From positions 1 to 64,000 of the forward strand of contig JAKSYS010000262.1 in assembly GCA_022925895.1 (NCBI GenBank): 64,000 nucleotides of DNA, read 5' to 3'. The position numbers and the translations under genes were made by a program. The notes beneath the pieces were generated by a model, which was given only the letters and a program-made list of their open reading frames with translations, did no database searches and was not told the origin of the DNA. Positions within the stretch are counted from its first letter, which is position 1; each line of letters starts with the position of its first letter. The stretch comes from Fragilaria crotonensis (lineage: Eukaryota > Bacillariophyta > Fragilariophyceae > Fragilariales > Fragilariaceae). Shown one piece after another: positions 1 to 64,000 of the stretch.

Positions 1-792
1 CAGGTACCGGTACGTTGGCTGTGACAGGCGTCGATACAATGAAGTGAATCGTGAATCACGGCCCTACAGTATGGATGAACTCCAACAGTGCGCAATAACT
101 GTATACGGTAAACGGAGTATACTTATCAGCAGGAGACAGGTGGATAATGTACTGTACCTGGTATATTGGATGATGGGGAGCTTGTTGAAGATTAACCACG
201 TACTCCAGGACCATGGTCTACGCTGGTACCTGGTACATACTGACAAACCTCATGCGACCTCAGTTGCTTGGTCTCGCCCTTATCGCCAAATTGAATGAAG
301 GATTCAATTATTGGAAGAGGAACAGAGCGTGAATTTTCCAGCAGGAACAGGAAAGGATATTGGAATCAAAATGTTGATTGACGATTCGTTTTGTGAAACG
401 GAGTCAATGACAGACAAGCACACAAAGTCAGTACCAGGTATATAATTTTGGGTCATCAATTGAGCCCGCCTTCATGCAGCGGGGTGCAATAGGTCTGAGG
501 TTGACAAAGGGATTGATTAGTTGGTCAGAATTAAAGGTCTAGATACCTTCACAACCTGCTTTGATACATTCAACCTCATTGGGGAGTACTACATGCTGCA
601 GGGCTCTTTTGTATGGCAGTACATTTGATGATCTTCTTGTGATGATCTTGGAGAAGTTGACATTAAAAATGCTCTCAGACCTCCACATTGTGACAAAAGG
701 TGGAATAGACAATTTGTTTATCAACAATAGTTGATGACCCGCTGGAGGAGTTTCCTTCCTTTGCTCTCATTGCAATGGATGGTCTGTCCCTT
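1..792. other. Left flank of element A, no recognisable gene
   Basis: Only short open frames occur here and none looks like a known protein. Positions 721-792 can be read on the plus strand as a short protein-like stretch (DDPLEEFPSFALIAMDGLS) that runs into the inverted repeat at 793. Element A may therefore have inserted into older, decayed coding DNA. No promoter or RNA gene was seen. Confidence 0.4.
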
Positions 793-816
793 CATCAGAA
801 GGTGGCGGGTTTTACA
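793..816 (+). repeat. Left terminal inverted repeat of element A
   Basis: This 24-bp sequence starts CATCAGAAGGTGGCGGG and ends TTTTACA. It is identical to the reverse complement of 12482-12505. Similarity stops abruptly on the inner side. Confidence 0.8.
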
Positions 817-1176
817 TGTAACAAATTTGGTACACTGTACCGTTTTTTTTTAAGTCCAGTACAGTGCGTAATATTTTTTTCCACTGTAATATGAAAAGGT
901 TTATGTAATATCTCTTGTATCTTGAATAATTTTTTTCGAGTCCAGTACAGCTGTGTACCCTCTTATGCTACACCCAGCATCCAATTGTTTCTGTACCTTG
1001 GCTGTTGATGTCATAACATCTAGCTGTGGCTGTAAAACCCCTTTTTGGTCGGGTGTAACATCCATTTACGGTTCCTCCTGTATACAGTATGACAGTAGTT
1101 CAATAGTACAGTGCTCCACTAGTGCAGTTCGCAATACATTCAACGTGTGCTTCTTCCAACCAGTGCTATTTATAAC

Positions 1177-2915
1177 TCAATGAAGGCATTGACTACCGGT
1201 TGATTCGTCCTCTCCAAACTCCGCTGTAAAGCAGTGTGATCTGTCTCTCTCTTGGCCCATTCGTGCTCCAGCACCTCCAGCCTGTTGCCTCAAACTGTTC
1301 ATCAGCCACTCCTCTGCGTCCCTTGCATTTCGACTCGCTCTGTCCTCTTGCACCATCTCACACAATACATTGAATTGGAGAATCCCCTCTTCAGTCCAGC
1401 CCCCATATTCGTTTGACGTACCACCATCTGTATGTGTGTATTTTCCCACAATTCGTTTAGACCTTGGGTCCCCCCTTCTGTCTTCGTGATACCTTTTGAT
1501 CCACTTGTCAATGTAGGCATCGTAAAGCAGCAACGCAAATGCCTCATCTGAAACTGTGACTACGGGTGCGCCCGTATCATTCGATTTTGCGTCAGATATG
1601 GTAGCCTTGTACTTCTTCCTGTTACCCCATCCCCTCTTTCCACACACATTCTAGTAGTTCACCTGCGAACCACAGGAAAGCCTCCTTTTCCTCCACCGTC
1701 TGCGACTGGCGAAGTTTGCAAAGAGTGTCCATCGAATATGGTGGGGGATCCACCTCATCCACATGATTCTTGATCTTCAGCAGTTTCATCGCTGCTTCTT
1801 GTGCCGACTGTTCGCATGTGCTCCGTTTTGTATTGAGGGCACCCATGACGATGGTCTTGTACATCCTCACAAACTGTGGTGTATCGGCGGGCTTCTCTTG
1901 ATCAAGAATCACCTGCATCACCATATCGAAGTATTCTTTACATGTTATGAACTTGACCCCCCGAAAGATAACTGTTTTCACCGTAACTTGTATGCGATCC
2001 CTGATGTTTTTCTTTGTCAATCCCTTGGCAGTTCTGTATGACATGGCGCGTCTCTCTTGTTGTTGTGGCAACAACGTCACTCCATGCTGTTCAATACCTC
2101 CACCTTCCTGCACTTCTTGCGCTGTCCATTCCTGCAAGCCATGGAGACCATTCCCATCTCCAACGAGTCGTTGTTGTCCGTCAACTTGCCTGCCTTGGAA
2201 TGGATTTGAGGAGCTCCTGTTGTCAGCTCTTTGTTGGCCTTCACGTCTGACGCCAACTAGGGTATAGTCTCTGGATGGAAGCCCTCCATTGTTGACAACG
2301 TTCGCACCAGTTCCAGCAACATTGCCGTCTCCAACCTTGCCGCCATGCCTGCTGTCAACAAGTGGATAGTCTCTGGATGGAAGCCCTCCATTGTTGACAA
2401 CGTTCGCACCAGTTCAGCAGCAACATTGCCGTTTCCAACCTGGCTGCCACGCCTGCTGTCAACAAGTGGATAGTCTCTGGATGGAACCCTCCATTGTTGA
2501 CAACGTTGGCACCAGTTCCAACATTCCCGTTTCCAACCTGGCTACCACGTCCGCCGCCAACAAATGGAAAGTCTCTGGATGGAGGCCGTCCATTGTCAAC
2601 AACGTTTGCAGGGGGTGCAACGTTCATATTTCCAATCTGGCCACAGGTTCTGTTGTCAACAATTGGAGGTCCTCTGGATGGACGCCCTCCATTGTTCCTT
2701 TGAAGTACAACAGGATCATCATCATCGTCTTCGTCACTTACGTTGCTGTCTCCCTCATGCGATGGCGTTTCGAGTTCTGCAGCTCTACTACTTCTTGTTG
2801 CTCTCGTGTTCACGTTGTTTCCTGCGCGTCTCTTCTTCTGCACACCACCAATCTGACCCACACACTCTGTTTCTGGGTCCTCGTTTTCTTCATTCTGCGT
2901 CCGTTTGTGCGCCAT
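1177..2915 (-). pseudogene. Element A accessory gene 1 (frameshifted, function unknown)
   Basis: The start is the ATG at 2915. The first part is polar and acidic (poly-Asp near residue 65), then enters Gly/Asn-rich repeats encoded by the ~100-bp tandem repeat at 2265-2698. The reading frame resumes at about 2137 with a soluble, helical-looking segment, and after another shift near 1640 continues to the stop at 1177 with the segment DEAFALLLYDAYIDKWIKRY. No catalytic motif is recognised. I have an impression that ORFs with this Asp-Glu-Ala-Phe-Ala-Leu-Leu-Leu signature are common next to diatom transposases, but cannot check that here. It may be a DNA-binding or structural partner. At least two frameshifts separate the pieces. 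Confidence 0.5.
2265..2698. repeat. ~100-bp tandem repeat inside accessory gene 1
   Basis: A unit beginning TAGTCTCTGGATGGAAGCCC recurs at about 2265, 2367, 2471, 2569 and 2667, with spacing of 98-104 bp. Copies drift and small indels change the reading frame, which explains why the encoded gene is broken across this stretch. Confidence 0.75.
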
Positions 2916-4443
2916 GGCTGCTTACCTAATGATTTGTGACAGTACTTGTCGTTTGGGGATTTTTTCCTTATGGCCGATGCAGTTTTGAGTTTGATGTATG
3001 AGCCTTCCCGCACGTATCTGGTTTTGAATGATAGTGTACGTAGTCATGTTACACAAGACCTCTTGTCTGTTTGTGTAATATTGTATTTATAATGTATACT
3101 ATTCTACTTTCTGTAACCTGCACACAGTAACTGTAGTATGTCGTGTTTGCAACATGGTTTTTAAATTGTTTTCTACAGTGCTGTACGTAGCATGTACTGT
3201 TGTGTTTTACGGATGTTCGTGTTTTGAATTGCTGCGCATGAAAGATAAACTACTCCCTGCATATGCATGCATGTAAATAATTTCTTTTATTGGCATTGTT
3301 CGTTAAGCACGCTTATATTGTTACATATGTACGATAAACGTGGTAAGGATGTCAGTATGTACCATGTAGGAAATCGAATTTTTATGTCCTAATAGTCCCA
3401 CTACATGATAATTTCATCTGTTGTACTGGCTGCTACATATAAAATGATGTATATAATTAATACAATTTGTTAACAAAGTGTATCCTGTGATGTCGCATTC
3501 GTTAAGTATGTGTATCTCTAAATTTTGGATGTCATGCAATTAAATCCCTTGTAGTAAATGTGTCATGTATATTAACATGCAAATGATGCACCCAATTTTC
3601 TGTTTCAGAATAAGTGGTTCAATGATATATTCTGTACTGCGTACTCCAATGTATAGAATCTTTCTAGTTCCGTCCTATGTATTCCATATATAAAAATTCA
3701 TTGCTGTCTGTAAAGTTTGTTGCCTTGCATGTAGCATTGTAGTAAATCAATTTCATGTTTATCCATTGTCGGAATGAAGTCCCACATCGCTGTCTTGTAC
3801 ATATCTTGTTTTCTTTGGTATGTCACGTACTGATTCCCACCGTGAATGTTTTCTCGCACGTTTCCCGCAAAGTTTGCGAATGCTCTCACATCATCACTCA
3901 AGCTCGTCGATCTTCAAAGCAATCGTTACCATCCAGTAACACTTGTTTTGTTGTATCTATTGTTGCCATAGTAACAAGTGCTTTGTTTTGTCCATTGTTG
4001 CCATCCAGTAACAGGAGATTGAATACGAGGTGATAGGTACTGACGAGGATTCCTCCTTTTGAATTTGTCCTGCGTAAGTGTTGCTGTTGATTTGTTACCA
4101 TCCAGTAACAATCTTTGGTTCTACACTCGCTCGATTCCAAAGTAGTGGCATTTCAACAAGCTTGTCACGCGGTTCGTTTGCTTATCTCGCCAGTGTCTGG
4201 GTGCTTTTGATTCGTTGCCATCCAGTGACGTTGATGTGTACCACAAGGGAAGAGATTGGCCACGAATCACATTCGTTGTATCAGGCTTTGATTTGCCATC
4301 CAGTAATGATCACTTGCTGTGCAATTGAATGGCAATCATGTTGAGATGTGTTGACATTTGTCTGCTTGCCTCAGAAGACATTCGTTGCCAGCATCCAGTA
4401 ACTATGTTTACCTGCACTGAACGACATTTTGTCACCAGGGATC
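2916..4443. other. Non-coding spacer between divergent genes of element A
   Basis: This AT-rich 1.5 kb has no credible coding frame. It separates two divergently transcribed genes and so should hold both promoters. Its right third (3925-4402) carries repeated dyad motifs annotated separately. Confidence 0.6.
3925..4402. promoter_or_regulatory. Repeated dyad motif upstream of the dioxygenase-like gene
   Basis: The motif GTTACCATCCAGTAAC (GTTAC..GTAAC dyad) occurs at 3925-3940, 3997-4012 (GTTGCC variant), 4094-4109, 4214-4229 (GTGAC variant), 4292-4306 (degenerate) and 4384-4402 (two-base insertion). A half-matching copy is at 3962-3975. The six sites end 42 bp before the start codon at 4444. 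Spacing is irregular (72-120 bp), so this is not a simple tandem array. They could be transposase or regulator binding sites; no direct evidence distinguishes these. Confidence 0.5.
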
Positions 4444-5793
4444 ATGTCCCCATCTCCTTCGGATAACAAACAACGAGGAAAACGCTCTTCACCACATCGG
4501 AAGAAGAGCGTGCAGCGAGACAGTGCGGGCGACCGCAAGCGCAAGGCCAAAGGTTACGAACGTGGTCGTGGTGGTGCGTCACGACGTCGCGTTTCTCGCG
4601 CTGTGTCTGATGTTGTGGGTGGCCGCACTTTCCCCGGTGAGCTCTCCCGTTACATCATTGCTGGGTACGAGAATCCCCGTGTCTTTCCTGGTGTGCCATC
4701 AACCAAAGCTGACGGCCAAACCAAGGGCAAACGCAAGGTCTTCGTCCCCAGTGGCGGACAAAGCGCCGCCGTTTTGTCCAAGGGCCTGCCGAGGCACGTA
4801 TCCGCTTTTTTCACCGAGCGCTTTCTTCATTACCAGAAGGCACCGGATACTGCTTCTCTGTCTGTCGGGGGTGGTGTCCCAATTGGTGCCAAAATCTGCA
4901 AGACAACATTTGTTGCGAGTATTCACTTCGCGTTCCTTGATACGTTCGGAATTGATAACGTTACTGTGGAGCGGTGTGAACACATGCGTAGCATCCAATA
5001 CAAGACAGGAGTTGTGGTCGTCCCTCATGCTCTTGAGGTTGTTGTTCTAGACGCGGTGTTGGCACGGTCCCGAACACACCCGAAGCCACTGTGTAACACA
5101 CGTGCCACTGTCGACAAGCCTGTCAAGATGCATGTCGATGACGATGCTCTCCTCGATCCATGTCATGATGCCCGTTTCAGGGCAATGGTGGTAGTCCTTC
5201 CCGAAGCTGGTGTGTTCTACTGCCACCGCGAACGCAGGAAAGCTTGCGTGGGAGTCTTGAACAGTCTCGTTCCACTGGACATGAACTGGCTTCGCACACT
5301 ACGGAATGGCACTTCTCTGAAGAGGTTTGCTAAGAATGGATACATCACCCATCTCTGGGAAGGTGATGGCAACTGCATCTGGAAGTGGAAGGTCAACCGT
5401 GGGTCGCCTGCGTTCAACATACCTTGCAGTCAGTTTGCATCTTTGTCTTCCGCTGTCTTCCGCTTCAACAAATGTCGAAACAAGACTGTGTATCACGTTC
5501 AACAATGTGCTGACGAAGATTCGCCACGTTTGCCGCCTGACTTTATTGATGGAGAGGATTGCTCTTCCACAATGAGTCGCAAAGAGCTTCGACGATTGTA
5601 CCTGATGAAGTACGTCCGGTCGCCATCGGCGCGAAGGGGTTGTCGTCATTATGTTGCGGGTTTCCTCCACCGCAACGTTGACCCAGAATCAGTTTGGGTC
5701 GTAGATGCAGAGATGGAGGGTGACGTTGATCTGAACGTATCAACACACATTCGCCACCCTAGTAAGGGAATGATTCGGTTGCCCTTTTCGTGA
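4444..5793 (+). CDS. Element A accessory gene 2, N-terminal part (conserved in element B)
   Basis: I chose the ATG at 4444. The first ~60 residues are basic and probably disordered. A conserved core follows, including VVGGRTFPGELSRYIIAGY, a Cys-His-Arg motif (FYCHRERR) near residue 262, and GCRHYVAGFLHRNVDP near residue 400. The gene at 62506-64000 shares these blocks: across 26 aligned residues around CHRERR, 18 are identical by eye. The frame closes at 5793, but the next frame upstream of 5798 reads FRDSMVQVRHL, which matches ARESVLQVRYL in the homologue. The two parts are therefore one gene split by a one-base shift near 5780. No known catalytic domain is recognised in this part. Confidence 0.7.
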   Translation: MSPSPSDNKQRGKRSSPHRKKSVQRDSAGDRKRKAKGYERGRGGASRRRVSRAVSDVVGGRTFPGELSRYIIAGYENPRVFPGVPSTKADGQTKGKRKVFVPSGGQSAAVLSKGLPRHVSAFFTERFLHYQKAPDTASLSVGGGVPIGAKICKTTFVASIHFAFLDTFGIDNVTVERCEHMRSIQYKTGVVVVPHALEVVVLDAVLARSRTHPKPLCNTRATVDKPVKMHVDDDALLDPCHDARFRAMVVVLPEAGVFYCHRERRKACVGVLNSLVPLDMNWLRTLRNGTSLKRFAKNGYITHLWEGDGNCIWKWKVNRGSPAFNIPCSQFASLSSAVFRFNKCRNKTVYHVQQCADEDSPRLPPDFIDGEDCSSTMSRKELRRLYLMKYVRSPSARRGCRHYVAGFLHRNVDPESVWVVDAEMEGDVDLNVSTHIRHPSKGMIRLPFS

Positions 5794-5797
5794 TTCC

Positions 5798-7396
5798 ATG
5801 GTTCAGGTCAGACACCTTCCTGCACTTGGTGAAAGAGCTGTTGCTCTGCTGCGAGACATACACCAGCACGCCACTTCTGTTCGTGAACGTCGAGGGTCGA
5901 GAGGCGTCAGGGGTAATCACGGTGACCACGGTTCCATGCATCCGGTTGGGACCCGAATAATGAAAGATCGCACTGGCCCCTGGAGAACTCGATATGTGAC
6001 ATCATCATCACCGCGCGAACAACCGGCTCTTGCAGCCTGTGTTCGTGCAGCCGCGCAGCTTGCATCGACGTCTGTTCCTGCTGTCCTCCGAGTGATGCAG
6101 GACATGGAGGATGATGCGGACCTCAAGCCTTCTGGGGGCATGGCCGGTGATGGAACATTTGCTCGCGTGGCGCACACGATGGATGTTAGTGTGGACTTGT
6201 CGAATGCATCACACTATGACGTCAACGACGCCTCGTCATCATTTGCCATCTGGACGGAAGATTCGCCGGGTACCACGAACAATTGGTATCTCGTGCTTCC
6301 TAATGTATTTGGTAAGAAAACTAGAACTGGTCGCACCTACAACGGTGTTGCGATTAAGTTGACTCATGGTACACTTATATCATGGGATGGCCGGCTGATC
6401 AGGCACGCCACATCAATAATGGACAGGAAGCCTGGTTGTCATGTTTATGGTACCTTTTTTGGTGCAAAGGCTGCAATTGTGCATTATGGCGTTCGACGTG
6501 CCATCGCTGCGGAGCGACAACGCCGTGCATACGCAATCGCGCGAAGAACTGTCGTGAACTGCGATGATGGTGAACCTATTGTTGATATAGTTCCGTCGCC
6601 TGAATCAAAAGTCATAGTGGACAGCGACGAAGTTGGCTTGGATGGCTCCGTATCTTCCGCGGAGTCGGACGATGACTCATGGATTGCTGCGTTGGGGAGT
6701 GACCTGCATCTCGGTGATGACGTACACTACGACGACGACGACAGCACTGGTGATGATGGCGTGCCTGTCCCTGATGCCGTTGAGGGCGATCAGGTCTCCG
6801 ATAGTGGAATTTGGGACGAGCCTGATATTGCTGCTTGGAGGATTCCTCGACGATCGTTACCCGAGGTGCTGGATGTTGATGATGACGAGGAGACTCATTC
6901 ATCGTCACGATTGGGATCACCATCCAAATCCGGCGATGCATCCTCTGCAAAGTTGCTAAAGTCGCATGTGATTGCATCCGCTTTTGACAAGCATCTACCC
7001 GACTTGATGGCTCCAGGTACGGAATGTTGGAGTTGTGTGGCATGCCACTCACTGTGCATCGACGGTGGTGAAACTTCTTGTCGAGATGCCCTACGCTTTG
7101 TCAGCTCAGGTGGCTCCTTCCGTGGGACTGTGGATGCAAGGAAACACGTCATCCGAATCAGATGCGCCTTACGAATCGACAGAGGTTGCAACCCTTCTGT
7201 CCATTCCTTGGAGGTTGGATGGATGGTAATCGGGTTATCATCCGTGTGTACTACCCGTACTTCCGTGTCAAAAATGGGGAGGTTGGCTCTCTTTGATGTC
7301 TTCCACCCACGAAAGGTCACTGCCTTCCATTTGATTCGCGCATCTCGTGTGTTGGTTCCATGTCCCCATCTCCAATTCCATTTCGAAGAGTTTTGA
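5798..7396 (+). CDS. Element A accessory gene 2, C-terminal part with 2OG-Fe(II) dioxygenase-like motif
   Basis: This continues the frame of 4444-5793 after an indel. Around residues 125-235 the protein reads like a double-stranded beta-helix dioxygenase. It has a candidate His-x-Asp in SHYDVNDAS, a conserved aromatic strand (NNWYLVLPNV), then LTHGTLISWDG and LIRHATS, which offer a distal His. Known families of this fold use Fe(II) and 2-oxoglutarate, and TET/JBP-like members oxidise thymine or 5-methylcytosine. Assignment to that branch is inference. Residues ~265-400 are strongly acidic. The last ~130 residues look less protein-like and may reflect another frameshift before 7360. Confidence 0.5.
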   Translation: MVQVRHLPALGERAVALLRDIHQHATSVRERRGSRGVRGNHGDHGSMHPVGTRIMKDRTGPWRTRYVTSSSPREQPALAACVRAAAQLASTSVPAVLRVMQDMEDDADLKPSGGMAGDGTFARVAHTMDVSVDLSNASHYDVNDASSSFAIWTEDSPGTTNNWYLVLPNVFGKKTRTGRTYNGVAIKLTHGTLISWDGRLIRHATSIMDRKPGCHVYGTFFGAKAAIVHYGVRRAIAAERQRRAYAIARRTVVNCDDGEPIVDIVPSPESKVIVDSDEVGLDGSVSSAESDDDSWIAALGSDLHLGDDVHYDDDDSTGDDGVPVPDAVEGDQVSDSGIWDEPDIAAWRIPRRSLPEVLDVDDDEETHSSSRLGSPSKSGDASSAKLLKSHVIASAFDKHLPDLMAPGTECWSCVACHSLCIDGGETSCRDALRFVSSGGSFRGTVDARKHVIRIRCALRIDRGCNPSVHSLEVGWMVIGLSSVCTTRTSVSKMGRLALFDVFHPRKVTAFHLIRASRVLVPCPHLQFHFEEF

Positions 7397-8544
7397 AACT
7401 GTTGTTGCCAGAGTTCACGACGCTGAGAACTGGCATTGAGTGGGTTGATGAGGTGGCATGGTATTACATTCAGATGGTCAGGTGCAAGACAAGGTATCCG
7501 CACATCCTCTCGACTCCACCGGCCTTTGACACATGGATTTATGTCAACGACTACGATTGGGCTGAGTTCAAAAAAGCAACCTCTCAGAATGTCATGGTTG
7601 GCGTTTCCGGTGATGGTGAGGCGGATGCACGGATGGTTGCCATCGAATCCCTCACTCCCGGAACTTACCTTGGTGGGAAATGCATCTACTTCCCATCAAT
7701 ACGCCTACGAGAAGTCTTCGCAAGGAAATTTGAACCCTTTCTGCCTGAGGGTGCTCGAACTCATGCTGGCCAAGAGGAAAGTGATGGCTCCCCTTCCCGC
7801 CCTCATGGAATTGACCATCAAAGTATCATGTACTACTTCATGGTCAAGGTGACTGACAGCGATGTTGCCCGTCGCGTGCTTCGGAAGTGCGATGACGATT
7901 CTGATGTGATGATGCGGGAGGCAAAAGGACACCATACCCAGTGGTCTCGCGAAGTAACCAGTGGGGCGCTGACGAGGTATGATGAGGACGACGCCTTCTT
8001 CTGTTATGACCTCAACTCTGAATTGTACGACCGGCGTTTCCGTTGGTATGAACTCAGTAGGTTTGAAGCGGCGAAGGAAGTAGGTCCAACATTCCAATGG
8101 AAATCTCTTCAGAACCTGTCCAAAGCCATGCATCAGATCTTGACTTTGCGAAAGCCCCCCGGTATTCTTGGACTCAATGGGGATAGACATGCAGCTTTGG
8201 CAACCGAAACGCTGATCGATGCCTTATGGGAAATGATGACATTCGGATTGAGGTTTGCGATGGTGTTCGACAGGATGTGTCTTTGTGTGAAAACAGCAAT
8301 TCCGTGCCTGGCTTCTCCACAGGTTGGTGATCTTCTGTCTGCATTCGCATCAATGATCATAACAAGGGTGCCAGAAGTCGTTCCACGGTATGCCTTCGCC
8401 TGCGATGATGCATTCCTACTCGAGTCATTGGCACTGAACATGGTGCGCATTCTTCCCTTCAGCAATAGAGATGCTTTCGGTATCCGGGACACGTTTGCCA
8501 GGATACTGCCAAGACATGGGGTGCGACGCAGGAATGGAAGGTAG
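7360..8544 (+). CDS. Element A accessory gene 3 or C-terminal extension of gene 2, unknown function
   Basis: A 394-residue frame begins with an ATG at 7360 and overlaps the end of the previous frame. It encodes a soluble mixed alpha/beta protein with many Trp/Tyr pairs (EVAWYYIQMV, YYFMVKV) and no recognised motif. It may be a separate gene or the true C-terminus of accessory gene 2 after a frameshift near 7300. It converges on the transposase, whose 3' end is about 60 bp away. Confidence 0.5.
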   Translation: MSPSPIPFRRVLKLLLPEFTTLRTGIEWVDEVAWYYIQMVRCKTRYPHILSTPPAFDTWIYVNDYDWAEFKKATSQNVMVGVSGDGEADARMVAIESLTPGTYLGGKCIYFPSIRLREVFARKFEPFLPEGARTHAGQEESDGSPSRPHGIDHQSIMYYFMVKVTDSDVARRVLRKCDDDSDVMMREAKGHHTQWSREVTSGALTRYDEDDAFFCYDLNSELYDRRFRWYELSRFEAAKEVGPTFQWKSLQNLSKAMHQILTLRKPPGILGLNGDRHAALATETLIDALWEMMTFGLRFAMVFDRMCLCVKTAIPCLASPQVGDLLSAFASMIITRVPEVVPRYAFACDDAFLLESLALNMVRILPFSNRDAFGIRDTFARILPRHGVRRRNGR

Positions 8545-8605
8545 TACATTTTATATGTTAGAGGACTACATGTTTTACATTCCAAACAAGACTTGTTCTG
8601 ATGTA

Positions 8606-11600
8606 CTATGTACGTTGTCGCTTATCTGTGCTTCCTCGATGTCTGGCAGATCCCGATTCTCCATCTCCAATGGTGGCTGCCTTTCTTCGCTTTCCAACGG
8701 TGGGCTTTCGGACAGCGCTCCTGGAACCCTTACGGCGACTGCGGCGGGAAGCTGGGGATGGGGGGATGATTCTGTCCGGTCTGTGGAAACCTTCATCTCC
8801 ACTTTCGTCAGACTCTGCTTTCTTCTTTGTTATGACAATTTCCTTGTACTTTTGGTGAATGAACAAGTCCCATGTTTTCGACCATTCTGTTTGGGGAAGC
8901 ATCATGAAGATGTACATTGCATTCGGGATGGTCTGACCATCATTTTTGTGGACACAATCACTGAAATTGTCGGCAACTGCGACAGTCGGTCTTTTTATCG
9001 AGTCGACGTGGACAAGATAGAGAATCGGTTGGAGGCTGTTGGGGATCAAATCTAGTTGAAACTTCCGGAATATAGATCGGTCTCCTCTTCATCTGCTTCC
9101 TCCTCGTCATCGCCAATTCCCGGGCTCCTCGTCATCACCATCGTCTTCACTGTCGTCACCATCGGGGAGTACCTCGTTGTATGATTCAATGACAGCATAG
9201 AAACCAGGGTTCGGGACAGAAACCTCTTGGCCAGAATGCGGAAGTCTTATCTTGGAGCCATTCGTTACGTTGCAAAGATTGAGGAATGCATGAATGCGTG
9301 CAGGGAAGAGATCATCGTATCCATGCCATTTAACGAGAGCGTAATCATACCAGGGTTTACCATGGTAACATGGATGAGCACGATAGATCTGACCATCCGC
9401 CGACTTGTACTCTGTATGACAATGAAGAATACGTGGAGTCGTATGGGGAAGTACATGTTTTGCAAGACATGTTGATACGTGAGATGTCAAGTGATAGTCC
9501 TCTGGAGGGATCGTCAGCCTTCTTCTTCTTTGATGCATTACGCTTACAGACGATGACACCGTCAACATCTTCTTCCAAAGAGAATCTCTTGCCCTGGAGC
9601 CGATGAGTGTCAAGCATCATTGTAGGGATTTGCAACATGTCAGTTATACTTGATGCGCACTTCCGGATTGCAAGATTTTCGATGTAACGCATGGCAGCCT
9701 GGAGTGTGAACGTTCCTTGACGCTTCTGGGTATTGCGTGTTGTATCCTTTGAGATGGTTATATGGGCAGACTCCGCATAACTACTGTTCATAACCTCAGG
9801 AACGCCAAAGTTGAGCATGTCTTCATCCATGTGCAAGACGAGATGTGTCTTGATTGTTGTATTTCCCATGGTGCCAGAAAGTCGGGGGGGCAACAAACTT
9901 CAGCGATCGCATTAGGGACGACACTGCAAGCCCAGATCGGGAGACAGATAGACGCGAGATGCGACTTTGCTTAAGCCATGCATGCCACTCGAGCAGGGAA
10001 CTCAGAAACATTTTCCAGTCCTCGACAAAATCAGGGTTGCTGAGGCTCATGTCCACTTCAACTTCTGGCGTGTGAGATGTGGGCTTTGACAACGTCGACT
10101 TCGATGAATGATGCTTCCTTCGCTTCGACATCTTTGATGACTTGAAGATTTCCGAAAAATGAGTAGTATGCAACGAGATGAGCATGATGAATATGCAACC
10201 GGCGTACTCATGTCCGGGGATGTTGGCACCCGATGTAAAACCTTTTGTGACCGTTGTCCTGGGAACAAGTCGATCACTTTGACGACCTACGCGCCGGTTG
10301 ATGTCCAACAGCAGATTATCATACCTCTTGCCGGACTCGGATGCCTTTCCAATTTGCTTGAAGAAGGAATCAAGAACATTCTTGAACCAACCCAGGAGGA
10401 TCAAGTGAAGGATCTCCCCCCTGGACATGCACCAAAAATCCCACGATTGTTGTGCGCACCAAACCTGACCGAATCGAATGCATTGATGAGATACTGTTGT
10501 GAATTGGACTTCAACTCCAAAAACTGTCTGTTGGTGACCATTTGGTTAACTGAATGGGGAGTGCGTTTTGCATATGCCCTGGCCTTTGAATAACCGGATT
10601 TATCGGTCGGACATACACACGAACGACAAAGCTGAGCAACAGTTGAGGTCCGAGATTGGTAATGACCACAAAGAGCATCATGGCCAACCGTATCTCCAAC
10701 TATGAATGGAACATAAAGGTGGAGGTGAACAGGGAAAGACTTTCCACGGTAATGGAGGTTCCATTTCAAACCAGATTCCTGGAGATCGAGATACCCAGAC
10801 TCGCGCAAAATGAAGTCAATTTGAATGTGATACTCATTCAGTCGGTAGCAGGCTTCCGAAACATGGGGAGGACCCACAATGGGGAGTGGTGTATTCGGTC
10901 TGACTTCTCCAGGTTGGAAAGCACGTTCCTTGACTGGAGTTGTATTGATGAAACCCAAAACTCTCATTGCTGCGGGGGTTTTGCGGATGTCGTGCGCCAT
11001 CAGTCCATACGATACGACGATGGGTTCAAGGCTTAGCTTTCCACCACCTCCGATGTCGCAGGTCGTCTTATCAATTGCAAGCACACATGGAAGTAACATA
11101 TCTTCAGCTTTCTTTATCAGCAAGTCATATGTTTTCAGGTAGGACTTGCCTGTGTTTATGTCACCCAAAACCGAACCACATGGTCGCGCAAAAGGGTTAA
11201 CATCCGGATTGTCAGGGTCGTGGAATATATAGTTCTCATCCCGGTTCAGCTCAGCACACGAAAGGAAAGAATTAAAAACAGCATGGGCACTGAAATAAAC
11301 GATATCAACCTGACAGTTTGAGTATGGGAGATAAAGCTGCTTCAACATGGGGGTCAAACCTTCAAAGTCAACACGATTTTGCAACTTGCCCATGACGGTC
11401 TTTCGAGAACAGATGGGGATGTCACGAAAGGAATGTCCTCGAGAGCATGATCTGACGGCCCACTTCATCACCTCATCAAACGCAATCATCGGACATCTCA
11501 ACCTCTTCAACGTCTGAAGTAGGTCCACCTGGACCTCCTCTTCCAAAGAAAACGTTTGGAGGTTGAGACCGTCATCATCATCTCTCTGGACCAAGCGTCA

Positions 11601-12132
11601 CCAAATGTATTGGGGAGAGTGAGTGGTGACTCAGAATTGTCGGAAAATGGTGCAACATTGCGGTCAGGATGGTCGGAAAATGGTGCAACATTGCTGACAG
11701 GATGTTCCGATTCCTCGTTGTTCAACGTGGCATCCACAGCATCGGTAAATAATTGCTCCCGGTCATCGTCCAGATCCGAAAAAGTGGAAGTACCAAAATC
11801 ATCATCATCGACGGGTAGACGTGCGTAGTTATTTGACTTCAAGGACGGAGGAGCATAAGAAACACCAGTTTGACAGGTGGAAACGGGAAGGTGATCGCCA
11901 CTCTGCTGTGCTTTGTTTGTCATTGTGCCGTCCAACAAACTTGGATCCCCTGAGTAATCCAAAGAACACTGAGGATGACTCGAGAAATGACGGAGAGTCC
12001 CATTGAACCAGCAACGACATATCGACCACAGGAGAGGCATTGCTCTTTCTCTGGTGATGACATTAGAACCTTTTTTGCATTTCTCTTGCGTGCATTCTCA
12101 ATCTTACGTGAAAGTTTTGCTTGGAGACTCAT
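8606..12132 (-). pseudogene. Tnp2/Plavaka-like transposase of element A (frameshifted)
   Basis: The ATG at 12132 begins a basic N-terminus followed by a Cys2-His-Cys finger (CLSCGRYV, then RHFSSHPQC after a shift). The central part (11594-10401) carries hallmarks of Tnp2-type RNase-H transposases: an acidic position in LAIDKTTCDIGG, the GDTVGHDALCGHY block, a Cys-x2-Cys pair (CRSCVCP) and GIFGACPGG. Later frames give ILHLILLGWFKN, RQSDRLVPRT, then HMDEDMLNFGVPEV and a C-terminal region with YRAHPCYHGKPWYDYALVKW. At least four frame changes lie between 12100 and 9050, all joining segments in the right order. Expected role: cut-and-paste movement of element A. Confidence 0.75.
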
Positions 12133-12481
12133 GATTGTTTAGACAACAAAATTAGAATGATGAGCTGAGATGGTGAAAAAGAGGAGCTGTCAAATCGATG
12201 AAATTAAGATATCGCGGGTCCACGGGACATGAAATGTGAAGAGTACTTGAGGGTAGGGACTCGGATGTCTTGATGAGTGCAAAAGAAACAGTGCACACGT
12301 AACATAGAAATGTACAGCGCACATCTGGATTTGTGCTACCGTACCAGGTGGTGTACCAAAAATGGAACACCAACTGGAAATGGGGTGTATTTACACTTAA
12401 ATATTACAGTGACATATAGGTATGTAGAATTTGTAACAAAATTGCCTACTTTTGTAAAATAATGTACTACGAAATACTAGG

Positions 12482-12505
12482 TGTAAAACCCGCCACCTTC
12501 TGATG
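12482..12505 (-). repeat. Right terminal inverted repeat of element A
   Basis: This is the exact reverse complement of 793-816. It lies about 350 bp upstream of the transposase start codon, as expected for the end of an autonomous element. Confidence 0.8.
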
Positions 12506-14037
12506 TTGGTGTGCTGGCAAGCAGCATCAAATTTTCAACTGGACAAAAGCATACCTTGCATTATCTCATGCCCAGAGTCCTGGAAGGTAAATTTGTTGAA
12601 TGCTTTAATCATAGCAATTGCAGAACCAAGTCATCATATATCTTGGCTGAGTCCCCAGGTCTTGTTAGAGTCGTGCTCACTTAGCTAAGCAATCCAGGGG
12701 ATGTATGCACTATTCAACAAGGAGCTGGTGGTTGTTGTTGACAGGGCTTGCCCAGAAAACTCTGATGAATCTTTTGAACAAGCAAATTGCGAAGAACATT
12801 ATGGATGTTTCCAGGTGTGATGCACTAGCATTCTTGTGGATCTCAATTGATGGACTTTTGCGCCTTTGAGGAAGCACAAGCAACGCTACAGAATTTGCAC
12901 AATATTCTGATCCTCCTCCTATCTTTGTTGATATTGTTCATTCAGAAAACAGGCGACCCTTGCTTCTAAGAGCAGACTTCCACAGGAATAGTGTGTTGGC
13001 AAGGGATTTGGAGTGTTGGGTGCACTTTGGTTACTGGTGTCGCAGCCCAACAACAAGGGGACTTGTTTTTTAACATAATTTCCGATGTTGTATGACCATT
13101 GAGAATATGATCATGAGAAGAAAACCATCTTTCAATGCATGGGTGCTTCTGAAATGTGTCATTTGTATGGTCATTTGCTACCCACCACCATCTAGTACCT
13201 TGTTGTTCCATTTATGTGGCTGCTACACCTGCATTGAATTTTATGGCAGACAATCAAATGAGTCATTATGAAGACAGAGTGGGATGACATGCTCCTAATG
13301 AATTACTTATTTAGACAGCATGCATTACACTTAGGTTAGGCTTCTTGAGAACAATGCAGGCATTGTTTTTTCCTGGTTTGTTTTTGTGCCATTCTCATCA
13401 AAAGTGCTGCAGTCATTCTACATGAGAAGTTTCCCTATGAAAACTCTCATTAAATCCCAACCTCATCTTCAATTTTATCTTCACCATATTCAGTCTCCTC
13501 CATTCATGATGAGATGATTCCTTGACAACCCAATCGGATCACTCAATAGTCAGAGTTCGCTATCCTCTACTAGAGCCATAGTATATGCATGTATATGATA
13601 CATACTCCGAGTAGAGAGAAAGTACAAGGTAGTACAAGACGTGTCTTGCTATGCATGCTGTGTACTACAAATGCGAAAAACGAGTGTATGATATAAACGC
13701 CGTACAAGTACTCCGAGTCTCCGAGTACGAGTAGACCTACCGGTAGTTGTACTGGACAATTGTACCTTGTACTCGGAGTAGTAGACTCGACACGTTGTTG
13801 ACGCAGCACTGTACGTGTTTTTACTGGAATACGTACGAGTACTTGATATTGTGACCTCAGTAAAACACGCGTTTGAAGTTTGAATACAAAAATCTGGTAC
13901 TAGATAGTAGTACTGAAATACATACCAGAACTGTACCAGGTACTGAGTACACGTTGTGTGACCGAACACCGAACTATCTGGTGTCAACTTGTCGCACGTT
14001 GATTGTTCATTTCCTTTACAAGTACCATCGATCCAAG
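12506..14037. other. Right flank of element A up to galactokinase
   Basis: About 1.5 kb without a recognisable gene. Short protein-like stretches with many stops occur on the plus strand from 12506 to 13500, suggesting very old coding DNA. From 13560 to 14000 the sequence becomes rich in GTACTCG/CGAGTAC-type palindromes and precedes galactokinase, so it probably includes its promoter. Confidence 0.4.
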
Positions 14038-15318
14038 ATGACCATTACCCTCAGCACTCTCTCACCCGCTCTCCAAAAGCTTGTTGAAGAAGCCAGAGGG
14101 CTGTATATCCAGAGCTACGGCTCCTCCACTGAGAACTTTTGCACCGTCGCTCCAGGGCGCGTCAATCTGATTGGTGAGCACACCGATTACACAGGTGGAT
14201 TTGTCTTGCCGTTAGCAATCGACTATGGTACTGTCGTCTACGGTAGTGGTGCAATTTTGGAGGATGAATCAACAAGAACAAGTGAGATTGAATTGATTAG
14301 CGGCATGGCTCCTGATAAGGTTGAGAAGTTGACGATTGACGCAGATACAAAACCTCCGTCTGCCGATGAACACAACCATTGGACCAATTACGTGTTGGGT
14401 GTGGTTGCACAGTATCTTCCTGACTTGCCTCAAGGTACCTCGTTTTCCATCAAGATTGCCATCGCTGGCAATGTACCTCTCGGGGGAGGCTTGAGCAGCA
14501 GTGCCTCGCTCGAAGTGGCAACCGCTCGCTTCCTAGAGTGTATCTTGGGCGATTCAGCGTTTTCCAGTTCCACGGACAAGCTCGCCGCAAAGGTTCGAGC
14601 CCTTCGTTGTCAGAAAGCTGAGAACGTATGGTGCCATTCGCCATGCGGGATCATGGATCAATATGTTAGCTCGGCAGCCTCGGAAGGCGCCTTGCTGCTT
14701 ATTGATTGCACCTCCTTTGAATACCAAAAAGTCCATGTCAAGCAGCCGTCGTCTGTCGTTTTGGTGGTGACCAATTCCAACGTCAAGCACGACATTGCGG
14801 GTGGTGAATATCCCGTGCGTGTGGCACAGTGTCGGACGGCAACGGTCGCCCTGCAAAAGTTCAACAAGGGCATATCCACCCTCCGCGATGCGACGTTGCA
14901 GGACGTGCTTGCTGCGGAAGCGGACATGGACGAGATCTCCTTCCGACGTGCGAGACATGTTGTGACGGAAAATGCAAGGACGCTGGCAGCAAAGGATGCC
15001 TTGGAGGATGGAGACTGGGCGCTGCTTGGAAGTCTCATGAATGACTCACACACGAGTATGCGCGATGATTATGAAGTAAGTTGCTCGGAGATAGATGTTC
15101 TTGTGGACTTGGCACAGACGTTCAGTGGTGTATACGGAAGTCGCTTGACTGGAGGCGGCTTCGGAGGGTGCACTGTCACCTTGGTGGAAAAGGAAAGCGC
15201 GCCCGCTTTGATGGAGTATTTGAAGAAGGAGTACAAGGTACAGACTGGCACTGATTGCGACTGTTTTGAGACTAGTCCTGGTCCCGGTGCCAGACTTCTT
15301 GGTACTGATAGTGTCTAA
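14038..15318 (+). CDS. Galactokinase (GHMP kinase)
   Basis: This enzyme phosphorylates D-galactose with ATP to galactose-1-phosphate, the entry step of the Leloir pathway. The 426-residue protein has the family's three motifs in order: GRVNLIGEHTDY near residue 40, the glycine-rich ATP loop VPLGGGLSSSASLE near residue 150, and LTGGGFGGCTV near residue 370. The sugar-site signature (GEHTDYTGGFVLP) is intact. I chose the ATG at 14038 because the start of the kinase fold follows within ~35 residues; the frame stays open upstream to 13873, but that extension is low-complexity. No intron and no frameshift. A plastid or other transit peptide is not evident, so it is probably cytosolic. Confidence 0.93.
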   Translation: MTITLSTLSPALQKLVEEARGLYIQSYGSSTENFCTVAPGRVNLIGEHTDYTGGFVLPLAIDYGTVVYGSGAILEDESTRTSEIELISGMAPDKVEKLTIDADTKPPSADEHNHWTNYVLGVVAQYLPDLPQGTSFSIKIAIAGNVPLGGGLSSSASLEVATARFLECILGDSAFSSSTDKLAAKVRALRCQKAENVWCHSPCGIMDQYVSSAASEGALLLIDCTSFEYQKVHVKQPSSVVLVVTNSNVKHDIAGGEYPVRVAQCRTATVALQKFNKGISTLRDATLQDVLAAEADMDEISFRRARHVVTENARTLAAKDALEDGDWALLGSLMNDSHTSMRDDYEVSCSEIDVLVDLAQTFSGVYGSRLTGGGFGGCTVTLVEKESAPALMEYLKKEYKVQTGTDCDCFETSPGPGARLLGTDSV

Positions 15319-15653
15319 AACGATAGTAGTAAGTCGATAGCTAGAGGCCTCTACGTTTGCAAAATTCGCTGTAAGCTTCAAATCTCGATTCGCTGAGGAA
15401 ATTGAGTGCTCCCCACTCTACACTGGCCACGACAACCAGCCCTGATTCAGATGGGGTTGGACGGCAGAAGATGCACGTGCGTCACCGTCGCTCACATGAT
15501 TAGGCCTTCGGAGTTTGGCTTGATTCCAATGAAACGAATCGAAATTCCTGAAGCGAAAAAAAGGGAACGCATTTGTAAGGAAGTTGTGGACAATCCTTTC
15601 CTCGACGACGACCAAGACAGGCGGCATCCGAAGGTTCGGTAACCCGCCACTTC

Positions 15654-16733
15654 TCAAGACACGGCCCTCCCAAATCGGCGCAAAACGGCATCGGCTGCCT
15701 TTTGCAGCGCTTGTGAGTCTGACAAGTCGCCCTCCTTATCTCGCGCTTGGCTTATAGCAGTTGCAAGAGTTTGCGACCTCCATGAACTGAAAGCGTCGCT
15801 ATAGGTGTAAGTGGCAAGTGATGCATGCCCGGTGGCGCCGGCGACTGACGAGACACCATTTTCCATGGATTCTGCCAATTCCGTCAGGTCAGCCGCAATT
15901 ATGTTTTGACTAGACGAACTCGGCTGCCTCTTTAGCCGTTTTGTTGACCCGACCATCTCTGGTAGCAATCTTCTCTTTTTAAGTCTCACAATCTCATAAA
16001 ACTTCTTGGCTTCCTTGTATATATCTTCGAATTCTTGTGACTGGACGTTTGCTACCTCCATCAGCATGGGCTTCAATTGATCCATGTGTTTAACTTGATT
16101 CTCCTCCATTACTAAACAGAAACATGCAGATTCGTACCCTGGCTTCTTACGCTCCATGTCTTGTAGAAACCCGGATCGTTTAAATTTGTCTTTTAATCCC
16201 CAAACATGCAGCTGTATGTCCTTTATCAAATGCTGTGTAAGCTTCGCGAAACCGAAACTGTCTGGAATATGAGACCCTAATTTGATAGAGAGAATGGGGA
16301 TGATGCTGCTGTTGTCCTTCCCGAAGGGTCTCTGCGGCTTGAGGGCGCGTAAATTTGAATCGAGAAGGCGCGCGCCCACCTCGAGATTGCGGCGCATGCT
16401 GTCTGTTCTGTCGTGGGTACTATCCATGTAGTTACCAATTTTTGCCGACATGGACTCAAAATCTTTCTTCTTCATCGTACATATCTTGCTCAGATTTGAT
16501 TTGATCGCTATGCCATTCCGACGAAGGATCAAATCAAGCACAATAGCAGCTCGATTCTCGACACTGTCGCCCTTTCCAAGTCCTCCCACCTTGATCTTGA
16601 TGGCAACCTTACGCAGCGTCTCTTCGGACGTGATTATGATATCTTTGGTAACCACGGTTCGATCATCGGAAGATATCTTCTCTACTATATTTTCTACAAC
16701 AGAAGTCGCGGGGCGAGGCGGCGGTGGTGCCAT
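15654..16733 (-). CDS. Uncharacterised protein, weak ORC6-like features
   Basis: The frame can start at 16799, but the ATG at 16733 (MAPPPPRP) has better context. The 359-residue protein begins with a helical segment in which GLGKGDSVENRAAIVLDLIL and SKICTMKKKDFESM resemble the cyclin-like fold of origin recognition complex subunit 6. A Lys/Arg-rich stretch near residue 270 (KKRRLLPEMVGSTKRLKRQ) could be a nuclear localisation or DNA-contact patch. No family motif is decisive, so ORC6 is only a suggestion. It is convergent with galactokinase, with about 330 bp of non-coding DNA between the stops. Confidence 0.45.
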   Translation of the reverse strand: MAPPPPRPATSVVENIVEKISSDDRTVVTKDIIITSEETLRKVAIKIKVGGLGKGDSVENRAAIVLDLILRRNGIAIKSNLSKICTMKKKDFESMSAKIGNYMDSTHDRTDSMRRNLEVGARLLDSNLRALKPQRPFGKDNSSIIPILSIKLGSHIPDSFGFAKLTQHLIKDIQLHVWGLKDKFKRSGFLQDMERKKPGYESACFCLVMEENQVKHMDQLKPMLMEVANVQSQEFEDIYKEAKKFYEIVRLKKRRLLPEMVGSTKRLKRQPSSSSQNIIAADLTELAESMENGVSSVAGATGHASLATYTYSDAFSSWRSQTLATAISQARDKEGDLSDSQALQKAADAVLRRFGRAVS

Positions 16734-17176
16734 TGCGATCACTGAACAAAGGGAGCTGGGTGAGATTTTTGTCACATGTGCCGCCTTCAATTGTCGCATC
16801 TGCGAGTACTGTACAATTTACGTTGCGACATACTGGTAGATCACTTTACATGTATGTGTACCGGTACTATCGGTAGTCTCTGCGAAATACTCCCAGTACA
16901 CAGTACAGTACAGAATATGTATATACATGTATGTATAGCAGCACATGTAGAAATGACTCAGGACACTGGTATTGTACCGGCTACGTGTAGACCCTTGTGA
17001 TTACGGTATGTTGTAGGGAGTACTGGAATACTATACTTGGCGTACTACAAGTACCAAATCAAATGTGTCCGAAGCTGTTTTGGCCGTTGCTCCGCCGCCA
17101 TCGGGAAAACTGTTAGATTCAAACGACGAAACCGATCCTCATTCTTTTCCAACACGACCTCAAAGGATTTCGCGCC
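16734..17176. promoter_or_regulatory. Divergent intergenic region (ORC6-like / kinesin)
   Basis: 443 bp separate two divergent start codons, so both promoters should be here. It holds repeated GTACTG/CAGTAC words and TACCGGTA but no recognisable TATA box or initiator. Confidence 0.35.
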
Positions 17177-19743
17177 ATGACGAAGACGACAACGGCGTCT
17201 TCAAGCACAACTCAAGTCCGCGTCGCGGTCCGAGTGCGACCCTTGACAACTAAGGAGCGAGATTGCAAGGCCGTAGTAGATGTTCGCCCTCCGGCATCCG
17301 TAGGAATCGCGGCACGCACTTTCACTTACGATTTAGTGTTTGATGCAAGAGTGCCACAAGCTGCGCTGTATGATAAGGTGTCTCCCAATTTGCTCTCTTC
17401 ATTTCTGGAAGGATATAATGCAACTATTATGGCATATGGACAGACCGGATCAGGAAAGACGTTTACCATGGGGAGTGAGGTTCACAGCGCGGACGGTGAA
17501 GCTGGTTTGATTCCCCGATTCATGACTTCCATCTTTGAATCGTTGGCGGAAAAGAAAGAAGCGCTTGTAGACTTTACTGTTCAAGCTAGTTTTTTGGAAG
17601 TCTACGGAGAGGATGTGCATGATTTACTTGATCAAGACCGAAAGACGCTTCCGTTACGAGACGATGCGAATGGTGGAGTTGTTGTAGCCGGTTTGACATA
17701 CCGAGCCATTTCGTCGGCAGACGAAGCTCTTGACGTATTGAATCAAGGAACATTAAACCGCACTACCGCTGCGACCTTAATGAATCTCACCAGCAGTCGC
17801 TCTCATGCAGTGTTTACGATATACTTATCACAGACAACTCGTGCAGACAACATTGATGTCACCACAACATCTAAGTTTACGTTAGTGGATCTAGCGGGAA
17901 GCGAGCGCATGAAAAAGACTGGAGCAGTCGGCGAGAGAGCTCTTGAAGGAATAAAGATCAATGAGGGGTCTCCTAGCACTTGGGAATGTTATCAATGCCC
18001 TGGCAGATGAAGAACGTATCTCCAAGGAGAGGAAGATCCATGTGCCCTATCGTCAGTCAAAGTTGACACGACTCTTACAAGATGCTCTTGGCGGAAATTC
18101 TCAGACTCTATTTATTGCTTGTGTCTCGTCTGCTGACATCAATGTCAGTGAAACTCTATCGACGCTGCACTACGCAAACCGGGCTCGCAACATCAAGAAT
18201 GCCCTGACAAAAAATGTCGACGGAGCTGCCTTGGAACTACAACGTTTGCAGGCTCTCAATGCCTTGTACTGCAAAGAATTAGTGCGACACAAATTCGATA
18301 CTGATGATATGGAGAGCCCTGAGGTCAGGGAATATTTTGAAGCTTTGCATGATGCGGCTGCTATTGATGACGCCGCTTTCCCCGTTCTGCGGCCCCCAAT
18401 GGCGGCACTACCAATCGATAAGCAGGGATTCGGAGAGTCCTCATTTGGCCCTGCATTCTCCGGCGCCACCACAGCAGTCGCTGCAACGCCGTCGAGAACG
18501 AATGCTAGTTTCATCGATGACATCTTGGATGAGTCAATCTTGGAGGAGGTCAACCCAGCAGAAGAACTTGCAATTCCTAGATCAGTTGCTCGAGCTCCAA
18601 AACCAGGACCACGAATTCAGCAAGAAGCACCGACAGAGCCAAGTCGAACTGAAACAAGTTCAGGGAGAGTTAGACGAACAGGAAGCCCTTTTGTTGCAAC
18701 TACGGGACAGTCTCAAAGTCTATCACAACATGAAGGAGAAGTATCAAATGCTGATGGCAGAGGTGCAGCAACTCGAGGTGGAAAAACTGTCGCTTGCTGA
18801 TCAGCTTGAGAAAGTATCGGTGGATCCAACCAAGGGCTGTTCACTGGCTATCAAGAAGAAGTTGGAGCGTGTCGAAGCCAGTCTCGTGCGTGCCAGAAGC
18901 GATACTCGCAAGCACCAGCAGAAGTATCGCGAAGCTGAACAACAGGCCCAAAAATGCAAAGCCCTGGAACGCAAGATTTCTCAGTTGAAAAAAGATAAGA
19001 TTTCCATGATCAAGAAGCAGAAAGAGGACACAATTCGTCATCGCGAGTTTACTGAGCAAAAAACCCGAGAATTGCTTGTTCTGAAAAGAAAAGAACGCAC
19101 AGCCGGAATGAAAGTAACCAAGTTGCAAACGCAGATCCAGAACCATAGAAACGACCTTGCGAAACGCAAGCTGTACGCCGAAAAAGTGACGAACAAATTG
19201 AAGGAGACGGAAGCTCACTTGATGAAACTCTTGTCTATGCGCAGTCGAGAATTACAAAATCGCCATGCGTCTCCTGGGCGTCGCAAGTCCATCCGTGTCC
19301 CACTTCTCAATGATGGATTTGCCACGAATTCACAGGAATTGGAGTCTATGATGTTTCTCTTGAATCGTTTGGTTGTTGATCGAGTTACGCTCGAACAGAC
19401 GAGAGTCCAGTATGAAGATCGTGTTGCTGAGTACAGTGAAATTATGCGAAAGATCAGGGAAGAAGTCAAGGTTCTAGACATAACAAAACAAGGTAGCGAC
19501 GAGGCTGGCGAACAAGAACAGGTTGTTGAGGATCTTGAACTGAAGTTGGAAATTGTCAGTGGGGAAATAGAGATGTTGAATGCCAAGGTTGGGACGACTT
19601 CCATGACCAACGAAGAATCTGACATTGAGATGAAAGCCAAGCAAACAATTGGAACCCTTAGCGCACCTACAGTCCGTTCACTTCTATGGGATTTTGTTGG
19701 AAAGCTAGCTGATTCAGAACTTGAACGTCAAAGTCAATCCTGA
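17177..19743 (+). CDS. Kinesin motor with coiled-coil stalk (KIF4-like), frame interrupted
   Basis: A plus-end-type N-terminal motor begins at 17177 (RVAVRVRPL). It has the P-loop GQTGSGKT at residues 88-95, switch [12 protein letters not shown], switch [11 protein letters not shown], then EGIKINEG. Here one extra G in a GGGG run (17963-17967) shifts the frame, and the motor resumes as [13 protein letters not shown] second shift near 18550 leads into a long Gln/Glu/Lys-rich coiled coil that ends at an in-frame TGA (19741-19743). The same frame reopens one codon later as a MAP65-like protein. Length and order suit a chromokinesin/KIF4-type motor. Expected role: spindle midzone or chromosome-arm motor. 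Breaks at homopolymers favour sequence error, but true loss cannot be excluded. Confidence 0.8.
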
Positions 19744-19746
19744 TCC

Positions 19747-22210
19747 ATGGAAAAGAAGGATCGTGTTATTGAAAGCTTCGAAGCGGAGGTCAGATCCCTG
19801 AATCAACGGGTTGCTCTTCTAACAAGCGACCTTGCTGAACGCCGAAAGCTAGCGGCCGGCGATGACGATCCGTTGGAGTTGATTCGCGACCTCAGGAAAC
19901 AGCTTGAGGCTGCAAACGCGTCGTTGGGAGAATCAAAGGCGCTATCCCAGGAAAAGGAAAAGTTAACGACTGCCCTCAAGAAGGATCTTGCCACTGCTCG
20001 CTTAGAGTTACTTGAAATCAGCGAAAAGCTAGCGTTGTCGGACACAATCGTTCGCCAACGTTTGGATGATAACACGTCGGAGCGCACCTTGGATGTTTTA
20101 CAAACCCTTTGGAAACGAATTGGTGTCCCAGACGACCAGCGGAATAAGTCTCGACTTGCCATCATGTCTTGTTTGGACGACACGTGTCAACGCCAAGTCC
20201 GCGATGCAAGAAAGCTCAAGCACGATACTGAAATGGAGATCAATAGTCTCCGTGAGAAGCTGCGTATGATGTCGCAGGCTCTCGGAAAGTCCATTGCTTT
20301 GGACGATCCTATCGACCAGTCAACTCTTACGCAAGAACGAGACCAGCTCCAAGGCCAGGTCGATCTTGTAACGCCTGAATATGAGAGTATGCTTGATCGT
20401 AAACATCGAATCATGAAGAGTGTGCGCAGTTTGACGCATGCAATGAACATCTCTTTGGAGGACCTTTCTCCCGACCTGAGAATGCTTCTGAGTGACGGTG
20501 ACAGTGAAGGACAAGTTCCGCGCACAGGCAAGGATATGCGCGCGTCGATGAGAAAGGGAGTTGAAGGCATACTCCAAGCGTTGGAAGAGGGTTATCCCGT
20601 TGACGATCGAATTGTATCAGCAGAAACTATTGCAGCTCCAAGATCGCTCCAATCAGAGTTCCTTGATCGATGCGAGCAAGACTTGACAAGCCTTCGAATG
20701 CAGAAATCGAGAAAGGCGGTGGCGAACTCTGACAAACGGAAGGAGGTCCACTCCCTGGTAATGGAAATGCACGTCACCGAAGGTGATATCAATAGCCTTA
20801 TCTCGACTTCGACTGTTCATCCTATCCCGAGCTGGTGGGAGAAAGATGTAGCCGCACACGTTGTTGACGTTATTGTGAAAGAAGATGACATGGTCGACGT
20901 GTCCCCGATGTTCACACAGCACCTCGACCATATCTGTGCAGTTCTAACGCTAGTGTCGGAACAACGAAAGAAATTATCAACTGCGCTGAAGGACGCTATC
21001 GATCGAGCTCAGAGGACGCTGTTGTCCACAGTTGGCGAAGAGGTGGATGCAAGCGAAGCGTATGCTAGCTTTCACGAAGCCTTGTTCAATCTTCCAACCC
21101 TTTCGAAGGAACATATACAAACGTGTATCGAGGAAATCAATGCACTTACGGCCGGAGTCGAAGTCATGACACAAAGCGAAATCGAGGCCCTTACAGTTGT
21201 GTGGGAAGCCCTTCACATCACGACGAAAGAAAAAGGAAATTTTTGGGGCGACATCGAGGATTTTTCCAAGGTTGCTGGATCCAAGGAAAAATCAATGTTC
21301 GAATCAATCCAGTCTTCGTCAGAAGAATGGGTTTCGGAGGCCGTGAAAGAAGCATCAACTGCCTACCAATTACTAAGCACTCGCCTTCACAAGCTCGAGC
21401 AGATACACCTTGAGGTCGAGAAACTTCGTTCAAAACAGGATGCCAAAAGTCTGATCATTTCACTTGACTCTGAAATAAGGATCTTGACCTCAAGTCTTGC
21501 TGAATTTGAGGACAAGAAGTGCCACAAGCAGCGACTTTTGACAAAGAAAGCCGGAAGCTCAACTCTCTTGCGAGAGGAACGCTTTCGGAAACAAATGCAA
21601 GGAAAGTTTGCGACTAAGTTACATCAACTCAAAGCTGCAGTAAAGTCTTGGAAAGAAAGCGATGGCGATGATTTTGAAGACGACGTGCTAAGCGAAGAAG
21701 TTCGCATGCTCCTTGACAACCCTGACAAAATGGATACGCTAGTGAAAAAGCGCACAGGCTTCATGCACCTTCGCACAGTTCAGACAAAAGTGCCATTGGG
21801 AAAAAGGGCAGCCCTACATTTGACACCAGTGTCAGAGTCTCCTGTTGTGAAGAAACAACGATCAAGCGAGAATTCGTCGGAAGGGTCGACGGGTAGTGTT
21901 GGGTAACAATAGCGTTCATGGATCGAGAACGGTTCCAACTCGAGAGGCGCTCAATTCCAGCAGACCAGGGGTCGAGAATCGACCACCATCCGCATCGAGC
22001 TCCTCCAACTCCAGGAAACGAAAGCCAGAGACCACGCAGACACGAAGCCCAACTAAAATGAGATCGAGAGGCCGAAATGGAACTTCGAATAGCCCACTCG
22101 CGTCGCAAGGTGGGACTGCATCCATTAAGCGAAAGAAAACGGACCTGCACATTGCAAAACGAGGCTCTATGATGCCCTTTGGAAACGTTCTCGGAGGCGA
22201 CGACTTCTGA
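19747..22210 (+). CDS. MAP65/Ase1/PRC1-like microtubule bundler, probably fused to the kinesin
   Basis: The frame reopens at ATG 19747, in the same frame as the kinesin stalk and only one codon after its TGA. Near residue 113 it has the MAP65/Ase1 N-terminal pattern (VLQTLWKRIGVPDDQR), followed by helices and an LG-containing segment (MSQALGKS). Near residue 600 lies the pattern preceding the microtubule-binding region (TLLREERFRKQMQGKF, then LKAAVKSW). The frame closes at 21906; a shifted frame carries a basic, Ser-rich tail to 22210 (SRKRKPETTQTRSPTKMRSR), as in PRC1/Ase1 tails. Antiparallel microtubule crosslinkers of this family recruit KIF4 to the central spindle. Here the two appear physically joined. 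Confidence 0.72.
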
Positions 22211-22270
22211 TGGAAACAGCACGATTCCATAGGCATAAATGCGCATACCACTGTATAACAAAAGTAGCAT

Positions 22271-23742
22271 CTATTGATTCAATGGTTTTAACCAAACTAT
22301 CACAACACAAATGTTGTCTCCACTTCCTCGATTCAAAGCCTCAGAAGCAATATAACGTGACATGTTCTTTCGTCTCACATCCTGCATTCTTCGCGCAATC
22401 TTGTATCCTTCGCTGCCGGGCTCGAGGGACCCACTCGGCTTGACGGCCTCCATTTTCCGATGAACGAATTGCACAACTTGCTCCGAGGTCATGACATCCC
22501 ACACACCATCAGATGCAAGAACAATGAACTCATCATCCTCCCTTAGCGGGAAAAGTTGAATTTCTGCCTCGCCGCTAACAGTGGGTTTCGCAAAACGATC
22601 GCCAATGGCTCGCGACAAGGATAAATTCTTGACTCGGTGAATCTTGCCATAATTATCCCACTCGATTTGCTCACCCATGTTCTCGATCCTCGCCCGCTCC
22701 CGTTCATCACCGGGTTTGTGATCTCGAGTCATATCTACCGCCATTCCACGACGACACAGCACTGCCCGACTATCGCCAACATTCGCCGACACCAGAGTTT
22801 TCGATCCATCTTCCCCTTCATGAATGGCTACCGCCACAGCCGTGGATCCCTGATATTGCATCGCATCCTTGCCCAGCACTTCCGCATCGATCGACAGAAA
22901 CGCCGCACGCAGCGCCATGACGAGCGAGTGGAGAGAGGAATGTTCCATTTCCCACGACGTGCGTTTCCACTCGCGCTGAAAGCGTTGGTACAAGTGATGG
23001 CGCAAGTGTCGTGACACGTCGCTCCCACCGTGTCCATCAAAGACTCCCACAAACTTTCCGCCGTTTCCGATGAAGTAATCATCTTCCATGTAAAGACGGC
23101 CGCCTTGAATGGCGCGGACAGAAACCTATGGGATAGGAAAGAGACAAGGCGTAGCGTGAGCAAGGAGCAGTGCTCGCGTGAAAGAGAGAATAAACAAAAC
23201 GCGGAAGGACACGAGTTCAACAAGACATTAGGACTTACATCAAACGAGGTGCCGCCTTCACTGTTTGTTGCAACCGTAGGTTCTTCCTCATCGTCGTGCT
23301 CCTGAGCACGCTTGGACCCCAACAACAGAGTTTTTCCCTGAAAAGGGGGCAAGGAGCTCCCACCACCTCCACCTCCCCACGAAGCGAATCCAAACTCTGA
23401 GGATGGCGTTGGTCCACCCATGCTACTGGTTGTGTAGCAAATGGCCGCACCACTGACAAAGGCTGCCACAACGGAAGATACGAGGAGTTCCCATGATGAC
23501 CACCATAGCGAAGTGTCGGTTTCGTGGAGTGTTGACGATGCGCAGCGTAGTACACCGTTCGACGGAAGTGCGACGGATTGATTGGGAATAGAATCCTGTA
23601 GTGCTGCAAATGAAGGAAGCGACAAAATGCTGTAACTTCTTGTTGCTCGAACAGAATCATCCAAAGTTGCGTATGATCTCTTTGCTAGGATGGCAACCAA
23701 TCGAGATGAGGATGTCACGGACAGGCTTTGTGCTATCATCAT
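22271..23742 (-). CDS. PP2C-type protein phosphatase, membrane-anchored
   Basis: Two exons: 23742-23239 and 23125-22271, with a 113-bp GT..AG intron; together 452 residues. Exon 1 gives a hydrophobic stretch near residue 85-105 (LLVSSVVAAFVSGAAICY), so the enzyme may be anchored in a membrane, and a Gly-rich linker. Exon 2 has the metal-dependent phosphatase motifs in order: VFDGHGGSD, ANVGDSRAVL, LSRAIGDRF, LASDGVWDVM and GSGDNICVVIV. These Asp residues bind the two Mn/Mg ions that hydrolyse phospho-Ser/Thr. The N-terminus (many Ser, Arg) could be organellar targeting. Its stop lies 60 bp from the end of the convergent MAP65-like frame. Confidence 0.9.
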
Positions 23743-26302
23743 GCTGAATTAGCAGGATATCGTTCCAGGTTCCTTGATCCAAGTAGCCGCTGCTGATAGA
23801 CTGGTAACTGGTAGTACGATGTTCGAATACAAGATTGATCTCAACAGGACGGCGATAGACGTCAAGACTCAAATAACTGTGAAAGCTCAAAGATCGAGGA
23901 AGAATTAATGATGTCAATGGAGCACTCCTAGTCTCACACGCTCACTCTCGCGTTGATCAGCTACACCAATACGAGTTGCACAAGAGTTCTTTGTTATGGC
24001 AGGTCGGAAATGCGAGATACGATATGCGATCACCAAAGATGAGATGTTCAACTATCCTGCAGTATTCTGACTTGTGACGCTCGGTGTACGTTGCTAAGAA
24101 CTTAAGAATATGCATGTGCAGTACACAGAACACACAAACAACCAGAACTTGAGATTTGAGATCCTCCGGAACACCCGCGTCAAAGGCTGGATCGTTTTAA
24201 AGCTTTCTCACGAACTCTGGCCTCTGACACGCTTCTGGAGGTTAGCGGTAAGCCCCACTCAGAATTGATGGAACTTGGAGTACCTGGTACCACGATGACA
24301 TCAGGATGACGTCCTTGTGTTTCGCAGTGACAGCTATCGAGAAAACTCTTCGTATGACATTTCATAGGTCCACTCTATCACTATATATGCGTACACTACT
24401 ACTTGTAGAAGAATTCGGTCTTCTACAGTAGTATGATATATGCATCAGGGATTGGAAGTAAATAACCACCGGTACCGGTAACCAAATACCGACGGTATTA
24501 TACTGTACCACTACTGTGATTTTTAAAATGCCCAATAACTGGTTACCTGCAAGTTGCAATATACCAATCAGTAACCAGGACCCATGGTTATTTTCTACTG
24601 AGTTTAGTCGGTAGTCGGTAGTATTTTGAATTCCGGTGTTCGGGAATACCAGCCTGAATTTCTATAAATGTTCTGTCCTGCATCAGTGTGTATACGGTTC
24701 ATTTCTGTACTGTAGTACTGCAGTTTACTGTTACTGTAGTGTTTTTACTACCATTATACCTACCGGACGAAACCAATGGAACTGAGAAAGTACTGCGCTT
24801 CCAAAAATGAAGAGAAGTTATATTTATACCGGACTGAAGGATTTTTCAATACCAAAATACCTCCCAGTGCAACAGCACAATACCATTCTACCTACCGGAG
24901 GACTGTAATACCAGATTCAACGTGGGACAGTATTATTTTTCCAATCCCTGATATGCATACTGAAATTGAGTGGAGGTGTCAATACTACGACAAGTACCGG
25001 TACATGAAGCATATATTCCAGAGTTCAGGGATAAAGATGTACAGTACAGTAGATGTATGATGCACTCAACTCCGAGCATGCTTTTAGAGATTTCCAGTAC
25101 CGGTAGCTTTCACTCCGAACTCAGAACCGATTCTGAGTCAAAGCTACAGTACTGTAGCGGTAGAGTAAAAGGATTGTTTACTCAACAGTACTTGCTAATT
25201 GCACTGTACACTATAGAGTAACCGAAATTTGCCGAATTTCGCCTACCTGCCTTAGCTTGCCTATCATCGACGTGTTCCTTTCATCATAATTGAACTCCGC
25301 AAGGACCATCATTTTAGTGCCGCAGCTCCTCAAGACCACACAGTTGCTAGTACAAAAAAGACTTCAATCCTCAGCAGAAGAAATCCATTCATCTGCATAG
25401 AACAAACAGCATGCAACACAATGAGAGGGTCTGAAATGATTGCTGAATCCAACATGGAACAAGGGACATAACTTCAGATTTAAAATTTTGTCCATCTTGC
25501 TGTTGTTAGGATAACAGAGGTGGCTGCATGCAAGGTTTGGCTCCTGCAAAAGGTAGGTTTCTTTACGGTCAACGAATTGCATTTGTGATGAGACTCGAGT
25601 TTTGCTGCCAAGACTTGAACAAATCAGGAACCAACCTCAACATTGACATCTCAACAATGGTAAAACTTCAAACTAGTTCTTGAGTTCAAGACTTTGTCAA
25701 ATTCATATAAGTGGTTACAATGATATAAACAAGATGTGCTGGCTGTGCAAAGTTTGGTTGCACAAGATGAGAGTCTTCACTGTCAAAGAAATCAAGTATT
25801 TCTGACAAGACTTTATCAAATTAGAAACCAGCATCAACATTGATATCTCAACAAAGCAATACATAAGACTATTAGACAACTTTGCCAGAGAATACTTGTT
25901 GGTTACGTCCTCAACAAGCCATATGCGAAGCATGGTTCTTGTAAATACTTCCGTAGACACTTCAGTACTGGGGCATCTAGGGCATAGCCCGTTTCCACCA
26001 CGAGCTCCTGGTTCCTAACTCAAACCCTGTCACAACGTCACGACATACGTGGTATATACTTGTAGAACATGAATGTCATACTCCCGAACCCGTGCGTGGC
26101 AGGAGGGCAACTGGATCCAACAAGACAACAGGACACAGCCCAAACCGCATCATTTCAGTCACATCCACGTATCGATAGTAATCATATCCACATATCTACG
26201 ACTACTACACAGCGAAACAGGGTTAACTGCACAGCTGCAAAGCCACTGTTTTTGCTTTGATTGTACCGACGACTTGCATCTGAAAACAAACGAACGCGCA
26301 CC
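23743..26302. other. 2.6-kb intergenic region rich in short palindromes
   Basis: No gene is supported. 24400-25220 is crowded with TACCGGTA, GTACTGTAC and similar words. From about 25500 to 25860 two diverged copies of a ~200-bp segment lie in tandem (shared words near 25630 and 25825: ACATTGA.ATCTCAACAA). The last ~250 bp before 26303 should include the metacaspase promoter. Confidence 0.4.
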
Positions 26303-27558
26303 ATGGCCTCCAGTTTCGACGCTCAAGTTGAAAAGAGCATCCCAGCCGAGATCCATATGATCTCGGGATCTCATGATTCTCAAAGTAAGTACAAGTACTG
26401 TAGTACTTTACCTACCGGAAACTACGTGTACCCCTGGTAGTTGTAGGAACCGATGAATGATGAGCGAATCAGCTTTTTACGTCCCACGTCAATTGCTTCA
26501 CCAAGATTCTCCATGGTCGTCGTTGGAGTATCGCATATTCTTGGTTTTGATGGCATGGCACGCAGAAGCATCACAAACTAACACGCGCTGCCCTCTTCAT
26601 CTCGTGTGAATCGAATCACAGCCAGTGCCGACGTGAGCAACGTATCCCAATTTCAACTCCCCGACCCTGCTGGCCGTGCAGGTGGCGCTTGTACGTCTGC
26701 AATTTTGCAGGTTTTGTATAAGGACAAGCATCAACAGGCTGAGAGTTTGACGTGGGTCGAGCTCTTGCGTCGGATGCGTTCCGTCTTGCTCAATATGGGA
26801 TTTGATCAAGTTCCCCAGTTGACGTCCTCCCGATTGATTGATGTACACAAGCCCATGTACATTGTTCCACCCGGATCGAACGGTACGAGGCGAGCGATTC
26901 TTATCGGCATTAACTACAAAGGACAGCAGGGACAGTTGAGTGGATGTCACAATGATGCGTCCAACATTGGAGAGTTTCTCGAGAGGGTGCACGGATTTTC
27001 GCGATCCAACATGCTCATCCTTATGGATGATGGTAAGAATCATTCTCCTACGAAGGACAACATCATCAATGCCTTTAAACGGATTGCAGACTACAGCAAA
27101 GCCGGAGATGTCGTATTTCTTCATTATTCTGGTGAGTGCCCTTCTATCAAGTAATGTGAGGATCAATTCCAACTAAGCACAATGACAAGTTTCTAACACA
27201 TGCATCATTCCATGGCTCTTTTCTCTCGAAATGGGTAGGCCACGGCAGTCGTGTTCGAGATCAAGATGGCGACGAAGACGACGGGTATGACGAAACATTG
27301 GTTCCCGTCGATTTCCAGCGCAGCGGCCAGATTCGCGACGATGACATTTTCAAGATTCTCGTCCAACCCCTTCGTGCAGGCGTCACCATGACCTGTTTGA
27401 TGGATTGTTGCCATTCCGGCACTGTCTTGGATTTGCCATATCGCTTTACTGCCGATGGCGATGTCATGCAGCGCAATGACAGGTTTCAACTCTTCGACAG
27501 CCCTGAGGGTGCCATTGCTGCTGCCTGTTGTCTTTGCACTGTTGTCTTGCATACTTGA
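26303..27558 (+). CDS. Metacaspase with p10 before p20 (type III arrangement)
   Basis: Three exons (26303-26384, 26622-27131, 27239-27558) splice with GT..AG borders into a 303-residue frame. A p10-like segment comes first: [16 protein letters not shown] spans the first junction, then [13 protein letters not shown]. The p20 core follows, with catalytic His in FLHYSGHGSR (across intron 2) and catalytic Cys in [14 protein letters not shown]. Metacaspases cleave after Arg/Lys, usually with Ca2+, and act in stress responses and cell death. The p10-p20 order is the rearranged form described from algae of red-plastid lineage. The C-terminus ends soon after the Cys block, as expected when p10 is moved to the front. 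Confidence 0.88.
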
Positions 27559-27635
27559 CGCGTAAAGTGATGGTGAGCAGTTTAAGTAGTGCCGAGATTA
27601 ACTGATTGTAGGTTTACCGCGAATTTCACCTTGCC

Positions 27636-29067
27636 CTACAACAACAGTTCATTCCGATTGTCGCATGTCATTGTCCTGTATATCTGTTCCGACAATTTCT
27701 TGCGGTGCCCTCGTTCACCAAACAAGTGTGCCACCATATGTTCCTTAGGGGAGTCGTCGTCTTCCCCCAGGACAGCTCCAGGTGCCGTCGCACCTACAGG
27801 CTTCTGATAGGCCTGCCAGAGCGATCTAGCCGTCGGATAGTACTGTGCCAGTTGTTCAGCACGAGCGGCACTCATTCGTGGAATTTGTTGCAACATGCGT
27901 ATCCATGCATCCTGAGCACGAGCTAGGGGAGGCGCCGTGGCAGGTAGGGCGCATTTTAGTTTCCGGACACAGTCCAATTCCGTCACCTGTTGGGCATAGG
28001 GTTGTTCGGAAATGGCACGAGCCAGATCACGCAGGAATTCAATCAATTGGTTTTCGGATTTCAGGATTTGGCATTCGACGCAGAAGGCCACTTGCAGCCA
28101 AACAAGTGTCGTTGATGTCGCCTTCAGTGACCAAATGCCACCGTTGGGCCTGGGATGCAGCGTTCCAGTGACGACGAATCGTATCAATGATGCCAGGCAA
28201 CAGAACAATTTTCGTTTCTTGGAAGCCTTCCAATTGTTTCCATGAGGCGTAAATCTCCTCCAACCATTCTTCGAGTCGTGGGTAGTCATCTTCTAATTCC
28301 GATCGTTCTAACAATCTCAGAAAGTCATCTGGATCCGAGAATACAATCAGAAGACGGTCGACAAGTTGATAGCCATCGGCATTGACATCCTGAAACGCCC
28401 GGATTGCGGCCTTGGCACCGCCTGCAAGATAATCTCGGCGGAGAAAATGAATGGCTCTCTTGTCAACTCCTTCTGTTTCCATCACATGAGGACGCGTTTG
28501 GATCAGTGTGGTCCACGCCTCTTCAGACCAGCTTTGTCTCAATGCTGGGTGCAGGAGGAGTCCAACTTCTTCCTTGGCAAACTTGCCAGAGATCTGTTGT
28601 GCCGCCAATTTTCGATTCAGCTTGTCCTCTTTAAGAGAAATTCGCTGCGATTCGCGTTCTTGTCGCTCATTTTCTCTGAGCACTTCCTTTTCTCTCTTTC
28701 GCCGTTGCAATTCGAGCTCCTTGAGACGTCGACGCTCTGCGGTGGCAAGCTGGCGTTCGAGTGCCTTGTCCGGTGATTTGTGTGCTTTCGGACGCAGGCG
28801 TTTTGCAGCCAACGACTCGACGTGAGTAGTACTGTCGTCATCGTCAGAAGAAGGAGAGTCGATCCGCGCGACTCTTGGTCGTCGTTTGGCAACAGTTGGT
28901 TTTGAAAAGATGGACTCGGTCGGAATGTCAAAATCTGAATCATCCGAGGAGGATTTCACGGATAATGCAGCACTGGCCTTCGACTTCTTTTTCGCTGGCA
29001 ACACCACCAAACTATCATCAGAGGACGATGAATCGGAGGAAGAAAGGAGGCTAATGGGGTCTGTCAT
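27636..29067 (-). CDS. EME1/MMS4-like subunit of a structure-specific endonuclease (one frameshift)
   Basis: Translation starts at 29067. An acidic Ser/Asp-rich N-terminus is followed by a long charged helix (residues ~95-150, KREKEVLRENERQERESQR) and an ERCC4-like nuclease fold. A one-base deletion near 28095 shifts the frame just before LVWLQVAFCVECQILKSENQ. The rest ends with a helix-hairpin-helix pair (MLQQIPRMSAARAEQLAQYY), the usual C-terminus of this family. EME1 partners MUS81 to cut branched DNA at stalled forks and recombination intermediates; EME1 itself normally lacks a full catalytic motif. No ERKxxxD motif was seen, which fits EME1 rather than MUS81. It converges on the metacaspase, with 77 bp between stops. 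Confidence 0.65.
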
Positions 29068-29390
29068 TGGTCATTCCGTCATTTCCGAATGGATTTCTGG
29101 TTACGTTTCGCTTTTTCATGTGTAATGAAATCGTGCCATGTGAAAAGTTTCCAAAATTCAAATCTGGAATTTGTCCGAGGAGTACACGCGACAAGTACAA
29201 GTACCGGAATCTATGCAGTACGACGTAGGAGAGTAATCCATGATACTGTACTATGGAATACTCCTGCTACTGGAGTACTACTAGCACATAAATTAAAGTC
29301 TACCGTACTCGCAGTACTGTACCTGGTAATCAATGAATGTGCACTTTTGTCGTGTACTACAGTATAGTAGAACCCAAGGTAATACGTGCT

Positions 29391-31035
29391 ACTCGGAGCA
29401 GGGATGCGCACAATAATATCCTACTATATTATAAATTAATTGTGTGCGTGCGTGAGTCCGTGTGTTACGGAGTATGACCACTCTGGGGTACTGGATGAAA
29501 TGCATACAGTGGTCTCATACTCGGAGTATATGTCATACGTCATACATGCATACTGTACTAAAACTCGGAGTATGAATATATGTCATACATGCATACTGGA
29601 GTACTCCGTAAGTACGTTGTTGCGTCACCAGTGCGTGCGTCTTTTACGGAGTATGACCACTCTGGGGTACTGCACTACTTGCGTATAGTACTGAACTGTA
29701 CAAACAGTAACTACGGAGCTTCGCCAGGGTTGAGTACTGAAAGTAAACAGTAACAGTAAAAGTAGTGGTACGGAGTACGACCAGGTTGGGGGTACTGTAC
29801 GTCCAGTTTCCTGTAGTAGACACTCCGATCAAATGTGAGGTACCCACTAGTTGTCAATATATTGCAATACACGTTTCTTGCAATACAATATATTGCAATA
29901 CTCGTTTATGCCAATACAATATATTGGTATTGTGATTCGAACCAATACAATATATTGTATTGTCAGGACAAACCAATACAATATATTGTATTGTCAGGAC
30001 GAAGCAATACAATATATTGTTAACAATATATTGCAATACAATATATATTGTGCACATCACGGTGCACATCCCTTGTGATCCTGAGATACAGTTGTATTAG
30101 TACAGTGCTGTACTTCGAGTACACCAGTAACACCAAACAGTCGCTGCTTTTGCACGTATCCGTCAGTATCATCCTACTTACAATATATTGTACAATATAT
30201 TGCAATACTTGTCAACGACAATACAATATATTGGTATTGTAAGATGAACCAATACAATATATTGTATTGTCAGGTCGGACCAATACAATATATTGTATTA
30301 TCAGATCGAACCAATACAATATATTGTATTGCCAGATCGAACCAATACAATATATTGTTAACAATATATTGCAATATATCCTACTATATTATAAATTAAT
30401 TGTGTGTGTGTGCGTGCGTCTGCCTGTTATGGAGTATGACCACTCTGGGTACTGGACCGAATACTGTCTGAATTTTTGGAGCTGCCAGGTTGGAGTACCG
30501 AAAGTAAACAGTAAAGTGCGCAGGGTACGGAGCACCACCAGGCGGGGAAGAACAGACGTTCATTTTGTAGGATGACTCTGATCGAATAGGAAATTCCACT
30601 AGTTATAATACAACTAGTGGGTACTGGGCTACTTGACCTGGAGTGTCTACTACAGGAAACTGGATGTACAGTACCCACAACCTGGTCGTACTCCGTACCA
30701 CTACTTTTACTGTTACTGTTTACTTTCAGTACTCAACCCTGGCGAAGCTCCGTAGTCTTTCTGTTTGTACAGTTCAGTACTATACGCAAGTAGTGCAGTA
30801 CCCCAGAGTGGTCATACTCCGTAACAGACGCACGCACTGATATCCATGTATTCATATGACATATACTCCGAGTATGAGACCACTGTACTGCGCATTGCGC
30901 ACAGTGAAAAAATTCTGACAGTATTCATTTGATCCAGTACCCCAGAGTGGTCATACTCCGTAACAGACGGACGCACGCACACAATTAATTTATAATATAG
31001 TAGGATATATTGTTGCGCATCCCTCTCTGAGTACT
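29391..31035. mobile_element. Foldback-type element with long inverted arms
   Basis: The sequence from about 29391 to 29850 recurs inverted from about 31035 to 30605. Both arms carry GGGATGCGCA near the outer end, then TATATTATAAATTAATTGTG, GGAGTATGACCACTCTGGGG and, further in, a block with GGCGAAGCTCCGTAG (or its complement). A third, shorter and more diverged copy in direct orientation lies at about 30376-30600. The middle (29855-30375) is an array of CAATATATTG palindromes. No coding frame is credible. Structure matches foldback elements or large MITEs; no transposase is present, so movement would need help in trans. Confidence 0.65.
29855..30375. repeat. Array of CAATATATTG palindromes
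   Basis: About a dozen copies of CAATACAATATATTG, mostly continuing as TATTGT, are separated by short variable words such as TCAGGACGAACC. They form two blocks, 29855-30050 and 30179-30375. Each CAATATATTG is self-complementary, so each block could form hairpins or act as easily melted DNA. Confidence 0.7.
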
Positions 31036-31211
31036 CCGTTGTACTTGTACCAGTACCAGGTACCGTACAAGAAGAACGTTGATCCGAAGTCGGATTTTCA
31101 TCACACCGAGTTCCCCCCAACAGTCAACGGTAACAGTAGAACAGTGGCAAGTGACCAGTAGGAAATCCCACAGCACAATCAAACTCCGCAGAAGTCACAA
31201 AGAAATCGACG

Positions 31212-31668
31212 ATGCTCTCTAAGGTGCTGTCACCAACGACAGGAAGAATAGCATCGCCATTTGCAAAGTTACTGATTCGTACCATGACCTCGGTAGCAGC
31301 ATCCATCGAATTCAAACTGACCAAAGAGCTTCAACCACTGCACCTAGAAATCCGCAATGAATCCCATATGCACAACGTTCCCAAAAATTCTGAACACATT
31401 TCAAGGTAATTGTCGTTAGCGACCAATTCGCAAACTCCCAACACCCTTGCAGCGACATCGTCGAGTTAATGAAATCTTGAAAGAAGAATTGCAAGGTCCT
31501 GTGCATGCTCTTTCGATTGTGACCAAGACGCCGGAACAGTGGAAAAGCATGCAAGAGAGCGGCGCAGAAATTGGAGCGTCGCCAAAGTGTAGAGGAGGGG
31601 ATGGAAGCTTGCCGCCGAAAGGAGGAGTGGAGTTTAAGATAGTATCAAAGTTGATTACCGTTAGTTAA
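31212..31668 (+). CDS. BolA-like protein (two one-base frame breaks)
   Basis: The ATG at 31212 starts a short targeting-like leader, then the BolA fold: KLTKELQPLHLEIRNESHMH, HNVPKNSE, and after a shift near 31393 the frame reads VIVVSDQFANSQ. A second shift near 31448 restores QRHRRVNEILKEELQGPVHA and TKTPEQW. Both shifts are explained by a single missing base in AAA and CCCC runs. BolA proteins bind monothiol glutaredoxins through a shared [2Fe-2S] cluster and help mature or sense iron-sulfur proteins, in mitochondria or plastids. The Arg-rich leader suggests an organelle. It converges on the isocitrate dehydrogenase gene. Confidence 0.8.
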
Positions 31669-31897
31669 ATTTTACGTTAAGTATGGCCATGAGGTACGCT
31701 GCTTTCATCGCCATATGTCGTGATGGCTACAACGGCCAAATTGACAATCGTTAGGGATTCAACTAGAACGAGTGCGATAAGGCCAAAGTATTCTTCTCTT
31801 AGTCCATCACCTAGTATCCTATGCAAATCAAAATCAAGTGCACCAAACAAAAATTCAAGTCCAATCTTCGACGTAGGTGTGGAGGAACAACATTCCA

Positions 31898-33884
31898 TTA
31901 GACATCAGGATTCTTCACCTTCGCTGCCTTCGTCGGTGCGACACCCATCTTGACCAGCATTCTAGTAAACTCCACAATATCAATTTGTCCGTTTCCATCC
32001 ACGTCGTATGTGTCAAATAGTGTCTTGACAGCATCTTCATCAACAGAGAAGTTACGACGGAATTCACGAGACGGCTCCGACAAGGTGGGAGGCGGAGCTT
32101 CATCCAATTGAGCGGCCAAATATCGATTCAATCTCCATTCCACCTTGTCAATAAATGCTTCAGTCGAAAATCCGGATGGACCAGACATATCCTTGGTACC
32201 TTGACCATATCTGAAAGTGTTGTGAATTGCCCTTCGCAACGTTTCCGTGAAGTTGAGCACCTTGTCCTTGACAGCCTGCTTTTCGGAGCTCTCGGGATGA
32301 GCATCGGCATCGAGCATGGCGGCATGATTCATCGCACCAATCATTGCCTCAACCAAACCCAGGATTCAAAGACGTTTCTTGACCAGCCAAATGCGCATGC
32401 CAGAGATCAGACACAGTGCCGTGGGAGGCTTCGAATTCCTTGATAAGTCTGCCATCATCAGTGACACCAACGAGGTTAGAGGTGATGAAACCAGGAGAAC
32501 GATGCACTTGAGCAATCTGATCAGTCAACATATCTCCGTCGTAGTTGTGAGCGGCCATTCCAAAACCGCCATCAGTCCAACGAATCAACTGCATAGTTGC
32601 AGCATCGGAGATGAGATGTTGCAGCTCCCTCCGCATCTTTCCAGCAAGCCAGCTTTGAGGAACTGCTCCTTGTATTCAGCATCGAAGATTTCTTTCATAG
32701 TGGCCCAGAATCCCTCCTGCCACTTGAAGACAGTTTTCTTGGTAACCACGTAGGAGTGATGCCAGCTTCGAAGCAACGCTTGAAAACAAATGAGCAAGCG
32801 GTTTGACATTGTCGTAAGGGTTGTGATAGACGACTACAACGTTGTTGTCATCCGTCAGCCTCTCTTGTCGACAATGAATGGAGCGTCTCCATCGGACGGT
32901 AGATAGTGGTCAACAACGTTCCGCGCCCAACTTTGTTCCAACCTGCTCCGTACTCTCCCCAACAGCATGTCGCTCGAAGAAAACAGGCTTCTTGTACCCA
33001 AGTTCAATCCCATCAATATGAATTGTATCACGGCTGATGGTGATACCATTCCAACCGCGTCGCATGGCTCCATTCGGAGATCCGTAACTCTTCGAGAGTC
33101 CCATTTCCTTCACTTGCAGGGCAGAGGGAGTAATGGTTGGTTCCTTGAAAATGGCACCAATTCGAGAGCCGGCTTCGACAGCGTCATGTAAGACTTTATC
33201 GTTGGAAGCATCGCGAGCCTTGCAGGACAAGTCGTATCGTTCCCAAGTCGACGTATCGAAGTATGGCTCAATCCACTGCTTTACGATAAGATTGCAGGCA
33301 TAGTTGGTCATCTCTTCTCCACTGATGTATACCATAGGTGGTGCCAGGACTTTCTGACCTGGAACCAGAGTCGACTTGAATCTGAAAAATGATTGGAATG
33401 GGCCATGATTGGAAGTGCCTGAAGGGCGAAATGAAAATGTGAGTCGTCGACAATGGGATAGACTTTGCTCCGACACAGAGATTGCGAAAAAAGTCGATAG
33501 TGACGTCAACGAGCGACCGATAAAGGATTCTGGTTCGAAATCGCCTTAACGGCATCGTGAAGATATCGGTGCAGATATGGTGATCAAGGATATGGGCACA
33601 GATGCTACGATCATACGAGTCGTAGCGATTAACAGCGGCATGACGATGCAAATACAATCGCTTTGGAATGGCGCCGGTGGAAGGATCGCTTAGAAGAAAG
33701 ACGAATCGAATTCGGTGCATTGACTTCCACCTGCAGAATCTCTCATTGGGATAATTTTTATCTCCTTTTCTATCTGATAAGCTCCCTAGTAGTACGCATA
33801 GATGCACTCACAGCTAGGCGAGAAGGGTGATGCTCCGCGAACAGCCCCTTGGGCAGCGCGAGATAAGGCGATGCGGAACGCCAT
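31898..33884 (-). CDS. NADP-type isocitrate dehydrogenase with C-terminal EF-hand (several frame breaks)
   Basis: Exon 1 (33884-33812) encodes a mitochondrial-type leader; a 393-bp GT..AG intron follows and exon 2 starts at 33418. The protein matches the eukaryotic IDH family: KVLAPPMVYISGEEMTNYAC, IFKEPTITPSA, GSPNGAMRRGWNGITISRDT, MQLIRWTDGGFGMAAHNYDG and EFEASHGTVSDLW. The last ~45 residues carry a canonical EF-hand loop (DVDGNGQIDIVE), suggesting Ca2+ control. At least six small deletions, mostly in homopolymers, break the frame between about 32365 and 32960 (near 32960, 32866, 32787, 32750, 32634, 32360). Residues either side remain conserved. The enzyme oxidises isocitrate to 2-oxoglutarate. 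Confidence 0.85.
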
Positions 33885-34974
33885 GATTGTCGGAGTCCCA
33901 AATCTGGATTTGTGCGTTTCGTTTTCTTCTCCTTTTTTTCTTGCAGATGTCGTTTTCTGATGGTTGTTGGGCGATAGCACTTGTCACTGTTTGGCTGTGA
34001 AGTGCTTCAAGCTGCTGGGCACTGCGCATTTCCACCTCTGCACGGGACCGCGTGAAAACTCAAAAGTGCAAGAATCCTTGCGTTTTTTTTTACCTGGCAC
34101 TGGGTAGTACTTGTACTTGGCACTTGGCACCAGTAAGTATTAACGTACATTTGCTGTCGCCTACTACCGGTAGTAGTCTACTGTACATAGTGCTTGGTTC
34201 TCGTATCCGCATATACCCACAGACGAACATTCCGAATTGCAGTGAAACCAGTACTACCGGTATTGTGCTATGAGACAGAAATGCTTGTTTGGATTTTGGA
34301 TCTTTGAAAATATAACTATTAGGTCTACTGGTAGACCCTACCGGTACATGCGTACCGCGTTCTAATCGAATATAGAATATAGTACTCGGAGTTCGGAGTA
34401 TACGATATACGATACTACAGTACACAGTATGATGCATAAAATGCATATCATAGAGGTACTTCCATCTACTGGCGTACTCTGTAGCAGTGGTGTACTTCGA
34501 CAAATGTTTGTAGGGTACAAGGTACATGTACAAGTATTTGTATCTTGTATCCCTTGTAACTGGCACTTGTATATACTACATGTATATAGTATATACCCAT
34601 ACCCTTTCCAAGATTCTATCATACTTCCCCATTTTCCTACAGTACCATGTAGTACTTTGCGTACCGGCGGGACCAGGCATTAAACATTGAAACATGAGAA
34701 TCGACGGAATTTGTCGAAACGCCGACATGCATGGGGACCACCTGGTACTTGGTGTCAGGTACATAGATGTCATACAACTACAAGAGTACGGGTGCTCTAC
34801 TTTGTATATGCATAGAGACTACAAGTCCAAACTGCCATCCGCCATCCGTTATAAATGCGGTTCTACTGCACCGTAACTACTGTCAGAGTTTAGATGGAAT
34901 AGGCAGAAAGGCAATTAGCAATCGGTAGTCTACCTTTAGGCAATCCGCCAAATTCAGTCATGCAGGAGGTAATT
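33885..34974. other. Intergenic region with palindromic words
   Basis: 1.1 kb without a credible gene. It contains the perfect palindrome CTACTACCGGTAGTAG near 34162 and many GTACTTGTAC-type words. It should include the isocitrate dehydrogenase promoter at its left end, and it lies downstream of arginase. Confidence 0.4.
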
Positions 34975-36066
34975 CTAAAGAATACTCTTGCCCATCATAG
35001 AGGTGATTATTTGGAGTCCAAGCTCAACAGTATCCTCCGCGCCCTTGCCATCGGCAAGGGTAGGGTTGAGCTCAACCAAATCGGCTGAAGCTAGATTGCC
35101 ACTCATGGCCATCGCTTCTGCCACGTAGTGAGCTTCACGAAAGTTGAGCCCTCCACGGACGGCCGTTCCGGTGGCTGGAGCCAAGAATGGATCCACAGCG
35201 TCAATGTCGTAGGATAGGTGAAGTGGTCTGTTGGGATCGTCTTTCAGCAACTGGCCGAGCGCCATGTCCATAACTGCTCCAATTCCATAGTGATCAATGT
35301 CATGCATGGTGAAAGCAGTAATGCCAAGCTTTCGAATAATATTGCGTTCTGCCACATCTACATCGCGGAGTCCAACATATACCAGGGAGTCCGGTGACAG
35401 CCTTGGTCCATCGATCAACCAGCTCATACCAGGAAGCTCCGAAAAATCGGGAGCGACTCCCTCCATCAGAAGACCCACGGGCATGCCATGCATATTACCG
35501 GACTCTGAAATCGCAGGTGTGTTAAGGTCAGCATGAGCATCTACCCACAGAACACCTGTGTTTGGTCTCGCACGTAGGACGCCGGCAAGGGATCCAATTC
35601 CAATCGAATGATCACCTCCTAGAAGGAGAGGGAAGCGCCCATCAAATATCTTTTCCTCGACTACCTTGGACAGATGCTCGTTGACAGCACCGACAATACC
35701 ACAGTTTCGCGCACTCGGTATCGCAGTTTTGATGGCTCGATGTGCAATTTGCTCAAAATCAATATCGCCGATGTCATCGACCCTCCAACCCAACGACGTC
35801 AGCATGTTTCGAAGTCCACCCTCACGAAGCAAAAGCGGTCCCGTATCAGTTCCCACGAATGGCTGCCCATACGTCATTGGAGCACCAAGAATGGACACAG
35901 TTTTAGGAAAGGTGGCATGCTGAAAGAGATCCGTTTGATGCAATGACGGCATCATCTGATCCCGCACATTTCCAAGTCCTGCACCCCCGCCGGTTGAAAA
36001 ACATCTTTGGGAGGTCCTCAATGTGGACGTGGATCTCATTTCAGTTATTACAACGTTGCGGATCAT
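34975..36066 (-). CDS. Arginase/agmatinase-family enzyme (arginase), mitochondrial
   Basis: An intact 363-residue frame. The first ~30 residues are Arg/Ser/Thr-rich without acidic clusters and resemble a mitochondrial presequence. The metallohydrolase core has all Mn-binding signatures: LGGDHSIGIG near residue 150, WVDAHADLN near residue 173 and SYDIDAVDP near residue 285. Spacing and the GTAVRGGLNFREAHYV segment fit arginase better than agmatinase. It hydrolyses L-arginine to ornithine and urea, the last step of the urea cycle that diatoms use for nitrogen redistribution. No intron and no frameshift. Confidence 0.9.
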   Translation of the reverse strand: MIRNVVITEMRSTSTLRTSQRCFSTGGGAGLGNVRDQMMPSLHQTDLFQHATFPKTVSILGAPMTYGQPFVGTDTGPLLLREGGLRNMLTSLGWRVDDIGDIDFEQIAHRAIKTAIPSARNCGIVGAVNEHLSKVVEEKIFDGRFPLLLGGDHSIGIGSLAGVLRARPNTGVLWVDAHADLNTPAISESGNMHGMPVGLLMEGVAPDFSELPGMSWLIDGPRLSPDSLVYVGLRDVDVAERNIIRKLGITAFTMHDIDHYGIGAVMDMALGQLLKDDPNRPLHLSYDIDAVDPFLAPATGTAVRGGLNFREAHYVAEAMAMSGNLASADLVELNPTLADGKGAEDTVELGLQIITSMMGKSIL

Positions 36067-36388
36067 CTGCAGACAACAATATTTGTATTCGTTCGTAGTT
36101 GTATGAAACGCTAAAAGTTGTGAACCCGACTGAGAGCTTCCAGATTCCAGATCACTGACGATTCAGAATCCAGTACTTGTACTTGTACAAAATGTGCGGT
36201 ACACCACATTTACCGGCAGAATTGTACGAGTACCTGGTACAAGTACTTGTGACACCTGTTATAGATGTTATGAAACACGTGACGTCGTAATCGTACATAC
36301 ATCTACGGGTAGTGCTCGTACTGGTACCATTCGTTCGTGTGATGAGCCTTCGGGGGTTGTGGTTTGTGGTGTGTGGTTGTGTGGGGTG
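36067..36388. promoter_or_regulatory. Upstream region of arginase
   Basis: Short non-coding stretch between the arginase start codon and the MITE at 36389. It has GTACTTGTACTTGTAC-like words near 36173 and should hold the arginase promoter. No standard promoter box stands out. Confidence 0.35.
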
Positions 36389-36709
36389 CAGAGACGGGAA
36401 TTTCAAACCCAGCCCACCCAAACCCACGGCCCACCCAAACCCATTGGGTTAAGGGTGGGTTTTGGGTGAGCTCAGGATTTCATGGGTGGGTCTGGGTGGG
36501 CCGGCAAATCATAGCAAAAAATGACAGTAGATGTTTGCTACCGGTAGTAGTAGAACCATGTACTCCAGGACTGGCTACTGGGTTTGGGTGGGTTTGGGTT
36601 GGTCTTGGTAGATCGTATGGGTTCTGGGTGGGTTTGGGCTGGTACTTCCGTGAGCGTAGCTTTACGTGGGTACCCATGGGTTTGATGTTTTCAGAAATTC
36701 CCGTCTCTG
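36389..36709. mobile_element. hAT-type MITE, 321 bp
   Basis: The element starts with CAGAGACGGGAATTTC (36389-36404) and ends with its exact reverse complement (36694-36709). It is flanked by the 8-bp direct repeat GTGGGGTG at 36381-36388 and 36710-36717. An 8-bp duplication and termini starting CAGAG are typical of the hAT superfamily. The interior is mostly GGGTTTGGGT/ACCCAAACCC low-complexity sequence and does not code for protein, so it is non-autonomous. Confidence 0.85.
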
Positions 36710-37237
36710 GTGGGGTGTCGTCTTATCTCGAATCACGAGTCACGAGTGGTCACAGGTCTTACGAGCTGTTTCACCAGCCATACGGTACAAGGTACAATTG
36801 TACCTGGAACAAGTATTTATGCATACAATTCTGGAGTATTGGTGTGATACGGAATGCGGAGTGCAGACGAAGATATCGAATACGTCGTAAAAATTAAAGT
36901 GAGCCGTTCGGAGTTGGGGGAGTTTGACTGACCGTGGCGTATCGATGTGCATCGACTCTGGGTTCTCCAGTACTTGTACTGTACCTTGTACTCCAGTACT
37001 GCATTAAGCACTTTTAAATACAGTAAATGGTTCGGGAATTGTGAATGAATAATGAATACAAAGACGTGCAGACGTGCAGTGAACTTGCTACAAGTACTTG
37101 TACCTGGCATACACTCGACACCCGATGCTTCGCCTATCACCTATCACGCTATCACCTTTTGCGATTGCAGTACTGCCTCCTCGGTTGATGACGATGATGC
37201 CAGTAGCTTTCGCTCAAGCCTTTGTTCGTACCTCATC

Positions 37238-38092
37238 ATGACATCAACCCTCGCATTTTGCTTTATTATGCTGTTACATGCATGCTCGGCGTTGAAGGCG
37301 TACGCGCCCGTGAGAAACGAGAGACTCATAGGCAGCAGTCACTCAAGCGCTAGATGTGACTGCACGGCCATCACGACTAATGTCGACTTTCAAACGTATG
37401 GTCGTGGTGGTAAATACATCCCACTCGTCTGCATCGAACATTCCCTATCAGAAGAAGCTATTTCAGGCTTACGGCAAGACGCGTCGTCACTGCGGGCTGC
37501 TGGGTTCGGTGCTGCGTCAGGCGTTGCCAGCAAATTAACATCGCAGAACATTCGTCATGGAGTGCACCAAATCTGGCTGCAGTCACCTGGATCACCCAGT
37601 CTACAAGCTCTTGTGGGAAGTATTGATAGCCGAAAGGAACTCCAACGTCTCATAGAGACTATTCGACAACAGTTGTGCAATGACGATCGCATCCTCGCGG
37701 CTGAGTTCGTTGAGCTGAGCTACGTGTTCTATGATGAAGGTTCGTTCTACAAGAAGCACATCGACACCATCATCCAAAGAAACGAGAAAGGCTTCGAACG
37801 ATGTGTCAGCCTGATATTGTATTTGGGAGATCCTAGCTTCGATGAGCGGCCCTGGGACTGCGAGCTCGACGGAGGAGCCTTACGTGTCTACAACAACGAC
37901 CTATTTAAGGTAGAGGACTTCGTCGAAAGCTTTGTTGTCAACCGTGACGACGGGCACGCCGATATTACTCCCAACCCAGGAACGTTAGTCCTCTTTGATT
38001 CGGCGGTGGTTCCCCACGAAGTTTTGGCGACGTACAGGCCGAGAACAGCGATTGTGGGCTGGTTTGGTAAGGAAATTGACGCCACCTACTAG
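37238..38092 (+). CDS. Prolyl 4-hydroxylase-like 2OG-Fe(II) oxygenase, secreted or ER
   Basis: I chose the ATG at 37238 because it begins a clear signal peptide (TLAFCFIMLLHACSA); the frame is open further upstream. The 284-residue protein has the dioxygenase fold: YVFYDEGSFYKKHID (the His-x-Asp pair), RCVSLILYLGDP, GGALRVYNNDL, PGTLVLFDSAVVPHEVL (distal His) and RTAIVGWFG (the 2-oxoglutarate-binding Arg). Enzymes of this family hydroxylate proline or similar residues. A signal peptide implies ER or secretory targets, such as cell-wall proteins, or plastid routing. No intron and no frameshift. Confidence 0.82.
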   Translation: MTSTLAFCFIMLLHACSALKAYAPVRNERLIGSSHSSARCDCTAITTNVDFQTYGRGGKYIPLVCIEHSLSEEAISGLRQDASSLRAAGFGAASGVASKLTSQNIRHGVHQIWLQSPGSPSLQALVGSIDSRKELQRLIETIRQQLCNDDRILAAEFVELSYVFYDEGSFYKKHIDTIIQRNEKGFERCVSLILYLGDPSFDERPWDCELDGGALRVYNNDLFKVEDFVESFVVNRDDGHADITPNPGTLVLFDSAVVPHEVLATYRPRTAIVGWFGKEIDATY

Positions 38093-39033
38093 AGAGGAAT
38101 CCTTTAATAATTGGGCACATGCGAGAAATGCCATTACGGACGTCGTAGATGGAGCTTCTCTGTCATGGTTTGCAGTCGCACACTACAAACTGCGGTATCA
38201 AGTAGTAGTACTCGTGAACTCGTTTACCCCTTGTTGAATGGGTCCTAAGCTACGACTACGTCTCTCGCAAAAGTTTGGAATGAATGTTTCCGTAGCGACA
38301 AAGGCTTTGACATGTTTTATCATAGAGTCCTTGTACTACTACTACCGGTAGCTAGCACGTCGTAGTAGCCTGCAAATGCACGCCAGCACTGTACCCGGAC
38401 GACATTGTATGATACAGAATACAGACAGTACTTCGTCTGCACTGCAGTGCATGACATCGGGGCCCGTTAGCCGCAGCCGGCCAGAAACCGTGGGCCGGCC
38501 GTGGTTTCGGGCGGCTGCGGTCCATGTATTTAGGTCCCGGCCGGTTCCGGCCGGCTCCGATCGATTCCTATCACATTTTGGCTCATCGCGGGTCAAGCGC
38601 GGATCAACTGTCATTTTTCACGGTTACGGTGGTTGCTGATTACGTACTGTTATTGCTGTACTGTGTACTACGATTGTACTACGTACTGTACTTCTGTGCG
38701 ACTGCGGCCGGGTACGGGTACATGTACGGGCTGTGACAGTCCGACTGCGGCCCTGTGCGGGCAGGGACGTTCGGACTGCGGACCGGCTGCGGCCAAAAGC
38801 CTCGGCGAAAAATCGGCCGGCTGCGGGTTCGGGTGTCGTTTTCATCTCATCAGATGTCAGATGTCATGCACTGCTGCACTGGTATTGTCGTGCTGTAGTC
38901 GTGTGGTGTTTTGGTGTTTTGGACGTTGGACGTATCATAAACTTCGTACGCAGCATAGGGGTTGCGGGAAACACCAACCACGGTAAGACCTGTCCCGCAA
39001 CCCCGCCAGAAATTTTAGAGGTACTCGTACGAG
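38093..39033. other. Intergenic region with GC-rich patch and short hairpin
   Basis: No credible gene. 38460-38845 is unusually GC-rich, with CCGGCCGG and GACTGCGGCC words. CCGCAGCCGGCC near its left end recurs inverted near its right end, so it may be a small inverted-repeat element. At 38958-39004 GGGGTTGCGGGA pairs with TCCCGCAACCCC across a 23-bp loop. Confidence 0.5.
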
Positions 39034-39071
39034 ACCGGGTCCGATTAGGTTTCACCAATTTGACGTCAGCA
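39034..39071 (+). repeat. Left terminal inverted repeat of element D
   Basis: Core TCCGATTAGGTTTCACCAAT followed by TTGACGTCAGCA. It differs from the right end at two of 38 positions. Confidence 0.75.
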
Positions 39072-39848
39072 TTTTTTAGCACTTTAGTTGTGGAATTTAA
39101 CTTGCACGGAATCTTTCTCTTTGACTTTATCACCGCCCTCTTTTCAAACCAACTCTTGTGCAAAACTACGTTCTAGATAAGGAACATAAATCTGCTCCAC
39201 ATTTGTTTGAATAGAAATAAAAATGATCGTGTCTAGATGTGTATAAAACATGGTACCAGTAGTGGATTTGAGTTTACTCGCACAAAACTCATCATTTTGA
39301 TATTTTACGACCACGATGGTATGGCACTTTGTCTCCCTGTCATTATTGTTTCTCTTGTTGTTCTTGCTCTCCTTGCTGCTTTTGTTTCTCTTGTTGCCCT
39401 TGTTCTGTTTTCGCTCTTGTTTGCTCTCTATCTGTTGTCATTTTGCTTGCATTACTATAGCAACCACCTACCGATTAATTTGTTGCCAACCCCATGTTTC
39501 GGTCTCTTTAGGATCATCCACAACAAGAAGTACCATTGATGCAGGATCCCATGCTGTGGACCAGACTCTATCTGCTCTCAAGGCTATGTCATGGACTGCT
39601 TCTTTGCCTTTCAAAGGTCATTTTGTCATGCAACCGATGATTTCAATGCATCATTGGAAACGGGTACGACCTCTTTCAGTACACTACCTCCATGTACAAG
39701 GGTTCCAAGCATATTATTCGGTTCAGTCCATCTCTTTATCCCATCAATGGTGGATTTCAAAGGATTCAGGAGGCCATAGTCTTATCACTGACTTACTCAA
39801 GCTGCCAAATCTGTTGGGAATTGTGCCCTTGTTTCCAATGGTTATGGT

Positions 39849-42766
39849 TTGCGTTCCCCAACCAATGTCACAGATGTACTACTGACTGACCAACGCGTAT
39901 TGAAATGCAGTAATTTCCGCCAGTATTCATCAGAAGAAGGAGGAATGTCCTGCACACCGAACCAAAGTACTGGAACCGATTCTTATCGTGTTACCACCTA
40001 CACTGGTGATAAGAAGAATGCCCGTGGGTGCAAGAGTTCTGGCATCGGATTGAAACGTCGCAATTCAACTCTACGTGGTAACTCCTGCACTTGTCGTGTC
40101 AAATTCACACTCGAATTGACCATAATAGCTTTTCCTTGTTTGCGGAATTGGAAACAATCAGCACACTGGCCATCCTCCTCTTCTTTCCAATGAAATAAGG
40201 AATCGTAAACGCTTTCTTGACATTACAACCCTGGAAACTGTTGCTGCAATGAGTGTTGCCAACATCCAGCCTGCCCAAGCGGCTCTGTTTACTAAAACCC
40301 GTACGGGTCAGATTTTTACTCGTGGTCAGATGGCATATGTGCAAGGATTTACAAAAATGGCAAAAGACTTCATGGCTTCCCCAAATGTTCATGCTACCAC
40401 AACAGCATCGGAGTCTTCACCCTGTGAGAATATGTTGAGTTACTTACAAAAAAGTGGTGCCTCGTATGTCTGTCTGTATCATCATGGCAAATCAAAAGAA
40501 CTACGTGGTAACAGTGTAAAGGCTGCACGTACTGAAGCCATTCCTCATGATTTATCAGGTGAACTAACCAGCCTTTCTGTTATCCCAACTGATGATGACA
40601 CTGATGACACTTCACCTATTCACGAGAAGCCAGTACCTCTGGAGGTGGCAGAGACATCCACTTTTAAGAAATATGCTTTGGAAAGCAGACTTGCGGTTGG
40701 TGCAAGGGAAGACCAGGATATACTCATTGCCTGTTGTTGGGTTTTACCAGAAGGCAGGCGCCTGTTCCACGCTTTTCCTGAAGTTGTATGCGTTGACGGC
40801 ACTCATGAGACGAACAATGAAAGCAGACCATTGCTGACACTCTCTGTGAAAGATTCAAATGGAAAGGTGACTGTGGTTGTTAGGTGCATTGCCCCGAATG
40901 AACGATCTTGGTTCTTCCGTTGGCTATTCCAAGAAGCCATTCCTGTTCTTCTTGGTGCACAATCACTACATGCTGTGAAACTTATCATGACTGACGGTGA
41001 TTCCCAAGAAATGACACAAGTTGACTATGCCATCTCCACACATTTTGTCAATGCAGTACGTACTCGATGTGGGTGGCACCTTGTTGATCAAGGCTGGCGA
41101 CGAAATTGTAAAGGCTTGGGTTATCGGAGAGGCAAGGATGATGCCGCCAAGAGGCAGGTAAGAGTAATAAAAACCTGGATCTACAGCTGGATGCGCCGAG
41201 GGATACTTTTCCAAGACGAGTACGAAATGTGAGTACACCTACATGTTTATTCTGTGTGTTATCTGTGATACCATTTTTCTAAAAGAATCGTCAACATCAA
41301 AGAAGTTACGCCCTTTTACATATGTACTTGAAATCAGACACTATTAAGGCAATTTTTGGGGAGGACGGTGGAGAAAAGATATTGCACTTTATCCGCAATT
41401 ACATAATTCCACAAGAGCAGAGTTATTGCTTTTATCTGAGGAAGGGGGTGAGACACTTCGAGACCAACACAAATTCTGGGCACGAAGGTACAAATAATGC
41501 TATCAAAGCTGGTCCTTCCTGTGTGCTTCCACAGCACGGTGTTGACAAATCTGTCAAAATTCAAGTTGACACCGATTCCAACAAATTTGACCTATACCAA
41601 CGATATATGGCTAGTGCCCTGTTTGGAAGAGCAACCTGGAGTAACTCTCCCACCGTCAATGATGTCACCCTTCCTGCAGAGTTCATGTTGAAATTCGCTC
41701 TTGATCAATGCGAGAGCTATGCTTCTTGGAGAGCAAGCCCTTTCAAATGGCTTGTTGTTCGGTCAGTTGACCGTGATGTCCATTCTTTGATTCCATGCTT
41801 CCACAGAGTGTACACTGTCACCTCACAAGACTTTGACAACAGGGTTTGTCTGATGTGTGACTGCAACTACTACGAATGCAATGGTGTCATCTGCCCACAC
41901 ATGATGCATGTGAAGAAGTATTATGCAAGCAATCCAAACATCAGTCACCACGACATTTCAGTACGTTGGTGGAAATCATATATTTATTTCTCAATGAAGA
42001 AGGAGAGTGATTGCTCACTAACTGAGAAAGAGATAAAGCAGAAGCTGGAATCAATACGTGAGAATGATTGCAAAGGCCCAAACTTTATTCCAAAGAATGA
42101 CGATCATACTTTCTCTCCATTCCATCGTGTCTACAAGTGTGGGAAGAATTCAAATGAGCAATTCAGAAATGCCACTGAAAGTACCATTGACTCCCTTTTC
42201 CAAAAACCCTCAAAACTGGACAGTGTCGTAAACTACACCAGGGATGAGGTTGAGATTGCCCTGAAGAATGCCAAAAATACTGTTCCCGTATCAATGTCGC
42301 AAGAGATCCACTTGCCTGAGGAACCACTCATCGGCTGGTCATGAAACTGAGCACACGAATACTCATCTTGACGACAATGACGACATCCTCATGGAATCTA
42401 CGAGTTTAGAAACTGACTGCATTGATTTTGGATCACGTGCTCTTCACCATGAAGACGTATCCGAATTGGAACGTTACAATGCGTACGACAGCATTATGCC
42501 AAGAGCAAAGGAACTAGTTAGTCTTGTTGATGCCTCAAAAAGCCCACAAGAGAGGTCTTCTTGTTGAGGAGGCACTCGACAAGATTATCTTCACCGAGAA
42601 AGCCAACATGGCTTCTGAGAAACCACCACCCAAAGGGTCCCTAGTTTCGGGTGTCCTGTTGGCAAGGTGTGCAAAACATATGTCTCATCATGGAGTTTTT
42701 AAAAGTAGTACATTTAGAATTAATAACAATGTTGACTTAGACTTTCGTTCTTGTTCGACATCATGA
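39849..42766 (+). CDS. MULE transposase with SWIM zinc finger
   Basis: The main frames are 40249-41228 and 41295-42344, separated by an apparent short intron whose exact border needs one base of adjustment (GTGAGT donor at 41229, end near 41295). The catalytic triad of Mutator-type transposases is visible: VVCVDGTHETN, LIMTDGDSQEM, and SGHEGTNNAIK in the second exon. A SWIM finger follows (CDCNYYECNGVICPH). Upstream, frames from about 39849 give a Cys/His-rich DNA-binding segment and GIGNNQHTGHPPL, joined to the main frame by one missing T near 40135. Downstream frames to 42766 (EALDKIIFTEKANMASEKP) extend the C-terminus. It would cut and paste element D. Confidence 0.88.
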
Positions 42767-42776
42767 CTAGGATGGG

Positions 42777-43942
42777 GACTATTTGGTGATCGAAATTCGA
42801 TCTTCAAATAGTCATCACATACGAGTATCACAAGTACAGTACAAGGTGACTATTTGGTGATCGAAATCGATCTTCAAATAGTCATCACAGTACGAGTATC
42901 ACCAGTACAGTACAATGGCGACTATTTGGTGATCGAAATTCGATCTTCAAATAGTCGTCACAGTACGAGTATCACCAGTACAGTACAATGGCGACTATTT
43001 GGTGATCGAAATTCGATCTTCAAATAGTCATCACAGTACGAGTACCACCAGTACAGTACGACGGTGACTATTTGGTGATCGAAATTCGATCTTCAAATAG
43101 TCGTCACAGTACGAGTATCACCAGTACAGTACAATGGCGACTATTTGGTGATCGAAATTCGATCTTCAAATAGTCGTCACAGTACGAGTATCACCAGTAC
43201 AGTACAATGGCGACTATTTGGTGATCGTAATTCGATCTTCAAATAGTCGTCACAGTACGAGTATCACCAGTACAGTACAATGGCGACTATTTGGTGATCG
43301 AAATTCGATCTTCAAATAGTCATCACAGTACGAGTACCACCAGTACAGTACGACGGTGACTATTTGGTGATCGAAATTCGATCTTCAAATAGTCATCACA
43401 GTCTGAAATATCAAGTACAGTACGAAGGTGACTATTTGGTGATCGAAATTCGATCTTCAAATAGTCATCACAGTACAAGTATCACCAGTACAGTACAATG
43501 GCGACTATTTGGTGATCGAAATTCGATCTTCAAATAGTCGTCAGTCTGAGTATCACCAGTACAGTACAATGGCGACTATTTGGTGATCGAAATCGATCTT
43601 CAAATAGTCATCACAGTACGAGTACCACCAGTACAGTACGACGGTGACTATTTGGTGATCGAAATTGATCTTCAAATAGTCGTCACAGTACAGTATCACC
43701 AGTACAGTACAATGGCGACTATTTGGTGATCGAAATTCGATCTTCAAATAGTCGTCACAGTACGAGTATCACCAGTACAGTACGAAGGTGACTATTTGGT
43801 GATCGAAATTCGATCTTCAAATAGTCATCACAGTCTGAGTACCACCAGTACAGTACAATGGCGACTATTTGGTGATCGATTCGATCTTCAAATAGTCGTC
43901 ACAGTCGGTATCACCAGTACAGTACGACGGCGACTATTTGGT
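42777..43942. repeat. Hairpin-repeat array 1 (about 16 units of ~72 bp)
   Basis: Each unit contains GACTATTTG, then GATCGAA-A-TTCGATC, then CAAATAGTC: a 37-bp near-perfect palindrome. The rest of the unit reads GTCACAGTACGAGTATCACC followed by AGTACAGTACAATGGC. Units are highly similar, with occasional 1-3 bp losses, indicating recent amplification. The last unit is truncated at 43942. Orientation is opposite to arrays 2 and 3. Confidence 0.9.
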
Positions 43943-43949
43943 ATTATTG

Positions 43950-45300
43950 TTTCCTCCAACAACTGCTGTCTTCAGGTATAACGACACACAAAACACATCT
44001 TTCTCTTGATATTGCAATGTGCGGGATGTCAAACAGTGCTGATACAATGGATTGAAAAGTAACATATCTCCCGGCCTCAGTGCCACGGCAACCTTGTTCT
44101 GCAAATGCAAAGTAGTTCGTTACGTCGGCATCCAATCGGTATTTATCAAACCGACCCGGTTGCAATCCATGTTCGAAATAATGGTTGTCAAGGAATAGAA
44201 AAAATCCTCATCGGTATGCGAATTCAAACAATAGTTTTGCCACAGGCAAGACTACCCCAAATTGGTTCAGATGGCATACCTACCATACTTGGCCAATCGG
44301 CAAACCATTGGGCACTACGGAGTCCTCGAAGATCATTCCCTGGAATGAATCCTTTGCAACTTCATGACACCTCTTCATTAAGTCACGGATTTGTGTCTTG
44401 CTCCAGTCACTTAATGTTTTCGGCCAAGACTCGATAATACCAGTTGAACCACGGTTTGGCTTTAACCCAACAGTGGTGTATTTGCCATTATCTTCCGCAA
44501 CAGGTACTCGTTTAATTCCACGCACTTCTGCTTTGGATTCTGCATCCTCAAGTGCATGAAGTGCCTCGATGGTTTGGTTAACCCTTGTAAGTTTTTCAAC
44601 AACATACGGACGTGGGATCAAAGTGAATACGTTATCCCCACTCGGTAAAATCAAACGGGCACCAGACATAGTGTCAATGACTTTAAGATCATTGATTGCA
44701 AACAGCATGTGCGCATCACCTATGCATTTGCGAAGTCTCGTTGAGTTTTCCATATCGGCTCCACTATAGAATAATGGTTTACAACTGTTCTGCAACAGTG
44801 TTTTGCCCAGTGAATGCTCATGGGACGCGAAACTTGCATCAAACTATCTAGCCTTTTCTTCTTCAAATAATTGCGCTTCTTTGCATAAACACTCTTTGGC
44901 TTGCCATTTTCTATTGCCTTCTTGTATGCTTCCTGCGTCGTGATGCTTGACTTTTCCTTGATTTATATACATGTTGAAAACCTCGTTTTCCAGTCTTGCC
45001 AATGTTCTCACTTGTGGTATCATTCTGTACAACCGTACTCCTCATCATGCTTTTGTGACGTCAAGGTTGGAACTGCTGTTACTGTGCCCGAGTCACAGAT
45101 AACAGTGACCTGTTTTGACGTCCTCATGATGGTTTCCTCGTTGCTACATTTGCATTCCACAACCGTACTCCTCATCATGCTTTTGTGACGTCAAGGTTGG
45201 AACTGCTGTTACTGTGCCCGAGTCACAGATAACAGTGACCTGTTTTGACGTCCTCATGATGGTTTCCAAGTTGCTTCTGCCGTTTGATAACCATTCGCAA
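43950..45300 (-). pseudogene. Decayed dioxygenase-like gene inside element D
   Basis: The longest piece is 44795-44280, which includes GLKPNRGSTGIIESWPKTLS. Downstream, different frames carry, in order, a His-x-Asp candidate in NSHTDEDFFYSLTTI, then FDKYRLDADVTNYFAFAEQG, then ALRPGDMLLFNPLYQHC and VFCVSLYLKTAVVGGN. These resemble the iron- and co-substrate-binding strands of a 2OG-Fe(II) oxygenase; the family assignment is inference. Upstream pieces at 45032-44844 and towards 45300 probably form the N-terminus. Several stops and at least three frame changes make it non-functional as read. It is flanked by array 1 and array 2 in inverted orientation. Confidence 0.55.
45029..45267. repeat. 109-bp exact direct duplication
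   Basis: 45029-45137 and 45159-45267 are identical, 130 bp apart start to start. The unit begins ACAACCGTACTCCTCATCAT and ends GATGGTTTCC. It lies in the 5' part of the decayed dioxygenase-like gene. Confidence 0.9.
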
Positions 45301-45419
45301 CAGCGTTGGGCAAGGAATCGAAGGAGGAAAATGTGATCAGAGTTTATACTTTCTGTCACGTCGCATGTGTCAGAAGTACGTCAGTGCTCAAGGGCGACAT
45401 CACTCAGAACACTCGTCAA

Positions 45420-46500
45420 AGAACAAAATTCGTACACCAAATAGTCGTCATCGTACTGTCATACTGTTACTTGTCCATTCGTGACTATTTGAAGATCAAA
45501 TTGTACACCAAATAGTCGTCATCGTACTGTCATACTGTTACTTGTCCATTTGTGACTATTTGAAGATCGAAATTCGTACCAAATAGTCGTCTTCGTACTG
45601 TCATACTGTTACTTGTCCATTCGTGACTATTTGAAGATCAAATTCGTACACCAAATAGTCGTCATCGTACTGTCATACTGTTACTTGTCCATTCGTGACT
45701 ATTTGAAGATCGAAATTCGTACACCAAATAGTCGTCATCGTACTGACATACTGTTACTTGTCCATTCGTGACTATTTGAAGATCAAAATTCGTACACCAA
45801 ATAGTCGTCATCGTACCGTCATACTGTTACTTGTCCATTCGCGACTATTTGAAGATCGAAATTCGTACACCAAATAGTCGTCTTCGTACTGTCATACTGT
45901 TACTTGTCCATTCGTGACTATTTGAAGATCAAAATTCGTACACCAAATAGTCGTCATCGTACCGTCATACTGTTACTTGTCCATTCGCGACTATTTGAAG
46001 ATCGAAATTCGTACACCAAATAGTCGTCATCGTACTGACATACTGTTACTTGTCCATTCGTGACTATTTGAAGATCAAAATTCGTACACCAAATAGTCGT
46101 CTTCGTACTGACATACTGTTACTTGTCCATTCGCGACTATTTGAAGATCGAAATTCGTACACCAAATAGTCGTCATCGTACTGACATACTGTTACTTGTC
46201 CATTCGTGACTATTTGAAGATCGAAATTCGTACACCAAATAGTCGTCATCGTACTGACATACTGTTACTTGTCCATTCGTGACTATTTGAAGATCAAAAT
46301 TCGTACACCAAATAGTCGTCTTCGTACCGTCATACTGTTACTTGTCCATTCGCGACTATTTGAAGATCGAAATTCGTACACCAAATAGTCGTCTTCGTAC
46401 CGTCATACTGTTACTTGTCCATTCGTGACTATTTGAAGATCGAAATTACGGGTTACTTCGTCTAAGAAGACTATTTGAAGATCAGAATCTGTACACAATT
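45420..46500. repeat. Hairpin-repeat array 2 (about 14-15 units of ~72 bp)
   Basis: Units read CACCAAATAGTCGTCATCGT, then ACTGTCATACTGTTACTTGT, then CCATTCGTGACTATTTGAAG and ATCGAAATTCGTA. GACTATTTG and CAAATAGTC again flank a GATCGAAATTCG core, so this is the inverted relative of array 1 with a different spacer. Small sequence classes alternate (GTGACTATT or GCGACTATT), suggesting higher-order amplification. Confidence 0.9.
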
Positions 46501-46662
46501 AGTGCAATCGACACTGTGAGCATCTGCACCTGATTTGTATATGTTGAAGGTCGTCAAGTCTTAAACAACTCATCTCCTCAGTATGCCCCGAAGACAAAGA
46601 GCGCGCCGAAGGCAACCAGTACGCATGACGATGATCCATTTGACGGATGTGAACCCCCAGTA

Positions 46663-48273
46663 ATGAAGACGATGATTGAGATGATGAAATGGCACCACCG
46701 CATTCCACGTGATCAATTACCAACGTTCCTACAGGAATATCGTATTCTTCACTTTGTTGGAAGAGAAGATGAATACAATGCGAGTGATACTGTTTATGAA
46801 TTGTATCATGTTATATTCGACGACCATTCAGATCGGAAGTCACTGTCATCTTGCCTTGGTAAGGGCGAGACACTTAGTATATGGGAAAAGGAGAAACCCA
46901 CTGCTATATGCGCTATAACGTTTGTACAACGAGAGAACGCTGTTTTGGTTCTTTTTTTGGCAACAAAGGTTGACTATCAGGCCAACGGAATGGCAACTTT
47001 TTTGCTTTCGATTATGCATCAAGTTGTAAGGTGTAGGGTGGGTGTTGATGAAGTAAATGTTTATTTGAAAGCAAATCCGACCGCGAACAAAGTGGCATGG
47101 GGTTATTATTCAAGACGCAACTTTGCCGAAATGGCTGAAGGGACTGAAGCATTTCCTAAAGTTTTGAGAGACTGTTTTGTCAATGAGGTTGATGATAGTC
47201 CACTCAAGGACTATCTCGGATTCAGCAACGATTTGAAGTGGTTGACGATTTGCCTTACACGTGAATATTTTGCCTTCCCACAAGAATCCAGAAACCAGAT
47301 AGTATTGAAAAGGTTGTTCAACAATCCCAATGACAACACCATTGATTGTCCATCCGTGTATGCCTTCTTCCCGGGAAACTTAACATACGAAGAGGCAACA
47401 TTTTGTACACCAACTTATGATTGTTACTCGGGTGAATTTTGGGATGACAAGGCCTTCCATCCGAAGAACTCGATAATGGAAAAATACCTATTCCAAGGTC
47501 CAAGTGCTCGTCTGACTTGGATAGATCGTTGCCTTACGCGCAAAGGTGACGCTCTTTCTCCAGACTTTGTGGACATTGCTCTGGGATGGCTGCAGCGGTA
47601 TTGTAAAGCTGAAATTTGGTCGACCCTGACCATCATTCCTTGTAAGATCATGACTGAGGTGTCAACAATGGAGAGCCTTTTTACATCCTTCATTGAAGGA
47701 CGGAACGTTGCATCTTCGGTTCGCGACCTAAAAACCGATACAGAGAGAAGACAGTTTGTAAACCACATCTTTCATTACGAGATTGACCAAAAGAGGTTTA
47801 TGGAGGCAACAATTCTGGTGGTGGAGTTCATTATACAACACAAGGATCTCCTCACGAAGCCGTTTATTGTCATTCCTGCACAAGAGGATGAAGATTGTTC
47901 ATGGACTGTTTTCGTAGCGGTGAATTGTGGAAAAACTGGGAACAATGATAACGATACAAAATGTGGATATTTTTTGTTTGATCCAACTGGAAAACGTCGC
48001 CGTTCTGACCCACCGCCAATTTGCCGGTTCTTCCTCAAATTGGTGCACTTCATACTCAGTCCTGAGAATGATCCAAATGCAAAAGCACGAAAACCAAAAG
48101 AAGAAAAGAAAAGGGAAAGCTCACCATGGAAAGACAAGGTTGTTGCACCATGGTTTTTCAACATGCATTCGTTTTACGTCGGTTTCACACGGCAAAGCGT
48201 TAATTTTGGTTGTGTCGTCACTGACAAGAACAATGAGACATGTGACATCGAGAAGGGCGCTTCCGACCGTTGA
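46663..48273 (+). CDS. GNAT acetyltransferase-like / C48 (Ulp1-like) peptidase-like fusion, element cargo
   Basis: The 536-residue frame has an ATG at 46663, but remains open upstream to about 46534 with a charged, disordered-looking segment, so a spliced start is possible. Residues ~70-165 look like a GNAT fold: VLFLATKVDYQANGMATFLL gives the acetyl-CoA loop pattern (Q-x-x-G-x-A), followed by KVAWGYYSRRNFAEM. Residues ~380-530 resemble a Ulp1-type cysteine peptidase (SWTVFVAVNCGK, GYFLFDPTGKRR, SFYVGFTRQSVN), but the expected catalytic His before Trp is replaced and the Asp-Cys-Gly motif is not seen. The end may be shifted; a different frame continues from 48270 to 48614. The peptidase call is weak, the GNAT call moderate. 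Confidence 0.45.
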   Translation: MKTMIEMMKWHHRIPRDQLPTFLQEYRILHFVGREDEYNASDTVYELYHVIFDDHSDRKSLSSCLGKGETLSIWEKEKPTAICAITFVQRENAVLVLFLATKVDYQANGMATFLLSIMHQVVRCRVGVDEVNVYLKANPTANKVAWGYYSRRNFAEMAEGTEAFPKVLRDCFVNEVDDSPLKDYLGFSNDLKWLTICLTREYFAFPQESRNQIVLKRLFNNPNDNTIDCPSVYAFFPGNLTYEEATFCTPTYDCYSGEFWDDKAFHPKNSIMEKYLFQGPSARLTWIDRCLTRKGDALSPDFVDIALGWLQRYCKAEIWSTLTIIPCKIMTEVSTMESLFTSFIEGRNVASSVRDLKTDTERRQFVNHIFHYEIDQKRFMEATILVVEFIIQHKDLLTKPFIVIPAQEDEDCSWTVFVAVNCGKTGNNDNDTKCGYFLFDPTGKRRRSDPPPICRFFLKLVHFILSPENDPNAKARKPKEEKKRESSPWKDKVVAPWFFNMHSFYVGFTRQSVNFGCVVTDKNNETCDIEKGASDR

Positions 48274-48641
48274 GTTTACCGCCAGATTACATTCTAATTC
48301 AGGAAACGTCAAAGGATGTGGCGCAAAGTGGTTTAAAATCATTGATTTTCATCCGCGATTTTTGTGTCATGGTGCACGACGTCACATTCGACACGAGTGG
48401 GAATGTGAAAGGTGACATCACTTTTGACAGGAATGACAATGTCAAGGGCATGGGCAGGAACATTCCCACATCAACACGAAAATTTGCTCACTATTTGCAT
48501 GACGTGTACGTGAGCTTGTTTCAACTGATTGACAGAATAGCAAGCAGCAACTTTGGGTCGGTTCGAGAAGAAGCTCATGAGTACAAAAATATCTTCGTCC
48601 CAGCAAGGGGATAGAACGGTCGCTTTCGTTGGAAACTAACG
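48274..48641 (+). pseudogene. Possible displaced C-terminus of the GNAT/C48-like gene
   Basis: After the stop at 48273 another frame carries about 110 residues to 48614, ending TRKFAHYLHDVYVSLFQLID and SVREEAHEYKNIFVPARG. It looks protein-like and would extend the upstream gene after a frameshift. No motif recognised. Confidence 0.35.
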
Positions 48642-50223
48642 ATGCCCGGACCACGACATGCGTTTCCTGATTTAGCCAAGATATTGCAGTGGCAACCTTT
48701 GTCGAAAGAAAGAGTGTTGCTTGGCAGGGAAACAGATTTGTGCCAGATGAATAATGATGATGTAGCGAAGCGGTTGCGAAAGACTTCGCGAAAGCCTCGA
48801 CAAACAAAGAAAAAAGGAAGACGGATAGTGGTGAAGAGCAGTCGGGTGGTCTAGGCCAGCGAAAGCAGGATGATCCATCGTTGACGAAGTCGCCAGCACG
48901 AAAGGGTGAAGCAGAGGCAGTACAGGAACAAGATCATACATCACCAGAAAGATTCAAGACACCGAAAAGATGCCTGATGGAGCACATACGACCACGGCGC
49001 TCGCAGGAAGTGAATTTGTGCCATTGTCTATACAGCATATTGCTACATTTATTTCAAGTTTAAAGAAGGACTTGAATATGCTGCATCAGAAGATGAGAAG
49101 AAGAATCTGTGTTGGCAAATCCTTGCTCTTTCACACGAGAAGTCTCCATTGCCATTTGTCGAAAATGCGTTGAAGTTTATACGCGATAATTTTGAAAAGG
49201 AAAATGAAAGTGTTTCGATAATCGCCAAACCTGGGAAAAAGGATGTACTGTGTGGGAAGGGGCACCGCAAATGCATTCCGTACCTTGATCGCACATTGGA
49301 CTTCAAGAAAATGCACTTGTCAGCAGCTAATCAGGCAGAAAAATATGAGGTGCAGCGTACCATTTACACAACTCTAAAAGGAGGGATTTCGTTTCCTCGA
49401 GATGACAGAAAAAAAGGGTGGAAGGAAAAAACGATGGTGGAATGGCGTATATTAGATCGCGAATGAAACGTGTGTGTAACGAAAAAGAAGGGGAGGGCAT
49501 GACGCCGTCAATAAATGAATTGGAGGCCGGACCAGGTCCATTTGAAAGTACATCTCTACCGCCAAATGGTATTGTAGTACGTAAACGCGATGAACCAAAG
49601 GGACATCCACCAAACATGGCTTTCCGTCGGATAATCCGAAGAGCTGCAGATGCCACGTTTGAAAGTCGAACAGAAAGCGCTAAGGACAATATTGCAGGTG
49701 AAGTGCTAGAGGAGATGCGGAAAAAAGGTTACATCTTTGTCAATAAAGAGGAAAACGTTTGGAAAGGTGTCAACACAGAAAAAGTAAGGAAAGAGGTTCG
49801 GGATCGTCTAAGGAAATCAGTGTACTTTGGGAAACAAAGTACGGTGACGAGAAAGAGGAAAGCTGGTGACGACAATGATGCTGGCATTGAATGCAAGCAA
49901 CCTTCAAAACAGCGGATGACAGGAAGTTTGAAAGCTGGTGAGAGGATGATGCTTGTATTGAATGCAATAAGCCTTCAAAAGAGCGGATGACAGGAAGTAA
50001 GAAAGCTGGTGACGAGGATGATGCTTGTATTGAATGCAATAAGCCTTCAAAGCACTCGTGTCGGAAATGTAAGAAGCATGTATGTTCCATGTGTTGCAAT
50101 GAAAAGAGAAAGCTCGAAAACACTTGGTGGTGCAACGTGTGTTTCAATAGACAAAGTGTTTGGAAGCAAACATTAATTCGGGACGGCAATTACAGTACTT
50201 CGGATGAAGAATGCAAGAAATGA
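48642..50223 (+). pseudogene. DUF6824-like protein with Cys-rich C-terminus (frameshifted)
   Basis: An ATG at 48642 starts a basic segment. Successive frames give a Lys/Glu-rich linker, then KKDVLCGKGHRKC and a helix-rich block to 49466. A second similar block follows in the next frame: AFRRIIRRAADATF, DNIAGEVLEEMRKKGYIFV, WKGVNTEKVRKEV. These match the stramenopile DUF6824 pattern (NDVL-GRG ... FR-x2-I ... W), twice. The C-terminus (to 50223) is a zinc-ribbon-like region, CIECNKPSKHSCRKCKKHVC followed by CC and WWCNVC. A ~71-bp segment encoding CIECNKPSK is tandemly repeated from about 49862 to 50055, and the middle copy is out of frame. Function unknown; DNA binding is plausible. Confidence 0.5.
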
Positions 50224-50254
50224 GTTCATCGTAGTCGTACATGCTGTATGTAGT

Positions 50255-50935
50255 AGCCTATTTGAAGGTCAAAATTTGTACACCAAATAGTCGTCTTCTT
50301 ACTGTCATAGTGTTACTTGTTCATTCGTGACTATTTGAAGAACAAAATTCGTACACCAAATAGTCGTCATCGTACTGTCATAGTGTTACTTGTTCATTCG
50401 TGACTATTTGAAGATCGAAATTCGTACACCATATAGTCGTCATCGTACTGTCATACTGTTACTTGTTCATTCGTGACTATTTGAAGATCGAAATTCGTAC
50501 ACCAAATAGTCGTCTTCTTACTGTCATACTGTTACTTGTCCATTCGCGACTATTTGAAGATCGAAATTTGTACACCAAATAGTCGCATCGTACTGACATA
50601 CTGTTACTTGTTCATTCGTGACTATTTGAAGATCGAAATTCGTACACCAAATAGTCGTCTTCTTACTGGCATACTGTTACTTGTCCATTCGCGACTATTT
50701 GAAGATCGAAATTTGTACACCAAATAGTCGCATCGTACTGACATACTGTTACTTGTTCATTCGTGACTATTTGAAGATCGAAATTCGTACACCAAATAGT
50801 CGTCTTCTTACTGGCATACTGTTACTTGTTCATTCGTGACTATTTGAAGATCGAAATTCGTACACAAAATAGTCGTCATCATACTGACACACTGTTACTT
50901 GTCCATTCGAGACTATTTGAAGATCGAAATTCGTA
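50255..50935. repeat. Hairpin-repeat array 3 (about 9 units of ~72 bp)
   Basis: Same orientation and unit as array 2 but with its own variants (TTACTTGTTCATTCG, CGTCTTCTTACTG). With array 2 it flanks the 46.6-50.2-kb cargo block as direct repeats. It ends in GTACAGAAAGAAAG. Confidence 0.9.
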
Positions 50936-51257
50936 CAGAAAGAAAGTTCTGTTGGTGTTGATTAAGAAGAAAAGTGTACTTGTATTCAAGGAGATTTGCA
51001 ACCCTACTAGGTTGTAATCGAATACAAAGTAATGTAAGTTCGAGTGATTCAAAACAAGGGAAACACATGAATCACTGATAGAAGGAGATATGTAGCAGTT
51101 ATCTTTCTGGCATGACAAAGGGTTGACATGCGCGTTAGGAAAAGCGCCGACAGAAGTCAACAACAAAGATTCCGTGTTTTGTCAGCCATTCAAATTTCCG
51201 ATGTCTTCAAAAATCTTCTACAGGAGGACTCACTGTAGTTTATTACTGTGACGTGGG

Positions 51258-51295
51258 TGCTGACGTCAAATTGGTGAAACCTAATCGGATCTGGT
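51258..51295 (-). repeat. Right terminal inverted repeat of element D
   Basis: Inverted copy of 39034-39071. It lies about 320 bp beyond the third hairpin-repeat array and about 90 bp before the 223-bp palindrome. Confidence 0.75.
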
Positions 51296-51383
51296 GCGTT
51301 GATATTCTGCAGTGTAGAGTACGCTGGAGTGCTACGGTAGGCACTTATAAAGCACTAATAAACTAGATCGCGAGTGCACACAG

Positions 51384-51606
51384 GAATAGCGACCAAAGGG
51401 AATTATGACCGAGGATGACCCAAAGTTAGAAACGGCCCTAGTTTTGCACCCAGCCGAGTTGACTGTTAACCGTTGTAATGGTGGCTTCCTATACCGTATA
51501 GGAAGCCACCATTACAACGGTTAACAGTCAACTCGGCTGGGTGCAAAACTAGGCCCGTTTCTAACTTTGGGTCATCCTCGGTCATAATTCCCTTTGGTCG
51601 CTATTC
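51384..51606. repeat. 223-bp near-perfect palindrome
   Basis: From GAATAGCGACCAAAGGGAAT at 51384 the sequence mirrors itself around about 51495 (CCTATAC|C|GTATAGG) and ends at GCTATTC (51606). Only a GGCCC/GGCCC-type swap near 51428 and 51559 spoils the match. There is essentially no spacer. It may be a snapback MITE or a foldback artefact of assembly. Confidence 0.85.
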
Positions 51607-51895
51607 ATCTAACTTCTAAACAACATTGTACGGAGTACAGTACTTAGTACTGTACACACAATGAAGACGGTTTTGCAGTTTCGCCTCGGGGTTGCGGGAA
51701 GTGCGCAGGTGGTCTGCTGCTATAACGGCAATAAACACATCAAATCCTTGCTTACGCACTTTTACCACATACTGTAATACGTGTATGCATACGCATGAAT
51801 ATTTTTTAAGCAGCAGCACGATCCAGTCAAATTGTCACTCCAGCACTATCAAACAACACGTACTCATTGTAGTTAGACATTCAGACTAATGCAGT

Positions 51896-53044
51896 TCACA
51901 ATGAAGCAGAAACAAATGAGGCATCATCGGCATCATTACTGTCATCACTGCCAGGGGAAGCAAGAAAACGAAAAGCCAAGTCCCTGACTCTTGGTTTTCT
52001 GATCATCCTTGGTTTGACCATCGATATCAATTCCACAGTAAAAACAAACCAGTTCTGTCTTGCAATGCGGAGGTCTCTATTCCAATGCGGCATTCCAACT
52101 AGTTCAAAACCAGAAGGATTCTCTTCGCTCCCAAAGAAGTCCTGCTCAACCTTGTAAGGAAGCCTGACGGTCTGTACCATCTTGCAAGGTTCATCATATC
52201 CATTCACAGCTTTGAAGCGGTGAACAGCCTCGACAAAGCCGGCATATTTGGCATGGCTCGAAGTTACCAAACCAGAAGATGCAGTCGTGAGTCTGTTCGG
52301 AGAAAAAAAAATTTCTGGAACGATGTACTCAAGTTCCAAAGACATTCCATTCCTAGTGACTCTTGGAGTGAAGTCTGCCTGTGGCATGCCGACGACTAGA
52401 AAGTCAACGGTGAGATGCTGACGTCCGGCCACATCCGACCAATTGTTGACAAGATACTTCATCTCGTCCCTGTTGCTGCTACTAGTGCTTAGGAGTTCAA
52501 GCTCTTCAGCAGCCTCGTTGACGTTGTCGTCGTCGATCTCTTCTGCTTCGTCCTCCTCCTCGTCGTGTGTGCTGGCGTCGTCAATCTCCTCGTTTTCTTC
52601 CGAAGAAAAGGACAAATCCCGAGACGTATTCTTCGCTCGGATCGGAGCAGATGGCCCACCTCCCTTCTCTGTGGCGGGAGCGTCCTTTCCCTTTCCGGGT
52701 GTCGTAGTTGCCGGTTGCTTCTTGTCAGGGTCTGCTGGTGGTGGTGGTACAACACAAGAACAAGCAAGCAGAAAAGGTTAGCATCAAGTAACCAAGTAAC
52801 CACAACAATTTGAAGAAAAAGTAGACTTACCTCCTTTTGTCCGTTCACGTGCGACTGCCTGCTCAATTCTGAACTTGCGAATCTTTCTCCGTAACAACGG
52901 CGCGAAGCTCTTATACTGCCTTTCAGGAAAGTGCTCTGCTCGAATAAGCTCAATCGTATCGGCTCTGGTATCAATGGCCGGGTCAATCTTACCAGAAGTC
53001 AGCAATTGAAGGAGCACCCTATCGTCCTGATGTGACCAACGCAT
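51896..53044 (-). CDS. SANT/Myb-like DNA-binding protein, probably element-derived
   Basis: Two exons, 53044-52831 and 52731-51896, join through a 99-bp GT..AG intron into 349 residues. The N-terminus has a SANT/Myb-like pattern: MRWSHQDDRVLLQLLTSGKI, then FPERQYKSFAPLLRRKIRKF. A linker with acidic runs (EEEDEAEEIDDDN) follows. The C-terminal ~170 residues form a beta-rich domain (FLVVGMPQADFTPRV, LELEYIVPEIFF, NWFVFTVELISM) that I do not recognise. Frames of this shape are, to my knowledge, common around diatom mobile elements. The motif GGGGTTGCGGGA lies on both sides (51688 and 53289) in direct orientation. Confidence 0.6.
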
Positions 53045-53640
53045 TTTTTGTGAGATGATGGAATGTGGTGATTTGGTTGCAACGATCAAAAACTGCTGAT
53101 CCTCCTTCTCAGAGTACAGAGCTTCCACCAAACCATGACTTCTATGACATTACAGTCACACATTATGGCCTAGTTGTGGTGTCTTCTTGACCGAGTGTAC
53201 AAGTGTGACTAGGACAGCTATCGAGAAATGACAGACGGTTCTCTGCGAAACGTGAAATACGGGTATCGCAACAGGAACGTTTTTTTTCGGGGTTGCGGGA
53301 AAGGGCTCACAGCAATGCAACGGACCTTGAGCGAGTAACACTTCATGTAAAATGGACAAAAGGGATGGCATACATCAGATTTGTCCTGTGTCTGATGTCT
53401 TAGTACTAATCTCATGAAGAAATGACAGGCTTGCTTGTGATACGGTCACGGCACGACAGTCCGAATTTGTTATTACCTATATACCGTGATACCAACTTCG
53501 GTGCATGGTTCGTGAACAAATGATTTCTATAAAAAGAACTCGAGAAAACTCCGCAGATTCTACTGTTTATGAAAACGTTTTTTATCCCTAATGTTGACGT
53601 TGGTGATGTACAATGTGGTATTAGTCTACTGAGATTTCCC

Positions 53641-53710
53641 GACATCTTCTGACATCTTCTGACATAATCTGACATAATCTGACATCTTCTGACATCTTCT
53701 GACATCTTTT
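53641..53710 (+). repeat. 10-bp tandem array at left end of element C
   Basis: Seven units in exact 10-bp register: two GACATCTTCT, two GACATAATCT, two GACATCTTCT, one GACATCTTTT. Confidence 0.9.
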
Positions 53711-53859
53711 CAACACGTCTGTAGAGATCCTACAGCTGTTTTCGTCATCAGATAACCGAGCGTAGGTCTTGGTAACTTTTGAACGTGTATAGGTTTTTAG
53801 CCTAAGTATAAAAGCTTCGTACTTTGGAGTACTCAAAACATTAACACGACGATTTCACG

Positions 53860-54520
53860 AGTTGATCATGGGGGAATAAGCAGGGCAATGAACCCCATGC
53901 TGTTGTAAACTGACAACATGCCCCATGTAAATGCCTTGTGCTCTGCCTTGAGGATTGAGCAACACAAGTGATGTTGTCAGTTTTGACATCCCAACCCCAC
54001 AAATTGAGATCATTAGGAGTGCCTTCATTGTGACTTTTTGCTCGGTGAATTTCAGGTGGGCCAGCATACCTGCAGCCGCAAAATCTGGAGGTAGAATGTG
54101 GCGATCAAAGTCTCTGCCTTCGGTATTCACAAGTTTGAACTGCATCTCCTGGAAAAGGGGGCAGGGATGGATTCTCTGGATGTGGCTGGCGTTGACTTCT
54201 TGTTTGGGCATGCGTTGTCGCCTTCTATACAGCAAGGATGTCAAACTTTTGTGGTTACCGACTTGTTGGAAAAGTGGGGGCTAGAATGCCCACAAGGGTG
54301 TCTGTGTCAATGCAGTGCTGCCCAATGTATGCGCTTTGCTGTGTCGGCGTTAGAGCTGGTTCGCTTCACGATGAAGCAGCAACGAGATAATGCCGGAGGA
54401 GAGAATGCGCGACGCTTACGATTGTTGCACAACTTGAGTTCCACGAAAGTGAATGGGTGCAATGGCACTGGCGTTGGTGTGGTCTTGATACCCAATTTTG
54501 CTTGCAATGGGCGGCTCTAA
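53860..54520 (+). pseudogene. Accessory or duplicated 5' segment in element C
   Basis: From about 53866 to 54060 the DNA is a diverged copy of 55108-55300, including GTTGTAAACTGAC and GAGATCAT.AGGAGTGCCTTCA. It would encode the same start region as the transposase (IEIIRSAF). It then leads into a 140-residue open frame (54098-54520) without ATG, containing KFELHLLEKGAGMD and a Cys-rich stretch (CPQGCLCQC). This could be the remnant of a second gene sharing the transposase leader. Confidence 0.4.
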
Positions 54521-55197
54521 TTGTTCGCAGGGCAGACTCCTCGAATGACGCGACACTCCATGAGGGGTTCTCTGATCCGAAATCTGACACTGGTGTTCGG
54601 TACCTCACTACTACTTTTATGCAATGCATTCTGGTACATCCGAATACTATGCCTACACATTGCAGCATGAAGGAGGAAGGTGAACCGCGGGCGGGATAAA
54701 TGTCAGCAATTGCATTATGTCGTCCTCCTCCTCGTTCTGATACTTTTATGTCATTTGCGTTATTGATTCATCATTTGTGCAAAATGCTGCTTCTGACTGT
54801 CCTGGCAACCTTGCGATTGGTACATGGGCGCAGATAATTTGTTTCGTTGCGTCTGGATTCGTCGTCGCTAAGCCGGACCGCCGCCAGAACGCCCTTCTTG
54901 ATCATCGCTGCGACGAATGACTCTGGGGCTGCCACGGAGGACATCTCCGATGCTCCTTGGGCGACAGAAGCGGTTTGATGTGATCTGATATCACTACTAG
55001 TATGCAAATGACTTTGACTCCCGAGGACATCATCGGGAGACAATCATAGTAGAGGTACAGCTAGCTTAGATAAACTAGAGTCGTTCAAAAAAGCGCTTTG
55101 ATCGTGGGGGAATGAAATGAATGGGTCAGTGATGCCCACCCCGTTGTAAACTGACGTGTCTCACATCATAGCTTGGCTGCTTTGCGGGTTGAGCATC

Positions 55198-58100
55198 ATG
55201 AGTGATGTTGTAAGCGTTCACCACCGAACTCCAAAATTTGAGATCATAAGGAGTGCCTTCATGCAACTTTGTGCCGATGAAGTGTTTCATCTGTCCGTAC
55301 GGAGAAAATGGTTGCCAGCGGAGACATGGGCAGCTGCAGTGACCTTGTCTCATCTCATCGATGGAAATGTGTGCACTGTCGATGCTAAAATGTTCAATGC
55401 AGCAATGATTCGCACCAAAGCTCCCTTTGATGGGTCTTCAATCGACAGATTTGACGGCACAAACGACTCTGGTGTCTTCCGGGTCAAATTCCAAAATATT
55501 CTGTACTACATGGTAACAGCTCCATTTGAACAGGCGGATTATCCGCATCCTCTTGATTCAAATTGGAAAGATAGCGTTGTTTCTATGGCTGCGGATGTGC
55601 TGTCAACCATCAGAACAAGATCAACGACATCGCTTGACAATTTTTTCTCCGCAATGTCATTCAAGGACAAACTTCAGGTAACGACCAATCTCACCAAAGA
55701 AACAACGACCACAACAATGCATGCTGCATCTCGCAGTTCCTCCCATTGTCATCAGCAACCAGAACAACGGCAAGAGGAAGGACAACAAGATGAAATAATG
55801 GGACAAACAATCCAGAAAACAGGTCCATCGTGTTTCTGGCGTAGCCGTGACGCTTGGAATCTGTTCGCAGGTGGAGGGGGTGGTTCTTTTGAGCAATTTT
55901 CAACCAACGTTTCAAACGTTGGTGGTGGTACTAGCGTTTTAGACATTTTGGAGGGCCATATTATGGTTCTACAATCCGTGAGCGAAACTCCGTATGGCTG
56001 GAAGAATGTGGTGCAAGGGCGCGATGAGGAAAATCTTTGTTCTCAACTGGAAATCTTTGTCATACAGAGCAGGTCCATTATTCTATGCTTGGCGTATCAG
56101 ACTGCCACTCGGCACATGAATTCATGGTCTTGGACGCAGTGTTGCATCGAGGCCTGCCGACAACTTAACGAGCTCGGGGTGGTGCAAGCAACAAAACCTC
56201 GCAGCGTTCAAGATTGGAATATGGAGTTCCGCAAGCACACGTCTTTCCTCCACCCCAATCATATTGTGAGATGTGGGCAACGCCCTATTCCACGACTCTT
56301 CATGAAGTATCCCGATGCAAAAGATCAAATTACCGCATTCGGTTTATGCAATCTGACGGTTCTGACTGTTGAATTGGTGCAGGTTTTCTGTATCGAAGAG
56401 CTCTTCCCAAAACTATTCGACCAGTGGCGCAATGACGTTGAAAAAAGCGACACTTCCATAAACTCAGCATTGCTGACACAAGAAGCATTTCTGAAGGAGC
56501 ACAACATCAGCAATTTCAGTATTCCAACATGCTGGAGATGGATGCGTCAACTTGGCTTCACCTACAGCATGCAACAAAAGTCATACTATGTTGACGGTCA
56601 TGAACGTGATGACGTTGTCGCAAGTCGAAAGCAATTCTGTCGCAAGTACCTCACCGAGCTTGAACCAAAATGTTTACGATGGGTTCAGTACAATTCTAGT
56701 GAACTGGAGGTAACACGTCTTGATCCTGCGTTTGGCTACAAGTATACGCACGATGAAAGCAACATCATTTTCTACGAGTTTCATATTGACTACTGTTACA
56801 GTTGTGATGCTATGAGTGGAAAAGTTGCATCAATGAGCGTGCGTGCTCCTCGTGGTTCAAGACCTCTTGAAATTTATGGTCAAGACGAATCGGTTTTCTC
56901 CCAATTCATGTTTCCCTCGAAGAGTTGGGTTGGCCCAAATCAAGAACGAGGATTGTTTCCGAAGTCGCTTGGTGAAGGACTGATGATCTCCGCATTTGTG
57001 TCTCGTGACACTGGATTTGGAATGCCGATGACGGATCAAGATCTGGCATTAGTTAATGCTTTGCGACAAGGAATGCACTATGTCGACACAACTGCTGCTC
57101 TGGAAGTTCACAAGCATACTCGGAAGCAGCCACTGACGCAGTCACCTTTCGTCCGAAATTTGCTTATTGGAGCAACCAAAGGTGGCTATTGGAATAGCTT
57201 TCATATGGCGATTCAATTGGAGGACGTCATCGATTGCTTGAAAGTTATCCGACCTCACGTTGAGTTTGTTTTCATGTTTGATCACAGCCAAGGCCATGCT
57301 CGGAAAAAGGACGGGGCTCTTGATGCACACGGTATGTCTCGGAGTTTTGGTGGCAAGCAACCCAAAATGCACTCAACTACGATATCCGACAACTGCCTTG
57401 GGCCATTTGAATCGATATTGAGGATTGGCGATCATCAAAGTATGGTTTTTCAAGCTGACGATCAAGGTCCATGGTGGTTTGCTTCAACCGAAGCTCGAGA
57501 GAGGCGGAAGCATGACATCCATGACAACAGTGGCCGAGCAAAAGTTGTGTCACGAACACGGGGTGAGTTAGCATCTGCACTTTTGCTGGAATCAGGCATC
57601 ACCGTAGAGCCCAATCGCCCATTGAACGAGCTGAAGGAACTCGCAGCTATTCATGGTGTCAGTCTGACACGAGAGAAAATCTGTGTCCTTGAAGGATGGT
57701 TCGGTAAAGCAAAAGGACTTCTGCAAGTCTTATGGGAGCGAGGGTGGATTGATACATCTAAATGCAACGAACAGACCGACAAAGAAGGAAACAAAGTGAG
57801 GAACACGTCATATTATACACTTATGGGACGAAAAGATCCCGTGACTGGCCAGATCATTGAATCATCTTCTCTTCGCGGGTTGATGGGCAACTGCTTTGAC
57901 TTTGTGACCGAGGAAACAGCTTTACAATACTTGGGTTCCCAACTCGGTTTACAAGTGATGCTCACACCAAAATTTCACTGTGAGTTTGCGGGAGAAGGAA
58001 TTGAGTATGCATGGGCGCAAGCCAAGGCGATGATGAGGAGAACTCCGATGCGAGAGAAGAAGGGTCGAGTCAATTTCATAAATGTTGTCATGCGGTGTCT

Positions 58101-58368
58101 TTGCCCTGCTACCGTTTTGACAAAAGAAAGAGTTAGAAAATTTGCCGCAAGAGCACGAGCATACATATGCACGTATTATTACCTTGAACGAGATACGAAC
58201 AGCAGCGATGACATTGATGACACCCCAGCTGCAAAACAGCAGCTCCTCTACAAGAAGATCGAACAACTCATGAAAAGATTTAAAGCACATCGCTGTGCTT
58301 TGGATTTTGACATGGGCTTTGTCCTAGCAGTCTTAAAGGGAAACCATGAAGACGAGAATGCTGTATGA
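55198..58368 (+). CDS. Intact DDE-superfamily transposase (IS630/Tc1-like), 1056 residues
   Basis: The first ATG is at 55198; the frame is open from 55156 but without ATG. The catalytic core begins near residue 560 with YGQDESVFSQFMFPSKSW, then PKSLGEGLMISAFVSRDTGF, and near residue 692 MFDHSQGHARKKDGA, followed by MSRSFGGKQPKMHST. These are the acidic and His/Gly signatures of a DDE endonuclease family that I know from fungi, oomycetes and algae. The N-terminal ~550 residues include a Gly-rich patch (GGGGGS near residue 223) and FSIPTCWRWMRQLGFTYS, a helix-turn-helix-like block. Near residue 840 is a SAP-like motif (LNELKELAAIHGVSLT). No frameshift in 3.2 kb, so this element may be recently active. 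Confidence 0.85.
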   Translation: MSDVVSVHHRTPKFEIIRSAFMQLCADEVFHLSVRRKWLPAETWAAAVTLSHLIDGNVCTVDAKMFNAAMIRTKAPFDGSSIDRFDGTNDSGVFRVKFQNILYYMVTAPFEQADYPHPLDSNWKDSVVSMAADVLSTIRTRSTTSLDNFFSAMSFKDKLQVTTNLTKETTTTTMHAASRSSSHCHQQPEQRQEEGQQDEIMGQTIQKTGPSCFWRSRDAWNLFAGGGGGSFEQFSTNVSNVGGGTSVLDILEGHIMVLQSVSETPYGWKNVVQGRDEENLCSQLEIFVIQSRSIILCLAYQTATRHMNSWSWTQCCIEACRQLNELGVVQATKPRSVQDWNMEFRKHTSFLHPNHIVRCGQRPIPRLFMKYPDAKDQITAFGLCNLTVLTVELVQVFCIEELFPKLFDQWRNDVEKSDTSINSALLTQEAFLKEHNISNFSIPTCWRWMRQLGFTYSMQQKSYYVDGHERDDVVASRKQFCRKYLTELEPKCLRWVQYNSSELEVTRLDPAFGYKYTHDESNIIFYEFHIDYCYSCDAMSGKVASMSVRAPRGSRPLEIYGQDESVFSQFMFPSKSWVGPNQERGLFPKSLGEGLMISAFVSRDTGFGMPMTDQDLALVNALRQGMHYVDTTAALEVHKHTRKQPLTQSPFVRNLLIGATKGGYWNSFHMAIQLEDVIDCLKVIRPHVEFVFMFDHSQGHARKKDGALDAHGMSRSFGGKQPKMHSTTISDNCLGPFESILRIGDHQSMVFQADDQGPWWFASTEARERRKHDIHDNSGRAKVVSRTRGELASALLLESGITVEPNRPLNELKELAAIHGVSLTREKICVLEGWFGKAKGLLQVLWERGWIDTSKCNEQTDKEGNKVRNTSYYTLMGRKDPVTGQIIESSSLRGLMGNCFDFVTEETALQYLGSQLGLQVMLTPKFHCEFAGEGIEYAWAQAKAMMRRTPMREKKGRVNFINVVMRCLCPATVLTKERVRKFAARARAYICTYYYLERDTNSSDDIDDTPAAKQQLLYKKIEQLMKRFKAHRCALDFDMGFVLAVLKGNHEDENAV

Positions 58369-58399
58369 GGGCATGCATACTTATCGACAGTCAACAAGA

Positions 58400-58795
58400 G
58401 CGTGTCACCTGGATTAACCAACTGAAACATGGCATGACTCAACAGAGAAGCAATAGATGGGGCCAATCACGGAACACAACGCCCTGTTTGCAATTAAAAA
58501 ACATAACCGCTTCAATTGGCATGATCAGCACTTGTTCCATCGTATGGTGGTCTCTTGTAAGCAACGCCATATTCAATGGCTGATAGCAATCCGTAGGTCA
58601 ACGGCTTTGTTCTTCTTCTTCAATCTGGTTCGATTAGCTTCTTGCATGGCGATTTCGCGTGCAGATGTCTCCGGCATTTGTTTGCGCTGTGAGCTCTTTG
58701 TTGTACAACTCCATCACCTGGTTTACCTTATCAGGCATGGCTGTAACCATGTCGGCGTTAGACATAAGAGGCTGAATAACCGCTGTCATCTATGT
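58400..58795 (-). pseudogene. Coding-like fragment on the minus strand of element C
   Basis: Reading leftwards from about 58795 gives a protein-like stretch (IQPLMSNADMVTAMPDKVNQ, VMELYNKELTAQTNAGD), then after a shift AREIAMQEANRTRLKKKNKA. It continues to about 58450 with interruptions. The start is not visible. I do not recognise the family; it may be the C-terminus of another element gene. Confidence 0.4.
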
Positions 58796-58799
58796 TAAC

Positions 58800-60420
58800 A
58801 ATGAGTGAATTGATTCTCGAATCTCAGTAGCGTCACAAAAGCCAAACAACAATTTCCTGATGCCTCCAGAGATCGCGACACACGAACACACTTCTTGACT
58901 TAGTCGAGTGGAATTGATGAAGTCAACCGCATACTCTCCTCGGTGCCCATTGTCAACAACACATTGAGGTTGACGATGATGTCCTCAGGAGGAAATGAAA
59001 CCCCGCCCATTCACAAGAATATTACATCTGCGCTAGAGGCGCAACTTCTGGTCGCAGCCTGACCTTCGTTGCTCGCTGAATGCTAACATAACATCAGCCG
59101 CATCCTGCTTCTTCAGCAATGTTGCATAATCCTAAAAAAGATCCTCGCCAATCTTCCACAACAAGATGGAGTTGATTATGCAATTCCCTTGGCACAACTT
59201 CAACCCCCCAGCACAAAAAGAACATCAAACAACTTGGATGCGTCCGACATATAAAGGACCATCGCGATCTCAAGCTTAGTAACGGCAATCTTCACAAACG
59301 TCTACAATGCTGCGAGGCTGTCAAGCATGCTTTGCTTATTATGCCAACATTGCTGTCAATTATGTGCACTCCATTCTCCACTTATTTCTTCGCATAATCC
59401 GTGCCAGTTCCAAAGTCACGAGCCATCATGAGCTTCTTGAGCTTGATTGAACTGCTCAGGTGGCAATGCTTGCCTACATTCCATAGTGGCATGTGGCGTG
59501 TCATGTTTCGTTGTGCAGCACACCTTGGGAGGCCCATGTCAGGGGAATTTGCAGGGCCTATCGCTCGCAGCCATCTCGCGGATCGCCAGGATGCTAGTAG
59601 CTGGTGTCAACCAACTACAACCATCCACCATTTTCATCCACACCTTCTAAAAACACCTTTTGTGCTGTGCCATCAAATCGCGCGTGTCGTCGAAGTGCAT
59701 TATTGTACACATGCAGCCATGACACGCTTCCCCACCAGGTTCGCGAGACGCTCCACAAACGGAACCATGCGGTGTTGAGCACCCAGCGCATAGTTCAGTC
59801 CGAAACACAAGGGTTTGGTGTGCCGAATTGATGCACAGGCAGAATGCCACACCCGTCTATCTGTGCCGTTTGTCCCGATTTCTCAACAAATGTACCACTC
59901 ACAAGCACAGGAATGTCGAAACCTCCTCTGTATTCACAAAAAGTCGCTACTTGGATACAACGCTGCCCTCGCATTCAAGGTATCAAAGGTGGTCTCCACC
60001 ATCAAGATGTCCCCTCCGCCCCCATCAATCAACAACCCCACAGCCTGCTCCAGAGACATAGTATTGACCAGCTTGCCAAACGCCGTGTTGCAGGCAGTAG
60101 GATCAGCACTCGGACCGATACTGCCAGTGTGGTTCGTCGGTCCTAGTTCACCCACCACGAAACACGAAACGCGGTTTGGTGGGGTGCTTCGTCGTCACCT
60201 TGTCGCAGGCCTCACCCGCCAGCCGCACACGAACAAAGTTCAATTCGTAGCATGTGCGTCCATCGTAGTCGCTCCCCCATGGCAACGGTCGTCGACAAGA
60301 GTCCAATAAAGTTGGAACCAACTATTTCGAGGTCCTTGTTGATGTCACTGATGATGTGCGTCAGGACAAGAACATGTCGTGGTTCCCCCTCAAAATGCTT
60401 GCTGACGTCTACTATAGAGA
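58800..60420 (-). pseudogene. metH: Decayed cobalamin-dependent methionine synthase fragment
   Basis: Read on the minus strand from about 60420, pieces align in order with MetH. They are SDINKDLEIVGSNFIG, YELNFVRVRLAGEACDKV, KPRFVF, ELGPTNHTGSIGPSADP, DILMVETTFDTLNARAALY, DIPVLVSGTFVEKSGQTAQ, CFGLNYALGAQ, ENGVHIIDSN, LGG..CAKGIA (catalytic-domain spacing), LLKKQDAADVMLAFSEQ, PPEDIIVNLNVLL and, near 58830, EIRESIHS. Several stops and frameshifts show it is dead. It covers much of the homocysteine-binding domain and the start of the pterin-binding domain. Host MetH needs vitamin B12, so this looks like captured host DNA inside element C. Confidence 0.75.
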
Positions 60421-60536
60421 TTATTGATAAGCAGTAGAAGTATTACTACATTCTACCCAATGTCATTTGATGAAGAAACCAGCTGTACATACCTTAGATA
60501 CTGAGTCCCGGTAAACACTAGGGATAAGCCTTTCAA

Positions 60537-60575
60537 AGATGTCAGAAGATGTCAGATTATGTCAGAAGATGGCTC
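60537..60575 (-). repeat. 10-bp array at right end of element C
   Basis: Reads AGATGTCAGAAGATGTCAGA then TTATGTCAGAAGATGG, the inverted form of the left array with fewer units. Confidence 0.85.
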
Positions 60576-61800
60576 GAGTTCCAATAATTACTATCGCTAG
60601 GACATCGATGAGTTTTCTACGTTCTCGTTCATGAATTTTATTCTGGATCATCAACTACATACGTCATACCACGAAGATTGAAATCTGACATATTGTTTGA
60701 AGTGTGTATCATGAAGATAATCCGTTCAGTGTGTCTCGGATCCGTACATGACGTTCAGTTATGGTTGTCGTTGGATTTTGTACGACAATTCTGAGCACGT
60801 GGCAAAATCCTGAAAGCAATGACATTCCCGGAACCCCTAAAAAAGTTCCGGTTATCAATCACACAACTCCACATGCAATTTTTTTAGCAAGTGTGTGTCA
60901 AAGGTTAAGAAGTCACATTTGGGTATACTACAGTACGTACTTTCATACAAGTGTGTTAACGTAATCCCAGGTTGTGTTTATGATATGGACATCCAATCAG
61001 CAACACTTTTTCATAACACATGATTCTACGACAAGTTTGTTCAATGTTTGGTCCCAGGTACTCCGAGTACTGTGGCTGGCATAGTATGCGTATACATCTA
61101 AGTACAGTATGTTCCACACTACTGTATTCCTATACTGCTAGTGGTGTACCAGTTTCTGCGCGCGGTTCTTCAAGCATATGTTCATAAATGAACCACTCGT
61201 GCTCGAGAAAGCTTAACGTCTAGATATTTCGATCTATTTAAAATCTATATGGAAGATAAAATTATTACATCTCGTACATTTTTATGCTCATTTGTCCTAT
61301 TGCCTCGCAAACAACATCATCCACCAATCATCATGCTCGAAAAAATACATGTGTGTTCTTATTCACACGACCTGTTTTTACTCTTGTACGCCTACTTGTA
61401 CGTTGTTCGAGTATGTGTACACGGTATTGTGGTGGGACTAGGTACTGCCAGCTGCGAAGTATGCGTACATGCAATATGCATTAACATATTAAGGTAACAC
61501 ATAACTTGTGCCTTCATGCTGAATCTTGTATCTTCTGTCATAAAAGGAATGCCCGGTAGTACCAGCAGAGTACGTTGTACCTGGTACCTTGTATGCATAC
61601 AAGGCACAGGTACCTGGTACATGGTACATGTACCTGGAACTATACAACAGGTTTTGCATCTCACACGCGCGTATGCATATAATTTGTAGTCCCACATGTG
61701 TATCTTGTGGGAATACAAACTTGATCCCCATTAATCCCTATAGTGCGCGCACGCACAGCACTGTTCGTTCTTTCTTTTTTCACTCCAGCAGGAAGTGATT
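60576..61800. other. Intergenic region between elements C and B
   Basis: No credible gene. It includes the perfect 18-bp palindrome CCTTGTATGCATACAAGG (61587-61604) inside a larger imperfect inverted repeat with GGTACCTGGTACA-type arms. Confidence 0.4.
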
Positions 61801-61855
61801 TTGCCTTGCTTTATGCTGCGAGGAACACACTTCGCAAGTTTCATTCATTTTCACT

Positions 61856-62395
61856 GTCAGTCTCCCATTAGGAGCTTGTGTGGATGGCAACTTTCCCCGT
61901 CAAAAGCAAGCTTCCACATCTAGTACTCCTACTGTCATACTCCCATTGTTTGGGGCTTTCATTGAAGTGCAAGTGACGATTGAAATTTCTCAGGATACCA
62001 CGCCTTACTTTGTTGAGCGAAGCAAACTGTCGACTGCTGCCAGAAACAAGAAGCATCATCTCGTGCTGTCAGACTCCCATTAGGAGCTTGCATGCTGATT
62101 GAAGTGCGACGTGCAAGTGATTGGAATAATTTTTCTCCCAGGAGGCGACCATCACAAGTGAAACTGTAGTAGCTGTGATTGGGTTTTTCAATTTTCACAG
62201 TCCTGAACCGACAATACAACACTCACCATCCAGTGGTGTTGTGGTGAATATTTGGATCTCCCTTTGGTTTCAAGGTTGGGCTAGAAACCTTGTCTGTCCC
62301 CCATCTCGGCTCACCATTAGTGGTCGCTTTGTGGTGACAATAACTCGGTTACCTTTTCTGCCAACACATATCGGCTCACCATTAGTGGTCGCTTT
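61856..62395. repeat. Direct repeats upstream of the element B gene
   Basis: GTCAGnCTCCCATTAGGAGC (plus TTG) occurs at 61856-61878 and 62068-62090, 212 bp apart. A 25-bp word starting TCGGCTCACCATTAGTGGTC occurs exactly at 62306-62330 and 62371-62395. CATTAG recurs in both families. They lie 110-650 bp before the start codon and may be binding sites or parts of a diverged tandem repeat. Confidence 0.7.
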
Positions 62396-62505
62396 TGTGT
62401 TTGGATTAGGTTGTCTACCCAACAAATCTTGAAGCATTGTACGCTGCCTTATTGCTGTGGAAATTCCTTTTGCAGCCTGTTTCCATTTCCTCGTCCATTG
62501 TTATC

Positions 62506-64000
62506 ATGACTCCGGAATGTAGTGGGAAATCTCTCCATTCTCCTGGCAAATGCCGTGGAAGCAAGAAGCGGAAGGCCCGTGGGGTTGGTGAGAAGGATGC
62601 CCCCCGAGTACAAGCTCCTTGGAGAGGAAGAGAACAACCTTTGCCCCCAGCTAGTAGTACTACTTGCGCTGAATTGCCACCAGTTATCCTTCCTCCGCTT
62701 CTTAAAGTACCAAATGTTGGTGGCAACCGTACTTTCCCAAGTGACAATGCACGACATCTGATTGCTGGAATGGCCAATCCTCGCATTTTCAACAATGCTA
62801 TTGGAGTGCTTGATGAAAGTACTATCCCTTCTCGTAATGATCATGGCCAGAAGAAGAACAAGAAGGTGCAAGGCGATTCTGTTCATCAACGCACATGCTT
62901 CCTGCCAAGTAAAAATCAGGTTGCTGCTACAATATCAAAGTGTCTTCCAAAGCAGGATGCTGCCCAATTTGAGGTACTGTTCAAAGGCTTTCAATGCAAC
63001 AACAAGAAGAATATCCCAACTGAGTTGTCAAACGCTGGTGTTGATCCCTTTGCAAGGGTTGTCAATACTCGAGTCGTGACCATACTCTGGTCTCTGCAGC
63101 GGCTGTATGGAACTGACAATGTTGCGATAACAATGTGTCCCCACATGAATAGTGATCACTCCAAGTTGAAGATTCTTAGTCGACGTGATTACTTGGAAAT
63201 CATCTTGATGGATTGCGTGTTGACACGCACTACGAGGCCACCCCGAAAAGTCACCGGCCGTGAGGAAGTTGATACTCCTGTCAAGTTTCAAGTAGGTGAT
63301 GCACAATTATTGGATACTAAATTTGACAAACAATTTCGCTCCCTTGTTGTCGTTGCTCCTGAGGCTGCAGTGTATTATTGTCACCGGGAGCGTCGGAACG
63401 AGTCCGTTGGCAAATGCAATAGACATATTGCCATGGATACATCATGGTTGCGTGTCATCAAGAATGGCAATCGCAGCTCTCGATTTGCTCTTGGTGGTTA
63501 TGTTGCACGCTTGTGGCCAGGCAAGGATGATTTCTTCTGGAAGTTTAAGATATGCCGCGGTGAATCTAACTTTCAACTTCCACCTCTTCCCCCTGTGAGG
63601 GACCGCCTGGATTGGAATTCCCAACGCTGTCGCAAGATTCTGCATGCAAGACAGTGTCCTGATGAGCTGGGCCCAAGGTTGCCAGCTGATAACATTGAAG
63701 GGGAAGACTTTAATAGCAGAATGTTGCGCGACTCCCTTCGCAGGGCGTATCGTGCGGCATTGCTGGAGTCCACTTCTCGAAAGATGGGTTGTCGTCACTA
63801 TTGCCCGGGTTTTCTCCATCGGCACATTGATCCCCAGTTCTCATTGGTGATCAATCCAATGGATGGTGATTTTGATGTGCACATTTCCGTTCAGATCAGC
63901 CGCCAAGGTATGGATGCTGACGGTTGCAACACGGCTGGGAGGAAACAAATGCACCACGTCGCACTTGCAAGGGAATCAGTGCTCCAGGTGAGGTACCTGC
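62506..64000 (+). CDS. Element B accessory gene (partial, homologue of the element A gene)
   Basis: The frame opens at ATG 62506 and has no stop to the window end, giving 498 codons. Blocks shared with 4444-5793 are VGGNRTFPSDNARHLIAG, VVVAPEAAVYYCHRERR, WLRVIKNGNRSSRFALGGYV, CPDELGPRLPADNIEGEDF and MGCRHYCPGFLHRHIDP. The last residues (ARESVLQVRYL) match the frame just before 5798, showing that both halves of the element A gene are one gene. The N-terminus is basic and Pro-rich. The dioxygenase-like part, if conserved, would lie beyond 64000. Function unknown. Confidence 0.75.
   Translation, partial: MTPECSGKSLHSPGKCRGSKKRKARGVGEKDAPRVQAPWRGREQPLPPASSTTCAELPPVILPPLLKVPNVGGNRTFPSDNARHLIAGMANPRIFNNAIGVLDESTIPSRNDHGQKKNKKVQGDSVHQRTCFLPSKNQVAATISKCLPKQDAAQFEVLFKGFQCNNKKNIPTELSNAGVDPFARVVNTRVVTILWSLQRLYGTDNVAITMCPHMNSDHSKLKILSRRDYLEIILMDCVLTRTTRPPRKVTGREEVDTPVKFQVGDAQLLDTKFDKQFRSLVVVAPEAAVYYCHRERRNESVGKCNRHIAMDTSWLRVIKNGNRSSRFALGGYVARLWPGKDDFFWKFKICRGESNFQLPPLPPVRDRLDWNSQRCRKILHARQCPDELGPRLPADNIEGEDFNSRMLRDSLRRAYRAALLESTSRKMGCRHYCPGFLHRHIDPQFSLVINPMDGDFDVHISVQISRQGMDADGCNTAGRKQMHHVALARESVLQVRYL

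Follow-up and report, generated by a model that had tools for sequence, protein, structure and literature searches.

A Plavaka-lineage transposon of the diatom Fragilaria crotonensis carrying the gene of a predicted TET/JBP-like dioxygenase that is shared among transposon types

The closest described systems are the TET+ PlavakaB transposons of Agaricales fungi (Kojima 2025; PMC12730594), which are defined in the available text of that account by the termini CATCA..TGATG and a target-site duplication (TSD) of 2 or 3 bp. According to the same text the fungal TET gene is also common to other transposon types, the TET listed for fungal Plavaka is of the PE type, in which HxE replaces HxD, and TET+ transposons are present in fungi in the KDZ group (Kyakuja, Dileera, Zisupton), Zisupton having a TSD of 8 bp (PMC12730594). 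A related enzyme, CMD1 of Chlamydomonas, is a 5gmC synthase in which Trp358 is essential and sits at the place of the 2-oxoglutarate-binding Arg; paired Arg bind 2-oxoglutarate in TET enzymes and, in the accessible part of the work cited, CMD1 is described as being without such use of 2-oxoglutarate (PMC7854593). Diatoms are stated in the relevant section of a review to have 5-methylcytosine (5mC), with 5hmC said to be absent and TET possibly missing (PMC9033121).

The window analysed here is a stretch of 64,000 nucleotides from F. crotonensis (contig JAKSYS010000262.1). The 11,713 bp at 793-12505 were confirmed to be a DNA transposon of the cut-and-paste kind. Its ends, CATCA..TGATG with a 2-bp TSD, are of the PlavakaB type and, together with its transposase, assign it to the Plavaka lineage (Table 1); termini and TSD both fall within the PlavakaB definition of CATCA..TGATG and 2 or 3 bp. 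The original prediction, made from the sequence alone, had described exact 24-bp inverted repeats, and these are indeed exact and are real element ends. A genome check for further copies, which it had proposed, found the same ends at other copies with 2-bp TSDs, and this rules out a chance inverted repeat. When the host genome was searched with the left 308 bases of the element 27 match rows were obtained, and the right 306 bases gave 18, with a few rows on a common contig. Nine of the 11 copies that were read start with CATCAGAAGGTGGCGGGTTTTACA/CATCAG and the other two, C122 and C254, with CATCGG; the ends of the C829 element are also CATCAGAA. Identical 2-bp flanks (TT, TA, TT, CT, TA, AA, TA and TA) were seen at eight of nine insertion sites, copies with the same flank having been entered once, and the exception is the C122 copy, flanked by CA and TA. 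C183, C466 and C265 were rejected as independent insertions because their right flank is identical at 100/100 bases; their left flanks can be aligned by BLAST but agree at 60-61/100 bases when ungapped. C209 and C111 likewise appear to be one site. The window copy of the element is decayed, and relatives with open frames are present elsewhere in the genome.

Table 1. Positions of the element, its genes and motifs, and of a second element, within the window
Feature	Position	Strand	Basis
Target-site duplication, left (TT)	791-792		equals 12506-12507
Left terminal inverted repeat, CATCAGAAGGTGGCGGGTTTTACA	793-816	+	exact inverted repeat; found again at copy ends
Third gene, several broken frames; conserved core about 1273-2053	1177-2915	-	homologous to C829 frame
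Five tandem copies of a 92-nt repeat, within third gene	2215-2709		
TET/JBP-like dioxygenase gene, frames 4429-5793, 5798-7396 and 7297-8541	4429-8541	+	tblastn with C122 protein, ORFs
CHRERR block	5221-5238	+	near-invariant in alignment A1
GCRHY block	5638-5652	+	RHY invariant in 20 rows of A1
HYDVND, putative Fe-ligand H-x-D, Asp +5 of first His	6212-6229	+	H, D, N, D invariant, 20/20
AIWTE, Trp +13 of first His (spacing of CMD1 Trp358)	6245-6259	+	W 19/20, F 1/20
RHATS, putative distal Fe-ligand His, Thr +2	6401-6415	+	H, T invariant, 20/20
Plavaka-type transposase gene, several broken frames	8606-12097	-	matches to C832 and C122 proteins
Right terminal inverted repeat	12482-12505	-	exact, 24 bp; found again at copy ends
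Target-site duplication, right (TT)	12506-12507		equals 791-792
Second element, left part (on to C183:68562), MULE-like, with another TET-like gene (C183:62638-64860)	61208-64000	+	inverted ends, gene match

The Tnp2/Plavaka-like transposase of the original prediction was recovered as a Plavaka-type transposase on the minus strand. Its identity with the C832 protein is 90% over 10416-11588 and 80% over 9501-9902, and further pieces match both C122 and C832. A piece of the window transposase scored 21.6 bits (E 1.5e-4) with the Pfam Plavaka profile, which is below the cut-off of 26.3 bits; the scores of other copies were 26.2 bits (C254) and 19.7 bits (C829), and the C832 protein was without a listed match. 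The profile has 91 matches in the genome, and since, of the loci recovered with the C832 transposase, 13 have a match above the cut-off, membership in Plavaka by profile holds at the family level only. A CRxC motif is invariant in 4/4 aligned transposases, and no clear H(3-4)H was found by eye in these four. The element also has a third conserved gene, on the minus strand, which was absent from the original prediction. In the C829 element its homologue is an open frame of 541 aa, with 56-64% identity, and it has been kept in C122, C153, C832 and C254.

The plus-strand gene that had been predicted is real, but it is larger than was stated (about 4429-8541) and is broken into three frames in the window, as against the single 1426-aa frame of the C122 copy. 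With the C122 protein as tblastn query, residues 34-447 matched the window at 4531-5763, residues 455-992 at 5786-7393 and residues 906-1369 at 7138-8541, with one TGA inside the last match. Because the window copy is broken, any activity would rest with its relatives. Across six pairs of dioxygenase genes dN/dS is 0.11-0.25, which shows purifying selection on the gene; that the plus-strand ORFs are noise is ruled out by these values and by the 1426-aa frame. For alignment, 24 loci (L016-L039) were fetched and 20 kept, L024, L026 and L039 being excluded as broken and L038 as a near-copy of L028, and C122 and C466 were added to give 22 rows. Alignment A1 consists of the 20 rows left after removal of the near-copies L033 and L034, and several of these are close copies. 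Rows L016, L025 and L035 depart from the common frame near their ends. The His-x-Asp and distal His candidates of the original prediction lie in HYDVND and RHATS, and the HxD...H triad that they form is invariant in 20/20 rows, its pairing with the known Fe(II) triad being by spacing and order. In a manual alignment the position of TET2 Arg1896 is occupied by H, N, D or Q in 19 rows and by a gap in one, and no conserved Arg of the last strand, counterpart of the 2-oxoglutarate Arg of TET2 and NgTET1, was found in the 20 rows. For the second 2-oxoglutarate Arg there are several candidates among the invariant Arg.

An AlphaFold model of the dioxygenase (pTM 0.80) was compared with known structures, as the original prediction had suggested, and TET/JBP enzymes were its best PDB matches with both Foldseek and VIA-align. 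In Foldseek, ranks 1-5 were taken by CMD1 (best E 1.6e-7) and ranks 6-7 by TET2 (4.7e-6), followed by FTO (6.5e-4); the hits had low TM-scores, 0.26 by query and, for CMD1 and TET2, 0.22-0.38 by target, with an rmsd of 11-14. In VIA-align, ranks 1-14 were NgTET1, TET2, CMD1 and CcTET at Z 11.6-9.2, with NgTET1 first (11.6; TET2 10.4, CcTET 9.7) and CMD1 tied within about 1.5 Z, and FTO came next at 9.0, trailing CcTET and CMD1 by no more than about 1 Z. These comparisons support a predicted double-stranded beta-helix (DSBH) that is closest to TET/JBP, ahead of FTO and AlkB by a modest lead. The CHRERR and GCRHY blocks had been assigned to an N-terminal domain; the blocks are present, but they need not form a separate domain, for both lie inside the NgTET1 match, which runs from model residue 134 to 637 if only its first and last residues are considered. 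The Tet_JBP HMM (PF12851) gave zero matches in the whole genome at E 1 and was not among the Pfam matches of the 20 members of A1, and because there is no match to this profile we call the protein TET/JBP-like. An hhalign comparison with a TET2 fragment was not significant (probability 0.02%), although the distal-His segment was nevertheless paired in register. Nothing informative for the gene came from PHROGs or Pfam and nothing significant from sequence searches of the PDB, and ten proteins of phage Nigel had no Tet_JBP match at E 0.01. In viral_contigs (17 pattern stretches) and genome_contigs (12), virus/prokaryote collections that say little on eukaryotes, 0 relatives were confirmed. The C-terminal third of the protein is without a predicted fold (P0001 860-1385; pLDDT 42.5, pTM 0.42; 10 rows, several partial), and some copies have a long C-terminal part.

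The same dioxygenase gene has passed between different kinds of transposon in this diatom genome. At the 30 loci detected the partner is Plavaka in 17 cases, remotely Plavaka-like in two, MULE-like in four and a helicase ORF in two, a tally that leaves out C770, C30, C594, C487 and C117. At C30 the dioxygenase gene and a Plavaka match lie about 15 kb apart. The partner transposase is convergent at 23/30 loci and two more genes face a helicase ORF, and by the tree of the dioxygenase gene its association with MULE must have arisen separately at least twice. MULE elements have a MULE transposase, long terminal inverted repeats and a TSD of 8-10 bp. A second, MULE-like element begins in the window, and its 51-nt ends are inverted at 96% identity and are found again elsewhere. 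Its TET-like gene matches the C122 protein by tblastn at E 3.6e-166, its transposase is weakly MULE/ZSWIM-like with matches below the cut-offs, and no TSD was seen at its ends (C183:61208-68562).

On balance we favour the view that this Plavaka-lineage element, with its transposase, TET/JBP-type dioxygenase and accessory gene, encodes an enzyme that alters cytosine or methylcytosine and so counters silencing. The most likely role of the dioxygenase would be to modify methylated DNA of the element, allowing it to escape silencing. The enzyme would flip (methyl)cytosine out of the element DNA and then oxidise or otherwise modify the flipped base, which would undo or disguise the 5mC marks of the host and could leave the genes of the element expressed and its ends open to cutting. 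The host genome has C5-methyltransferase genes (13 matches). The repeated exchange of the dioxygenase may have come about because an anti-silencing enzyme would help any carrier transposon. The enzyme might instead mark the DNA of its own element as a signal, for end recognition by the transposase or accessory protein or for coordination of replication and transposition; this would agree with the retention of the gene next to transposases and with the selection on it, and a reader or binding partner might be supplied by the third conserved gene, but we think this role unlikely, as a general benefit better fits a gene found beside very different transposases and ends (Plavaka, MULE-like). That the protein is a catalytically dead DSBH, retained as a DNA-binding or structural subunit, is very improbable. 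The 2-oxoglutarate-binding Arg is not conserved, as such a protein would allow, but the three putative Fe ligands and Asp +5 are invariant (20/20), and dN/dS is 0.11-0.25.

The chemistry of the favoured DNA-modifying enzyme may be approached through the same motifs. The reported absence of 5hmC in diatoms was counted against the favoured reading (PMC9033121), and the CMD1-spaced Trp and the missing conserved 2-oxoglutarate Arg hint at CMD1-like chemistry. Within the same fold ascorbate would then replace 2-oxoglutarate, and a group such as glyceryl would be added to 5mC and hide it from readers. Besides the Trp that 19/20 rows have 13 positions after the first HxD His, which is the spacing of the essential Trp358, there are the Asp at +5 (CMD1 Asp350), a Thr two positions after the distal His (CMD1 Thr399, also in TET2), the last strand without a conserved Arg, the place of CMD1 at the top of the Foldseek list and the absence of 5hmC as reported in the pertinent part of the review (PMC9033121). 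This agreement is one of spacing, however, and not of superposed coordinates, no counterparts were identified for CMD1 Arg244, His249 and Arg418, and VIA-align places NgTET1 first with CMD1 tied within about 1.5 Z, so that we regard such chemistry as possible rather than probable. An FTO/AlkB-like demethylase acting on N6-methyladenine or RNA, shielding element DNA or transcripts, seems quite unlikely: such structures come directly next with Foldseek (E 6.5e-4) and with VIA-align (Z 9.0-8.1), and CcTET is described, in the text available, as active on 6mA too (PMC12730594), but TET/JBP entries take VIA ranks 1-14 and Foldseek ranks 1-7, and Asp +5 fits the cytosine contact of TET and CMD1. A tentative extension of the favoured reading is that of a new transposon-borne TET/JBP-like branch with CMD1-like, possibly ascorbate-dependent hypermodification that masks methylcytosine and takes the place of oxidation with 2-oxoglutarate, a branch which Plavaka, MULE-like and perhaps helicase-bearing elements of this diatom would exchange as a common anti-silencing tool. 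If true, this CMD1-like branch parallels the fungal TET+ transposons and predicts an unseen modified base concentrated on the elements.

CMD1 is, to our knowledge, not known as transposon cargo. It is the best Foldseek match and, as far as its available description goes, shares HxD with Asp +5, Trp +13 and Thr +2 of the distal His; identity to the diatom protein is about 15% over 450 columns, and counterparts of Arg244 and Arg418 were not identified. NgTET1, human TET2 and CcTET are alike in predicted fold (Z 11.6, 10.4 and 9.7) and HxD...H, whereas the diatom protein is without an evident conserved last-strand counterpart of the 2-oxoglutarate Arg described for them in the accessible text (PMC7854593). 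Among the literature matches listed, which covered few subscription papers, none concerned transposons with their own TET-type enzyme in diatoms or other algae. The finding bears on diatom 5mC as against the lack of 5hmC and possible lack of TET reported in that part of the review (PMC9033121). KDZ TET+ transposons, as described in part (PMC12730594), also carry TET/JBP cargo but have another transposase family, and the TSD is 8 bp in Zisupton as against 2 bp here. Compared with the PE-type TET of fungal Plavaka, so far as that type is set out in the available text, the diatom protein has HxD and not HxE in 20/20 rows, and the Tet_JBP HMM is blind to it. The fungal TET+ PlavakaB elements, by their available description, are alike in the Plavaka-type transposase, CATCA..TGATG termini, 2-bp TSD, TET/JBP-type cargo and sharing, and differ from the diatom system in its host, its MULE-like partners, its third conserved gene and the long C-terminal part of some copies. 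Because the partners vary and at least two MULE associations are required, the diatom repeats the situation in fungi, where several transposons have a TET-like gene in common. Finding this arrangement in a diatom, where the protein has diverged beyond the reach of the sequence libraries searched and occurs with more than one type of transposon, suggests that eukaryotic transposons have repeatedly turned to base modification to counter silencing.

The original prediction that the exact 24-bp inverted repeats in the window (contig C183) mark a transposon was confirmed by searching the 62.1 Mb, 881-contig host genome, where these real element ends recur at other copies. The first 308 bases of the element gave 27 match rows and the last 306 bases 18, with 98-100% identity on contigs C466, C124 and C265 and 70-86% on the remaining contigs. 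Ends were read for 11 copies, that of the window among them. The copies on C183, C466 and C265 were counted as one insertion because flanks are common to all three, and those on C209 and C111 were likewise scored as a single insertion. Identical 2-bp flanks were present at eight of nine distinct sites (C829 among the nine), C122 having CA/TA. Termini and target site duplication agree with those of PlavakaB, the subgroup that, in the available part of Kojima's account, contains every TET+ Plavaka family described there (Kojima, 2025; PMC12730594). The C209 and C111 sequences (loci L012 and L013) are 1.9 kb long and MITE-like, with the same ends and an interior without a match, and apparently represent one site on two contigs. 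In a 6.7-kb copy at locus L014, the same PlavakaB-type ends surround a DDE_Tnp_4 (Harbinger-type) transposase ORF that replaces the three genes; it is either a nested insertion or an element with common ends. A 481-aa open frame, galactokinase-like by eye, lies approximately 1.4 kb to the right of the main element. The Pfam family Silic_transp gave 19 matches in the host genome, 18 of them above cut-off, in favour of the host being a diatom.

Coordinates of the elements and associated features
Feature	Coordinates	Details
Main element	793-12505	inverted repeats 793-816 / 12482-12505
Galactokinase-like frame	13873-15318	window
Second element	C183:61208-68562 (window part 61208-64000)	L020, L049; 51-nt inverted ends, 96%
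TET-like gene on C183 with MULE-like partner	62638	
L014	C669:20561-27443	
C-terminal region	L010:6654-8231	residues 860-1385 of P0001

The window transposase matched the Pfam Plavaka model weakly (E 1.5e-4, under the cut-off), the C254 transposase scored 26.2 bits against a cut-off of 26.3 and the C832 protein was absent from the Pfam Plavaka matches. Over the genome this HMM gave 91 matches from 92 candidates, and 13 loci retrieved with the C832 transposase bear a match above cut-off. The Plavaka assignment is stronger for the family as a whole than for the window copy. The motifs AIDKT, GDTxGHD and LCRxC are common to all four transposases that were aligned, with no clear instance of H(3-4)H.

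The plus-strand gene is broken in the window copy. It forms a single 1426-aa frame on C122 and a single 1291-aa frame on C829, the latter lying beside a transposase of 1166 aa and a third gene of 541 aa, both with open frames. Searching with the C122 protein (tblastn) gave at least 43 match rows (33 of 416 candidates scored), which merged into 30 gene loci, a lower bound. Nei-Gojobori dN/dS was 0.11-0.25 in six pairs of the gene and 0.12 in one transposase pair, these ratios being rough as several dS values are close to saturation. The C-terminal region of P0001, a protein product of this gene, is conserved in some Plavaka-linked genes and lacking from the shorter C659-type genes; it had no Pfam match and structure prediction gave no usable model of it.

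Partners were read at 25 of the 30 loci. A convergent Plavaka transposase accompanies the TET-like gene at 17 of the 30 (C122, C466, C124, C285, C609, C829, C265, C1, the main element on C183, C160, C134, C578, C263, C321, C273, C153 and, by a weak HMM match alone, C624). Two further loci have a remote Plavaka-like partner (C659 and C121; that of C659 is 21-23% identical to transposase P0002) and four a MULE-like one (C183, C63, C776, C873). The MULE-like partners form two lineages, 27-29% identical, and the three of them scanned with Pfam matched solely below cut-offs. At the last two, the near-copies C490 and C754, the gene faces an ORF that encodes DEAD and Helicase_C domains, as scanned in C490. 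This 1324-aa ORF (L022, L048; L025, L047) may be part of the same element; related helicase fragments also adjoin the Plavaka copy on C273.

When a maximum-likelihood tree was built from the catalytic-core sequences (22 rows, 20 of them distinct), well-supported branches required at least two MULE changes, and a single MULE group appeared in 0 of 200 bootstrap trees. The TET-like gene has therefore moved between transposon types, as in fungi according to the available part of Kojima (2025; PMC12730594). In this tree the two helicase-linked rows group as sister to C770, which was assigned to Plavaka on the basis of its near-copy C321, and four of the six remote-Plavaka rows are labelled from closeness to C659. 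Besides a MULE-like transposase, the second element carries a further TET-like gene. The end of this element is widespread (40 match rows in the genome), and no target site duplication was seen in its flanks. In a 5.5-kb relative on C80 the gene is reduced to P0001 residues 556-709.

Searches of Pfam, PHROGs and PDB sequences returned nothing informative for the plus-strand product, and the Tet_JBP HMM had zero matches in the whole host genome. The best AlphaFold2 model (P0001 residues 61-760, alignment of 20 rows) reached pTM 0.80 with a mean pLDDT of 70.8, against 62-66 for the remaining four models. Foldseek against the PDB placed CMD1, the Chlamydomonas 5gmC synthase, at ranks 1-5 (best E 1.6e-7), TET2 at 6-7 (4.7e-6) and FTO next (6.5e-4), with low TM-scores (by query, 0.25-0.26 for CMD1 and for the better of the two TET2 rows) and rmsd of 11-14. 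VIA-align gave NgTET1 Z 11.6 (rmsd 3.8, 233 aligned), TET2 Z 10.4 (4.9, 287), CMD1 Z 10.1 (4.2, 275), CcTET Z 9.7 (4.2, 265) and FTO Z 9.0 (5.9, 212); rows less than 1 Z apart are ties, so that ranking among the TET/JBP entries means little and the margin over FTO is modest. In a viral structure library ranks 4 and 5 were labelled JBP1/TET and ranks 1-3 were unnamed. The dioxygenase-like fold originally proposed is supported by a predicted structure that, in both Foldseek and VIA-align, appears closest to TET/JBP enzymes.

H546, D548, D551, H610 and T612 (P0001 numbering minus 60) are invariant in all 20 aligned rows. In CMD1, according to the part of the source available (PMC7854593), His345, Asp347 and His397 bind Fe, Asp350 contacts the base (equivalents NgTET1 Asp234 and TET2 Asn1387), and the essential Trp358 occupies the position of the 2OG-binding Arg. 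By sequence spacing, D551 would correspond to Asp350, both at +5 from the first His, and W559 (19 of 20 rows, F in the other) to Trp358 at +13, where TET2 differs in having V (counted on PDB letters). The distal-His segments align ungapped, TET2 HGSILIECAKRELHATT (PDB letters) against HGVLISWDGRLIRHCTS in several rows; all these pairings were drawn by hand from spacing, and hhalign to a TET2 fragment was not significant.

The TET-like gene is mobile, conserved, under selection and linked to transposases, and its product is predicted to have a TET-type fold. The dioxygenase may modify (methyl)cytosine of element DNA in an Fe(II)-dependent manner, and such modification could relieve host silencing of the element. 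The host genome encodes C5-methyltransferase genes (13 matches). The available part of one review describes diatoms as without 5hmC and TET as possibly missing, yet cites TET homologues in P. tricornutum (PMC9033121); given these conflicting statements, an unusual CMD1-like product is worth testing for. Among the literature matches listed, with subscription literature mostly outside coverage, none described a transposon of diatoms or other algae that carries a TET gene. We regard the diatom element as a variant on the already known TET-bearing transposons of fungi.
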